DNA from: Paramacrobiotus metropolitanus
Taxonomy: Eukaryota > Tardigrada > Eutardigrada > Parachela > Macrobiotidae
Length of the DNA stretch: 64,000 bases
Direction of reading: 5' to 3'
NCBI RefSeq assembly: GCF_019649055.1
Contig: NW_026570246.1
Span: forward strand, 248,001 to 312,000
This document shows, piece after piece, positions 1-64,000 of this stretch. Below the pieces are notes generated by a model. That model worked only from the letters and a program-made list of their open reading frames with translations. It was not told the DNA's origin and ran no database searches. A program made the translations under genes and the position numbers. Every line of letters starts with the position of its first letter. The first letter of the stretch is position 1.

Positions 1-1320
1 TCAGTTAACGATTAAAATAGCGTTGTAGTTTGTATTTGATACACGTTATTCACATCATGCTCGAAAAGAGCGTTTTGCTTTCTTCAAGCTCTTTTATAAA
101 TGGTCATATCAATCCACGTTTTCACATTCCCGCTTGCAATGGTGAAAATGCGGGATCATAATAATTATTATTGGCTCACATATACTTCTTACCAGTAACG
201 TTATATTCGTTACTAACTCGTACAGATACAGTGCTTTTATACTTACTTCGTAAATTCACCAGGTCCCAACTCCATGCGTATTGTACTCGTACAGTAGTTT
301 AGTTTGTACGAACGGTAATACCAAATTTATTAGCTTTTTTTAGGAAAATGCGTAAACTTTGCAAAAATATTAGTTATTTAGTACGAAAGCCGGTCAAATT
401 TTCAGTGCTAGAAATAAAAGCGCTAATTTTATGGTTTCAGTAAAACATATCTAAAATTATCTAAAATGGGCATATCTAAAATTATATAACTATACTCGTA
501 CAGTATCTGTATGGTTCATAATTTAGTTGAACACTGGTCAATCATGAGAAATTTTTCAAATCAGAGGCAGCCAATCCCAAGAAATGCATTCTCATCTCGG
601 ATATCATTTGGAATGCCCAGGTTGTGAGTTTCGGTTTACCTTACATACAGAGTACTGCAGTTAACTTTTGTTGTGCTGATGTACAGATACAGTAGATTTG
701 TACAATGCAATATAAATTACTGGGTATTAACAATAAAATAAAATTATGTGGAGAATTGAAAGATATTATACCATATGCATGCAGTGGCTAGTGGCTACTG
801 TATCTTCGAAAAGCAGGACATTTCCCTACATAAGTAATATAGATATCTTTGTGTGAAATGCTTATTTGCTGTAATTCCGTTACCGAATTCTTATCGGTCA
901 AGGTGCGGCTTTAATATTAATTCAAATACATTTCCAAGATTCCACCGTAATGTTTTTCGTAGATTTGCTTAGACTTCAATTTGTGTACACGAGCATCCGT
1001 CTGATAATGCTGCAAATGATGATTTACATTGTTTGAACAAGCTACGGTTTACCGATTACAATAATTACTCGGCAAAATGGTTAATATTACCAAATAATGG
1101 TCTGTCATATTTCCTGTATCGTCTGCATAAAAGGTTGCAGTTGTATTAAGTTCAGTAGTTCAGTAGTACCCGGGACCCTCCACTTGTCGTATTAGAATTA
1201 ATTGCGAATACTTGTGTCAAAGCGTTCTAAAAGATTATCCAACTAAATTCATGCTTATAAGTGTCTGCAAACTTTCAACTTAATCCTTAATCTTATTGAA
1301 TTAAGACCGGCAGCTGGAAC
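1..1320. other. Intergenic region upstream of the phosphatase gene
   Basis: AT-rich DNA with no convincing exon on either strand. Short motifs such as ctcgtacag and gtacagatacagta recur here and elsewhere in intergenic DNA of the window. The last part presumably holds the phosphatase promoter, but no clear core element is visible. Confidence 0.5.
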
Positions 1321-4246
1321 ATGAAGCGCCTTACGTGTTCGGGCCATATTTTCGGGATTATAACGTATTTTTTAGCTGCATGTTTAATTATTAATTGTGT
1401 GGATGCGGAAAGTAAGTACAGCGTGGACCAAAATAAATTATGACGACTAATGATTATGTATGACGGTATTTGAAACAATTCCAATAATTAGCATGCGCAT
1501 ATGCATATTGCACAATATCAAAACTGCTGCTTATTGTTAGGCGCACAGGAATGGACAGAGAAAGCCAAAGAAGAACTGCGCATCGCACTGCAAACTAAAC
1601 CAATTGAAGTGCGTCCGAAAAACGTGATATTCTTTTTGGGTGATGGAATGGGCATCGCGACGCTGACCGCTGCCCGGATTTACAAAGGTCAACGGGAAGG
1701 AAGAACCGGGGAAGAAGGTTTCTTGGCGTTCGAGCGGTTTCCACATGTCGGATTGTCTAAGGTGGCAATTTAATAAGAATATCTATATATCAAAGCAGGC
1801 AACACCAGAGAAAAATTAAAAAGGTTTTTCGGTTAGACATATGCAGATAACACGCAGACAACGGATTCGGCTGCTGCGGCGACCGCATTTCTGTGCGGAG
1901 TCAAGACCAACCGAGGCGTCCTAGGCGTCAACAGCAATGTGAAACAGGGCAATTTCAGCGCGGTTCCGGAAAATGAAATATCCTCCATTTTCTCCTGGGC
2001 GCAAAATGCCGGAAAAGCGACGGGAATCGTAACCACCACATCTGTGACACATGCAAGTACAATCTCTATCAATTTTTTTGCTTGTATAGCACTTTACGTA
2101 AATACCATGCAGTGATTTATGGTAATAGCAGACAGGCCGAGCAGCATTTATGAGCGAAAGGCTCAACATCCATTTGTGTTATTATTAAATTATTGTGCCA
2201 TAAAAATTAATTGCAATTTCAAAATTCAGTTTTAATTTTACTCAGAATCGTTTGTACAACAAACAGGCATCGCCAGCTGCAGCGTACGCCCATTCTGCTT
2301 CTCGGAGTTGGGAAAGCGATAAATCCATGCCCCAAGAAGCGAAAGCATTTTCTAAAGACATTGCACGCCAGCTGATAGAAGACACGCCAGGAAAAAATCT
2401 GAATGTCAGTATATATACATGGAAGTTCTAATCAGAACATCAAAATTTAATGTCCGCAAACGGGTAATTTAGTTGCGCAGAATCAGTTGTATCTTCTTTA
2501 TCTGCAAAATCAAAAAAATGTGTAAAATGTTTGGTAGGTAATTATGGGCGGCGGACGATTGAATTTTTTACCAAGCAGTGCGATAGATCTTCCATCAAAC
2601 CAGTCAGGTAATTTATACCGAGCGCCAGTAGTACCAATAATGTACAAATGTAAAATTGCAAAACCCTAAAACAGAATAATTTTAAGATCTATATATCCAT
2701 GTTCTGGAAATAAAACTAGTCATGCCAAAATGACCCAGCTATTTAGTTCATTGCGTCAACGTTTGATACGTTTTTGTGTGCAGGAAATCGTGGTGATGAT
2801 CGTGACCTTTTACAACTATGGCGTCAGATGAAATCCAACACCTCTGAAGGCTCAACGTCGCACATTGTGACGGACAACGCTCAACTTAGCCAACTTAATG
2901 CATCGAACACGACAAACGTTTTAGGTATTTACCTTTTAGTTATCATGGAAAAGCCATATTTTAAAATTAAGGTCACCCTCAGCAGTTGCGATAGAAGTTT
3001 TGTGCAAAAATGGAATTCCTGTGCAGTGTGCAACTGGGGTCTGTTGGATAAAGTGGCGTAGTTGCAATATCGTTTTTGACACAGTGGAGACTGGACGGTA
3101 GAAAATGTACAGGTTTAATTTTTAGGGCTATTCAGCAGGGATCACATGGAATATGAGCTTCTACGTAATCGAAGTGCCGCTACTGCCACAGAGCCACCAC
3201 TTCGTGTAATGACCAGGAAAGCCTTGGAAATTCTGCAAAAATATCCAAACGGGTTTTTTCTCATGGTGGAAGCCGGCAAAATTGACTCCGGTCACCATTC
3301 GGGAATGGCCAAACGCGCACTGCATGATACATTGGAATTTGAAGCGGCAGTGGAAGAAGCTCTGAAAATGGTTTCCACCAATGATACATTGATTTTAGGT
3401 ATTCACCCGCGTTCCACATTATTTACGGTGATCCATTAAACGGAACACCGAACATATTTCTCCCAGAGATGGTCAGAGCAAGATTGGAATATCAAGAAAT
3501 ACACATCATTTTGTAACCTTTGTTCTTCATTGCAGTGACCGCTGACCATTCTCATACCTTGGGATTGGCTGGTTTTGCGGAACGAGGTATTGTATATAGA
3601 TTGTGCACCGCTATTATGAATGGCTATATCTGTACGTGAACGTTAATTGTCAAGCCATGTACAAAGGTACTACAGTTTATAAGAACCCACATTAATGTAC
3701 GTACAGTGAGTCTTTAAAATTGTAGTATTTTGATACTAAGATCATTATATACAGCTTTCTGTGGGTGTTTTCTGTGCAGGCACTTCCATACTGAAATTTG
3801 GAGGGGTCGGAGACGATCAAAAGCCGTACCTTACACTGTCGTACGCCAACGGACCCGGTCACGTAAAGGAATGGCCCAGAAGGAATCTGACGGAGGTGGA
3901 CACCGGTATGAGTTAATTTTTTTCACTGGTGGATCATCTCACGTCCGCTAATTTCGATTACGTCATGGTAGAAGCCGATGATTTTCGGCAAGACGCTCTC
4001 GTTCCGCGGAGTTCCGAAACACATGGTGGTGAAGATGTGGCGATTTACGCGACGGGACCGTTTGCGCATTTATTTCACAGTCTGCACGAGCAGAACTACA
4101 TTGCGGTGGCCTTGGACTATGCTGCTTGCTATCGCAATCAGACTCCGGCGCACTGCATAGATCTTGGCAATGGCTCAATTCAATTTCGACTAAATGCTCT
4201 GGTTACCTTGACCTTTGTTTTCTCTTATTTAATGGTACATATTTGA
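1321..4246 (+). CDS. Alkaline phosphatase, GPI-anchored type
   Basis: Secreted or cell-surface metalloenzyme that hydrolyses phosphate monoesters. Ten exons fit: 1321-1411, 1541-1761, 1837-2056, 2277-2404, 2538-2607, 2784-2924, 3126-3398, 3536-3586, 3780-3905 and 3972-4246. They sum to 1596 nt, or 531 residues, a normal family length. Residues 1-29 form a hydrophobic signal peptide. Seen are the metal site GDGMG (D65), the phosphorylated serine in TDSAAAATA (S115), VTADHSH (382-388) and ETHGGED (456-462), all family hallmarks. The C-terminus ends in a hydrophobic stretch after a polar spacer, as in GPI-attachment signals, so surface anchoring is inferred. The intron at 3906-3971 is only 66 nt. 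The acceptor for exon 4 (2276) was chosen because it restores HATAAYAHSA, which aligns with the family; another AG lies a few bases upstream. The gene converges on the phosphorylase kinase gene, about 145 bp away. Confidence 0.93.
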
Positions 4247-4390
4247 GTAATTTTTATCTGACTTCTATTTTCTTGAGCAACAACCTGAAAAACCCGCTAA
4301 AACACTATCAATTTCTCTAAAAACCCTACAATCTCAGCTGAAAGAAAGCGAATACCACAACTTCTGGTTAAAGACAATACAAGGCGACAT

Positions 4391-7300
4391 TCAAACGATA
4401 CAACATGCTTCGTCCGCAGCGCATTGCACCGAATACTCGGCCTCCTGGTGCAGCAGCAAATCAACGACTGCTCCAGCCAGATACATCCCAGTAACCTGAA
4501 AAAAAAACAAGTTAAAAACCTGATGCGGAAAAGTTTTGCGAGAGCTATGCTATAAAGAATGGAAGGGCGAATTAGAAGGCGAATTAGACCATATTTCACC
4601 TGTGGAGGCTGTTGGTAAAAGAAATCAATATCATATTCTTTTTTATCGGCAGCCCCGTCACGTTTTCTGTAATCCTTCAGAAACCGTTCAAATGCCGCAT
4701 GCACAAATTTATCCGTGTCCAAGGGATCAATAAAATACAATTCAGGGTTTCTTTCCAGGATCGTATTAATCACCATGACCAATTCCACGACCAGTTGGCG
4801 GTACGCGGGATGTTCTATCCGGTCCAACAAGGCGTCAATCTTCAGAGCAAAATTCAGCTCATACAGAGTCATATCGGTCACCGTTGGAATTTGCGGCATC
4901 AGATGATCCGCTACTTTAATGCCCTCGTTACACCGATGGAGAATATTCCAGAAACAATCGTAAAACTTCCTCGGCACACGATTTAAACAGCCATCCAGGT
5001 GGCGACGCTGCATGGGCGTCAGTTTGTGGCTCTCCGTATCCGGATCCAAGCCCTGCTTGATCAACGACGGCAGTGTTAGAACTTCCAGCAGCAAATCCTG
5101 CACATCAAACGGCGACAAAGTGTAAATGTATTCTTCTTGGAAGTCCGGGTGATCCATTTGCGAATATTTTAAATACAAGGTCAGTGCCTGTACAATCCAT
5201 CCAATGCGAATCTTCAGCATCCCATCAAAAATACTAGGCATTGTTTCTACTAGCTTTCCGATACTGAGCAATAGTTCTTGTTGCAAAACTGCCGCAGATG
5301 GATGATGCTGTTCGCATGTGGAATAGATCAGCTGTTTAATCTGCAGGGGCGTCACCGGTTTATCGATAATGGCTTCTTCGTGCTTGAACATCCCCACGCG
5401 CACCTGTTTTCCACGGACGAGAATCGTCGTGATCGATGGTGCCAAACTGGCCACCACTTTCTGCAATAATGCCGAACAATAGCGCACAACATCCCATTTC
5501 TTTAGTGTTGCACACTGTCGAATGAGACTCTCCAGGCGCTGCTGCACGGTGACATTGTTAACGGAATCCACCACAAAATTATTTCCCTGCCGGCGGAGGA
5601 GAATGGCCAAGAGATAACTCTGACCATGCGACGATTCGCAGCAGTTCAGCGCATCAATGACATCGTGTACGCTGCGGTCCTTATACTCCTCCAGTGTTTT
5701 ATGGGTAGCGGAGTTGCGCATCGATACAGCACGCGGCACATCCATCAGGCTGCGGAAGACGGGAGACGGATCGACAATTTCTTTGAAGGACTGAAATGAT
5801 CGCTTCATGGTTGACAAATCCACGACGAAATCTAAATGCTCGATACAGGAAGACGACAGAAAATTCTGCAGGAAGCCCGTGCGGACGCGGATTCCGTTGC
5901 AATCACCCAAACGGAAACTGGCCAGGAGTTTCAACATCTCCGCCGACTGCTGACCGCGAACCATTTCCTCGCGCACCAAGCATAGCATTGTCGGACGTCC
6001 GTGGACTTTCCATCGGCTGGCAACAAAAGCTAAACCGGTACGAATGTCGTCCATTAGCATCGATTGGTCATACGAGAGGTAGAAGTCCGACATTTCAAAA
6101 AATAATGGATAACATATTGCGGTTTCTCCAGCCACACGATAAATCTTCGACTGCAATCACAATCACAATTCAAAATGAATAAACTTTTCACTGCTCGCTT
6201 TGAACCACGCAAAACATATGCGTGCATGCGGTTTCCGTGAAGCGGTTAGCAAAATTATAACAAATCGAAAATGGCTGATATAAAACAAAACGTCAAACAA
6301 AACTAAACTAAAGACAATGGCGAAAAACTAGACACAATGCCAAAGCAAACAAAAAACATTTTTGTAACCGGCATACTACTGTACCGATATACTGTTGTAC
6401 AGATACAAGAGAACAAAGCTGAATCTAAATCGATATCTCAGATTTGGCAAAATGAGCCCTTTTAAAATCAACAAGAACTACTCGCAAATACAGTATCACC
6501 AATTCACACGCTGGAAGACTAAAACTGTAGTCAAGTACTGTATATCTGTAAGACTGTATTAACTTACGGTGCTCAGTGGTCCAAAAGGGCGTTTAGGTCG
6601 TCCGCTCAATCCCAGCTTGTCTTCTTCGCCCAATTTGGAATATACTTCTGTTAGATCTTTGGGCGACCAGATCTGTATGGGCTCGATCTGATGTGGTGTC
6701 TGTGTCTGCACTCCGTACGTCGCCAACAACGCCTGCAAGCGCACTGATTCCGCAATCAGCACCACCTGCACCGCTAAATCCGTCGGAATGACCGTCGAAA
6801 ACGAGCTGTATCGGGTCTTCTTCAGTGGACGATGTGCCGCCGGCATATATCGCCGCAGTGGATCCAGTTCATTGGCATCGATAAGCCCTTCCACTAGGAG
6901 CTGCGAGATGATGAACAACGCCTGACCCCAGACGAAAATCTCTCCCTCTCCATCGGGATCCTCCGTGCTGGGCAGGCGGTCTTGACTGCCCGGATTGGCG
7001 ATTTCGGCTTCGATGAATTCCGATGGAACATAATAATACCGCGGCAGCACCACATCCCCATCGAAGCTTTCTTTGAGCAGCGGTTCGAGTAATTTCTGAA
7101 AGGTCTCCACTTGTTGCGTATCACCGTGAAATACCTGTCGCAACCACAAACCTATGTCACAATCAAGCAGCTCATAACAATGCAATTCGCGTACCCCGTC
7201 AATAATCAGATACACGAAGAACACCGGCCATTCACATTCAATCCCATCAAACTGCTTCACTTCCGCTGGCTCATAGTAACGCCGATTTTTATCCTCCAAA

Positions 7301-9400
7301 ACGGTCCCGAAGCCATCTCGAAGGAAGCGCTTAAACCCATATTTACCTGAACAGAGAAAATAACCTTCCCGTAAGTTATTCAGTTGCCTTCAACGGCGAA
7401 AATTTTTATCGCAAAAATTACCCGAGTCAGTTCGGCTGTTAGGCAAATTTTATGTGCTTACCTAATAATTTCCTCTGCATTTTATCCATTGTGGCTTTAA
7501 AGACAACTGGCTTATGCACAGCAAAGCAAGGATAGCTCAAAGTTGGGATAAGGGAAGCATCCGTATTCTGGAAAAAAGATAATTCTTAACAACGTGCAAT
7601 GCAAGTATACACGAAGTTTGCAACTGCAGCGTACTTTTGAACTAGATTCGCGGGGAAGCATCGTTTCCAGAGTTGTGCGGTTCCGATTGTGGGCATCCAC
7701 ATCCGCATAAACAACCGACCAGGAAGCACCATGTTCGCCAAATAAATTAAACCCATTAATACTTTCCAAAGCAACTTTGGCCATCCCAATGGAGCTGCAA
7801 ACATGAAAAGTCAAGTAACAAGCAGTAACAATTTAAAAATGAATATCGAAAGACCAACAACGGTAAAAGCAGTAACAAGCCGTCAGTTTCACCTAGCATG
7901 CAGTTCAGGATTTCCGGTGTTGTACTTGTCGCCGCGCTCCCACATACCAAAATCCTAACGCCAAACAAATTCAGGTTTATTGGGGCAAACAGGAACGGTT
8001 CTAGCAGCATACCGGTATTCGGTAAGCACGCTCCAGGTAAAAAACCAAATTCTGCACTAGATGCACTTCTTCCATGGTGAAAATAACTTTCAGTCCAGAT
8101 TCAATCATTTGCGTCAGATACAGCAGATACAGGGCAACAACATCAATCTGCAGATGTGGATACTGTGAATCGCCAATGGGATCGCCATCCAGGACACGAA
8201 AACGACTGTGAAGGGCAAATAACGGTATCTGATCGTTTTTGAATTTCTCCAGGAGGTCGGCCTGGTTCATCCAGCAATACAAGATACCGCGCATACATTT
8301 CACCGCTAAAAATAGATTTAGTATCACTTTTAGAGCAAGAAAAGTACAACAATGCGATACAACTGAAACAACATCACGTAACAAAACTGCCGTGTTAGAC
8401 AATCCAGATGCAACGAAAATATAACGTGTAAAACTGTAAAATTATTAAACAAAGCCAGTCAGAAACCGATACGAGTGCTTCTATTCAAAGAATCCTCCCA
8501 AAATAATTCTTTATCAGAGGCTATGACCTTACTTACCGCACTGCCCGAGTTCGTTCGCTCGGCCGTGATCGTCGTCGATTCGTTTGTACGCTCTCGATAC
8601 TGCCCAAACTGCAGCGTTGGCATAAATCATGTCCCGCACATGCCCATCTTCCGCATCGGCCTTATCCGTAACGTAGAGTCCAAGTGACTCGTGCTGATAA
8701 TGCAGGATTTGGCGTTTGACTGTAAGAATGCAAGTCTGCTATATTTAACATCTAACGAGCATGCCATGCATATCCCGCATATTAAAAATATCATCGGCTT
8801 AATATCACGCAATGTGAAATCAGTGGGACAATACAGTGACTGTAACATAGAAAAAACTCCACAGAACTAATATTCCATGAATTTCCGTCTCCAAAATTTG
8901 TATCAGTTATTGCAGCTTAAAGTATGCCTCTGCTTCAGCTGGAATGTATGCAAAAAAATTTATGCAGATGCAGCTTCATGCTGGACTAATGCAGAAGTCA
9001 TGAGGCATGTACTTCGAGCAGTAATTTAACTTTTAAAGCATTGGTAACTGGTATACCACGACACTGCGTAGTAGTCGCGGATATATTTGATATAAATTTT
9101 CTCTCGTTCATAAAAAGATATTGTGAATCTTTCGCTCTTACCCATCAAGTAATAAAATTCCAATCTGGCCAGAGATTTCGTGTAGTCATTCTCCTGCGTC
9201 TGGTGTTGTGCAGGTTCGGCGACAACCGTGGCCGACACGTAGGGCGCAGTGGAGCCATGGCGTTTCAAGTCGGGCCGCTGTTGACTGTCCTGCAGTTGCA
9301 TTTCATGACGCGTCAGTTCATTGGTAAGCATGAATGATCCCGAATAACGCCGATTATTCGAATGAGGCGACTGTGGAAGTGCCAATCTCGAAATAGCCAT
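4391..9400 (-). CDS. PHKB: Phosphorylase b kinase regulatory subunit beta
   Basis: Regulatory subunit of the kinase that activates glycogen phosphorylase in the cytoplasm. In transcript order the exons are 9400-9142, 8719-8537, 8305-8013, 7954-7893, 7794-7635, 7567-7462, 7346-6568, 6150-4600 and 4495-4391, 3498 nt in total, giving 1165 residues; human beta is about 1090. The chain follows the beta subunit throughout: [65 protein letters not shown] and [17 protein letters not shown]. The last motif and its flanks distinguish beta from alpha. The final exon ends in CCIV, a prenylation-type CaaX box, matching the known lipid modification of this family. The start is the first ATG (9400) of the first exon. 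NAA38 lies 114 bp upstream on the same strand. Confidence 0.95.
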
Positions 9401-9514
9401 GACTGCACTACCGACAACAGGCCTGTCACGGCAAAAGCAAAACAAACACGCACTTCACCGCGAAGAAGGCTGAATCGTCTTGTACGCGCGCACCCGTTTA
9501 CACACACACTGGCT

Positions 9515-9868
9515 TCACGAACTTGCAGACTCAACAAATAATCCCTTGAGATTCTTCCCATTAACCATGGCCAGCCCAATCAGACGGGGCTCCACGGCGT
9601 TGGCAGCGAAGTCGTGCTCGTTCTCGTATTCTTTGGCGCCACCCAGAATGATGTTCTGGTCGTGATCGGTGCACAAGAAGGTGCCCACGATTACACGGTC
9701 GTCCAGCAGAATCACTTTGAATTCACGGTTAAACAGATCCGCGATTTGCTGGCGTCCGGGTGTGGAGTATACGGGACCGGAAGATGAAGGAGATGCAAGA
9801 GTATTTTCGCTGTCTTGGGAGTATTCTCGCTCTTGAGGTTCCTGAGGCGGAACTCCCGTCTGATCCAT
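9515..9868 (-). CDS. NAA38: NatC auxiliary subunit, LSM-domain protein NAA38
   Basis: Small Sm-fold subunit of the NatC N-terminal acetyltransferase, which acetylates nascent proteins at the ribosome. The single exon encodes 117 residues; human NAA38 has 125. After a Ser/Gly/Pro-rich N-terminus come the Sm1 motif (FKVILLDDRVIVGTFLCTD followed by QNIILG) and the Sm2 motif (PRLIGLAMVNGKN). TFLCTDxDxNIILG and the LIGLAMV ending fit NAA38 better than the spliceosomal LSm proteins. The frame is open further upstream, but the first ATG is at 9866-9868. The stop lies 114 bp before the phosphorylase kinase start, so the two genes may be close tandem units or share transcription. Confidence 0.85.
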   Translation of the reverse strand: MDQTGVPPQEPQEREYSQDSENTLASPSSSGPVYSTPGRQQIADLFNREFKVILLDDRVIVGTFLCTDHDQNIILGGAKEYENEHDFAANAVEPRLIGLAMVNGKNLKGLFVESASS

Positions 9869-10104
9869 CAATTCCCAATTCACATGAAGCAAATGGCTGT
9901 ATCACAGAATGCTGCACTGTTGATCTGATCGATGCAAAATCAACGATCCTGCACAAAATCAGTTCTTACTTCCCAGTAATTTCCGATCAACGTTGAAGCT
10001 AGAACACGATTACAAGAATGTGCAAAATTTATGAAATAACAAAAAGTAGTCAAAAAGTGCAAAATGCCACTGCAGCACTTGTACGACTGTGTCGTTGTGA
10101 CAAA

Positions 10105-10143
10105 CATCTCGGGTGTTTGTCACAACGACAAACACCCGAGATG
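10105..10143. repeat. Perfect 17-bp inverted repeat (hairpin)
   Basis: The arm catctcgggtgtttgtc (10105-10121) is followed after a 5-base loop by its exact reverse complement (10127-10143). The right arm runs straight into the direct repeat that follows. Confidence 0.9.
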
Positions 10144-10201
10144 CAACTTATCCAGTCGCGACTCTACAGCTACATGCAACTTATCCAGTCGCGACTCTAC
10201 A
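10141..10201. repeat. Tandem 33-bp direct repeat, two copies
   Basis: A unit starting atgcaacttatccagtcgcg occurs at 10141-10173 and again from 10174, identical for at least 28 bases. No coding role is apparent. Confidence 0.85.
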
Positions 10202-10415
10202 CTCTCCAGCTCTACTTCCATGACTTCCCACAGGAATTTTATGGATAGTGGAGAATGGAGATACTGGAGAACGGGCAAATATGAATTTTCCGGAAATAAG
10301 CTTTTGCCATAAGGAATCGTAATTATCGTACCCCGCCATACCATACCCCGCCGTCTGACTTTGTCATCGATACTTTCGCATTCTCGTACTGTATTTTATG
10401 CTGAAACATTTCCAG

Positions 10416-10620
10416 GGTTCAGCGTAAATTCTTGTTCATGTACAGTCGTCCAGGTATTATCGCAGTCACCAGTGTTTACACAGAAAGAGATTTACAACAG
10501 CAGGTGGATGAGATCCACCAATCCAGAGAAACTGCCCTTTTTTTCGTTAACACAGCGGGCACCTTTAAAACAAAGAGTACATCCAAAGTCCAAACTGATC
10601 CGATCAACCTCACTCAATAA
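10416..10620 (+). CDS. Orphan exon, possibly the last exon of an unknown gene
   Basis: After a good acceptor (tttccag at 10409-10415) the DNA stays open for about 68 codons to a stop at 10618-10620. The peptide has a coding-like composition (FMYSRPGIIAVTSVYTE, then DLQQQVDEIHQSRE, then a Thr/Lys-rich tail ending INLTQ). I do not recognise it and found no upstream exon that joins it. It could be the end of a small gene starting between 9.9 and 10.4 kb, or a gene remnant. Confidence 0.3.
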
Positions 10621-12477
10621 AAACCATCAGTACCGGGGATTCTGGTGTAAACCGTAAGCATAAGCACAGGGGCGCAAACTGTTCGCGGGCTCAGGCATTG
10701 GTAAACTCATGGAAGCATTCCGTTCTTGAACAATGCCGCTTCCAGAAAACACTTCGGAAATTCATGACCACATCTCCGCTGCATTTAAGGGAACGAAATC
10801 ACGGTACACAAATTTTTCGAACAGCATCCCTTTTCCGCGGCGCTCTCTGTGTCTTCAGGACTGCAAAGAAATGACTATTCAATTTCAGTAAATCTCATAA
10901 AGAAAACACGATCATAATATCGCAACGAACATTTGCGCATAAAGCCACAAACCGTGTAAATGCACCGCTGCCGCACCACTCTGCTCCTATTCCACTGGCG
11001 TCCACAGAAATCATTTGCCCGAATCTTTTGCACTGATGAAATCATCTCGAGTAGCGGACTCTGATACAAAATTGCGTTATAAAAATTAATCAGAAATGTA
11101 CTTCCTGTCAACCATACATACGGCATGCCAAAAAGGCACACCACAGAACGCACCGGATGCTCTTGTTGGAAGATTCTGCACATGCATTCTGGTTTCTTCA
11201 GCGACATGTATCGACTGTGTTGCTACTGCACTGGGGATGGGCAGATGGTGGATCATCGGTGCTCTAACCCTCTGTGGTCGTGGCGGTGGGAGCCGTGGGG
11301 CTGCGGGGTTCCTTTGCACTCTACGTCAAAGAAAGTTATCACGACTAACACTAGACTGTGACAATGTGGCAAGAGCATTAAGTAACTGAAACCCTTGCCG
11401 TCACCGTGTGCTCGGTTACATTCCTGAGGGATTAAAATGAAAAAATGTGATTTAACTATGTATATTCGCGTGGAATACAACAGCAAGTCCCGTCATTTGC
11501 ACTATCAATCAAATTAAATAACCATAGTACTACAACACCAAAATTCCTTTTGATCCGATCTTCAGAACGAACCTCACAACGAAGATCCGCTCTGGCCCAG
11601 CGACAGGATACTCTTCTTCCGACACATCATCAAAACATTCATCCGTCCATGCAACAGGCACCTCACGATCACTGCAATAATTACGGACAATTTAAAAAGC
11701 AACCTACTGATTCCAACACCGAAGTACTGGTACACAGATTCAAGAAATCATTAGAAATGACGATCACGAAGTACCCCAATGACAGGTATGACATTTTAAC
11801 GTTATGAATCCTCTGATCTTCGTTATCCATATGTCGCAGCAACGCGAAAATAGCTCACCCCATCACTGATCGTTTCTCGTTTTTTAGTCAGACTATATCA
11901 CAATGGCAGATTCCCGTGAGAAGGCGAAAGGTTATGCTCTCATGGTTCTGTCTCAGAACTCAAATCCAGCTGGGCAGATAACCAACACAAGTCGTATGCG
12001 GAGGTACTTTTACAATGCGACACAAAACCGTGTTTCTTGCAGATTCTATAAAAAATCAAACTGATCCAGTTAAATGATTTTGTGCTCAGTTAATAGTAAG
12101 AACAGTGGAACAGCAGAAGCTATGTGCTGTTACTGCGTAGCAGCAAAATTGTAAAACAGTAAAAGTTATAAAAACCCTAGCGGGGCGTCCCCCCGTGGGA
12201 CTGTTCCGAAGGACGGGTTTTATTACATAATAACTGCAAAAAACTTCTGTTGTGGAGTTGTTTACTGGGAAGATTGCCTGAGTGCAAGCTGGACGGCTAT
12301 TTTAGCGATATAGTCTGCGGCAAGTGCAACCACCTCGCGTACGCGCATACGTGTATTAGTCTCGACTTTGGGTACCAGTACCTGATTCCGACTGCCACTA
12401 TCTCCAAAACTTGCAGCATCAGTTTTTCGTTGTCACTTTAACGAACCTTCCCAGTTGATGTTTCAGAATAGAGAATA
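10621..12477. other. Gene-poor stretch with weak exon-like signals
   Basis: No recognisable protein. A plus-strand segment at about 11550-11775 ends in a usable donor (ag/gtatga), and an acceptor at 11887 could continue it for about 35 codons to a stop near 12000. This weak hint of a transcript has no homology I know. At 12176-12230 a GC-rich hairpin is flanked by complementary aaaaccc and gggtttt arms. Confidence 0.35.
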
Positions 12478-12690
12478 AAATTTTAGAATTTTTTGATATT
12501 TTGAAAGTAGGTTTTTATGGAGAACCAAGAAAGTTAGTTTTGTTTTGGTTTCTCGTAGACTTAGCATAGGTCCGTCCGATGGAGGCGTTGCTTGCACCCT
12601 ATGCTATGTCTACGAGAAACCAAAACAAGCATAACTTTCTTGGTTCCCTAAAAAACACTTATCAGAGATCAAAAAGCGTCAAATTTTTCT
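12478..12690. mobile_element. Foldback/MITE-like element
   Basis: Two arms of roughly 90 bases (12478-12570 and 12598-12690) are imperfect reverse complements around a 27-base centre. The inner half is nearly exact: ttttggtttctcgtagac on the left matches gtctacgagaaaccaaaa on the right. The outer parts are diverged. It has no coding capacity. This is the shape of a non-autonomous DNA transposon, and no clear target-site duplication was fixed. Confidence 0.7.
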
Positions 12691-12970
12691 TTCTGTCTTC
12701 TGAGATGTTGGTTAGGAAGTTTTATGGAAAGGTAAACGAAAAACTAGTGCTTGAAACTTTGGATCAACTGACGATGACATTCAGTGCGTTCTTTCACTTT
12801 TCACATACATGCTCCACCTCTGCCTCTGCATCTCTGCCCATCCTGAGTTACAGCATTTCTGTCTCTCTTGAGTTTACAGTAAATTTCTCTCTATTGTCAG
12901 TAAACGTTCTGTCTGTCCTCAGTTACAACCTTACAAGTTACAATATCACACGACATGGATCCATACCTAC

Positions 12971-13027
<57 letters not shown>

Positions 13028-13867
13028 TGTGAACGTATGCAGCGCTACGTCCTTCGGAAAACATACGACATAGGCACGGGCCGCACGGCACAGAGAGTTG
13101 AATGACAGGAAAGTGATTTGCTGGTTCAACCTGGTTATGTGAGCTCCGGAGTTGCCGCAACGAAATGGGAAGAATCAAACTCAATTTATTTTATTATTAG
13201 TCACTTTGCATCTCCTGACCACGGTCCAAGGGTTGCTGAACTGTTTTTCTTATAATCGTGATATGTGTGCGGTACGTTGCAGAAGCTACTTACTTATATA
13301 CTAATTTCTGGCCTGCGGAACTGTGAAAGGGCGATGGATTACGCAAACAGGCACTATCTTCCTATAATTATGCCGGTGTTATGCGCAATTAAAAATATTT
13401 TTGGTTCCTTTATAAACAAACATCTTTTTAATTTTTGTGTTGTACAGAATGTGCGAACTGATATTCTGCTTGACATCGTGCTGTCACTGCTGCTGCCAAT
13501 TTAACGTACTTACATGCTTTAGCTTGTTTTGTTTTTTAAAACAGACGAAATTGCAAAGTCTCTTGCATGCTGTATGCTATTGCACAACGACTAAAAGGAC
13601 TTTGATGTTGTGTAATTATATTGATAAATTTTCAATGTAATTTTGAAAGAAAAAATCGTAACGAAAATCTTTAAGTACAGTAAGTAATCATTTCAAACAA
13701 TTCATACTGTGTTCATAATTCATATATACTGTGTAGTACAGATACACAGGGTCCGCAATACAATACAAAAAAGCGTTTTCATTAGACCGGAAAGACAACG
13801 ACTAGAAAATTAGCTTTTAAAGGTCACAAATCCAACACTGATAAAAGGAACCTTGCGGTCGGAAGTT
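12691..13867. other. Intergenic, microsatellite-bearing
   Basis: Apart from the (TA)n run at 12973-13023 I see no gene or RNA. Overlapping frames through the TA tract are an artefact of the repeat. Confidence 0.5.
12973..13023. repeat. (TA)n microsatellite, about 25 units
   Basis: An uninterrupted alternation of t and a for about 50 bases. Confidence 0.97.
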
Positions 13868-15623
13868 CTAGCATTGACCCTCTGCCAGCAAACCGGCCTG
13901 ATTAGTATACGCTAGGCGTTTCTCGCGAGCCATTTGGAAAATCGCCTGCTCGGCTTCCTTGCTTTGATTAATCAGCTCCTGCATTTTTGGTTGGCGTTGC
14001 TCAGCCGGAAGAACCGACAGACCGGTCATGCCGGCCAGCTGATCCATTATGTAGGTTGATGACACTTGGACGTAGGTTTTGCTTACGGCATGGATGAAAT
14101 GCGCCGTCATCTGGATGTCTCGCACCAACGGCTGCAACATTTCCAAAAGGAATTCCCGTTCCTCTTCCGTCAGCGGACCTTGCAGTGCACCGTCTTCCAC
14201 GGTCTGCAGAAAGGGGCTAATGGTCTGGTTGACGGCAAATTCCGTTCGGACGGCCATGGCTTCGAAGAACTGCGTCAGTTTACTCCACTGGGTTTGGATT
14301 TGCCCCAATATTACCAGACTTTGACGAATAATCACCAGGATTTCTTCAAACTCGATCCGGTCCAAATTGAGCCTGGCCATTTTAACCATTACCTCCGCTA
14401 GAATGTCATGGTTTTTCATGAGGTCCTGGAAGTTCTGATCGGCTCGCTGCTGGTGATACCTCATCCATTGCTGATAAGAGTTTGCCTAACATTAAAATGC
14501 AAACTATGATTTTGAATTTTCTGGTAAAAGTTCTTTGTAAACTTGGCAAGAATCGTGAACCGCAAACTCAAAAATTCACTGCCGCGCTGAGCGTGTAATT
14601 GTGCGCACCGGAAGTGTCGATTTCCGTTATGCATGACCTTTATCTAGTGGCTCTCATATCTGGTATTCCTGACGTCTGTCTTTGTATTTATATTTTTAAC
14701 ATGTTTTTTTAACAAACACAGATTTACTGGAAAACTTTAGTTAACCGTGCAGTTATCAGCGCCGTTTATTTTGAAAGTTTTGAGATCGCATTATATTGTT
14801 TCTAAAGAATTTTAGGGAATAATATTAAACAAGTATAATAATTTTTAAGCTGCCGTGTGGTAAATATTGATAGCGTCGGTTACACCGTAGCTCACAACTA
14901 CTAAGAACTTATAATTGTACAATTTAATAAGGTCATTCCATGAAAAATAAGTAATAAACAAAATTAGTGTTCAGTTGTAGAACTTACTTGAGCCAGCTCG
15001 TCAGCTCCGCTGATTTGTCCTTCTGTGCCTGGTGCCGCGGGTCCAGCGCTGGGATTTTTCGAATTTATCAGCGGTTCGACCGGCAATCTGATCTCATCAA
15101 TTTCGGTAGCTATGGACGGCTTGGCTGCCTCGAGCTGCTCCCTTTGTACTCCGGACGTGAGGTCAACAAGCCGCTGGATAACATTTTTAACCCGGTTGAA
15201 CAGGCTGTTGAAAACAGCAAATGCCGGGTCGTCCGCCAAACGCGGCATCAAGTTTCCGATGACGCTGAGCTGGGATGCGAGATCTTTGAAGTTAGTGTCG
15301 TTTCCGTTCAGTCCTGCTGATAACTTATTCAGGATCCCGTTCACTAAACCAGCTTGCTGGCCCAGTGTGCTCATTTCTAGAGCCCTTTCCACAGCCGATT
15401 TTTGGACAGTCCCAGCCTGTGCGCCACTGGCTGTTGTGCCGGCACTATTTACGCCACCGCGCGGTCTTAACACCGATGTGACATCACCTATCATCGAGGG
15501 AACAGCGCTTATGACGCTTGCAATGGCTTTTCCCATGGCTGCTGCTACTTCCATTTTGACCTTTTTCCAGCCGGTGGGAATCGAATCCAGTGCTTGCTTA
15601 TAACGCTGTTCATACTCCTGAAC
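13868..15623 (-). CDS. Long alpha-helical protein, 5' end incomplete
   Basis: Two exons join in phase: 15623-14988 (212 codons) and 14485-13868 (206 codons with stop). The first is hydrophobic, with small residues (AIASVISAVPSMIGDV) near its start, then helical stretches and a Pro/Ala/Gly linker. The second is almost all helix, with QTQWSKLTQFFEA and SKTYVQVSSTYIMDQLAG. From memory, similar QWxKLxxFF and SxTYxxVS motifs occur in an uncharacterised helical family of fish and invertebrates; this is recollection, not a search. The first visible ATG is at 15554, but the open frame starts at an acceptor (15624), so an upstream coding exon is likely and was not found. The gene is divergent from the secreted gene at 16170. 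Function unknown. Confidence 0.65.
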
Positions 15624-16169
15624 CTGTGAAAATTCACGTCATAACATAATTTTCGCTAGGTAGATCTGGGTTTCTGATAATGTTTATGTTGGGTTGCAGC
15701 GAGCGCTAGTTATCCGGCTGCCGGTTGGTGGAATTTCTCACAAGGTTACTGCTTTAAACAGATTTAAATTGTACAGTGGGCCAAGCAATTAAGTATACCG
15801 TATGAATTATGCAGCTTTCTGGCAAGTAAATTTACAGTTGGTTGGGTTTTCCGGGTATATGAGCGACTGTTCCGTCGTCGAATACAGAATCAACATGACG
15901 TCAACTATCTCCGCAACAACGATCCGCTGTAACGAATGCTTCGGTTTAATTTTTAGGTTTAACTGGGCGCATGTGCCGTCACATTAACCGACTTAAAAAA
16001 TCAAGGTAACAACCAGGGACAATTGACGCCGGCACTGAATATTTAAACACTTTCAAAGTTTGCGTAGTAGGTTTTATGAATCAAAGTATTCGTATGTCAA
16101 CAGATATATTTTACATCCCAGCAGCGCACCTTTTAAAATAAATTTTCATCTTTCGGTTTTATTGTTATC
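15624..16169. other. Intergenic region between divergent genes
   Basis: About 550 bp between the helical gene on the minus strand and the secreted helical gene on the plus strand. It should hold promoters for both and probably the missing first exon of the minus-strand gene. A candidate exon at 15837-15896 (minus) has an ATG and a donor, but its phase does not fit. Confidence 0.45.
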
Positions 16170-17591
16170 ATGAAAGAACACTTTGTGCGCATGCTTGCGC
16201 TTGTTGCGATTGTACTGTGTTTTTCGTGGACGCTTACGCCATCAGTTTTAGGTAAGAACAGAATAGTAGTAAGTACGTTAGTAATATTAAATATTGCTAT
16301 CGTTGCTCGCAAATTATGCACAGTATTGTTGAACGAACCATACGTTTTTTCTCTACGAGTAGAACTTTGTACCGTACACAACAGCCTCTCAAACGCTTAT
16401 TTTTCTTTAGCGAATGGAAACATCAATAACAGTGTTGACAACTTTTGGACAACATTCGCCCAACCGTACCAAAACGCTGTCAACATTCTAGCATATGAGA
16501 CACTAAAACCACTAGCGGATGCTCCGATACCCGTGGGATCTGCGGACGCCCACCAGCTGATCCACAACAGCAAAGCAAACTTACAACGCTTTTACAATAT
16601 TCTGGAGCCAATGCGCGCCGCATCGGAGGAATTACGTCAGCAGCAGGATCAACGTGTTACTAACAAAACCCTCGAGCTGCAATTGCTCGAAAACGATCTG
16701 CAGGATACAGAACAGAAAATCAACAATGCTACTACCGATCTCAACGAAAAGAAAAGGCTACTCACCGACGCTCAAACGCAATTAGCCCGAGAGATTTCCA
16801 GTCTAGAAGATGCCAATCGTCTGCTGCGATCCCGCGAGGACGCACTACACGACGCCAAAAACTGCATCTGGCGTTCGAAACGGTCATTGCGTGTACGGCG
16901 CTTTGGTGGTTTTCTCAAGAAAGTCGCCCACGGTGTTGGGCACGTTGCCAGTCAAGTGGGACATGGGGTGGGCCACGTGGCGCAGCAAGTAGGGCGGGGA
17001 ACGGAGCATGTGGTGCAACAGACTGGTCACGGACTGAACCATGTGGGCGGTCAGCTGGAAAAGGGTGGTACAAAATTAGTGGGCCACGTCCGAGATCTGG
17101 TGAATATCGGATGTCCGTTGTGGGCCGGCGTGAAATCAGCCCGTGCAGCCGTACGCAGCGCAGAGACCAACGTGGCCAATCAGCGGCAACGGGTCACCAA
17201 CGCGCAGGCCAATGTCAACAGCGTCCAAGCCACAGTCGACCAATTGCAGCAAATCAAGACGCAAAAAGAGCAACAAAAACAAATTCTGAACAATCATATT
17301 GCGGACATGCGGGTTACACTGGAGATGCTGAGCAGGATTAGCGTAAAAGTCAAGCAGGTGGTTCTGTATCTGGCCAGTTTATTTGATGTGGGACAGACTT
17401 TACAGAGCATCATCAGGAAAATGGTTGACATGGCAGAGTTGTTGGAACCGCTGCAGGAAATCAGCACGTTGGTGGGATCTTTTGGTGGTCAGAACACGAC
17501 AGCGCTCCTGCAAGCGACGGAGAGCACTCGGCAAAGCATGCTGGTGCTGAAGGACAAGCTGCCGCAGTATCCGCTGCTTGATGTCGCATAA
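16170..17591 (+). CDS. Secreted two-helix coiled-coil protein, family copy 1
   Basis: Two exons, 16170-16251 and 16411-17591, give 420 residues. Residues 1-27 are a signal peptide (LALVAIVLCF core). Then come a helical domain containing ETLKPLADAPIP, a long coiled coil (about 110-215), a basic RRFGG stretch, a Gly/His-rich amphipathic segment built on repeated GHGVGHV-like units (about 230-290), a second coiled coil, and a C-terminal helical domain ending KLPQYPLLD. The 159-nt intron is a multiple of three and has no stop, so its retention would insert 53 residues. Related copies lie at 20838-22561 (broken) and 34400-35990. The layout of two long helices around a Gly-rich membrane-compatible segment resembles membrane-acting helical proteins, but I infer only shape, not function. 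Confidence 0.75.
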   Translation: MKEHFVRMLALVAIVLCFSWTLTPSVLGKNRIVVSTLVILNIAIVARKLCTVLLNEPYVFSLRVELCTVHNSLSNAYFSLANGNINNSVDNFWTTFAQPYQNAVNILAYETLKPLADAPIPVGSADAHQLIHNSKANLQRFYNILEPMRAASEELRQQQDQRVTNKTLELQLLENDLQDTEQKINNATTDLNEKKRLLTDAQTQLAREISSLEDANRLLRSREDALHDAKNCIWRSKRSLRVRRFGGFLKKVAHGVGHVASQVGHGVGHVAQQVGRGTEHVVQQTGHGLNHVGGQLEKGGTKLVGHVRDLVNIGCPLWAGVKSARAAVRSAETNVANQRQRVTNAQANVNSVQATVDQLQQIKTQKEQQKQILNNHIADMRVTLEMLSRISVKVKQVVLYLASLFDVGQTLQSIIRKMVDMAELLEPLQEISTLVGSFGGQNTTALLQATESTRQSMLVLKDKLPQYPLLDVA

Positions 17592-18492
17592 TAGCGTTTT
17601 CTGTTGTTTTTATTGGTGTTGTTAACTCTGCCGTCTCTGCGTAAACACCACTATCTACGTACAGAGACAGTGGTTCCTCTTCTTAAAGAAGAACTTCGTT
17701 ATTGCATGCCGTAACAGTGCTTGCACAAAGACTACGTGCTACCGGTAACTCGTAAATCTGCTACTTGTGTTTTATATTAAAACCCTGTTCTTGAACTCTA
17801 CAAAGGTCACATTTTACAGCTTGCACAACTTGCACATTTTAGTGGCAGATCTACGTACAAAGTCATTGTTCATAAATTTGATGTGATTGTGTGTGTACTA
17901 TAACCAAAAAGGACTAGATGTGCAGCATATACAGAGCTGCGTATATAGATATGCTACGTAGTACGTACAATGTGATGTCATCTGTATATGCTACCGACAT
18001 ATGCGTATTATTATATGTGTTACGAAATACGAAAATTACAAGGCGGCAAACTAAATTAACTAACCGAATACGGCATTTCCTTTTTCAGTAACAGGCAGGG
18101 TTCCTCGCAGTCGCTAGCCACTGTCCTGTTTTTATGTACAATATTTCTATAGTATCTGTACATGACACTTGCATCGAATTCTGACGAACTGGCCAGGGAA
18201 AACTAGCTTCGTAGAAACTGTGACTGCTAATTTGTCACAAGTTAACAGGTAAATAATTTGGTGAACCATTATAGGTTGACCAAGATTATATTATTTTGTC
18301 AAGGAAACTTAAAAAATTTACGCTGACGTGGCCGGCATAATCTTAAGCTGACAAATGGTGGTACTCGTATAACAGCTTGTACAAATAGTACGAGTATATG
18401 ATTATATCCATCTCGATTTGCAGGCCGTCATGGGCTTGCAAATCCGGATGCAATCAAACCTCACTCTTGCATTAAATTATTATAGTAATTTT
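17592..18492. other. Intergenic region
   Basis: AT-rich, with scattered tacgtac and gtacaata motifs. No gene or RNA was recognised. Confidence 0.5.
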
Positions 18493-18696
18493 TTATACGC
18501 TGCCAATCACATCGAATGAAGTTGACCGAAAAGCATTCTGCTCCATTGCCTGTTTAAAGCGGAAACATGCCGGGCATGCAAGAAATTTACGGAAATTAAA
18601 CATGTAATTATAGTTTATACTTACTTTGTAGCACATGAAACCATTTTTTATGTCGCATCTTTGAATCGCTTTCGGCGGTACTAGGTAATATTTCAT
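18493..18696 (-). CDS. Possible small two-exon gene
   Basis: An ATG exon (18696-18625, 24 codons) ends at a perfect gtaagt donor and joins in phase an exon at 18549-18493 (19 codons with stop) after an acceptor. The result is a 42-residue peptide containing KYYLVPPKAIQRC and MEQNAFRS. The open frame also continues upstream of the ATG, so more exons are possible. There is no recognisable family, and it could be chance. Confidence 0.25.
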   Translation of the reverse strand: MKYYLVPPKAIQRCDIKNGFMCYKVSINYNYMFNFRKFLACPACFRFKQAMEQNAFRSTSFDVIGSV

Positions 18697-18808
18697 GATT
18701 TGGTGCTTTTCACAGACTGCCAATCACAATAGCAATCTGTGATTGCTAAAACGTCAAATATGAAAATTCTGTTTTTGTTAACAACACGATTTCAATCGGT
18801 GAAATACC

Positions 18809-19861
18809 ATGCAAAAAAATTTCAGAGTATGTGCAATATTTACCGTGCTTATGTCGGTTTCGCCAGCACAATCGGATTGGGATGCCCCTCAAAATTATCC
18901 TTCATGGTTTCTAATTCCGCAGCGCTTAGCGGGATATCCATTGTGTAAGTGCCAAATCACTCCTAGCGCTTTTTTTGTTGCAAATTCAATTTTGTTTGGA
19001 TCAGTTAATCGAAGACTATGTTATTTTGTGGTGGCAAAAAATTTGTGGCGAATCTTCGCTGCGAGTAGCTATTTTCGTACGTAATGCATAATGTTTTATA
19101 CAGTCGGCAAATAGCATTACACTGCACACTAGAGCCGCTTTGCTAATTACTTTGTTAGAAATGTGCGATAGAATTACCACAACAGTTACTCGTTAACTCG
19201 GGCACTTTTTATTCGTTAACTGTAGATTTGCCACAACAACCAATTTTTGCCGATTACTCCTCCAGCAGTTTAGTGGACACTTGGAATCAGTTTCGTAACG
19301 AATTCAGCGATATGGTAAGCCATTAACATAAATATCGTTTCTTACACAAATTTTCCTAATGAGCTGATACAAGCAAACCCTCAATATTGAGAAAGGCAAA
19401 CGTATTGTAGGTTTGCGTTTTTCAGTATTGTGAGGGTGGCAGGTCTGCCAGGTGAATTGTATTCACTAATTGTAGGTACTTGTAAGTCGTACAGATAGGT
19501 ATTTGTACTGCAATAATTATATATAGATATTTTTTTATTACTCTACAGAATCGTGTTCTGCATTGCTGTATAAGCACTTGTTTAGGTTGCATACGAAATG
19601 TTTTAGGTTCCCTATAATGACCCCGACAGTGATCCCTTCTACGACCATTTCGAAGAATATACAGCCGGCAAACGAACCTTTCCGCCTTCTGCAGCACCTG
19701 CAGCAGCTCGTCCAGCTCGCGAATTTGTGGATGCTCGTGGTGATAAGCGAAGAAAACCCGCGGCAGCGAAATCTATCGATCGCACTAAACCGCTCAGTGA
19801 AGAGTTGGTGGAAGTATTAATGAAGATCGCCACCGCAAACTCCAACCTTAACAGTTCCTGA
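18809..19861 (+). CDS. Small secreted precursor with dibasic sites, possible neuropeptide precursor
   Basis: Exons 18809-18944, 19226-19314 and 19607-19861 give 159 residues in one consistent frame. Residues 1-22 look like a signal peptide ending SPAQS. The rest has no cysteine and no membrane segment. An amidation-type GKR site (96-98) follows the acidic stretch DPFYDHFEEYTA, and a second basic cluster, DKRRK (121-125), precedes a helical C-terminal stretch with LSEELVEVLMKIA. Signal peptide, GKR and KRR sites, and small size are the usual marks of a neuropeptide or peptide-hormone precursor. I do not recognise either product. It could instead be a small secreted structural protein. Confidence 0.6.
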
Positions 19862-20837
19862 TCAACAAAGCACCACGCGTGCAGCAGTTCCAAATGATAA
19901 TAATTCCTGTTTTGGTATTGCGAATTGTTATTTTTGTGTAATGTATTATATCTATATTATTGCATCGCGATTATGAAAATCTGATCTTGATCATGATGGG
20001 CTGGTGATACTGGTGTGCTGGATTTACAGTTGTATGGACCTAGGCTCCTAGCTGCCGTTCGCAATCCTTAAAAGCAAAACCGGTTCCAGAAGTATCGTAA
20101 ATTTGCCAACCGATTAAAATAAGCATACTTATAAACATACTTAGCAAAAGATACGGAATCAAACACATGCGTGGTTCTCCTGGATGGTGCCATGCAACAC
20201 AAGCAATTTATGTAACTAACAAATGATCTATAGAAAATTATCAAAATAAACACTGCTCCGTAGCAGTATTCGTGATAGCAATGGTTCCGGTACGAGTATA
20301 TACGAGTAACTAGTCAATTTCACTGCTATACACACGTCATATGGATGGAAGATCAAGCGGAAGATATCGTGGGAACACTGAGAAGTTTTAGCCGTTTAGC
20401 CTAACTAGGGCAATGTTTGTGCGCATGCCGGGTCAGATTGTTTTCGGATTATTTCGTAGATTCGACGTTTAAATGGGATGGCTTCCAAATATTAACAGCC
20501 TTTTTGACGGGATTCAACCAAAAGTTTTCGCAGTGACCTCTTATCCTACTGAGTTGTCTGAAAATTAACAAACACAAAACAAGCAAAACAAACATCCGTA
20601 AACAAAACAGAACATAATAATAATAAGCAAAACATCCGTAGTAATTTGTAAACACATCGTGATAAAATGTGTGCGCAAATCGTCACTCCCGTCGATGAAA
20701 TTACCAGTGAGGTAATCTATATTAAAATAATTGACTTTAAGAAAGAGTTTTTTGTAGAATTATTAAGCGAATAAAAGTATGTACTTTCTCAGTACTGTAG
20801 AGTAGTTACGACTTCCGAGTATTTTATTTTTAGCTGA
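19862..20837. other. Intergenic region
   Basis: No gene was seen. Short A/C-rich repeats (aacaaaac, taataataag) occur near 20570-20640. A short ATG-containing stretch with a donor at about 20668-20711 may be a leftover of the following broken gene, but it carries no signal peptide. Confidence 0.4.
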
Positions 20838-22561
20838 TGACAACGACATCGAGGGATTTTGGTCGAGATTCGCAACGTCATACCAGAACGCAGTCCATAT
20901 TCTGTCTAACGATGCCCTCAAACCCCTCGCCGACGCCCAGATTCCTAACCAGTCAACGGAAGCACTGCAACTCCTGTCCAAAAGCAAACTCACTTCCAGC
21001 GGTTTTATGCAACACTTGAGCCAATGCGTACCGCTTCGGAAGAACTCAAACAGCAACAGGATCAACGGATCATCCGTGAGTCTCTTGAGCTGCAGCAACT
21101 GAAGAATGCAATGCAGGAGACCGACCGGCAAATTCCGCTGCCCCTACCGATCTCGACCAACGCATCCGCGCTTTTAAGGGGAAGTGGGCCGGTACATGGT
21201 ACCGATTTCGTATACATGCGCGAAAACTTACACTTTCGCGCACTCCCAAACACATTTTTGTTTCGGTTTATGACGTTTTGTAGCCAGAAGATTTGTATAC
21301 ACTGGCGTGAAAACCGTTTGTGCGCGCAACATCCGGTTCGGGAGTTATGGCTGTTACAAAATTCCAAAAAGTTTAAATGCGTTCAGGTGTACCAAAAGTC
21401 TCATTATGGACCGATCTCTCTCAAATTTTGCACGTAAATGCGCATGTCCATGAAGATCGTTTTTTAAAATTTTAAAATGAATTTTAAAATTTTTGAAATT
21501 CATTTTAAAATTTGAAAAACATGCTAGAACAGTGGATCGGTGTAAAAACGTTCTTCGTGGTTATGTGCATTTACGTGCAAATTTTGAGGGAGATCGGTCC
21601 ATAATGAGACTTTTGGTGCCCCTGAACGCATTTAAACTTTTTGGAATTTTGTAACAGCCATAACTCCCGAACCGGATGTTGCGCGCACAAACGGTTTTCA
21701 CGCCAGTGTATACAAATCTTCTGGCTACAAAACGTCATAAACCGAAACAAAAATGTGTTTGGGAGTGCACGAAAGTGTAAGTTTTCGTGCATGTATACGA
21801 ATTCGGTACCAGGTACCGACCCACTTCCCTTAACTGATGCACAGGTCAAGCTCGGTCAAGAGCGCACCAGCCTACACCATGCCCCCGTTAATCTGCAGTC
21901 TCAACAGCCGAAGGTCACTGCGCGAACGCCGTTTTCTAGATCCCCTATGGAAAGGCGTAGAGCATCTTGGTAGGGAAATCGGGAGAGGGACAGGAAACGT
22001 GGGGCGGGAAATAGAGCGGGGTGCGCAGAACGTCGTTAAGGACACCCTAAAGGTCATTAATGTGCCTTGTCACATTGGCCGATTGGCGGAGCGATAAATA
22101 ATGTCCGTGAAGCAGTCTGCAACGCCGAGAACAATGTGCGCCAGCAGGAACAACGTGTGGCTGAACGACAGTCAAAGGTCAACACCCAGAATACGGTCAA
22201 CCAACTGCGGCAGACAAAAGAAGGTTAGCAACAGTGGAAAGGGCGCCTTGTTCGTCAAATCGCAGATATACGGATGAAATTGCGTGCACTGGTGGAGATT
22301 GCAAAAGGTCAAGCAGATTGTGTTATATTTGTCCGGTCTGTTCGATGCAGGTGAGACATACGGAATGCCGTAAAAAAGGTGATCGACATTACTGAGTTGC
22401 TGGAGCCGCTGCAATATATTGCAGAGAAGACTATGTCGTTTAGCGATCGGGAAACAGCAGCGCTGCAGGCGGACACGAGAAGTTTACATCAAAGTATGGT
22501 CACCCTCAGCGCAAAACTACCAGAATATCCTTTACTTGAAAATGAAATTCACAGCAGCTAG
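20838..22561 (+). pseudogene. Broken paralogue of the secreted helical gene (copy 2)
   Basis: Several segments resemble the gene at 16170-17591 in the same order: the N-terminal helical domain with LKPLADAQIP, the EELKQQQDQR region, part of the Gly-rich middle, and the C-terminal ELLEPLQ and LPEYPLLE motifs. The reading frame carries several breaks, and a foldback transposon (21178-21829) sits in the first coiled-coil region. It is a decayed copy. Nucleotide similarity to copy 1 is still visible by eye, so the duplication is old but not ancient. Confidence 0.8.
21178..21829. mobile_element. TTAA-flanked foldback transposon (piggyBac-like MITE)
   Basis: Two arms of about 260 bases are near-perfect reverse complements: the left begins ggggaagtgggccggtac, and the right ends gtaccgacccacttccc. 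The centre is AT-rich and itself palindromic. The tetranucleotide ttaa abuts both ends (21174-21177 and 21830-21833), the target duplication made by piggyBac transposases. No transposase is encoded, so it is non-autonomous. The arms differ at only a few positions, which suggests a young insertion. It lies inside the broken helical gene. Confidence 0.85.
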
Positions 22562-22782
22562 TCGCTACTGTGCTGCTCTTATAGCGCTTGCAGGATTCAA
22601 TGTATGTGTTGCGAAAATTTTTTGTTTTCGTAATTTAATAACCTTGGAGTCAATGAACATTCCATAATTATAGTATAAGCATTTTTACTACGTTTTTGGT
22701 ATTTTTAAAATGGCATTATCTGCAAAATGTACAACATCTGTTTCTGATTTTCAAACATTTTCGTTGTTCCATATTCGTCATG

Positions 22783-25700
22783 TTAATCCACCGGTATAAT
22801 AAACTGACCAATTAGATTTAGTACTCCAAAGATTATTATTATTGCATGCAAGAACAAAGAGAGTTTTGTTAGATAACCGGCGGCACGAAGCATTGCCAAG
22901 TATACCAAACACGGGAAAGTATAGTTGTACGCAAATCCCGATATCGCTCCAACAATCCTGAGAATACAAAAAACGTTGACATTTGCACATTAACAATAAT
23001 GACGTGTACCCGGAGTCCGAAAACGCTGACCTTATTAGTGTTCCAACACGCGGCCAAAACATTGCTAACAGTATGCATATTGTTACAACGACGGCATTCA
23101 CAGCAATGATCCAGCCATATCTGCAATTTTACAATATTGTTAACAAACTTACCAGAAATAAAACCGTATACACTTACAGTATACACTTCTTATACTGTAA
23201 GTTTGCAGAACCAGCATGCAGTATCTTGTATGCACTGCTGTAAATTGTTTGTCGTACCTGTAGTCAATTTTCTTCAGAATTTTGACAAGGAACTGGTTTC
23301 GGAACATGTATAACATAAGTGGATAAACCGTGACCATTTGGAACAAAAGGAAAACGCTGGCAACAATCCCAAAAATATCGACTTTTGTGACTAAACGGAG
23401 GAAATTCTAAAACAGAATCTTAATTAAAACTGTTATATTCTGTAATATTATAATTGTAGATGATTGTATCTTAACATATAAATATCTATACTTTCCTAAC
23501 ATTAAAGTGGTTACAAACTACGAGTACGAAGTATATCAAAATGGCTGTCATATTCGACCATTTTGTTTCAGATAAGCCCGAAAAATTGTGTTGTATAACT
23601 TGCATCGGGGATTTCATCCTTTCGCTCCGGATATGTAATATAGAAAATAATGCCAATGGATAAGTAAGTTAGTGCGACGAGCAGATAGGCCAATCCCAGA
23701 TCACGCTTTTTATTCTGCGGTTTCTCATGATGTTGTGTAATGGGGAGAATACCGTTATGTATGAAAAATCCCATAGACAGCGATCCAGTAATGGCCGGAA
23801 ACTTGGTGTTAAACCCTTGGAATACAATAATTACATTGCGCATAGTACAGATATGATATAACTATATAGTCCTTGATTTATCATTTAAAATAAAGCACTT
23901 TACATTACCACACGATGCAAAGAATTTTCTAGTCCCATTTCCTAAGAAGTGTAGCATTAAGCACTTTGTTTTTCATGTTTTTAACATAACATTCAGCTAA
24001 ATTTATCGAAAGGCAACGTAGTAAGGATTGATAACTGCGATATTTGTAAGCTGTCATAATACAGCTGAGCGATGATTTTGTAAAAAATTTTTGCATAAAA
24101 ATATATCTTTACATGCGACCTCTAAAGAGTCGAGGAAAGAGACAAGATTAACTGACCTCTAATGGAATCATCCACGCCGGAATCCATATTAATTCCCCAT
24201 ATCACAGCTCGGTATATCACATAGGCCAGCAGGACAAATACGGAGCAAACGCCGAGAGCGTTGAATTTGGTGAATACTGTCGGTTCCCGCATGCAGGACA
24301 GCGGAAGGAGAATTGCCGCCAAATACACCGGCACAGTGTACTGTGCTGACCAAAAGTCTTTGAAGGACTTCACCGCTGCGCTGACGTTGAGCGCCTCGAA
24401 ATCAATCGGTGCTTCTAATTTTGACCTCGCATCCGCTTCCGTGGAATTAGTATCCCACGCATAATCTACGTAGCATAATTAAACAGATAAAATGTGAAAT
24501 GCATAGTACCGCATAACACCTTACGATATATGACATTCCCCACGTTAAACAGGAACCTGGACATAAATATCCAATATGCTATTAACGCTCCCAGGAATGT
24601 CAGCAGCGAGATCACTACACCGCATAAGGCCAAACGCCGGCCCAGGTAATACTCTATCGCATCCCCGAAATCAAAGAACGCCGGACGCATGACCTTCTCT
24701 GCGTCGTTTGCATCCTTCTGTCTTTCGGCAGACGACAGTACCAGACTGCAGGTATAATAGGAAAGACATCCAAGGAAAATTGTTAGAAATATGCCCAGTA
24801 TAAAACCGGCCTAAAAACAACAGACAGTTTTGATCGGTTGCTGATGAAAAATAATCACCATAAAAATTGTTACTGTAGCATACTGCAATATTTTATTTAC
24901 ATATACGTGTGCATCTGTGTAACTGCTTTAGATCTGTAGTTGAACATCTTTTAGGCATAGAGCATGCGCGGTTCAAATAATTCACAAAAATATAAGAATA
25001 CACTGCAGTTACGAACTTGCGCAATGGCCCATGGCATGATTAACAAAGTCGCGCCCATCATTGTATTCCATATTGCAAATCTGCAAGTGCAAAAATGTTT
25101 ACCAACACTTGTTTAACTTCCAAAAATTTATGACTACTGTAATTAATTTGACAGTTGACATATACTGCGCAACCCACAGAAAACATCCTGCTGGTACAAT
25201 TTAAGAATTTTAGGTGCAATAAAGTTATAAAAAATATTGAAGAGTAAAATCGTAAGCACAATTTCGCAGTTTTAATATGGTCAACAGTTGTAGCGCTTCA
25301 GTGCTGCACGCTCATGACACTTTCATCCTTTGTTTTATCGTTATACTTTTGTTAGGTAATACTGCTCTAAATTTGCTTACACCGGCAGCGGTAAATTACT
25401 GTATATTATTGTCAAAGCCGGTACTACAAGATTATTTGCATGACCGCGTGCCGTGGTCATTTTTTGTTGTTAAACTGGCATTTAATTAGACTTATAATTA
25501 ATAATGCTGACATAGTGACCAAGCTTCCTTGCTTCCGGATAGCCGGTTCCGGGCTGATCGGCTTGCTCAGCTCGATGTGCGCATCAGCGGATTCGAAGAG
25601 TTTTGGCACATTTGTTGTTAATTTGGCTGCGAGGGTCTTCCTTATAGCATCTTCCTGGTCCGCTTCTAACTGGGTCTCTGGCTCCGGAGTGTGCAGTGCC

Positions 25701-26325
25701 GTCGGATCGGCACTCGGGAGATCGGTCGACTCAGTCGATGCGCGTGATACCGAGCGTGAAAGGCTTAGGTGCAACGCTTCAGTGGGCGCTGTAATGGAGC
25801 CGCTGATCGTTGGTATCACTTCCGGCGCTGACCGGTCTAAATGGCAAATTCAGTCATTCACACTTTAAATCACAAAGTAGCAAAGGATATTCACTAAATA
25901 TGTTTAGATGTCAAAAGGCATTTTTGGAGTCCTTTTTTATTCAACTTTATAAATTGCCGCCAGCAAAACAGTTCGTATAGTATGCATCTCGCAAAAAGGA
26001 GTTTTTGACCGGAAACACTAGTCCGCTCCTCTAGATCGTAACTGCAAGGCAATAAAGAATCGCTACCGCTTTACTAACGAAATTCTGAATTATAGCCTAT
26101 GTCTTGATGCATACAATACTACGAACTGCATAAATACTTAATGCTGCATTTTAATTAGCTGAGAAAACGTACGCTGATATTGGTAAATTCATATAGCATA
26201 TTGCTTTACATTACACAAATAAATTCAGACGTTACAGTAATATTAAATTAAAGTGCACTAAATGCTGGTATTTACATGACCGGAAGTGGTCAGTTGCACG
26301 TACCTTCGTGATCTCTTCTGGACAT
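22783..26325 (-). CDS. SLC38A9: Lysosomal amino acid transporter SLC38A9
   Basis: Eleven-helix transporter that acts as an arginine sensor for mTORC1 at the lysosome. Nine exons in transcript order: 26325-26304, 25836-25512, 25080-25017, 24810-24525, 24465-24157, 23815-23604, 23406-23258, 23120-23031 and 22957-22783. They sum to 1632 nt, or 543 residues; human has 561. A Ser/Thr-rich cytosolic N-terminus leads into SLVTIFAIWNTMMGATLL, the signature of this branch, then AYWIFMSRFLFNVG, TGSLSMGFFIHN, RDLGLAYLLVALTYL and FQMVTVYPLM, all matching SLC38A9 rather than SLC38A1-8. A luminal loop carries NST, a glycosylation site. The intron starting at 23603 uses a GC donor (GCAAGT), the only choice that keeps phase. 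The first exon is short (MSRRDHE) and was chosen on donor phase. Confidence 0.93.
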
Positions 26326-29042
26326 AATTTGTTTACAATTGTAAATTGTGATTACTGAAGACGCAAACACGGATGCTGTAATCCAGGGACAACGATCAAG
26401 AGAAAGATACTTGTGCCGGGATCAAGAAGGTAAGTGCAGCATATAAATTATACGTTACAGTGACCAGCAGAACTACTACTTTTCGTGGTTATGTTCTGAC
26501 ATAAGATGCAAGGCCTGTCGGGTTGTTTTATGCAATAATTTCCAGTCAGGGAAGAAAGGCACAGAATAAATATACCTATACAATCTTTACATTAGGAGGC
26601 GGTATTGGCAAACCATCCCGGTTTTTTCGCTCTGATCACCGCTTTTTTGGATAAAGCACCACGGCATCAGTACAGTGTTCTGCTGACCCGGATATTACTA
26701 ACCGTATACACATCAATCCATAGGCGACAAATCATTTCCTATCATTTTGTGCTCATCAACATTACGTTACGTTAAACTGCTAACGTTGATGGCAGAAAAA
26801 ATGCACAAGGGATTTGTTTTGATAAATGTGCTTGCTGATCAGGCGACGAGAAGTGCAGTCTGATGACCTTCAATCAAAGCATTCTTGATACCTTAAGTGA
26901 GGACTTATAATCATGTAACTAACCCTTAAAGTCTTTTATAGGATCTTCTCTAAGATTGCAAATTTGCTGTTTCGTACAGGAAATGACGGCTTTTCTGGCT
27001 CTTGATGATGATCCGGTTTCGCAACAGTTGCTGCTGCTACATAACCCACGTGGAGAAAAAAGCGCTCAACTGCAATTAAAGATTTGCCATTGCCGACTCA
27101 TCGTCCTACCGCGAATACTATGCAGTACATAAGTATAGTTCTGTACGGCTACGTCGAAGCATCGTTTTTAAGTGTGGATTCTACTACATAGTTTAAAAGT
27201 ATCGTTTACAGACTCCCTGTATACCGTACTTGTATTAGTTGTATATACCTGTACTGTAACTAAAATACTAATTAATTATCAGATCGTTTGCATTACTAAT
27301 TTACCGGCAAAAGTACGTAGGGGTACTAGGGGATTACCGGTCTCGAACCTCCTGCAGAAACTCTACAAACTCCATCATTCGCTGCCAATCTGTTAGTTAA
27401 TTCGATAGCTTAGGTTGTGGAGATTTAGATGACCTTATGATTTGAATTTCGATGTAGCTTGTCTCACTTCGTGCCCACTGTGGATCAATTCGAAGCAAAC
27501 CTAAACAAACACACCAACAATACATCGTAGTTAAATTATTAAAAACAGAAATCAAATAATTATTTTCTGTAGAACAATAATTATCAATAATTAGTAATTA
27601 TTTTCTGCAACGTGCATTCAAACTGTTCGCGAACTGTTATACATATCGGTAGGAACTAATGAGCTGCACAGAGTTTGCAGCTCATCTTCCTAGCAATTTA
27701 TGATTGGCTTGTATAGATAATAGAAATATAGCCCAAAACACACTTACGTTTCTTAAAAACCGAAGTCCATTCAACCTTTTACTATTTTTAAAACACGGCA
27801 AATCCGCGAAAGCAGCTTTGAAATTTTTGTGCACATACGATATCAACGTCCTCCGTTCAGATTACTACGGCCGTTCATGATCAGAAAAAAGTACTAGGGG
27901 ATTTGAATTCACATTTACATCGGACTAGCAATTCTGATGGTAAAAAAATCAGAAATCGCAACAGCAAGATTGTACTACGTTTTAGCGGCGATAGATATTT
28001 CTGCTTTGTATCTATTATGTACTAGTAATAGCATTAGTTAATACTCTTTCAGATCGTACGTACGCAATTAAAAAGTAGAGTGATTAATATTTTATCATAA
28101 TAATAGTAAACAACTCCAGTTTATGTGTTTATTAAAGCGTGCTTTAGTCCAGAACATAAAAAGATTGAACTTATAACTTAAAAAAATAAAAAATACGTGA
28201 AAGCCTATAACTTCAAAAAGCGATGCTGTTGTAGATACTGTATGCTGTACTCGTATTTAAATGACATGGCTTCGTTACTCGTACAACACTTAAAATTTAC
28301 GGCACTTAAAATTTAAAATTTAACTAATTTATTATTGCAAAGTTTTTAGTTATTTTCTCTGTGCATTGTTATTTTGTCGGTACACTTATAAATTAGTATC
28401 GTAGACTGTAACGGTAAAATTTAATTTTAAACGCGAGCTCGCTTCACTCGCTTGTTTGAATAGGAACAGGCTCCGCTGAGTCAGCTGTGCCGCTTGCTGC
28501 GGCTTATAGTGCAGCCCGTTCGTGCGTGCATATGCCGTAAGCGTGCAGCAGTGCCTGCATGGGCAAAGCTGTAATGTTATTGATTGGCCCTATTTAAAGC
28601 ATATGATCAGTTTCCGTGGGACTTTGGACCTTGAACTTGGGAATATTATTGGCTTTGGCGTGCACTTGCTTGTAATAATCATTTCTTTGAATTATTCCGC
28701 CATTTTCGCTGCCAAGTTTTATCGGCTATTGTACTAGATATTCTGAGCCTTAAGCCAGTCATTCCACCTGCCTGCCATCCACGCGCGTACTTCTGCTGTG
28801 CGTGGTTTGTGGATCCTACAGTTTCCATCCGATCTAGTTCCACCGTGTTCATCCCGATGCGCACTGCCGAACAGTGTTCAAGATCTTGAGTGCGGCATTT
28901 GGTATCACTCGTCGATTCCATCGGCACGACAGGCTGATTCCCGTTTTCACGCGTTTTCGAAGCGTGACTGCAAATCTCAGATATCTTGGAGGTGTTTGAT
29001 ATTTGGATTTGCTGATCGATGCTTGCATCCCTAACGGAAATA
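26326..29042. other. Long intergenic region
   Basis: This is 2.7 kb of AT-rich DNA. A plus-strand segment at about 26350-26430 stays open and ends in a good gtaagt donor but has no ATG; it may be an untranslated exon of a transcript divergent from SLC38A9. A sequence near 27345 resembles a tRNA B box on the minus strand, but no cloverleaf forms. No gene was recognised. Confidence 0.45.
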
Positions 29043-32000
29043 ATGCCGTCGCCTTATCTGTGGTCGGGCATTCCCGCTGCCATGTATTATGCCTATTATT
29101 ATAAAACCTACTGTGGTCAGGTGAGTGGATAGTGCAGTTTGTCGGAAGTGGTATTTTTTGCATTTTGATCTCCCTTCCGGTACATTAGTCGAGCCACAGA
29201 AGCACGTGTTTGGGATTACGCATTCATTAGGAATATCATGATTTAAACTGGCTAAACTTGTGCGTACTGCGTAGCAATATCATATTTATGCATTATTTTC
29301 AGTTTGATAAAAAAACTTCTAACTCAGGAAACTTTTAATCCCGATGCCCGTGCATAATATGAAACTTCAAGAAATACGATACATTATGCCATTTCAGAAT
29401 TGCCTTCAGGTTTCTGTGAAAAGCTTTCATTAGGACCTAGACGAAGTGTATTTGCATACTGAAATAGGTTGCGATGCATGGAATTATTTGCAAACCTGTG
29501 AATCCGAAATTACCCCAGTAATTGCACCATTGCGTTATGAATTTGTGAAATTAAACGTGCATTTAACTTTTAACAAAACTATAAACCTAGACATTGGTGG
29601 AGTGATAGCAATAATGATAACGTATAAAAACCGTTGGTGATGATTTAGATTTTGGCAGTTTTTGTGCGTTATAAATGCGTTTAGCGTGAATTGGTAAAAT
29701 GATCCGAAAGAGTCTCAAGAAATGTGTAGTTGACATTGGTTAATTATATTTATAGTTTTATACGTAAGGTACGACGGTGTTTCGATGCTTTTTTTAAAAA
29801 TTTATAGGTGTCAGATTTAATCGCACACTTTTATAGGTGCCAGAGATTTACGGGGCCGACGGAGCATTTCTACGGCTGATGAAAGAGAAATGTCCAGCTC
29901 TGCACGAAGAATATCGCCCACCGCCTCTCGTGCATGAATCTCGTTTAATGACGATCTTCGCCTCAATTGGACGTCATCGCGGACTGAATTTTCCTTATAT
30001 GCGGTACGCTGGTCAAATATTTGTTGTGTGTTTGTGTATGGAAACATTTTTCTCTTTTCTGTCTGTAGTGAGCTGTTTATAACATCGGATGGCGGGGAAA
30101 TTGCGCTGGACTGGTGGGACGCCCGTCTGAAGCCCAAATCCCCATCGGAAGTTCCCGTTGTCTCCTCCACGTCGTTGGTGGATTCCCTGAGCTATTATTT
30201 TCGTTTTCCCAGCCTTCAGATTCCGTATTTTGGATCTGCCGCATCCACATCGGCACCTGACACCTCTGGCGACATCAGCGACGCCAGTATCCCCACCGGA
30301 AGCACCGAAGCGCGAAAACTTAGTGGTAGGCTTTCAATACAAATGTTTATTTGCCGGCAGGGTTTTAAAATCATAATAGTACATGTAAACACATTTCCGG
30401 GGAATGTTTGGATGTTTTGTCGGCCAGACTGACGCTTATATTGATTTGTCACGCTCTGAGCCCTGAATTTACGACCTTGCAGTCGGAGACGCTCCCAGCA
30501 GTGTGCCCGAACTGGATGATCTCGTACCAACCCATGTTCATTTACCCAAATCCGTCTCTAACATTACCGCTGATCCAGCGGATGTAGATGTGTCAGTGGC
30601 AGTGGAACATCCGGAGAAATTAGTTCCCATTGCGGAGAAAAATGCCGATGGGGCCGATCAGAGCGCGGTGGGCCGCAGTGATGTCTATGTGCCGGAACCG
30701 ACGGGATTAGTGCTTATTTTGCCCGGTTTAACCGGAAATAGTGGGCAGAATTATGTGCGGGGATTGGTGCAAGTGGTGGAGGAATTGGGATTCACGTAAG
30801 TTGATGCCGCATTTTCTTATAATTAGACACATTGCATGATATTTTTATTGAACATCGGAAATGATGGCCATTTATGCTTTTGCTGCTTGAAAATGGCGCT
30901 GCAAATTGGCTCAGCTGCAGAGTGTAGGCTGTGTGATCGGGGTTGTTCAGGAAACTAAAATTAATTATTTTGTTACATGTTGGTTTTCTGTGCTTTCTGC
31001 CTTTTTTGTGTTTGTTTATTGAGCTGTATTGGTTGTTGATATTTAGTCTGTCATAATTTGCGAACTTTGCGTTTTACAGAGCGATCGTTATGAATTACCG
31101 TGGAATGGCAGGCGATTTAAAGGTGAGGAACTGTCCCAGTGCGTGATATTTTGCAACCCACTAATCAAGAGAGTTAAATTCGCAGACTCCGAAGTCTTAT
31201 TGCGCGGTTGACACCACGGACATTGCAGAAGTGATACAACTTCTGAAGCGTCGTTATCCCACCGTCCCAGTTATGGCTGTCGGCATCTCATTGGGCGGGT
31301 ATGCCAAGAATTTTCGACGGTTGAATTCCGGTACAAGTTACAGTATTAACTTTAATATGGTTCATGTTCTGTAGGATTTTGCTGTGCCAGTATTTGGCGT
31401 ATTGCGGAAAGAACAATATTGACAGTCTGTTAGTGGGCGTTATGGCTGTGTCGGTTGGATGGAATATCTTTGAATCCTGTAAAACTTTGGAACAGCCTTT
31501 GAACTGGCTGCTGTTTAATCGTATGCTGACACGATCATTATGTGCTGCAGTGCATAGGTACAATATGTTCTGTTTGATTAGCGTATTGTGCTATTTGATT
31601 GAAGGATACGACAATTTGAGCAAATTATTAGTAACTTTATCGCTACAACATTACCTTATTTTCCGATCATGTTTGTTTTGTGGATGCTTAGGATATTTGA
31701 CAATTACTAGCATTGCAAACATTTGATCTATAAGATGCATGCTGGTAACTGAAGTTGATGAATTTTTTTATTTTTCAGGCACAGCAATATGTTAAAGAAC
31801 AACTATGACCTGGAGGGGCTAAAAAATGTGCGGACTATACGGGAATTTGACAGTCATATAACATCCAAGATGTTCGGCTTTTCGGATGTGGATGAATACT
31901 ACAAGAATGCCTCATTGTACGACAAGATTCAGTTCATCAAGACGCCTTTACTGGCGCTGAATGCTGCTGATGATGTATTTTCCCCGAATGACGGTATGCG

Positions 32001-33630
32001 TGAGACTGTAATCATTACCGCTGATTTTGAATAAAACTGTGATGATAAATTGTTTGATGCATGCATAAGAAAAAAGCTAAGCTAAGAAAAAGCAAAAAAG
32101 CTAACAGCTTTTTTGGTTGAACAGAGAGGTGAGTTTTGTAACTAGGATGATACACCTCGTTCACGCCAAGTTGGCGGTGTGTCATTTTAATTTTCTGCCG
32201 AATCGTGCAGCGCATGTTTTGCCAATGTTTTTAAAGGTTATAGCGTAGTTTTCTTTTGCGCATTTATTGAGCAAAAACGTAATGGATTTTCGGTTGCGGT
32301 GCCGCGAGAAGCGCCTTCCGAAGTGAAGGCACCGATGAAACAAGTCATGGCAGTGAAAAAACACAATTTAATTCTGCCAGAAATGCAGGAACGACTTTAG
32401 GCGCTTGGAATTGAGGTCAGTTTCAAGAACCCCAAGAGAGAGCTTCAGGAAAAAAAACTAAAAGTCAACTGCTAGACCAAACCTGCAAACCGCCTAGGGG
32501 AGCAAAATCGTTTTTTCGCCAAAATAAAGCGCTCGTTGAAAAAAGGGATGGTGTTCACTGAAAAGTGTTCCAACGGAGGGACGCGCGCTTATGCTCAGGA
32601 TAGTAGTAAAAATTTTAACGCCCAACTCCTTGCGAATCGTATTTTATGTTGCACGTTGAAGGAGGAGTTCCCATGGTTGCATGGTGACCTCGCGGAGAAT
32701 ATCGTCCTACAGTTCGGCCACGCCCACCGTTATACCGGTGCCCTGCCCCAGGAACGGCTTCAAATTAATGGTGCGAAGTGCACCCCGAAGGGCCAATGCA
32801 TGGCCAAGTCAGCAGATTTAGCGCCCTTGGACTACGGCATAAACGGGAATTTAAAACCAATTTTATGTGGGAGAGACGAAACCGCGATAGCTTAACTGCA
32901 GCGCATTTTTGAAGTGGTCTACTCTAGTTTTAAAATTCCTGTAATTCACATATAGCTCAAATCTTAAAAACCTTAATTGCAAATGGTGTTGGATAGATTC
33001 AGTAATCACGTTAAAGTTAAACAAAGTTAAATTTGTTGACTAGTGGTTCAGGGTAATTTTGTAAATGGACACCGCCAACTTGGCGTGAACGGGGTGTATA
33101 TGCATATCTTACCTAGCATTTGTGGTAGGTGTGTAAATACACAAATGCCTGCATTTATCGCCAGTTGGAAAGTTTTAAATCTGCATTCCACAAAACTCTC
33201 TCTTTTTTTCTGGTGATATAGTTTTTTAAAAGCCGCTGTTATGGACTACGAAACTCTGCCCACGAACGCAGTGTAAAATTTGTTTACTTAATTTAGAATA
33301 ATGATTGTACGTTTTGATTTTTGAGCTTATTAGAATTTTTGTGTGTTTGATTTAGCCATTCCTCGTGAAGAGGCGAAGAAAAATCCCAACATGTGCTTGG
33401 TGGTGACATCCCACGGTGGACACATTGGATTCCTGGAGCAGAGAAATCCCTTTGGACGTAACTACGTCGAGCGACTGTTTGAGCAGTTTGCCCGCGCCGT
33501 CTTTGAGAACCGTGACATACTGCCGGTGCCGGTGCGCATCATCACTCCTCACGAAGAAGTTCCTGTTAACACTGCCGAAATCCCTTTAGTTCCTGACGTC
33601 GATACTCAAACGGCGCCATCGCTGGATTGA
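29043..33630 (+). CDS. ABHD3: Alpha/beta hydrolase, ABHD1/ABHD3 type
   Basis: Membrane-associated serine hydrolase; ABHD3 is known as a phospholipase on medium-chain and oxidised phosphatidylcholines. Nine exons fit: 29043-29120, 29837-30003, 30069-30325, 30483-30795, 31080-31122, 31186-31298, 31375-31557, 31779-31993 and 33356-33630. They total 1644 nt, or 547 residues, against about 410 in human. Seen are DGGEIALDWWD, LPGLTGNSG (oxyanion region), the nucleophile elbow GISLGG (S321), NWLLFN, the acid region LNAADDVFSP (about 445-454), and SHGGHIGF with the catalytic histidine (H479). The excess length is a low-complexity, Ser/Pro/Asp-rich insertion (about 105-245) between DWWD and the hydrolase core. 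Introns are mostly under 700 bp; the last, 1362 bp, is enlarged by a mariner-like element. Confidence 0.92.
32153..33096. mobile_element. Tc1/mariner-superfamily element, decayed
   Basis: Terminal inverted repeats of about 30 bp (cacctcgttcacgccaagtt at the left; the complementary sequence ending gaacggggtg at the right) are flanked by TA on both sides, the target of this superfamily. The plus-strand interior keeps traces of a transposase: a run ending in SADLAPLDYGINGNLK, comparable with the WPxxSPDLNPxD block of mariner enzymes, and an upstream ENIVLQFGHAHR where LQQDxAxxH is expected, so the second catalytic Asp appears lost. Stops interrupt the first half. At 944 bp it is shorter than a full mariner (about 1.3 kb). 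It lies in the last ABHD3 intron. Confidence 0.85.
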
Positions 33631-34399
33631 TTACAAAGATCGTTGTGGATCTTGTCTCGCTTCATCTTGTTATATAGTCATTGTTTCTTCGTGATTAGCA
33701 AAGCCATACTGTTATGGGTATTCTGATATTGCAAGCCTGGTGATTATTCTTCATGAAAAAACTTATTAAGCTTCATAGCGGCGAACGCTGAACGCGATGG
33801 TGTTCTATCGTTGCTGTTAGTGTCGGCTTTATGGCACTGCTTTTCTTTTATATTTTGCAGTATTTCAGTTCTTATTTCATTGTCGATTTTTGGAATACGA
33901 TTGTATACACTTTTGGATCGCTGCAATTTGAAAGTCGAACAAAACTGAATAACAATAATTCAAATAAAAATAAAAGTCATGGAGTGACAGTATGGAAGTT
34001 GCTAAGCATGCATGCTTGCAACAGAAGCTACAGATAGTGTTTATGTACAGATTGTCTGGTCACTGCAGGCTAGAACAGTCAAAGGTAGATCAAAACAACC
34101 AAATATATTCCACAATCCACAGTAGTTGTGTTACGTAACACAGGCAAGCTGCGCATAGAAAGCGTAAATAGTCGTAATGTCCGGAGTGGGCTAGAATGGC
34201 GCACGGTGACCTTATGCACGTACACTTGCGTAATCAATATTAACATCGTCTGACAAAATGCCAAATTTCTTTTATACACAAACTCATACAAAATGCATGA
34301 AATCCTAATATCAGGCGTAGTGGCTAAAGGAGAGGCATCTTTTCGAACAGTCTGAAATTATCTAATAACTTAATTCAAGTTTATCTTGCAGCGGAAGTA
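33631..34399. other. Intergenic region
   Basis: 3' flank of the hydrolase and upstream region of the next secreted gene. No gene was seen. Confidence 0.5.
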
Positions 34400-35990
34400 A
34401 TGCACTTTCGCGGTACTTCGTATTCTATAGAAGTAGAGAATGTTCTATTCTGCTTAATTTTGTTGCTTCCCGTCGCAGGTAAAGTACAGTGCAACTGTGC
34501 AATCATTATTACACGGAGCTACCAAGCAGCGCTCGCACCTGCCATAACATTGTTACGAGTACAGTAATTTTTCTGCATACATTTACAATTAGCTGACAAC
34601 ATTATAGCAAGCACTGCAAAGCAAGCAAAGTTGAAAATTACTTCTCCGTAAATAGTGAATTTGTAAAACTTAAGCAATAATAATTTTTCTCGTATAGTCT
34701 TTCTCTTATGGCTTATAACCTTTTCCTACTATGTACTGTGCAAATATTTCAACTTTGACTAACAAGTTTATGCTAGAGAAGCCATGCATTTTAGGCGCTA
34801 CACGCCACGCAGTGTTTACTCTGAATTCTGAAACAAAGTATTCTCATAAAACTAGCAACGAAAAAAAATTAGCAACGACACCAAATCGTTAAAAAAATAA
34901 AAGCAACGAAAAAAATCGTTTATATATATTTCCAAATATTATAGATATGCATTATTATATGTATTTGCGTGCAAATTTTCCTTCTTACCGTTAGAACAAT
35001 TTTGTATAAACACTATAGAGTGCATTATCTCTGCGTGTTGTTTTCACAGATTAAACAACTTATTAACATCTGCGCTAATATTTGCGACCTTTGTTAATAG
35101 CAGCACTAGTGGACGATGTTACCGACGCAAACGTCGACTTCCGGACGTCGAAGCATTTCCTTCGAATTTATGCAAAGGCGGTACATGTGTTGGCGTATAA
35201 AACGTTGAAACCACTGGCCGATGCTCCAGTACCTTCAGAAGGGCGGCAGACTATTCGGTTACTGCCCAACACCAGACGCCATCTCCAATGTTTTTACAAT
35301 ATTCTCAAGCCGCTCCTCACGGCGACCGAAGAATTGCGGCTTCGGCAGGAGGCTACGATTATAAATAAAACTTTACAACTACAATCGTTGGAAGAAGAGT
35401 TCGTAGAAATGGAAAACTACATCAGCTATAGTACTAATCGAGTGGATGCAACGCTCGAGAAGGAAGACGCCGGTAGTTACCGTAAACGAAACAAAACCAA
35501 CGGAATTCGAGAAAATGCGCAGTTTATAGAAAATTTACAAATTCCTATACGTCAAAAGATGCAAGATCTGCGAATCGAAATGGCGGCGCTTAGTGCAAGT
35601 AATATACAAGTCAAAGGAATTATCCTGCATTTATCCAGTCTCTTCAGCGTGACAACGACACTGGATAACATTATGCAGAACACGGTCGACATAGCAGAAT
35701 TGTTAGCACCGTTGCACCAGATTGCCGATCTGGTTGCATCGTTTGCTAGACACCATATCGGGTCACTTCCTGCAGTATACGCACGAAGTATCACAAAGAG
35801 CATGAAAGTCCTGGATCACAAACTACCGCATTATCCGCTACTGGATTTGGAATATCGAAGGTTGATTCCGTGCCGCGCGCACAGGCATAGCAAAACACAA
35901 CGTTCCAAACTGCGAAATACGAGTATACTACCGGCGATCAATGTGAACGTTACTAATTTTACTTCTCGTACTGCACCGGATCAGCAATAA
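34400..35990 (+). CDS. Secreted helical protein, family copy 3 (short form)
   Basis: Exon 1 (34400-34478) encodes a signal peptide (VLFCLILLLPVA core) and ends in phase 1, the same phase as the first intron of copy 1. Exon 2 (35101-35990) completes 322 residues. The N-terminal domain (LAYKTLKPLADAPVP, FYNILKPL, NKTLQLQSLE) and the C-terminal domain (HLSSLFSV, VDIAELLAPL, LDHKLPHYPLLD) match the gene at 16170-17591. The Gly/His-rich middle and most of the second coiled coil are absent. A basic C-terminal tail of about 50 residues is unique to this copy. The frame is intact, so it may be a functional divergent member. Function unknown. Confidence 0.75.
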
Positions 35991-36764
35991 AGTTATGTTA
36001 TTAATAAATTAATACTTCAGATAGATCAACATAATAATAATTTCATTTCAACATGACTATATTACAGCCTACAGGATAAATAAAACTTCCTTAAGTGAAA
36101 ATCATCCGTGTTCGGTAATGCTAATTTAACCAGCGTCCCGCGCTTCAAAAAAACTGAAAATGATCCACCGGCTGTATCAGTTGCAGCATGCAAAGTTTTG
36201 CCATAAGGTGGGTATTATATCATCTAATTGTAACTATAGTATTCCACCACATTATATTATTATACAAAATTAATCCGATGCTACAATATTCCTGTATAAA
36301 CTGAACTAGTAGTAGTATGTACGTCCTTAAATTATAAAACTTCGTAGAAAGAATAATAAACACGTTGAAAGCTGAGCAAAACAGCGCGCAGAATGACGAT
36401 TCTTTTTTGATTCAGACGAAACAATGGACATCTGCAAAACTAGAATTCTGAACAAACCCAAAACATGACACATACACTGCGATGATGAAACACGATAACA
36501 CGGCGCAACCAAACGGCGACGAACACGGCAAAAACAAAGAGCGAAACAATCCAAAACGTCCAAACTCAAATCAAAGCTTAGGGATAAATTTCTACAATAC
36601 CCTCAATTTCATCAAAAACGATCACACAAAACACATTAAACATAAAACAGTCGCCTGAATTATCACAAGAGACGAGAAGACATAAAAGATTCCCATTCTA
36701 AAGTGAAACGACAACAGCTACCGAAACGAAACAAAGCACTGTTCAAGCAGCCGCTCCACGACGA
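35991..36764. other. Intergenic region between convergent genes
   Basis: Holds the 3' ends of the helical gene (+) and UBE2R (-). A-rich, with no further gene seen. Confidence 0.5.
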
Positions 36765-39172
36765 TCAGCTCACATTCTGTTCATTGCGGTTCTCATCCGT
36801 GCGGGAGCGTTTCGGGGGCAGGTCATTGGGGGTGGTGGGGTTGATCTCGGGATCGTTAAAACTGTCCGCTTCTTTGCGCTTGCCCGTCGCGGTCCGACTT
36901 GACGGCGCCGTCTCCAGTGAATCGTCATCAAACAGCGGTTCATCGCTGCTAAAGGAGAACGGACTATCGCAGCTGTCATCCGAATCCGATGGGCCAAAGT
37001 CCACAAACTCCGCCGAATTATTCAGCTTGCTGACGTCTTTGTTCTGCCGGCGCGACACGCAGTACTCGTCCACCGTCGTGGGAATGGTGACGCCGTCACG
37101 GGTGGCCTCCAGCTTGGACGCGTCCACCTGCTCACGGACCATACGCTCGTAGTCCTTGTCGCCCTTTTCCTTGTAGCGTCGGTACATCACCGAGGCGTCC
37201 ACGTTGGCCGGTGAGCTGGTGTTGGGTTCGTTCAAGAGGGAAATGATGGACATGAGCACCGAGTGCACATTCTGGGTAGGGTTCCATCGTTCGCAGGGCA
37301 ATTCACCCGAGCGCGGATCGTCCGTGGGTGGGTGGAGAATACTGATGCACACCGTGCCGTTTTCGTACACGTTGGGATGCTGTAAGAAGCAAAAATAGAC
37401 GATCGTTATTTTTAATCACAGACCGGTCGCATCGTTAACCAGCGGACATACGAGACTTAATCGCGTATAATAATGTTTATGCCGACAATTATTACGCAGG
37501 TCTATAAAGATCGATCCTGATCGGGGTCTACTGTAATAGCACGCAAGACTCATTATTTTTGATAATTTGCAATCCGATAGCATCTCGAGACTGAGATTAA
37601 ATTAATCACCGTTACGCAAAGCAGACGTTTTTTCCAGCAACACAGTTTTGCACTCATGACTAATCAGAAATGAGTAATGAAAACTGATAGCTACCTTGGA
37701 TGTTTTATTTGTAAGACAAAATAAGGTGGCACTCTTTATCCTATCTTCATCAATTTTTTCATTAGGCGATTTACTGATTTGAGTGTCTAAATTAAGTTAA
37801 ATTAAGTTAAGTGTCTAAATTAATCTAGTGGTACGAACACAAATTACCAAACCCAATGCGACACGGATAATTTTACTTCCCGGTGAAATTATTTTTTATG
37901 CGCGGCCTGAGAATTTGCCGCGGCGGTTTCGTGGTCGGATAGGCATTACACTGACAGCTGAGACTTTCATTCTGGTATAATTTTATTAGGCGCCGATCAC
38001 AATACCCCAGCAGATGGCGCATGCCAACACAAATCCTCTGCCAAGCTTCACCGATCAGAGTGCTTTTTGGAAGCTGGCATTTCCGGTATTCAGCAGTATT
38101 ACTAGTGGCGCATACACTCACACGGGCTGCTTAATACAGCTTGTAGCCTCGTACACTGCTGACACAATCAATATGCACCACAGCATGTGCACATTGTATT
38201 ATTTTTGCACCTTAGTCAAATACTTTCTTTAAATACTAGTTGTATTCAAAAAAGTTTTTCTTATCGTTTCTTTGCCAAAACGCTGACATGGCTGGCAGCG
38301 CATTAAAGAAATCGGAGCAGGCGGGCGGATATATAGCCGCAACCAGTATCTTGCATTTTCGCATAGTTATCGAACATACACGGCTATTCCGCGCCTTATC
38401 AAGAACACGGTCAATGGACCAGCTCGTTGGCAGTCAGCCAGTCAAACACCATCAACTCGCTTATTGATTTGCTTACACTGACCACATATTACACACTCCA
38501 TCATCTCCCAAAAAAATAATCCGAGCGAGATAAAATAAAAAACGAAATATATTATCACTTAGTCAGCAGCTGCAAAAGTTCCACCTGAATGTTGACTTTA
38601 ACTTAATTACAATAATTTCAAATCTGCGGTTAGCAGGACACTTAAATAATTTTCTGCTCACCTATTTCTTTAGTGATTACACCAAAAACATGATAAATGA
38701 CACATTGTTTCGACGCATTTCGCAGAAAAATGTAGGTCGATGGTAGCATGAAAATGAGTCATTACACAGACACTGACTGGACAAGATTTCAGCGCTCGTC
38801 TAACGACTTACCCATAATTTGTTGACAAATTTGACGCTCGGCGGCAGGAATGGATAATCCTGAGGAAATTTCATTACGGCCTTAAAATATCCACCCGCGT
38901 ACAGCGTTTCAGGAGGTCCAAAAATGGCCACTTCCCATTCGAAGAGGTTATCATCCTACAAAGCAATCACACTGCTGCACCATCCGATCAAAGGACAACG
39001 AACAGGCGCAACATACTTTCAACAGTCGTACACGGAACCCTTCCATCGGTTCTTTTTGCAGATTCTGAAATTCATGCATAAGGACGCGCACCGCATGGGC
39101 ATTACTGGAGATCGGTTTGGCTGATTTGGCCGTGGAGCTGCCCGTTTGCAGGGGATTGGAGCCTGCGGCCAT
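36765..39172 (-). CDS. UBE2R2: Ubiquitin-conjugating enzyme E2 R (CDC34 type)
   Basis: E2 enzyme that works with SCF cullin-RING ligases to build Lys48 ubiquitin chains. Three exons in transcript order, 39172-39017, 38955-38812 and 37379-36765, give 304 residues; human CDC34 and UBE2R2 have about 236-238. Seen are EGFRVRL, WEVAIFGPP, FPQDYPFLPPSVKF, HPNVYENGTVC with the catalytic Cys (C111), the CDC34-specific acidic insertion DDPRSGELPCERWNP, and SLLNEPNTSSPANVDASVMYR. The tail is long, with an acidic Ser/Asp cluster (SDSDDSCDSP) as in CDC34, then a basic KRSR end that could be a nuclear signal. The first intron is only 61 bp (38956-39016); the second is 1.4 kb. CDC34 versus UBE2R2 cannot be decided, since the ancestral gene predates the vertebrate split. 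Confidence 0.94.
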
Positions 39173-41372
39173 GGCTAGGTAGGAATTCTGCTGGGAGGAT
39201 TAAAACACAAACAAAGGACAAACGGGAACTGGGCAATATTAAGGCCAATATACGACAGCTGTTTGCGTGGTATGGCAATGGCACGGCCAAGGCAGTGCAG
39301 TCGTTACTGTTGTGTGTTGGCTGAGCCGTGCGAGAGAGATGTCGAGCTGATTACGCAAGGGCCTATTTGGACTGGCTGCAATGAGTGCACGGCCACACCC
39401 CCGCTGGTTGGAGAGGAAACAGTGCAAATATGTGCGGAATGGCGCACGGTTTAAAGGAGCGCGTGTGGACGCTCTCCTTTGAAAAAGTGGCAAAAAAAGG
39501 AGAAAAATATTCACCGCTGTGTGTCCTTTACTGTCACACACGTGAATAAGTAACGTTTCGTAGGCAACATGATGATCACACACACAACAACCTAGTCAAA
39601 TTGTTAGTAATCGGAATGCGAGTTTCGTCCTCGGGCATGTGCAAGATTATCAATATTACTGCCGCTGTACTGCACTTAAAAAGCGACTCACTCGTCAGAA
39701 AACGACTGCTTTCGATGATGATTGTGAATGGTTTTGCCTGCAAATATATCGGCATACAACACACGTCGCCAGCGCGCTGAATGTATATTCTATATGCGTG
39801 TCTCGGATCGGATCGGAGCGCGAATGTGTGTGTATATTTTCCTGCAGCAAGGAAACAGATTGATTCAGATGGAACTGATCGGTAGCCGCGGCGTTATCTT
39901 CTTTATGCGAATCCACTGGAGATTTCTCGCTAATAATAGTTCCTTGCTGTGCCGAGAGCAAGCGGGCCACGGCTATACATGGTATTAAAGTTTAACGCCA
40001 GAGCAAAGGACAATATTCAGAGCAAGTTTAGCGAAAAAATTATCTTGCCCATGCAGACGTTCTGGTTGTTGAAAGCCAAACAAAATGCCTGAACAATTAC
40101 AGTGCGCGCTGCCAAAATTCGATATGACAATCTGATATGTACGCGAGTATTAATCAGGCCAAAAATTACAAACACATGTTGCGACACATTCGTACTGGCG
40201 GTATAATGCATCCAGCAGTACTGCCAGCCCAAAGTACGTAAAACCGCAAAAACTTTTACTATTCCGTGGTCACCGATCCATTTCAGTTTTCGATACTCTA
40301 CTGATGAGTTTACTTGGTGCATGACCGCTGCGGCCTGGTGACCTTATGTCACGGGTCAGCATCTGCGTCCGAGGCTGCCGGTCAAATTGCAGGCAAACCT
40401 GCTTTTAACAGCACAAGTACGAATCAATTCTTAACAACGTATTCAGGTACAAAGCGCGTTGTCTTCAATGCTCACTTATAATAATATCGGTCGCTATTTT
40501 ACTGTCTTTGTTCAAATACAGCGTATAAAAACAAAGATAAAGCTGCATGATTGCAACTCGCTACAGTTTCTGTCTTGATACCTATAATGTTATACACTGT
40601 CATACAGTGGATGTGCAATAACACAATACTAGTCCAATACCTGTGCGGCGCACAGAAACGTTTCAAACACCAACATCTAGGGTATTAATTCGTGATTTCG
40701 AATTACGAAGTAAAAATACTTCAAGTATACAAAAATTAACATAGTCTTCAAAATTTTCATTACTACAATTCCTATCAGCAAAAGAAAAGGCACGCAGAGC
40801 TAATTGTGAGCAAAATTATCTCGCTATAATCTCGTCTCTTGCTCAGATTCGGTCTTTTATTTATTTAGTTTGGAATTCTTGTGTTTCCGAAAATGCAAAG
40901 CTTTCAAGAAAGCAGCGAAGACTGGTACTGGTTCATAGTATCTTCCATAGAAAAACATCTCTCACTGGTCAGTTCGCAGAACGTGAAGTCGCAGCAATAA
41001 TATTTTAATAGACTCACTGCTGATTTCATCAACCCTAATCGATACAAAAACTGAATTTCGAAAAGAAATAAACCGTGAAAGGTCAAATCAAAATTCGAAA
41101 TCTCTACTGTAGTACATGTACCCCGAACACATCTACCGTAAATCAACATTAAATATTATGCGCACCAAACAACAAAAACTACAGCTTAACCGAAATTCAA
41201 CAAAGCAACAACGGAAATTTCCAGCACGCTATCATCGTACCTGATTTTGAGAAGCCACAAGAAATCACGGAATCCTAGCGAAATCACTAGCTTGGGAAAA
41301 ACTTTGGTGCAGTTCATCAATAAAAACAACTTGTACTGTACAAGCAATATATACAGATCAAAGTGAGCGATG
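39173..41372. other. Long intergenic region
   Basis: 2.2 kb. The part next to 39173 is GC-richer and likely contains the UBE2R promoter and leader. Several frames of 60-115 codons are open, but none has splice support or a recognisable family. No RNA gene was seen. Confidence 0.45.
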
Positions 41373-42763
41373 TTACAGGTACTCCGGATGATGTCCGTCA
41401 AAAAAATGCACAAACGCCGGCACCACCGTCATACTGGGGGAAATGTCCGTCACCTGAATAGGCAGATAAATCCCCGCATCGGATTGTCCCATCGAAAACT
41501 CCGTTTTCACCTGCCGACTGGCATCCTTCTTTGGTCTTCCCGGTGACACTTTGCAACCACGGACGCGCGTTGTACCCGACGGTCTACCCGTGGAGACGCG
41601 ATAACCGTTATCGCGTGTGGTTCCAACCGGCCGGCCACTGGACACCTTGTAACCGTTCGCCCGAGTGGACCCTTTAGGACGTCCACGAGGTCCCACTAAA
41701 ATAACAATTTTCATTTGTACATGCACCGCTTAGAGCAAAGCCAGCATTACTACTTCGATTACTGATTAAAATATTGTCATGATAAGATTAGCCATGGTAA
41801 ATAACTTTCCACAAAAAATTACCACATTCTATTTTGAATTATGAGGAGCTGGGGAAAGGAAAACATAAAAAAGATTCGCATCCGGTACTTCTACTGAACG
41901 TGACACGCTTTTTGAGTTAGAGTCTATATTTCAAAATTTCCAAAATCGAACACGAGTGTTAATGGAAATCAGCAATTCAACAGTACCGTACCGTTCTTAC
42001 TTTCCTTTTTTTGCGAATTCACCCAGCGGATTACGACCAATTCACAAGCGCTTACCTGGTTTCGGAGGCCGTGGAATGTGCTGGCCACTACTAACTCCGA
42101 ACACATCGGAAGTCACATTAACAGCTGCAGCTGTGTGATTTGCGTCCGATGGACTATCTTTTGCAGATCCTTTTTTGGGCCGTCCACCGCTGACTTTGTA
42201 TCCAGCTGCCCACGTTGTCCCCTTCGGACGGCCCCTCGGACGTCGGGCTACACAATTCAAAGTTCGGGCACTTACGAATCGTTCAGAGTCAGATCACAAA
42301 TGCATGCAGATTTCCAGAATTCAGAGTTCTCTATCCTGTTTATTTATTTTAAAACTAGTATTCAGACTTTAAGGCTATCATTAGTGCAATCCGCGGACCG
42401 CAACCAGGACATCAAGCGGCGTGGTACGTAATGAATAGCAAAGTGAGAATCGAGCTGATGAGGATTGTGGCTTGGACCAAGCAACATCTTCTCGATGCTC
42501 CTTTTGCAAGAGAAATCCGAAACTTGAGTCACTTGACTAATACAAAGAGCACATCAGTGCAAACACTTACTCATAGGGTTTTCTGAGGAAGACATCTGGT
42601 TCAGAAAGGTATCCACTTCCAAGGAACTGGAAGAGAAATTGAAAAAATCTGTGGAGGAACAGAAACCAACGGGAAGAACCAGACTGGGGTCCTGCGGAAC
42701 CAAAGCCACAGTGTCGTCGAATACGGACGACCCTTCTTCCGATCCAGGCAGCGACAGAGCCAT
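41373..42763 (-). CDS. AT-hook repeat protein
   Basis: Three exons in transcript order, 42763-42571, 42247-42056 and 41695-41373, give 235 residues in a consistent frame. The first third is acidic and Ser-rich (SSSSLEVDTFLNQM). The middle and last exons carry AT-hook cores (RRPRGRPKG, GPRGRPKG) within a repeated unit of about 15 residues, GRPxGTTRxxGYKVSxGRP, present once in exon 2 and about three times in exon 3. AT hooks bind the minor groove of AT-rich DNA, so a nuclear, chromatin-associated role is inferred. A non-repetitive C-terminus (about 60 residues) ends in FFDGHHPEYL. Repeats of this GRPxGTT type occur in poorly characterised animal proteins. The exact partner and role are unknown. 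Confidence 0.75.
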
Positions 42764-43633
42764 GTCTTCAGTACAAATGCAGATGCAAAACGAATAATAC
42801 GGGCATCAAGCTCAGCAAATATACATCACTATGGGAAGCACAAACGATAATTCGAACTCGAAGTTAAAGACATTCAGAAATATGATCTGGATAATCCTTA
42901 TCAATAATTTCTACAAAGTAACAAAGGGAATTAACTCACAACACCATCGTAGCGGCGAACGCTACGCGCATACATTATGAATCCATCTGTGATCACTAGA
43001 TTTTAAAAGCTATAATTAATTGTAACGCTGCAAAATTTTTAACGAACTGGTCACTTGCGAAAGCCAAAATCAAGAAGGTTCAAGCAGCAGATTTAGAGAA
43101 GATACAACGTATGTCCAACTGACTTGGTTTCTCGTTATGAAAAGTCTCCAAAACTCTTCAAAAAAATGCGTAAATACAACCGCGCGGAGCCTGCACTTTA
43201 GGGGCAGCTCCACCTGCAAATGGCTCAATGCGTACTGGATGCAGGTGGGTACGGTACCGGCTCGTTACGCTCCGGGCTTGACTCGTATAAGTCGTTCCAC
43301 GCATGCAAAAAGTGAAAAAAGTTCAAAAAACAGTCTACGAGTACGAAGGAAATCACAAAAATTAGGTACAAATGTGCAATAATTGAAATTGTTTCTTCGC
43401 TTTCGTTATCGTTCATCGGAGCCTTTACTGTTTTGAAACTTGCAGGTTATGATAATAATTATTGATCAACTTAGCAACGTCATTAGTCTTGCAAACACTT
43501 GGAAAATATGTACTGAATACGAATAGACTACTGGACTACCGTAGCAGGATAGAGGAGTTTATGGTTCAGTGTGTGAGAGACGTGTTCTGCATTACGTGGC
43601 TATTTACGGATTTTTTACCATCCTGCATGCGCA
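42764..43633. other. Intergenic region between divergent genes
   Basis: Shared upstream region of the AT-hook gene (-) and PREB (+). No additional gene was recognised. Confidence 0.5.
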
Positions 43634-46268
43634 ATGCGGGACGAAGGAAAACCTGTTACTATCGACGAATTGGACATCCCGATATTTTTCGTCAAGCGCT
43701 TGGGAGATCGACAGTTTGTGATTGGAGGCGGTGGTGGCAGCTCTAAAACCGGAGTTCCCAATGTTGTTGTAAGTATGCGGCGCTCTTCCGTATTTCGTTT
43801 TCACAGGCAGACTTGCGATGCACGAATGACTTTATAATCATAATTTTACAAAATTCTTAAATGGTACATGAGGAACGTATTTTTGCCATCGTTGCAGTAT
43901 TTATTTTCGTTGACCAATCGCAACGGAAAGACGTTTCTCCGTCAGAGCCAGAAAGTGGACGTGGGCTCCGGGTGCCCGCGCAACATTGCCGTCTACGAAA
44001 TCACATCCTCCTCGCGTTCGCCGATCGTCCTCGATCCGCGGCCTCGATTGCTGGAAGCTCGGAATAAATCGGATGGAGTGGAGGAGAAAACGCAGCCTGG
44101 TGGATCGCAGCTGCGAAGTGGCGCGGTTTTAACGAAAGCGGAACGAGTAGAAAAAGAGATGCGTTTATTACTGGACAATGCCAGGGAATTGATTGCTGTC
44201 GGAATGGATAATTTGTGTGGCATTTACCAGGTGCAGAGGAGCTTGTGCAAAGGTATCCAACAGGAAAATGGTACGTTGGGGGTTTGTGACTCTTTAAATG
44301 CATTCTGCAGCATGTTGTCCTTTTTCCCTTTCCTTTCGAAATATTTGATTTATTAAAAATTGTTATGTTTGACAGTTTGCTTGCTGTTTTGTACCTATTA
44401 ATAATTTAAAGGCTAAATACTCTTTAAGCAAATTTTAACTGTAATACTGGTAGCGATGTAGCGCGGCTGTGTTGTTGTTTCGGAATGGTGCGTGGGATGA
44501 GCGCGGAATTTATTTACATAGAACGCGTTAGGTAGGAATACGTGCTTGCTTGCATCCAGCTTGGGGATTTTTATCGGGGAATGAATAACCCGAAGAAATT
44601 TAATTTAGCATCGGTGTGCTTGTCACAGGTGCCGCCGGCGAGCCGGGTCCAGCGATCGTATCTAAAGACGACCTGTTGACCATTTCGTTCCGTGAGCAAT
44701 TCGAAACCGTTGCCGGCGTGGACGCGACGCAGCAGTGCTGTGTTTTTCTGCCACCCGATCCCACAAAGCGATCCAACGTCCAGTATGATGATCCTGCTCA
44801 GGGATTAAGCCCGGATGCGAATTTGGCTACGGGTGGATCGGATGGGTTTATACGCATTTGGGATGTATGTACAGATGCTGTGTCTCAGAAATAATCAGAG
44901 TCTGTAAAGCAGAGTTCTTACGAGTCATCGTTTCTGCAAAACTTCTCATCCAATAAAACATCGCCTATTTTGCAGCGCTACTGTTTGTTCTTCTAGGCAG
45001 CTGAATTTGATGAACTTTTCAATATCAAAGCTCATGATGACGAAGTGGTCGATATGGATTTATCTTTTACCGGCGACGAGGTAATTGCTCACTGGGGTAA
45101 AAATGTTGTTATTTATTGGCCGACCTGCAGGACAGTATAAGATTTCATGAGAATTTATTGATAAAGCACCCTGAATTACCAACCGTCTCCAAAAGTGATG
45201 GTGATACTTCGAAAATTTTTTAAGAAAAATAGGCTCGTTAAGAAGGGCATATGACTTCAGTGTTTCCGTATGTTAAGTTTATTGTTAGGGATATATGAGT
45301 ACCATTCACAGTCAGCTAGATTTTCTTAGGTGGTGACTTGTGGACGAGATAACAAAGCCCATGTATGGCAACTGAAAACAGGCAAAAGGATTGCTAGTCC
45401 TTTGCCTGAATTTCCGGAAGCCAAAGTTGTGGATTATCGGCCTCGACAAGTCAGGTGAGATTCGAGATACGGATACATATCTTTACATGATCTTTCTAAT
45501 TTTATAATTGTTATTGCAAGTATTCAAAGCCCATTGGTCTTATGGAGTTTAGTTTTTGTCTGATAGCAGAATATTTCCAGATTTCACGCCAAGGACTCCG
45601 CTGTGTTGTATGCAATCTGGGTTCCCCTCAAACGACAACGTCCACGGCCACAACCGTCAGTTATCTGCATGTACCGCTTTCGCACGTCCAAATTAGCGTT
45701 AGTGGTCAGTACGCCCGTGAAAGGCGACCTGTTGTGCGCGCTGACAGTTAGTCCTTGTGGTTATTACGTGGCGTGCGGGAACTTGGACGGGGATGTGCGG
45801 ATCTTCCGTTCGGACAATTTATCCTTAATTTACTCTGCTGTACAAGCCCACGGAACCTTTGTTACTGATTTGGAATTTACCGACTGCACATTTGGTGCGA
45901 AAATTCTGACGCAAACCAGTAATGCACAGTGCACTGTCTTCAGTGTTTCCGCCGATCGGAAGATTGTCATGCACCAGGCGGATTTTTTAAGTAAGTTGGA
46001 TTGCAGATCGAGTGGGTTATTTTTTGTCGTTTTCTGTTACAAGATTTTTTGGGGAAGGGTTATGTTGCACAAAAATGTCAAACACTCCAAGAGCTGAACT
46101 TTTTCGTTGTTTTATTAACTGCCCGCCCGGTTTTTTTTTGCAGATGCTACGCTGCGGAAATGGAAAAGGTATATGAAAATTATTCCGCTAATTTGGTTAG
46201 TGATTGTTCTTTTTACTCAGCTTATGGATTATATCGGCTACTTCGAACTCGAAGCTGCGCAACTTTGA
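43634..46268 (+). CDS. PREB: PREB/Sec12, guanine-nucleotide exchange factor for Sar1
   Basis: ER membrane WD40 protein that loads GTP on Sar1 to start COPII coat assembly. Seven exons fit: 43634-43768, 43898-44270, 44629-44864, 44997-45080, 45330-45454, 45581-45990 and 46144-46268. They total 1488 nt, or 495 residues; human PREB has 417. Seen are the first-blade GGGGGSSKTGVPN, the K-loop signature region of this family, WD repeats with TGGSDGFIRIWD, IKAHDDEVVDMDLS and CGRDNKAHVW, then a late repeat LTVSPCGYYVACGNLDG. The last exon gives a single transmembrane helix (IIPLIWLVIVLFTQL) followed by a short luminal tail, as in Sec12-type proteins. A charged insertion in exon 2 (about 75-140) accounts for the extra length. 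Confidence 0.92.
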
Positions 46269-46816
46269 TGCATTTTTTAGTTGTTTAAGTTATTTTATCA
46301 TGCAGTTTTCATAACGTGCTCGTTTTTTCTGATTAGAAGTAATGTTTACTTTCTGATTTGTCGCGCTTTTGCCGTTTAATACTTTTAGATAAGTAAATGT
46401 TGCATGAATACATCGAGCTGTGCTACAGTAGATTTTATTGTTTGGGTGTAAAGAGTTATCGGTGGAAAAAGAAAGTGGATTTTATTAAATTTGGCGGGTT
46501 TTTGTTTTGCACTGCTCTAGGCAGGGGTGAGGTGTTGATGCCTTAAAATAAGTTATAAGTTTACAGTTAATTTTGCTTTACACTTCTAAAAATACTCAGT
46601 TGCTGTTAAATGTGGCATGAGACGATTGTAGTCCTTAATCTTACTTTGCCAGGCTGTGCAATGAAATGGTACTTGTAGTAGATGAAGTTTATCCCGTTTG
46701 GAGACAAATTATCATCAAGCAATAAATAGGAAGTTCGTTCATTCAGTCCCTTGAATGGACTGTGTGTATGTACTTAACGGTTCCCTTGAGGCAGTCTTCA
46801 TGGAGAGGATAAGCCG
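46269..46816. other. Intergenic region
   Basis: 3' flank of PREB. No gene was seen. Confidence 0.5.
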
Positions 46817-46817
46817 G

Positions 46818-47066
46818 TTAAGCGATGGAACCGTCAGCGTATAACTCGTTCCTTTTGTTCAGGGATTTATCTGGCAGCAGATGAGAATAGTCAGTGCAGT
46901 GTTTATTAGGGAGTTTATTGATTTCCGGTGGCGGTCGCTGATCGCAAATAATGCAACTTCCATCGCTACCGATGCGTTCTTTATTCTGGGCTAAATTGTT
47001 CGAATGGATCGTGGGTACAAAGATGCATAAATTGTCATGAATAAGTACTCGCACAGCTCTTGTCAT
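46818..47066 (-). CDS. Unidentified small ORF, possibly spliced to 47.25-47.5 kb
   Basis: An ATG-initiated frame of 82 codons with SCIICDQRPPPEINKLP and HLLPDKSLNKRNELY. It is the only frame here with a plausible composition. A Cys-containing open stretch on the same strand at 47246-47500 (IIKCKCMGGAEQEQ) could be an upstream exon. I could not fix a junction, and no family is recognised. It may be a gene, a remnant or chance. Confidence 0.25.
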   Translation of the reverse strand: MTRAVRVLIHDNLCIFVPTIHSNNLAQNKERIGSDGSCIICDQRPPPEINKLPNKHCTDYSHLLPDKSLNKRNELYADGSIA

Positions 47067-47531
47067 CGTTACAAATTCATGAGCCTATCGCAAAATTCTT
47101 CGAAACATTTAAATTACGGAAAGCGCAAAAATAAATGTTTTGAAAACGCAGTAAGGCAAGCTTGATTTTTCTTTCTTGTTAGTAAAATTATAAAGATTGT
47201 GTGTGTTTACGGTTGACCGTCGGCATTCAAGAAATAGCACGCATACTATTCATACGAGAGGATTCGAAAAGCACGGAAACAAACATGGAGAAACGAGATA
47301 ATTCCGTTTCCGCTGTAACGGGATCGCATGTACCGTAGGTTCACAACTTCACATAGCGTGCTGCTGCCTCGTCTTGAAGCTGCACAATTCAAATTGGATT
47401 GTTCCTGCTCGGCACCGCCCATGCACTTGCACTTGATGATATCCCGCACAGATCTTCTCAAACAAATGTTGCCACTTTGCGGCTTTTCGGTAACCGTTTT
47501 TTTGCTGCTTGCTGATCCAGTCGCCGCTTAG

Positions 47532-48859
47532 GCATACACAGGCATTGGGAGAAGATTGCGGCCGGCTGCCGGGAAGGAAGCCTTCAAATCTTCGTTGCCT
47601 TGATTTTCATCTATAAGTGCCAGCGGATCCGATGCGATAACGAAGTCCGTGATCTGCCAGATACTTACTACAGGTTAATTTGTACGAGTATTTGAAACTG
47701 TTTTCCCTTCGAACAGCAATCATGGCCAGGTACGTAAATAACAATTTGATTTTTTTAAGAATCCAGGCCTACTATACTTGCGGTTAATTACAGTACTTAT
47801 ACTACCCATCTATGTATTGTATCTGTGCAGAGTACTACAATGTAGTACACTGTACAGTGCCTATCCCGGCTATCCGTACAGTTAAATAAGCCGGTGCATG
47901 GGCGCAGGATGATGAAGAAAGGATCTACCAAGCAGGAAAGTGAGGAAATGCAGTCAGTGCGAATATTACAACACCCGAAAAACTGATTTTGCACTTTTGA
48001 AGAATGAGTACTAGTACTTAATACTGGCCAGGCAATGGCCAAGCGTATCTTTTAATCTCTCTAGATCTGTGCGCTCTGTGGTCTAAATTTATTATGCACC
48101 GCACCTACTCGACCGATTACTTATTAGCATATTATTACAGAAACATTTATTTTTTTAATTACTAGCCACATTCGTACTATATTACAGTTTGTGACAGTAG
48201 AGAAACTGTTGCGGTTTGTCCGCACTCCGCAGCTTCAGTGTGAGTGAATGACCATGCAGTACATACTACATACCTGTGTTTGACCCCGCCTAAAATCAGG
48301 AGATTGTATCAGGTTTTTTTCGCGTACCATTTCGCATTTCATTGCCTTGTACTGTACACAGTGGTTTTGCATTCGCACTAGCAGACAACGGAAAGCAATT
48401 ACTTTGTGTAGGAATTTCCGGAGTTGGGCTTGTCGATTTTAATCACTCATTTAATCTCGTCATTGCCGTGGCATCCGGTTGTCGTTGTAGCGGCTGGATC
48501 CCTCCTGGTTTGATGAAGATAGTCTCGAATCTCCTTGATGAACGCTGCCACACACTAGTGCACAGCAGTTCCACCTCAAACTAGCTGTCCTGCTGACTAT
48601 CAACTCCCGCCTAAATCCCATACTCCCCTCCCCGTTTTCCCGGCCAGTTAACGCTCTCTTTTATTTTAACCTGTCGCTGTGCCCATAAACCGATCGAAGT
48701 TTAAGTGGGGGATTCATTAAAGCCAGCCCGTACACTGCGGCGCGTGTAAATAAGTACGCAACCCATAGCCTGTATAGCCGGGGTGTTACGTCATCGCCAC
48801 CGGTGAGCATTATAGGCCTGTATGCACAGCAGCAGCGGATATTGGACAACAGCAGAAAA
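47532..48859. other. Intergenic region and Rab27 upstream DNA
   Basis: No recognisable gene. The last few hundred bases probably contain the Rab27 leader, since the frame is open upstream of the chosen start. Confidence 0.45.
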
Positions 48860-51745
48860 ATGGGTGTTGAACCAGTCGCTGTCGTGTCAAGCGTCAGTGC
48901 TGCTGCGGCTGATCATCCGGGCACCACTGGTGATAACAACAATTCCAAATACCCATCTGATCCCGCCGCCATGACTTCGGACTACGATTATCTGGTGAAA
49001 CTGCTGGCGCTGGGTGATAGTGGTGTGGGCAAGACCAGCTTCTTATGCCAGTACACGGACGGCGTCTTTCAGTCGCGCTTCGTATCAACAGTTGGCATCG
49101 ATTTCCGGGAGAAGCGTGTTGTAAGTCATTCATCCAGCAGCTGGCTGCATGATCTGCATCCCTGTTAGTGTTGGTATTGTATTCTACTGTGGATACGGGT
49201 GAATTTGTCTGTATAGCGGGTGCACATTAGAAATCCCGTTTTTGATTGTGTAATCCATTAAGTGCTGACCGCCAGACATATAACAGCCCTAATAAATATA
49301 CGCCACGGCGGTTCCGCGTGAAGGCATTTTGAGAGAAGGATTTAACATTTAAGAGGCCCATTGTCGCGGCTGATGGATGGGATGTGTAATCGTGTGTCGA
49401 GTGCAATCTCCCGTATCAATGCACTCTTACGTAAACTTGCACTTTGTGTGTGTTCTTTTTCTTGCTGATACCGTAGAAACGTGGTTTGTAATAAGGATTT
49501 TTAACTTTAGCAAATGGCGAATGCCACTCATTATCGATTTTCCGTGAAGCTATACAAGAACTATAACACAAATTTTTTTCCTTGTCGAGTTGGTTTAATT
49601 AACTACAAAATGTTTATATACTGTACGCTTCCCATTTCTGCAGCTGTATTTCTTTGTAATTCATTCTTTAGCATTGGAAAAAAGCAAACATTTGGATATC
49701 ATAGCGTGTAACCTTTCTGCGTAAGGAAAGCTGTAGACCTCGCACAATTGTTATGTAAACATTTTAACGTGGCTTGTAGCATATTGATCGGGTGTTTAAA
49801 TGTGTAAATGAAGATGGCTGTGACGCAAGATCTAAACAATGTCTTTTCAGTTGAAATATTATGATTGATCGATAAATTTACTACTGGTCTTCCGTATTTG
49901 ATGGGATAATCGAAGCGAGTACGATGCATCAATAGTGGCAGTCACAATCCATTAATTGCAGAGCTTTTTCCGTATTCACGATTTTCCATCAGATTTGATG
50001 ATGTCCGCTTCATAGAGAAACTTTAATTTGAAGGAAGTCGATTGTGTTGTTTTCTTTTCCAAAATTTTGAAATACAGTACATTTCATCAGTCTCAACTTA
50101 ATAAAGACGGACAAGCTAACTTTAATCAATTATGTACTCGAAGCTTCAAAGATTTTTCCTGGCCGTTATTTTGACCGATTTTAAACTGAATGTGGAAATC
50201 GATTTTTTAAAATGTAATTTAAACATCGAAAGTTTGCAACGCATCATTCTTTTGTTTCTTAAGGTACTCCCATAGATTTCTGGAATAATCCATGCGCGTT
50301 TGTCAATTAATTTTTGATATTCTGTGCACTGCATCGTCAACCGGAAGTTGGTAACGCAGCGGCGTTCCGCGGTTGATCAAATCCCTGAATTAATTTGCAA
50401 TATGTGTCAAATCAGTTTGGCATTTGCGTCACACCCTGTTCGGCACATACGATATAATAGTACTCTAGCGGATTAGGAAGTGCGTAGGATGTCTCTTAAG
50501 CAGATTTTCTTCCTTTACATGCCATCTTCTGAATCTATTTTTGAATTATGGGAATCTTTAAGCTTTTAGGGATTATGCGCTTATTTCTTTTTAATTTTTT
50601 TCATTTGCAAATTTGATAGATTCCGTAGCCTGACCACGGCGTTTTTTCGTGATGCGATGGGCTTCCTTTTGATGTTCGATGTGACCAGCGAGGATTCCTT
50701 CTTACATGTTCGCAGCTGGCTGGAACAGCTGCGCACCCATGCGGCCATTGAAACACCGGATATTGTGTTATGCGGCAACAAGGCCGATCTGGACTCCCGT
50801 CGGAAAGTGAGTGAAGCGCGTGCACGGGAGTTTGCCAAGCAGCACGGGTAAGCCTGATTAATAATTAGGGAAAGAGCGCGGTGCTTGTGAAGAGGGAGAC
50901 AGCGAGTGCGCCGGTCGATCATCCGGTGGCGGTGAAGCCTCTTGTTAAAACAATCGCGACATACTTATTACGCTCACTGCATCCCGAACGTCTGCCTGCT
51001 AAACAGATAGAGCGGCCTGGGTTGAAACAGAAATTGTCATTACTTCCAGTACGCGGTAATGAGTCAATGACCGGCTAGGAACGGATTTTGCATGAGAAAA
51101 CTGAGTAATTATAAGAAGCAGCGTATTTCTTCAGGGATACCGGCTGGGAAAATGATGTTAAATTTCCTTCCAGTAAATGTGTCCTTTGCATTCGATCCAC
51201 TTGCAAATTTTTTGTAACCTGATGTCTGATGTTTAGCACCAGTGATAATTAGCGGTTTTTGTTCAATATTTTCAAGTAGCTAAACTGTGCTAGAAAATTA
51301 TAAATAATTACTTAGCCAAATCGTTCGGCGAAGGTTATTGGAAAAATGCAGCTTTTGTTTTTCATGTAAGAACGGTAATGCTTATCATCGAAAAACTGTG
51401 GATCAGTTTCTGATACACGGCAGACTTAAAGCAAAAATTATGAGGCTGGTGTCGGTTTTGTTTTTTGCAAGGAAAGCAGAGTTTTGAAATGGCTGTTTGT
51501 CAAAAATTAATACGAGTTCGTGCAATTACAGCATGCCGTACTTCGAAACCAGTGCCGCTACCGGACAGAATGTTGCCGCATGCGTTGATAAATTATTGGA
51601 GTTGGTGATGGTGCGAATGGAGGAGTCGCTGGATAAAAAAAGCAAAGCCGGTGGTGCACGCCAGAAAACCATCCAGCGTATTACTCTGCAGGATTCTCTG
51701 GAGCCGCCGGACAGCAAAGGACGATGTTCATCCACATGGTGTTAA
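48860..51745 (+). CDS. RAB27A: Rab27 small GTPase, one exon not found
   Basis: GTPase controlling docking of secretory vesicles and lysosome-related organelles. Exons seen: 48860-49120, 50620-50847 and 51532-51745. The Rab27 core starts [23 protein letters not shown] (P-loop), then [12 protein letters not shown]; the second seen exon gives [20 protein letters not shown] and CGNKADL; the third gives [11 protein letters not shown] and ends CSSTWC, a prenylation-type C-terminus. The ATG at 48860 adds 37 residues before the usual Rab27 start at 48971; either may be used. The first seen exon ends in phase 0 and the next begins in phase 2, so an exon of length 3n+2 must lie between. That exon should encode about 30 residues including the WDTAGQE box, and I could not find it in 49121-50619. 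Confidence 0.85.
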
Positions 51746-52295
51746 CTCGGAGTAACCTTTCTACTTTCTGCCACGTTGGTCCACTTTTTGGGGTTACTGG
51801 TGGTTCTTTTTCGGCTAATGATTTGCGACATAGCAACGATTAAATTAAATTTTATAACTGGGTAAGGTTTATGTTGTCCTGTTTATCTTCCTGTGAGTCT
51901 ACAGATTTTTTTATTTCAAATTGATGCATTTCCTTGTACACGAGTCAATTTGTTTTAGAGTTTACAGTCACTATATTATGCTGGTCGTTTAAACGGTGAT
52001 TTATGCCTTTTCTCGAATCGTAACGAAGGTTGAGCAAGAGAATTTTCATTGCCGTCTGTGTTTCAAAGGCACGAGTTAAATCTGAAGTTTTGAACATAAT
52101 AAAACAGGAATGTTTCCTAGGAACTGATTCAACTGTAGGAATACTTTAAAGAATTAAGAATGTCGGACGTATATACAGGAGATTTCTAAAAGTTGAACCT
52201 CTTTGAGAAAAACTGGAAACAATAAAAGACATCAAACGCCAATATCTGGCCAATCGAGAAACAACGTCACTGCCAGCGACATACCAGCGTCGCCA
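51746..52295. other. Intergenic region between convergent genes
   Basis: 3' flanks of Rab27 and the coiled-coil gene. Nothing else was seen. Confidence 0.5.
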
Positions 52296-54860
52296 TTATT
52301 TCGTTCCCATTCCCTGGGGTGGCGTGGTCGTTTTCATTTTGAGCAAGACTTGTTGCAGTTTGCGCGTGTAAATCCCATCAATCTGGCTAATGATCTTCTT
52401 GCGATCGGTCTCCAGCTGCTGCTGATACTTGTGCTCCAGCTCACTGCGATACTCGTCAATGATGCGGACAACGTTGTCTGTGTGTGAACGGAAAACGATC
52501 TAATTAGCTCAGTGCGATTCCTCCTTTGCGAACAACAGGTAATCAAGTGCCGAACACAGCCTAATCCCTGTCACGAACCTCTCAGGGATATTAACTCCTT
52601 GATGTTGACGTAATTCGCATCCCGTGTTATGCCATCACCAGCCGGCATACTGGCCAATTTCGCCGCGATATCCTACAGCAATGTCGAGCAGATCGATTAA
52701 TAAAAGCGAGCAATACAACAATCTGACACACGGCTCATAATAATTTTCGTGCTAATACTGCCGATTTTCGACACACAACGAACAAACTGAATTTGATTAA
52801 AAAAGCCTTAAAAAGCCGAATTTTTTTATAACAGCTATCAAAGTAGTACAATTTCGCTCAATCGACAATTCAAACTGGCGAAAAAAGGCACAACTGGTAA
52901 ACTATATGTAACAGCGCACGCGACTTACGTTTTTATTCTCACCAGAGATTCCCGAGTCTCCGCTGGGACTAGGATTGCCGCTGATGTACTTTTTGAGTTT
53001 CTTGAGTACTTTCTTCATGCCGTATATCTCCGAGTTGAGACGTCTGTGCTCTTCACGTAAATCAGCGTTTTCATCCGATGCCTTGCGCATCTGTGACAGC
53101 AATCGATCCTGAGTTTCCCTCATTTCTTTTATTCTGTTTCTTTCCAGTTTGATTTCATCTTCCTGTAGCGTCGTTTAGTTACACTATTTACTTCTGAGCA
53201 AGAGTGAACTTGCCGGTTAAATACCAAAAACCTTGGATGACAGGAAAAAGACACCTACAACTCTAACCTTCTGCTTCAGTTGACTCTCCATCAGCTTTAC
53301 GCCATGCTTCTCCGTTTTCAACGCATCCAGTTCAGGTCGGCTAGTTTTCATTGCCTTTATCTCCGATTCGTTTTTTCGTTCACTTTCCAACTGAACAACC
53401 TGCTCTTTCAATGCTTCCCGTCGTGACTCTGACTCCTTTAATTTCGTATGCAGAAGTTCTGCTTCATTCCTAGCCGAGTCCAGTGCACGTTCTAATTGGG
53501 TGGTCTTGTCCAATGCGCGTTCTAACTGATTGTTTTTTTCCAGCGCGCGTTCTAAATGGCTGTTCTTCTCCGACATTGTTTCATGCACTTTCGACATTTC
53601 CTTAGCATGCTGCTCTCTCATTTGGGACACGATTTCGTCGTGTTTCCTCTTTAACTGTTCCACTGTGCTTAAAGATGTCATATCACGGAGTTGTTCGTTC
53701 AGCTGCTTGATGATTTCTTCTTTGCGGAAGTTTTCTTTTAGTAACTATAAGCAGGCAAATGCAACGTATGTACAACTATGAAATTATGATGACAGTAAAG
53801 GAAAGTCATAGAATCACTTGCACTTACGTCTAGTTTCTCCGTAACGAGAGCGTCAAAATCAGCGCGGTTAGCTTTAAGTAAAGATTTTGTCTCTAGTTCG
53901 GTTTTCCGTTCGCTCTCCATTGCAACAACCTGCTCCTTCATCGCTTCCCGCCGTGATTCTGACTCTTTGAGTTTAATATGCAAAAGTTCCGCTTCATTCT
54001 TAGCGGAATCCAGTGCGCGCTGTAACTGGTCGTTCTTCTCGGACATTCCCTCGTGCAGTTTGGACATCTCCTTATCATGCAGTTCTTTTAGCTGTAGAAC
54101 AACTTCCTCCTGTTTCTTCTTCAGCTGCTCTACCGTACGCCAGGATGTCATATCAAGAACCTGCTCGTTGAGCTGTTTGATGGTCTCTTCTTTACGGAAA
54201 TTTTCTTTGAGCAGCTGAACACAAAAGCTGTGAGGAGGATACGATTATTGCTTATAAGAACAATAAAATACCTCATGTTTTTCGGTTTTGAGCGCATCCA
54301 AAGCTTCTCGGTTAGCTTTTAATAAGGATTTGGCCTCATTCAGTTCCTGTCGACAGTTTTCTAACTCCAGCTCGCACTGCTGTAATTCTTGATTCAGCGT
54401 TCTATTAGCGTCTGTATAAAAGCGAATGCGATTATACTAGTGCCAAGATAAATCGTATATTTTGGCAGTCTTCGAAGCTTCGGAATGACCACGACAATTC
54501 GAAAAGTGGGAATGGTCGCATTCATCAGCCATATAAAACCCGTTGCGTACGAAAACTTACTTGAGTACGCATTCATTCGATCCGTACGCGCTTCCAGCTC
54601 CGCGGTCAATCCAGCAACCAGACTGTTGTTTTCTTCCATCACTTTGGCGATTTTCGGGCTATGTAGTTGTTTCTCACTGATTTTCTCGGCTATCCGGTTT
54701 TTCACCGGATGCGGGGACAATGTTTCTAAACAAAATCTTTGAAGTATACCAAGCACAGTATCTTCAAAAAAATTCAATCGGTTACAAACATACCGTGCCG
54801 TAAAAGGTCAGCGTGCGGTTTGTAACGCTGACTGGGCGCGAAAGGCGTGGAGGTGGCCAT
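52296..54860 (-). CDS. Coiled-coil protein with duplicated central exon
   Basis: Eight exons in transcript order, 54860-54794, 54725-54561, 54411-54272, 54214-53828, 53744-53268, 53162-52929, 52672-52579 and 52477-52296, sum to 1746 nt, or 581 residues. Residues 60-470 are almost continuous coiled coil rich in Glu, Lys, Leu and Arg. Exons 4 and 5 are tandem duplicates: each begins LLKENFRKEE, continues IKQLNEQ, DMTS, TVEQLK, EMSK and ESESRREA, and starts at phase 0. The second copy has an added run of LERAL repeats. After a Gly/Ser/Pro linker (GNPSPSGDSG) the C-terminus has another helix (IIDEYRSELEHKYQQQL). Intermediate-filament or lamin-like, golgin-like and centrosomal proteins were considered, but no diagnostic motif decides. 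Role unknown, probably structural. Confidence 0.8.
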
Positions 54861-55382
54861 AATACCCTTTGCACTGTAACAGAAACGCATTTTAATTATG
54901 TAATTCACCTGTAAACCTACAGCTTTTCCAAATTTTAACATTATATTTTTTCGGCATCTACGGTCGAACAAATGAAAAATTGCAGTTTTGCACGAGACAT
55001 TAAGCAGCAAGTCAGTAATCAGATTCGCGTAAACCGCGTTATATGGAAATGGGCGTAATAATAGAGGCTTTGAGCAGAAAACACCATAACCATACCTTAA
55101 CCATCCCTTATCGTGTAGTTGGACGACCGCCATCGAGGTAGCAGTGTACAAAGTACTCAGCGAAGGCGCATAGCTGACTCTGGGTCCCTTCAGATTTAAT
55201 TTGTTTTCTCGCACTGCGTGAAACGATCTCTTCCAAAAAATTACATTTACATTCAAAATTGTTTTCTCTATTCAAAAAGTGTATATCTGGGGGAGTTAAA
55301 TTGGGCAGGTGTTAAGGGGAGCCTTTGAAAGTCCATCACCATACGACACGTTTGTATGGTATTCACACTTACCATACGCTCG

Positions 55383-55409
55383 CACTTAACCATATAGTAT
55401 GGTTAAGTG
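55383..55409. repeat. Perfect 12-bp inverted repeat
   Basis: cacttaaccata, a 3-base loop, then its exact complement. Diverged copies of the same words (cttaccatacg, atggttaagtgg) flank it at 55369-55440. Confidence 0.85.
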
Positions 55410-55749
55410 TATGGCTATGGTTAAGTGGAGCAGTTGCTCAAAGCTTCTATTAGAAGCTTGAACTGATCCTCTTGAACATGTGTAGTTGTGTACTTAGACC
55501 TGAACTGAACGCTTTTTTCACTTAAAACGAAGCAGTATTAATAAGTATATGGTACTACTAATAATAGATTAATATTTAATAATTTACCACTGGTACAAAA
55601 GACTTCGCTAGTATGAGACTTCACACCGTACTACTTGTGCAAGACTGCAGGTACAATAGCACAGTTCAAAGTTGTACAAACTTCTGTAAATATAGATATT
55701 ATGAATACTTATCTGAATGCACGTATAAAAACTTATCACATAATTTTAA

Positions 55750-55784
55750 ATAAACAGCCCACTTATCATAAATGGGCTGTTTAT
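55750..55784. repeat. Perfect 12-bp inverted repeat
   Basis: ataaacagccca (55750-55761), an 11-base loop, then tgggctgtttat (55773-55784). Confidence 0.85.
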
Positions 55785-55918
55785 AACAATACGCTAACAA
55801 TTTTACAAAATGATTTTTAATGTTTTTTATAAATGATTCATAAACCACAATTCTAAGAGGACTGTAGGACAGAGATTCCAAGAAACCGTTGCAACAGCCA
55901 GGAGTCAACAGTTTCATT

Positions 55919-56321
55919 CTATCCCCTGAAAAAAGTTTTTCCGGATGGACTTACTTTCTACGGTTGAGGGTTTTTCCAAATTTTCCTTCCGTGGGAAGAT
56001 CACCTATTTGCTGCGAGCGGTCGCCGTGGAACTCATCGTTTTCATCTTCATCATCGCTACTCCTGAGCAAATCTTCCAGGTCCAGATCTCCCATTTGGTT
56101 CTGGACCATTTCGTTAAGTTCTTGGCGTATCTGCAAATCCATAGCCATGGTTGTCCGTAAAGAAGATAAACGCTGCTAAATATTTCTCCACGAACTTCTT
56201 CTTGACGCTGCTGGTCCTCCGCTGCTGCTTCTCGGCTGTCATCTTCGTCCAGATTGTCCCCAGCAACGTACACACTCGTCAAAGCATTGGCATCGAACAA
56301 AACCGTTGGTTGGATATCCAT
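55919..56321 (-). CDS. Small acidic protein, unidentified
   Basis: Three exons in transcript order, 56321-56196, 56130-55955 and 55925-55919, give 102 residues. The middle exon ends at a perfect gtaagt donor overlapping an in-frame stop; the last exon adds only Lys-Gly before its own stop, after a strong acceptor (ttttttcag). The N-terminus (MDIQPTVLFDANALTSV) precedes an acidic stretch (DNLDEDDS), a helix (QQRQEEIRQELNEMVQNQ), a second acidic cluster (SSDDEDENDEF) and a basic end (TLNRRKG). The composition suggests a nuclear or ribosome-assembly factor, but I do not recognise the family. Confidence 0.6.
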
Positions 56322-57093
56322 ATCTTAACGAAAACGGCCCACACTTATTATAATTTATGACAGCTCTGAGCGAACTCTCAAACAAATATACAGTAAAAAT
56401 CGCCACATTTTTCAAGTGCTGTATTTCACTGTTAGAGAGACAAAGGAGTTAGTTCACATTATTACAAAGAGACTTGAAAGAGTCAAGAGATAGTTCGTAT
56501 GCTTCAGACGACCGACTATGATAACTGACCGGCCATAAATCGGTCCAGATTCGGTCGGTAGCTCGCAACCAGCTGCGCTCTTTTCCGAGTCCTGCCTATA
56601 ACAATTTTTGATTGGCGATTTGGAGGCTTCCGCCAATCAAAAAATTGAATCCCTATCCGAAGATGTTCGGTTTATTTTGGTCGGCCAGCTGGTTGTAGAT
56701 TATTGTCGTTTTTTCCAATCTGCACTCATATCTGTAGTTATTTATCTGTTGATCAGTTTTGATTTCTTTAGTAACTGTGAGTTTAGTTTAGAACATTCCT
56801 GTGACATAAGACCCGATGAAAGTTTTTGACCTGATTTACTAACTTGTGAGTTTTGCTCAAATTAAAAAGGACCGAACTCCTCAGCAGTTTCTGCGTTCCA
56901 AACTGGCTGTGAAGTGTGAGGATCTTCGACTGGTAGGCTGTTACCGTGTTTCGACGTTCTTCTGGTGTCGTCTTCTGACATGCGAGTCTCCTCAATCTCT
57001 GGAGAAAGAGAACTAGATCCTTTAGATTAACCTTTCAGCTGGCTGCTGTGGGATTGTAACTTATTGAAGAGTTGAAAAGTTTTTTGCACGAGA
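56322..57093. other. Intergenic region between divergent genes
   Basis: Upstream DNA of the acidic protein (-) and MAEA (+). Contains an inverted repeat at 56602-56647 with arms of about 15 bp (caatttttgattggc and its complement). No gene was seen. Confidence 0.5.
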
Positions 57094-59733
57094 ATGGACA
57101 ATTCCAATCTGCGTGAGCTTGGGGCTTTGGAACATCCAACGTTAAAGGTAAATTTTTATTTCAACGAAAAAAACTGAAAACCGTAAACCTGATTTTATAG
57201 GCAGTGGGGGTACAAATTTGAGATTTTGGAAACTTATTGCAGTATTACTTATACTTTATAGTTTAAAGTTACACTTACACAATTCTGCTACCAAAGCCTG
57301 ATCATATCAAACATCTGACAGATGACTGAAATGAGTAAAGTAGGATCGCTTTCATGACACCTTTCATGACGTTAGGATTTTTTAGTCTGTCTGGCTCTGT
57401 TGTAATATTGTAAATTGTAATGGCACTGAATAGAAACTGGTCATAGGCTCATAGCGCATGATTTGAGACATTTGACTCTTCGTTAGGTTCCTTACGAAGT
57501 TTTCAACAAGCGCTATCGCCTGAGTCAGAAGATCATTGACAAGGAGCAGCACGCGGTGTCCAGTGCGGTGGACGAAGTGGAGAAGTGTTTAAATTCAACA
57601 TCATCAGAAAATCTGCCCAACATGGTTGCTCTTTTGGATACTGTTATGGAGAAACTGAAAGCCTTAAAGCGAAAGGTACGTACACTTCTGAATTATTTCG
57701 CCTGATTCTCGTTAAGTTTAAACGTGTCCCCTTTATGATGTGATCTCGGATTTAGGCATACCTTTTAGCTTTTATGGCACGTTCACAGTTTTGCTTGGTG
57801 TATTCATAGTCAGCTTTTTACTGTCATTTGAAAATGAAATTGTGAAACGGCAGGGATTTCTTGAGCTTTGGATACGAATAACTTTTTCGCACACTGAATG
57901 GGAGCGTGCTGTTCTTTCATTGTGCAAGAATAATAAAAACTTGCAGGACATTCGTTTTTTCACAGTTGTACAAGTTAAGTGTACTCGTACACTATTTTGT
58001 CGCAGAGAATTTTTTGTATAATAAGTTAATAATTGAACCCCTCTAACCGTTATATTTAGGTTGTTTTGACAGTCTGAATTTTTTACTAGGCTGGCGAAAG
58101 CATCGACGAAGATGTAAATGCGGCAAGAGTCTGCAAAATGCGCGTGGATCATCTGCGCACAATAGAAAGCAACCCGATACAGTTTGAGAAGAAGAGGATC
58201 GATCGGCTGTTGGTGGAGCACTGCTTTCGCTGTGGACATTACGAAACAGCCAGTCTGCTGGCCAAGCGGGCGGATGTGGAAGTGAGTGAAATTGAGGATT
58301 TTGTATGCATGAGCGTCTTGTTGACTTTGACACTAATGAGCTGGCATTCATTGTCAGGAATTCACCAATCTGGAGCTCTTTACTACGGCGCGTGACATCG
58401 AGGCCTCACTGGCCAGCCGAAAAACTGATCTCGCTCTGGCATGGTGTGCCGAGAATCGCTCGCGGCTGAAGAAAACTGGCGTAATTCAGTTTTTATTTGA
58501 TTCCAGGTTACAGATAAGTACTTTAATGATTTTCTTTGAACTGCAGAGTTTTCTGGAGTTTCACCTTCGACAGCAGGAAGTGATTGAACTGATCAAGAAG
58601 GGACGAGGCGGATGTATGGATGCCATTTTGCATGCCCGGAAGCACTTCATACAGCTGGAAGACTATAAGTTATATGAAAAAGATATCCAGAAAACCATGA
58701 TTTTGCTGGCAGTGCTTCCTAAGAATATTTCTGAAAAGAATAATCCGTACCATGTACGTACTGAACATGACGCAGATTCATGGCACTTCTTTTTTAATTT
58801 TTTTTTTAATATTTGCCTCTTGAAAGGTTTTGATTGTCAGCTGGCATGGCATTTTCGTATTGCTTTCGATTTTATGACAGCTAATTTCTTATTCGACTCA
58901 GCTCTCCAGTAGTTAGTTTGTTTTAGGATCTTCTAAGCGATGTTCGTTGGACATGGTTGATTGAGGAATTTCGCAAGGAAATTTTGCGGATGTATCAGCT
59001 GAGTCCTGAATCGGTGTTTGCCGTTACATTACAAGCTGGATTAGCCTCGCTAAAGACGCCGTAAGTTTCTGACTCTTCGGTTAGCTTAGTAGTCATTTGT
59101 ACGCGGTATATCGTCGAAAACAAACAGCCGTTTACACGCCGCTTATCGATAGGGCTTGTATGTCGGACACGGAACGCAAGAATCCCGATTGTCCCGTGTG
59201 TAATGAGAACCTTAATGTGATCGCTACTTCCTTGCCCTTTGCGCATTGCTCACAATCGCGATTGGTATGTTATATTTCGGGAGAGCCCATGAACGAAACG
59301 AATCGCCCCATGATGCTTCCGAATGGATACGTTTATGGAGAAAAGGTATCCACCCACATTATCACATCGGAACTCATTCCTTGCTCATAGCAGAATTATT
59401 TAAGGTTATTATTAATGCAATACGGGTATTGGATACCGTTGTTTCCAAAATCTTATAATTACGTCTCACAAAACTTCTCGTTATCCGCTGTTTTTGATCG
59501 TACGCGACTGGAGTAAGAAATTGATCTGCACGACGGATATAGATCTATAACATTCAATTTATGCAGTTTAATACTTGATATTTAGTATTTACAAAATATG
59601 ATCCCAGGTCATTAACCATGTTTTATTGTAGTCTCTAATGCTGATGGCTACGAACAATAACGATGTCCTCACCTGCCCACGAACGGGAAGCGTGTACAAG
59701 TTGGCAGATGCCCAACGGGTTTACGTGATGTAA
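57094..59733 (+). CDS. MAEA: MAEA, E3 subunit of the CTLH/GID ubiquitin ligase
   Basis: RING-like subunit of the CTLH complex (yeast Fyv10/Gid9), which ubiquitylates regulators of metabolism and growth. Eight exons: 57094-57147, 57487-57675, 58090-58281, 58358-58480, 58547-58753, 58927-59060, 59153-59345 and 59632-59733. They give 397 residues; human MAEA has 396. Domains in order are an N-terminal coiled coil (LDTVMEKLKALKRK), LisH (LLVEHCFRCGHYETA), CTLH (LAWCAENRSRLKK, then FLEFHLRQQEVIELI), CRA (MDAILHARKHF, FAVTLQAGLASLKTP), and the degenerate RING with CPVC (313-316), HCxxSRLVC, SGEPMNE and MMLPNGYVYG, ending QRVYVM. All are diagnostic. Start is the first ATG, within a short first exon (MDNSNLRELGALEHPTLK). 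Confidence 0.96.
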
Positions 59734-61086
59734 AAGAGTTACGTGGTTGTGTGAAATGGTCGCGGAAACTGAGGCTAACCGGTGAGCTTCTGTTCACCGC
59801 GTTTTTTGTGTTGCTACATTTGTGTTTTTATAAAAGCAGTTCTTCGTTTAGATGTTGGCTGTTTCCGTTTTACAGTTTGTTCATTGTGTCTGATGTTATT
59901 TTGATGGATGTGTTGCCTTATGGTTAGAGTTGTACTTTTTTTTCTAAATCCTGTGTCGTAGATGTAGTAGCCCGGAAGAAAATATCACTAACAATAATTA
60001 CTGAAGTTACTTTTACAAGATGCAGTTAACGAGTATGGCGGTATAGCGTTAGAAACTTCGTTTCTTGTTGCCATTAACCAAGCGGAATACGAAATAGTCA
60101 CATACTGTAGACATAGAATGCGGTATAAGTACGTAAAATTATAACACTTATTTTCTAGAGGTCTTACTTTCAGTCTGTCTGTAATCAGTAACCAAGAGAG
60201 TATATCTATTACTTAACACAAACCGACTCAAAACGAAACACTAGGTAACTAGCAGATCAAAAACAAACCATCGAGCTGATGCTGCTTCTCGACCGTTCCT
60301 AATACACAAGCAGCATTACCACGCTGAATTTATATGCAACTGTACAGTCTGTAGTACTGTACTCAATGCGGTTATGTGTTACAGAGCGCGCAGAGTGAAA
60401 ATTAATCTACCATAAATGTAACCATAACAATATGCAAGAGACGAAAGAAAAAAGTTCGAAAATCTTTATTCGAAAAATCTACCGACTATCGTATCACGCT
60501 TCCCAACTAGTGCCAATACACGGTGTGTAGTGATATCAGCTATGAGAGTTATCTGAAATCGAAAATGTGTTTACTGTGCTTGCAAAATTCAAAGCCGTAT
60601 TATATGACTGTAGAAAAGAAGTTCTATAGCTCAGCTGCTTTACGGTAAACGGTTATTTTATCCTTTCGCGTCGAAAGGGATCGAAAATCTCGACCCTTTC
60701 GAAAATTCTGTAATCTTTAGGTTCACCCCGTGTTAGAGCGGGAAATCTATTCCGAACACCGCGGTCGCAAGCAGCCATCCTTGGTCGGCGGTTGGATTTG
60801 GATTTACGGTTTGGATTGCCGTCCTTCTAATTTTCGCTTTGTTTTGGAAGCTGTTCTCCAAGTTCGATCCCGCGAATGACGCTACCCGAAGTTTTATAAT
60901 ACACTATTTTTTTAATAATTTGCCTCTTCAGATCCCATTTATCATCTTATGGCTTCTGACAAATTTTACTGGAAACGTTCACATGCTGAAATTTGATTGC
61001 ACGTAATCCTGGTGATCCGCGTTACATCGAGAATCGCGCAGGTGTAACGAGCATAACTTCGCAGTTCGCGTAGCTTTATAAACGAC
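59734..61086. other. Intergenic region with one orphan open stretch
   Basis: MAEA 3' flank, then AT-rich DNA. At 60721-60888 (+), after an AG, 55 codons are open without an ATG and encode EREIYSEHRGRKQPSLVGG followed by a Trp/Tyr-rich stretch (WIWIYGLDCRP). It may be an exon of an undetected gene or a relic. A hairpin of cgaaaggg and ccctttcg lies just upstream (60667-60700). Confidence 0.4.
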
Positions 61087-63193
61087 ATGGATAGTTCATC
61101 TGGTATAGAAACTGCTTCACTAGAAATGATGACACTCAGGTTTCCCAGACGAAGTTCGTTGGACAGCACTGTAAAGCGCCAGAAAACGGAGCTTTCCCAG
61201 CCGTCCGATACTGCGCAGTGTACGGTAAGATTGCTCACTTAAACCAGTAACATGCGGGAATCGTAATGATGGATGATGTGTGCTTTAATTACGTTGTGAA
61301 ATAGCACATTATAACAGAAATAACGTAAAGAAATTCTGCCTATTTTTGAATTAGTAATTACCATCTTTAACCTGTTGATTTTTTACCGAATGGCACGCAG
61401 AAACCACCAAAAAGGCACAAGAGAACGAAAAAGTCTGACCGTGTTGAATCCGCTGATCTCAACGATTTGGCGGGCTCGGATGAGCCCACCTCGATCGGAA
61501 AACTTAAGGTTAAAAAAAAGGGTGAGGAAAAGTTTAGTTGCATGTTCAGCGTATTCTTAGCTATTTTTTAATTTGTTTTCTGTGGATTGCAAATCGTACA
61601 ATCAATTCAGTGCTCTTTAAATTACAAAGTTTTAATCGTTATTTGAAAGCTAGTGGAATGTTATTATTGTTTCTTATTTCGTTGTTTCCTGTTACTACAG
61701 TAATATTGTTGCACCACATTTAGCCAGTTATCGCTGTTTTAATTTTGCGCGGATACAACATTTTATTTTTGCGCAGATCGTCAGATAAGATGCCTATTAT
61801 TGATTTTGAGAAAAGTTTATTTACTTACAGTACAGCAAAAATTAATTACCTATAAAATAGTCTGAACGCGCTTGCGGCAAGCGCATTCAGAGTTATATTT
61901 ATTAGTAATTTTTCTGTATAACAGGCAAGCGGCTTGCCTTTTTTGTTATACGAGTGGCGGTTTCCTATAAATTTTATTTAAACTGCTTTTTAATTTGAAC
62001 GCTTTTGTTGGTAGTTTTTTTCGGGTTTTCGTACAATATTTCCTAGAAAATATATTTTCGACCAAAAAATAAAGCACTTATTTGTAGGTCGAGCAGAACC
62101 TTTAAAAAAGTTCAAGCAGACAACACTGTATGGAGAAATCGCCGTAACCGAGGGTTCGGATGATGACGGCTCCTTTAATTCCGACGATTTGACCGATGAT
62201 GATGGTGTTCGGTCCGCCGGTAGCGATGAGGACGATGATTGTGATGCGAAGGAGATTATTCCAACAAAAGACCGGAAATCAGCGCCGACGCGCCACCAGA
62301 TTATGGCCAGTCGACGTGTGATTTGGTTCCGACAGAATACATTCCGCGGCGCATCATCCGCTTCTAGTCAGGAAAGTCGCACCAACGATCTGGATTCCAG
62401 TGTTGAGCTGATCGAGGCGGAATCTTCGGTAATGCACGCATTTAATTAACGCTTTACGCATTATTTACACATTTTACAGTTGCTCAGTCAGTGCGTTACT
62501 TTGGGACCGGACAGCGAAATGAAAAGTCTTTTTGAATGTTGTTAAATGATCCCGGAAGACTTGTGGTTTATTAGCGCAGTGGGTTCGCTTAAGGGTGTTT
62601 TTTATCGTGACTTGTTTTAATATTTGCTGATTTACAGACATCTGATTCTGCGCGTGGTTCGCAATCTTCCATCACAGATGAACGAAGACATTTATCAGCA
62701 GAACTTATTACACCGACGTCGCTTTGTACCCGAACAAAACGAAAATATCGCCGAAATTATTCGATTAAGAAGTATCTGGTAATGAAAACTGAGAGCACGA
62801 TTGAGGATAGTCGGAATGATTCTACGGTCTCCCAATCAGTACGTGTTATGTATATCTTTTAGATCTTTTATCTATACATTGATTCACTTATATTGGCTCG
62901 CATTGGATGGTGTAAAATGTAGCCTTTTCGGATGAACTGAGATCCTGCAAATCATTTTATTCAAAGAGCGGGAAAAACTCAAATTTTTACAGCTTGTATT
63001 GGCAGCTTTTGGTATGGCACCTTTATTTTAGACAGCCAACACAACCATTATCGTTTCTGATTCTGACGACGATGTCGACGAAGGGTCATCATCGCAGAAT
63101 CCGACTGACATGGAGTGCTCGAAGCCAATTGTTCTGGACAGTTCGACCGATAATATTGAAGATATTAACGATGCTGATTGTGAACAGGACTAG
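61087..63193 (+). CDS. Nuclear-type protein with three SUMO-interacting motifs
   Basis: Exons 61087-61224, 61401-61521, 62088-62428, 62638-62838 and 63032-63193 join in phase to 320 residues. The N-terminus is Ser/Thr-rich, then comes a basic KPPKRHKRTKK stretch (nuclear-signal type), then long acidic Asp/Ser-rich parts (SDDDGSFNSDDLTDDD). Three hydrophobic cores beside acidic or Ser residues fit SUMO-interacting motifs: VELIEAESS (192-200), TIIVSDSDDDVDE (272-284) and PIVLDSSTD (299-307). Such clusters are typical of SUMO-targeted ligases and DNA-repair or PML-body proteins, but no RING or other catalytic domain is visible. A possible extra exon at 62480-62545, in phase, would add 21 residues and a stop and so make a short form. 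Family not recognised. Confidence 0.65.
61862..61890. repeat. Hairpin in intron (ctgaacgcgcttgc arms)
   Basis: Arms of 14 bases with one mismatch around a single g. Lies in the intron 61522-62087. Confidence 0.8.
61916..61951. repeat. Hairpin followed by a T run inside its stem
   Basis: gtataaca, ggcaagc-g-gcttgcc, tttttt, then tgttatac. An inner 7-bp stem and an outer 8-bp stem share the centre. Its ggcaagc core is related to the gcttgc/gcaagc core of the hairpin 26 bases upstream. Confidence 0.8.
62480..62545 (+). other. Possible alternative terminal exon of the SIM protein
   Basis: After an acceptor (attttacag) 21 codons in phase with the exon ending at 62428 run to a stop. Skipping it keeps the longer frame into 62638. 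Splicing evidence would be needed to choose. Confidence 0.35.
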
Positions 63194-63499
63194 GACTGAT
63201 CGGTTTTGCCTTCCTACTTCAGGTTGTCTATATCGCATTGTAGTTATAAAGAAATACTTAGTTTTTACGGTGACGGCCTTGTACCAGAAATTTTTCGGGT
63301 TTGGAAGTGTTTTTACCTTTGCGTCATTTTGTTGTTTTATAGTGTTTATAATTGTGTTTGTAAATCCTTCTTCTCCGTTTGTATATGTCCCTGCAATTTT
63401 GTTGACGGCATTGTACGAGTGTCAGCAGTGATTTGGATGGTAAATCGCAATTCAAAACAGGCATACGACTAGCAATAAATGACTTTATCAATGGAATTT

Positions 63500-63962
63500 A
63501 TCATTGTGGGAAAAAAAGTACTTCGTATTTGCAGTTGAATCTGGAAGGGTTTTAAGTCTGAAGTGTGGACACCGCCTTTTTTTCAACTGGTGCTTTGTTT
63601 TGGCGAAAAAAACAGTTTTGCTCCCCGAGGCGTTTTGTGTATTTGGTCTAGCTGTTGACTTACAGTTTTTTTCACGAAGTACTCTTTTGAGCGTCCTCAA
63701 ACTGACCTTATTTCCAAGCATCTAGAATCGTTCCTGGATTTTTGGTTGAATTAGGTTGTTTTCCATCACTGCCACGACTCGCTCTATCGATGCCTTCGCT
63801 TTGGAAAGTGTTTCTCGCGTTGTCATAACCAAAACTCGATTAAGTTTATGCTCAATAAATGCGCAAAAGAAAAGAAAGCTTTAAGAAGATTGGGGAAACA
63901 TGCGCCATGTGGTTCGGCAGAAAAATAAAATGCCATGCCGCCAACTTGGCGCGAACGGGGTG
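63500..63962 (-). mobile_element. Second copy of the Tc1/mariner-like element, partial
   Basis: The right end (gccaacttggcgcgaacggggtg, followed by TA at 63963-63964) matches the terminal repeat at 32153-32182 in reverse orientation. The interior aligns piece by piece with the reverse complement of the first element's left half. On the minus strand it keeps an open stretch with SLRTLKRVLREKNCK, similar to the helix-turn-helix of these transposases. The match fades near 63500, so the copy is truncated or the rest is too diverged to follow. The two copies differ at many positions, so they are old. Confidence 0.75.
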
Positions 63963-64000
63963 TATTATGATGATCATATGAATGAGCTTTGTTTTTCATT

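What the first reader, a model, noticed from the sequence alone, without database searches (positions are those of the whole stretch)
16170..35990. A local family of secreted two-helix proteins, with a gain or loss of the Gly/His-rich middle
Three related loci (16170-17591, 20838-22561, 34400-35990) share an N-terminal LKPLADAPxP domain and a C-terminal ELLxPL...KLPxYPLLD domain. The two intact copies share a signal-peptide exon ending in a phase-1 intron. Only copy 1, and partly copy 2, has the Gly/His-rich segment flanked by coiled coils. Copy 3 lacks it and has its own basic tail. I know no described family with this layout. A secreted helix-Gly-rich-helix protein could form a bundle that inserts into membranes or binds lipid; this is inference from shape only.
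Basis: partly seen in the sequence, partly recalled or inferred. Interest (0 to 1): 0.75.

Follow-up and report, generated by a model that had tools for sequence, protein, structure and literature searches.

The report
Paired secreted helical-hairpin protein family
In what is probably a water-bear genome, a family of secreted helical-hairpin proteins with a lipid-binding-type tip recurs head-to-head with a second helical protein, which hints at an untested two-part membrane-acting system.

Summary
Copies 1 and 3 align in two blocks (E 2e-22, 6e-18); both have a signal-peptide exon ending in phase 1. Copy 2 is a broken relative carrying a 652-bp palindromic element between TTAA motifs. The family is not only local: the genome (169.8 Mb; statistics resemble the tardigrade Paramacrobiotus sp. 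TYO) holds at least 14 loci on four contigs.

New: (1) the 'Gly/His-rich middle' is an array of 11-residue amphipathic repeats, the pattern by which perilipins bind lipid, mostly set behind a cysteine and a furin-like basic site and closed by another cysteine. (2) AlphaFold gives two helices of over 100 residues joined at this tip. (3) A neighbouring minus-strand gene (13868-15623) belongs to a second family; 6 of its 6 loci found sit head-to-head with a copy-1 relative.

Best reading: a secreted two-component membrane-active system shaped like ClyA-type pore-formers. The fold link is only suggestive: MakA is the best global structural match of 50 shown, but a cleaner sequence profile gives E 0.17. 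A non-lytic lipid-binding role is a serious rival.

The parts
16170..16251 (+). copy 1 (c1), signal-peptide exon, phase 1
   Evidence: sequence; junction
16411..17591 (+). copy 1, exon 2: two conserved ends, two coiled coils, tip loop
16863..17114 (+). copy 1 tip loop from first to second cysteine: furin-like sites RSKR and RVRR, then 11-residue amphipathic repeats (limits approximate)
13868..14486 (-). partner gene n, last exon
   Evidence: 80% identical to the C93 copy
14988..15623 (-). partner gene n, preceding exon with hydrophobic segment; the earlier exons present in the C93 copy are missing from this window
20834..22546 (+). copy 2, broken relative (stops, frame changes, insertion)
21178..21829 (.). 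palindromic TTAA-flanked repeat element inside copy 2, with many copies in the genome
34400..34478 (+). copy 3 (c3), signal-peptide exon, phase 1
   Evidence: junction
35101..35990 (+). copy 3, exon 2: conserved ends without the tip loop, with a basic tail

Best explanation
A secreted two-component membrane-active system. The c proteins (copies 1-3 and relatives) form a helical hairpin: conserved ends that pack near the base, a coiled-coil stalk, and a tip loop, in most copies bracketed by two cysteines. The loop holds a furin-like basic site followed by an amphipathic helix of 13-16 residues in most paralogues, expanded into several 11-residue repeats in copy 1 and its C93 relative. Proposed working: the loop is cut after secretion, the amphipathic helix stays tethered by a disulfide, lies down in a target membrane, and the c protein assembles there with the n protein, a helical protein of over 600 residues with hydrophobic segments that is encoded head-to-head with it; the outcome is a pore or other membrane disruption, as with ClyA-type alpha-pore-formers, probably for defence or predation. 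Shown: family, layout, signal peptides, repeat, linkage, low dN/dS. Inferred: cleavage, disulfide, assembly with n, pore formation, biological role. Copy 3, without the loop, would be a non-inserting variant.
For: Six of six n loci found lie divergently beside a c gene, although n is only 24-28% identical between the two groups. A [RK]x[RK]R motif 3-4 residues after the first loop-cysteine position in 7 of 9 c rows. Amphipathic moment above shuffles at p<0.02 in 6 of 7 loops; 11-residue period in copy 1, C93 and copy 2. Signal-peptide exons in copies 1 and 3, and a hydrophobic first exon for C93 c and C93 n. AlphaFold hairpin, pLDDT 75. MakA has the best global TM of 50 rows shown (0.49/0.57, rmsd 6.9), against at most 0.38 in 50 rows of a viral-protein background. 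An early profile put MakA first (E 1.6e-4). dN/dS 0.15-0.30 in six unsaturated exon comparisons.
Against: Foldseek E-values rank dynein stalks and other coiled coils above MakA (rank 32), and two of those have TM 0.45-0.46. With spliced rows MakA falls to E 0.17 and generic coiled coils lead at 6e-4. n has no PDB match better than 0.08, its window exon gave a poor model, and n and c do not match each other. The c loop is not strongly hydrophobic. Loop features vary: 352 lost the first cysteine and its moment is p 0.11, 379 lacks a basic site in the loop, copy 3 lacks the loop. In the window itself n lacks its first exons. No expression, cleavage or activity data.
Confidence: 0.42

Rival explanations
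1. A secreted lipid- or membrane-binding protein that does not lyse: the 11-residue repeats coat or protect membranes or lipid particles, as perilipin-type or stress-protection repeats do, with n as a binding partner or carrier.
For: 11-residue amphipathic periodicity; weakly hydrophobic loop; weak resemblance of the loop to the Senescence domain, E 6e-4, below its cut-off; the probable host dries out and revives (general knowledge).
Against: Most paralogues keep only 13-16 residues there; a basic site right after a cysteine suggests processing; a paired second gene is not needed for coating.
Confidence: 0.25
2. A structural extracellular coiled-coil protein (cuticle, egg shell or gland secretion) with a variable spacer; the likeness to pore-formers is generic coiled-coil likeness.
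For: Top Foldseek and profile hits are generic coiled coils; low conservation; 5 of 14 loci broken or partial.
Against: Conserved ends outside the coils, the basic site beside a cysteine, the amphipathic tip and the conserved head-to-head partner are not expected of a spacer.
Confidence: 0.2
3. A precursor of a cationic amphipathic antimicrobial peptide: cleavage at the basic site frees the loop peptide, and the helical rest is a carrier.
For: Basic site followed by a short amphipathic segment, net charge +1 to +5 in 6 of 7 loops; a very weak Clavanin match for the copy 1 loop, E 0.28.
Against: No second basic site that would free the far end was identified; the second cysteine would keep the peptide attached; one loop has net charge -1; the conserved ends and the n partner stay unexplained.
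Confidence: 0.12

Closest known systems
ClyA-type alpha-pore-forming proteins, especially MakA and the two-component XaxAB/YaxAB
   Same: Long helical hairpin with a special segment between the two long helices, a base formed by the remaining helices, multi-component systems with linked genes (model; review PMC6162564, part 1 of 3 read)
   Different: No strongly hydrophobic head in c; cysteine-bracketed loop with a basic site and 11-residue repeats; animal genes with signal peptides in a head-to-head order; no stable sequence homology
Perilipin-type 11-residue amphipathic repeats
   Same: 11-residue period and helix angle near 99 degrees (perilipin papers seen as listing and abstract starts only)
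   Different: Secreted, short, inside a loop at the tip of a hairpin; no Pfam match over cut-off
Apolipoprotein L (secreted channel-forming proteins of vertebrates)
   Same: Secreted helical, membrane-active proteins (listing and abstract starts only)
   Different: No apolipoprotein L model among the Pfam rows shown for copies 1 and 3; different layout

Membership tests
ClyA-type alpha-pore-forming proteins | Five-helix bundle base with two long helices carrying the membrane-active segment between them | tested here: inconclusive
   The model has two helices over 100 residues plus four shorter ones near the ends, but bundle packing was not measured; MakA best TM of 50 shown, E 0.035
ClyA-type alpha-pore-forming proteins | Hydrophobic head or tongue between the long helices | tested here: not met
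   In c the loop is amphipathic and weakly hydrophobic; n has a hydrophobic segment after a long predicted helix, but its fold is unknown
ClyA-type alpha-pore-forming proteins | Sequence relationship to a known member | tested here: inconclusive
   MakA E 1.6e-4 with profile A1, 0.17 with A4; reversed control best 0.076
ClyA-type alpha-pore-forming proteins | Oligomeric pore in membranes | not testable with these tools
   needs a laboratory assay
Two-component XaxAB/YaxAB-type systems | Two linked genes with related folds acting together | tested here: inconclusive
   Linkage 6 of 6 n loci; no profile similarity between n and c; joint action not testable here
Apolipoprotein L | Match to the Pfam apolipoprotein L model | tested here: not met
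   Not among the 25 of 29 rows shown for copy 1, nor for copy 3
Perilipin-type 11-residue repeat proteins | Significant 11-residue amphipathic periodicity | tested here: met
   Copy 1, C93 relative and copy 2; not examined for the 13-16-residue loops, absent in copy 3
Perilipin-type 11-residue repeat proteins | Cytosolic lipid-droplet protein | tested here: not met
   Signal-peptide exons in copies 1 and 3

The most novel reading that the evidence does not exclude
An animal-encoded, secreted two-component pore-former activated by a furin-like protease: cleavage inside a disulfide-closed tip frees a tethered amphipathic helix, whose length evolves by gain and loss of 11-residue repeats, and a head-to-head second gene supplies the partner subunit.
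Probability: 0.22. Interest if true: 0.85.

Novelty: new variant of a known kind. Interest (0 to 1): 0.55.

Why it matters
If right, an animal, probably a tardigrade, has its own binary membrane-attacking system with an activation mechanism (cleaved, disulfide-tethered tip) that I do not recall for bacterial ClyA-type proteins; the rows listed by the searches show no such paper. It would be a testable effector of tardigrade defence or predation. If the non-lytic rival is right, it is an extracellular carrier of perilipin-type repeats in an animal known for surviving drying. Either way the pairing with n makes a concrete prediction: the two proteins act together.

Tried and rejected
Rejected or led nowhere. 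(1) Firm homology of c to MakA by sequence: it depended on the alignment, with a reversed control at 0.076; the alignment behind one search had single-exon rows with visibly misplaced ends. (2) Fold of n from its last window exon: pLDDT 60.5, hits such as arfaptin at E 0.08 or worse. (3) Similarity of n to c: none. (4) Relatives elsewhere: copy 3 in viral contigs, 24 pattern matches, none confirmed; n in GTDB contigs, 41 pattern matches, none confirmed. Copy 1 and the other c proteins were not searched for in GTDB contigs. (5) SseC-like Pfam resemblance of copy 1 (E 2e-4, below cut-off): taken as generic, not pursued. (6) DNA tandem repeat in the loop: none by TRF; the repeat is at protein level. 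(7) Rfam and tRNA scans of the window: nothing. (8) Lipocalin-family searches meant to help fix the species: few matches (one and four), the one read not specific.

Early calls with a wrong frame for copy 1 (5, 7, 8, 9) and for relatives (29) were redone; copy 1 results are not used.
Full report
OBSERVATION. The three loci are real relatives. Copy 1 exon 2 (393 aa as read) and copy 3 exon 2 (303 aa as read) align in two blocks, 47% over 93 residues (E 2.4e-22) and 42% over 101 columns (E 5.8e-18), in a search of 1332 open stretches of at least 30 aa in the window; six pieces of copy 2 match copy 1 at E 2e-14 to 2e-4. Copies 1 and 3 have a signal-peptide exon ending in phase 1 (16170-16251 and 34400-34478). 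The C93 relative shows the same arrangement in the sequence printed: a hydrophobic first exon, a phase-1 donor, and an acceptor just before the shared domain. Copy 2 has no such exon that I could see, its pieces lie in different frames with stops between, and it carries a palindromic element with 286-nt arms between TTAA motifs at 21174-21177 and 21830-21833 (read). A genome search with one arm listed 49 matches, with 40 of 2306 candidates scored, so this is a common repeat element.

GENOME. The window lies at G000:C26:248001-312000 of a 169,799,020-base, 533-contig assembly. Its first contig is 4,484,719 bases. Paramacrobiotus sp. TYO is reported with 170,483,395 bases, 684 scaffolds, a longest scaffold of 4,484,941 and 43.46% GC (PMC8277472, passages seen). 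The likeness makes that tardigrade the probable source; it is not proof, and the numbers are not identical.

FAMILY SIZE. Searches with copy 1, copy 3 and two C109 exons give at least 14 c loci: three in the window, one on C93, nine on C109 (near 332, 342, 349, 352, 361, 370, 372, 379 and 389 kb) and one on C247. Nine have open frames in every exon seen (window copies 1 and 3, C93, C109 332, 349, 352, 370, 379, 389). Five are broken or partial (window copy 2, C109 342, 361 and 372, C247). First exons of the C109 genes were not all identified. The tool says such counts are lower bounds.

THE PARTNER. The gene on the minus strand beside copy 1 (exons near 13868-14486 and 14988-15623) belongs to a second family, n. 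Its last exon has six matches in the genome at E<=0.1: itself, C93 (80% identical) and four on C109 (24-28%); a search with a C109 n exon found the same six loci. Each of the six lies divergently beside a c gene: window n(-)/c1(+); C93 c 263.1-264.2 kb(-)/n(+) with matches to early exons at 266.8-267.5 kb and the last exon at 269.8 kb; C109 n 326-328(-)/c 332(+), n 344-346(-)/c 349(+), c 379-380(-)/n 382-384(+), c 389(-)/n 392-394(+). The window and C93 pairs form one group, the C109 pairs another, and n is about a quarter identical between groups, so linkage and orientation are old; within a group the pairs may have been copied as blocks, so six is not a count of independent events. The six paired c genes are open in every exon seen; of the eight others three are (the chance of six intact by lot is 84/3003 = 0.028, hand arithmetic that ignores relatedness). 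The window n lacks the earlier exons that C93 n has: C93 exon sequence found no counterpart to them in the window, nor did a C109 first exon. The C109:326-328 n is also broken. So four of six n loci are open in all exons seen. dN/dS is 0.15, 0.30, 0.24, 0.16, 0.15 and 0.29 in the six unsaturated whole-exon comparisons; copy 1 against C93 and against copy 3 are saturated at synonymous sites, pN/pS 0.42 and 0.49; three short open pieces of copy 2 against C93 gave 0.05, 0.07 and 0.27.

ANATOMY OF c. Nine c rows, six of them spliced from two exons, show two conserved ends, two coiled coils and a tip loop; the N-terminal exon of the C109 genes was left out of these rows. In seven of nine rows a [RK]x[RK]R motif starts three or four residues after the first loop-cysteine position (copy 1 with two sites, C93, 332, 349, 370, 389, 352); 379 has one nine residues before its cysteine, and copy 3 has none; in four rows further matches to the motif lie outside or later in the loop. 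The first cysteine is lost in 352, and copy 3 lacks both loop cysteines. Seven loops were tested for amphipathic moment against 2000 shuffles each: six give p<0.02, and 352 gives 0.11; 379 and copy 3 have no comparable segment and were not tested. In five of these loops the segment has 13-16 residues. In copy 1, C93 and copy 2 the loop is an 11-residue repeat: lag-11 similarity exceeds all 5000 shuffles in each, and 5000 of 5000 (copy 1, C93) or all but 0.0002 (copy 2) when the best of all lags is taken; the best helix angles are 99, 99.5 and 98.5 degrees. Eleven residues in three turns is the pattern of perilipin repeats (papers seen as listing and abstract starts). In copy 1 a histidine recurs at one place in four of six 11-residue rows, which could make binding pH-dependent (inference). 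The 'gain or loss of the middle' is therefore a change in repeat number: by eye about five in copy 1, four in C93, three in copy 2, one in most C109 copies, none in copy 3.

STRUCTURE. AlphaFold on copy 1 exon 2 alone gave mean pLDDT 75.1 and pTM 0.57, with helices 5-37, 45-159, 166-194, 196-209, 222-325, 331-339, 342-356 and 363-386; the two ends and parts of the loop (162-164, 195-223) are below 50. Copy 3 was not folded. Foldseek against the PDB ranked dynein stalks and other coiled coils first by E-value. The best TM of the 50 rows shown (of 470) was MakA 7p3r at rank 32, E 0.035, 0.49 by query and 0.57 by target, rmsd 6.9; PrgA and a dynein chain reached 0.46 and 0.45 by query with rmsd 37.6 and 19.9; AhlB and SmhB pores appeared at 0.23-0.35. 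Against predicted viral proteins, used as background, the best TM by query among 50 shown (of 434) was 0.38 and no rmsd was below 21. By sequence, a first profile gave MakA E 1.6e-4 to 2e-4 in three entries that are one protein, ahead of a coiled coil at 0.003, with XaxA at 0.6; with spliced rows MakA was 0.17 and portal protein and dynein led at 6e-4 to 8e-4; the reversed control peaked at 0.076. The fold link is suggestive, not established. n profiles found no PDB match better than 0.08, n and c do not match each other, and the model of the window's last n exon was poor.

MECHANISM. The reading that explains most is a secreted two-component membrane-active system: c carries an amphipathic tip on a coiled-coil stalk, unlocked by a convertase and held by a disulfide, and n, with hydrophobic segments near its start and after a long helical stretch, is the second subunit. 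In the ClyA family the membrane-active part lies between the two long helices as well (PMC6162564, part 1 of 3 read), and in MakA hydrophobic residues are shielded in the soluble form (PMC8824476, passages). Everything from cleavage onward is inference. A non-lytic lipid-binding role is the strongest rival because 11-residue repeats lie on lipid without lysis and the loop is weakly hydrophobic.

KNOWN OR NEW. No Pfam or NCBIfam family passes its cut-off among the rows shown for the four window exons tested (25 of 29 rows shown for copy 1 in each), nor in Pfam for ten exons of relatives. Paper searches for tardigrade pore-formers (no paper), for XaxAB/MakA-type proteins with eukaryote terms (20 listed of 10,243), for ClyA with animal terms (12 listed of 61) and for tardigrade immunity terms (one paper) listed no paper on such a family by title or abstract start; these searches are narrow. 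I recall, from no call, that uncharacterised proteins resembling the n layout exist in other animals; a lead only. Because a hydrophobic head was tested and not met in c, it is not filed as a ClyA member; 'works like one' is kept as the hypothesis.

Noticed in passing
L016:6671-7471 (-), i.e. C109:324671-325471: An interferon-inducible-type GTPase gene (Pfam IIGP, E 3.6e-61) lies within about 1 kb of the first n copy of the C109 cluster; such GTPases are immune genes in vertebrates (general knowledge).
   Followed up: partly
C109:334-339 kb and 373-377 kb (L017, L018, L021): Open frames that look by eye like retrotransposon reverse transcriptase and integrase pieces lie inside the C109 cluster; they may have helped copy or break the pairs. 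Not tested with a library.
   Followed up: no
window 21178-21829: Palindromic TTAA-flanked element, GGGAAGTGGG-type ends, at least 40 scored places of 2306 candidates in the genome; a further copy lies beside the C93 pair.
   Followed up: partly
window 18810-19860 (+): A possible small secreted multi-exon gene between copies 1 and 2, with a hydrophobic start and a basic KRRK stretch near its end (read).
   Followed up: no
window 4300-7389 (-), 9518-9901 (-), 36768-37415 (-), 48689-49165 (+), 58340-58909 (+): Ordinary genes by Pfam: phosphorylase b kinase subunit, LSM protein, ubiquitin-conjugating enzyme, Ras-family GTPase, CTLH-domain protein.
   Followed up: partly
window 53220-54244 (-): Two neighbouring open frames share a repeated coiled-coil segment beginning LLKENFRKEE; no Pfam match for the one tested.
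   Followed up: no
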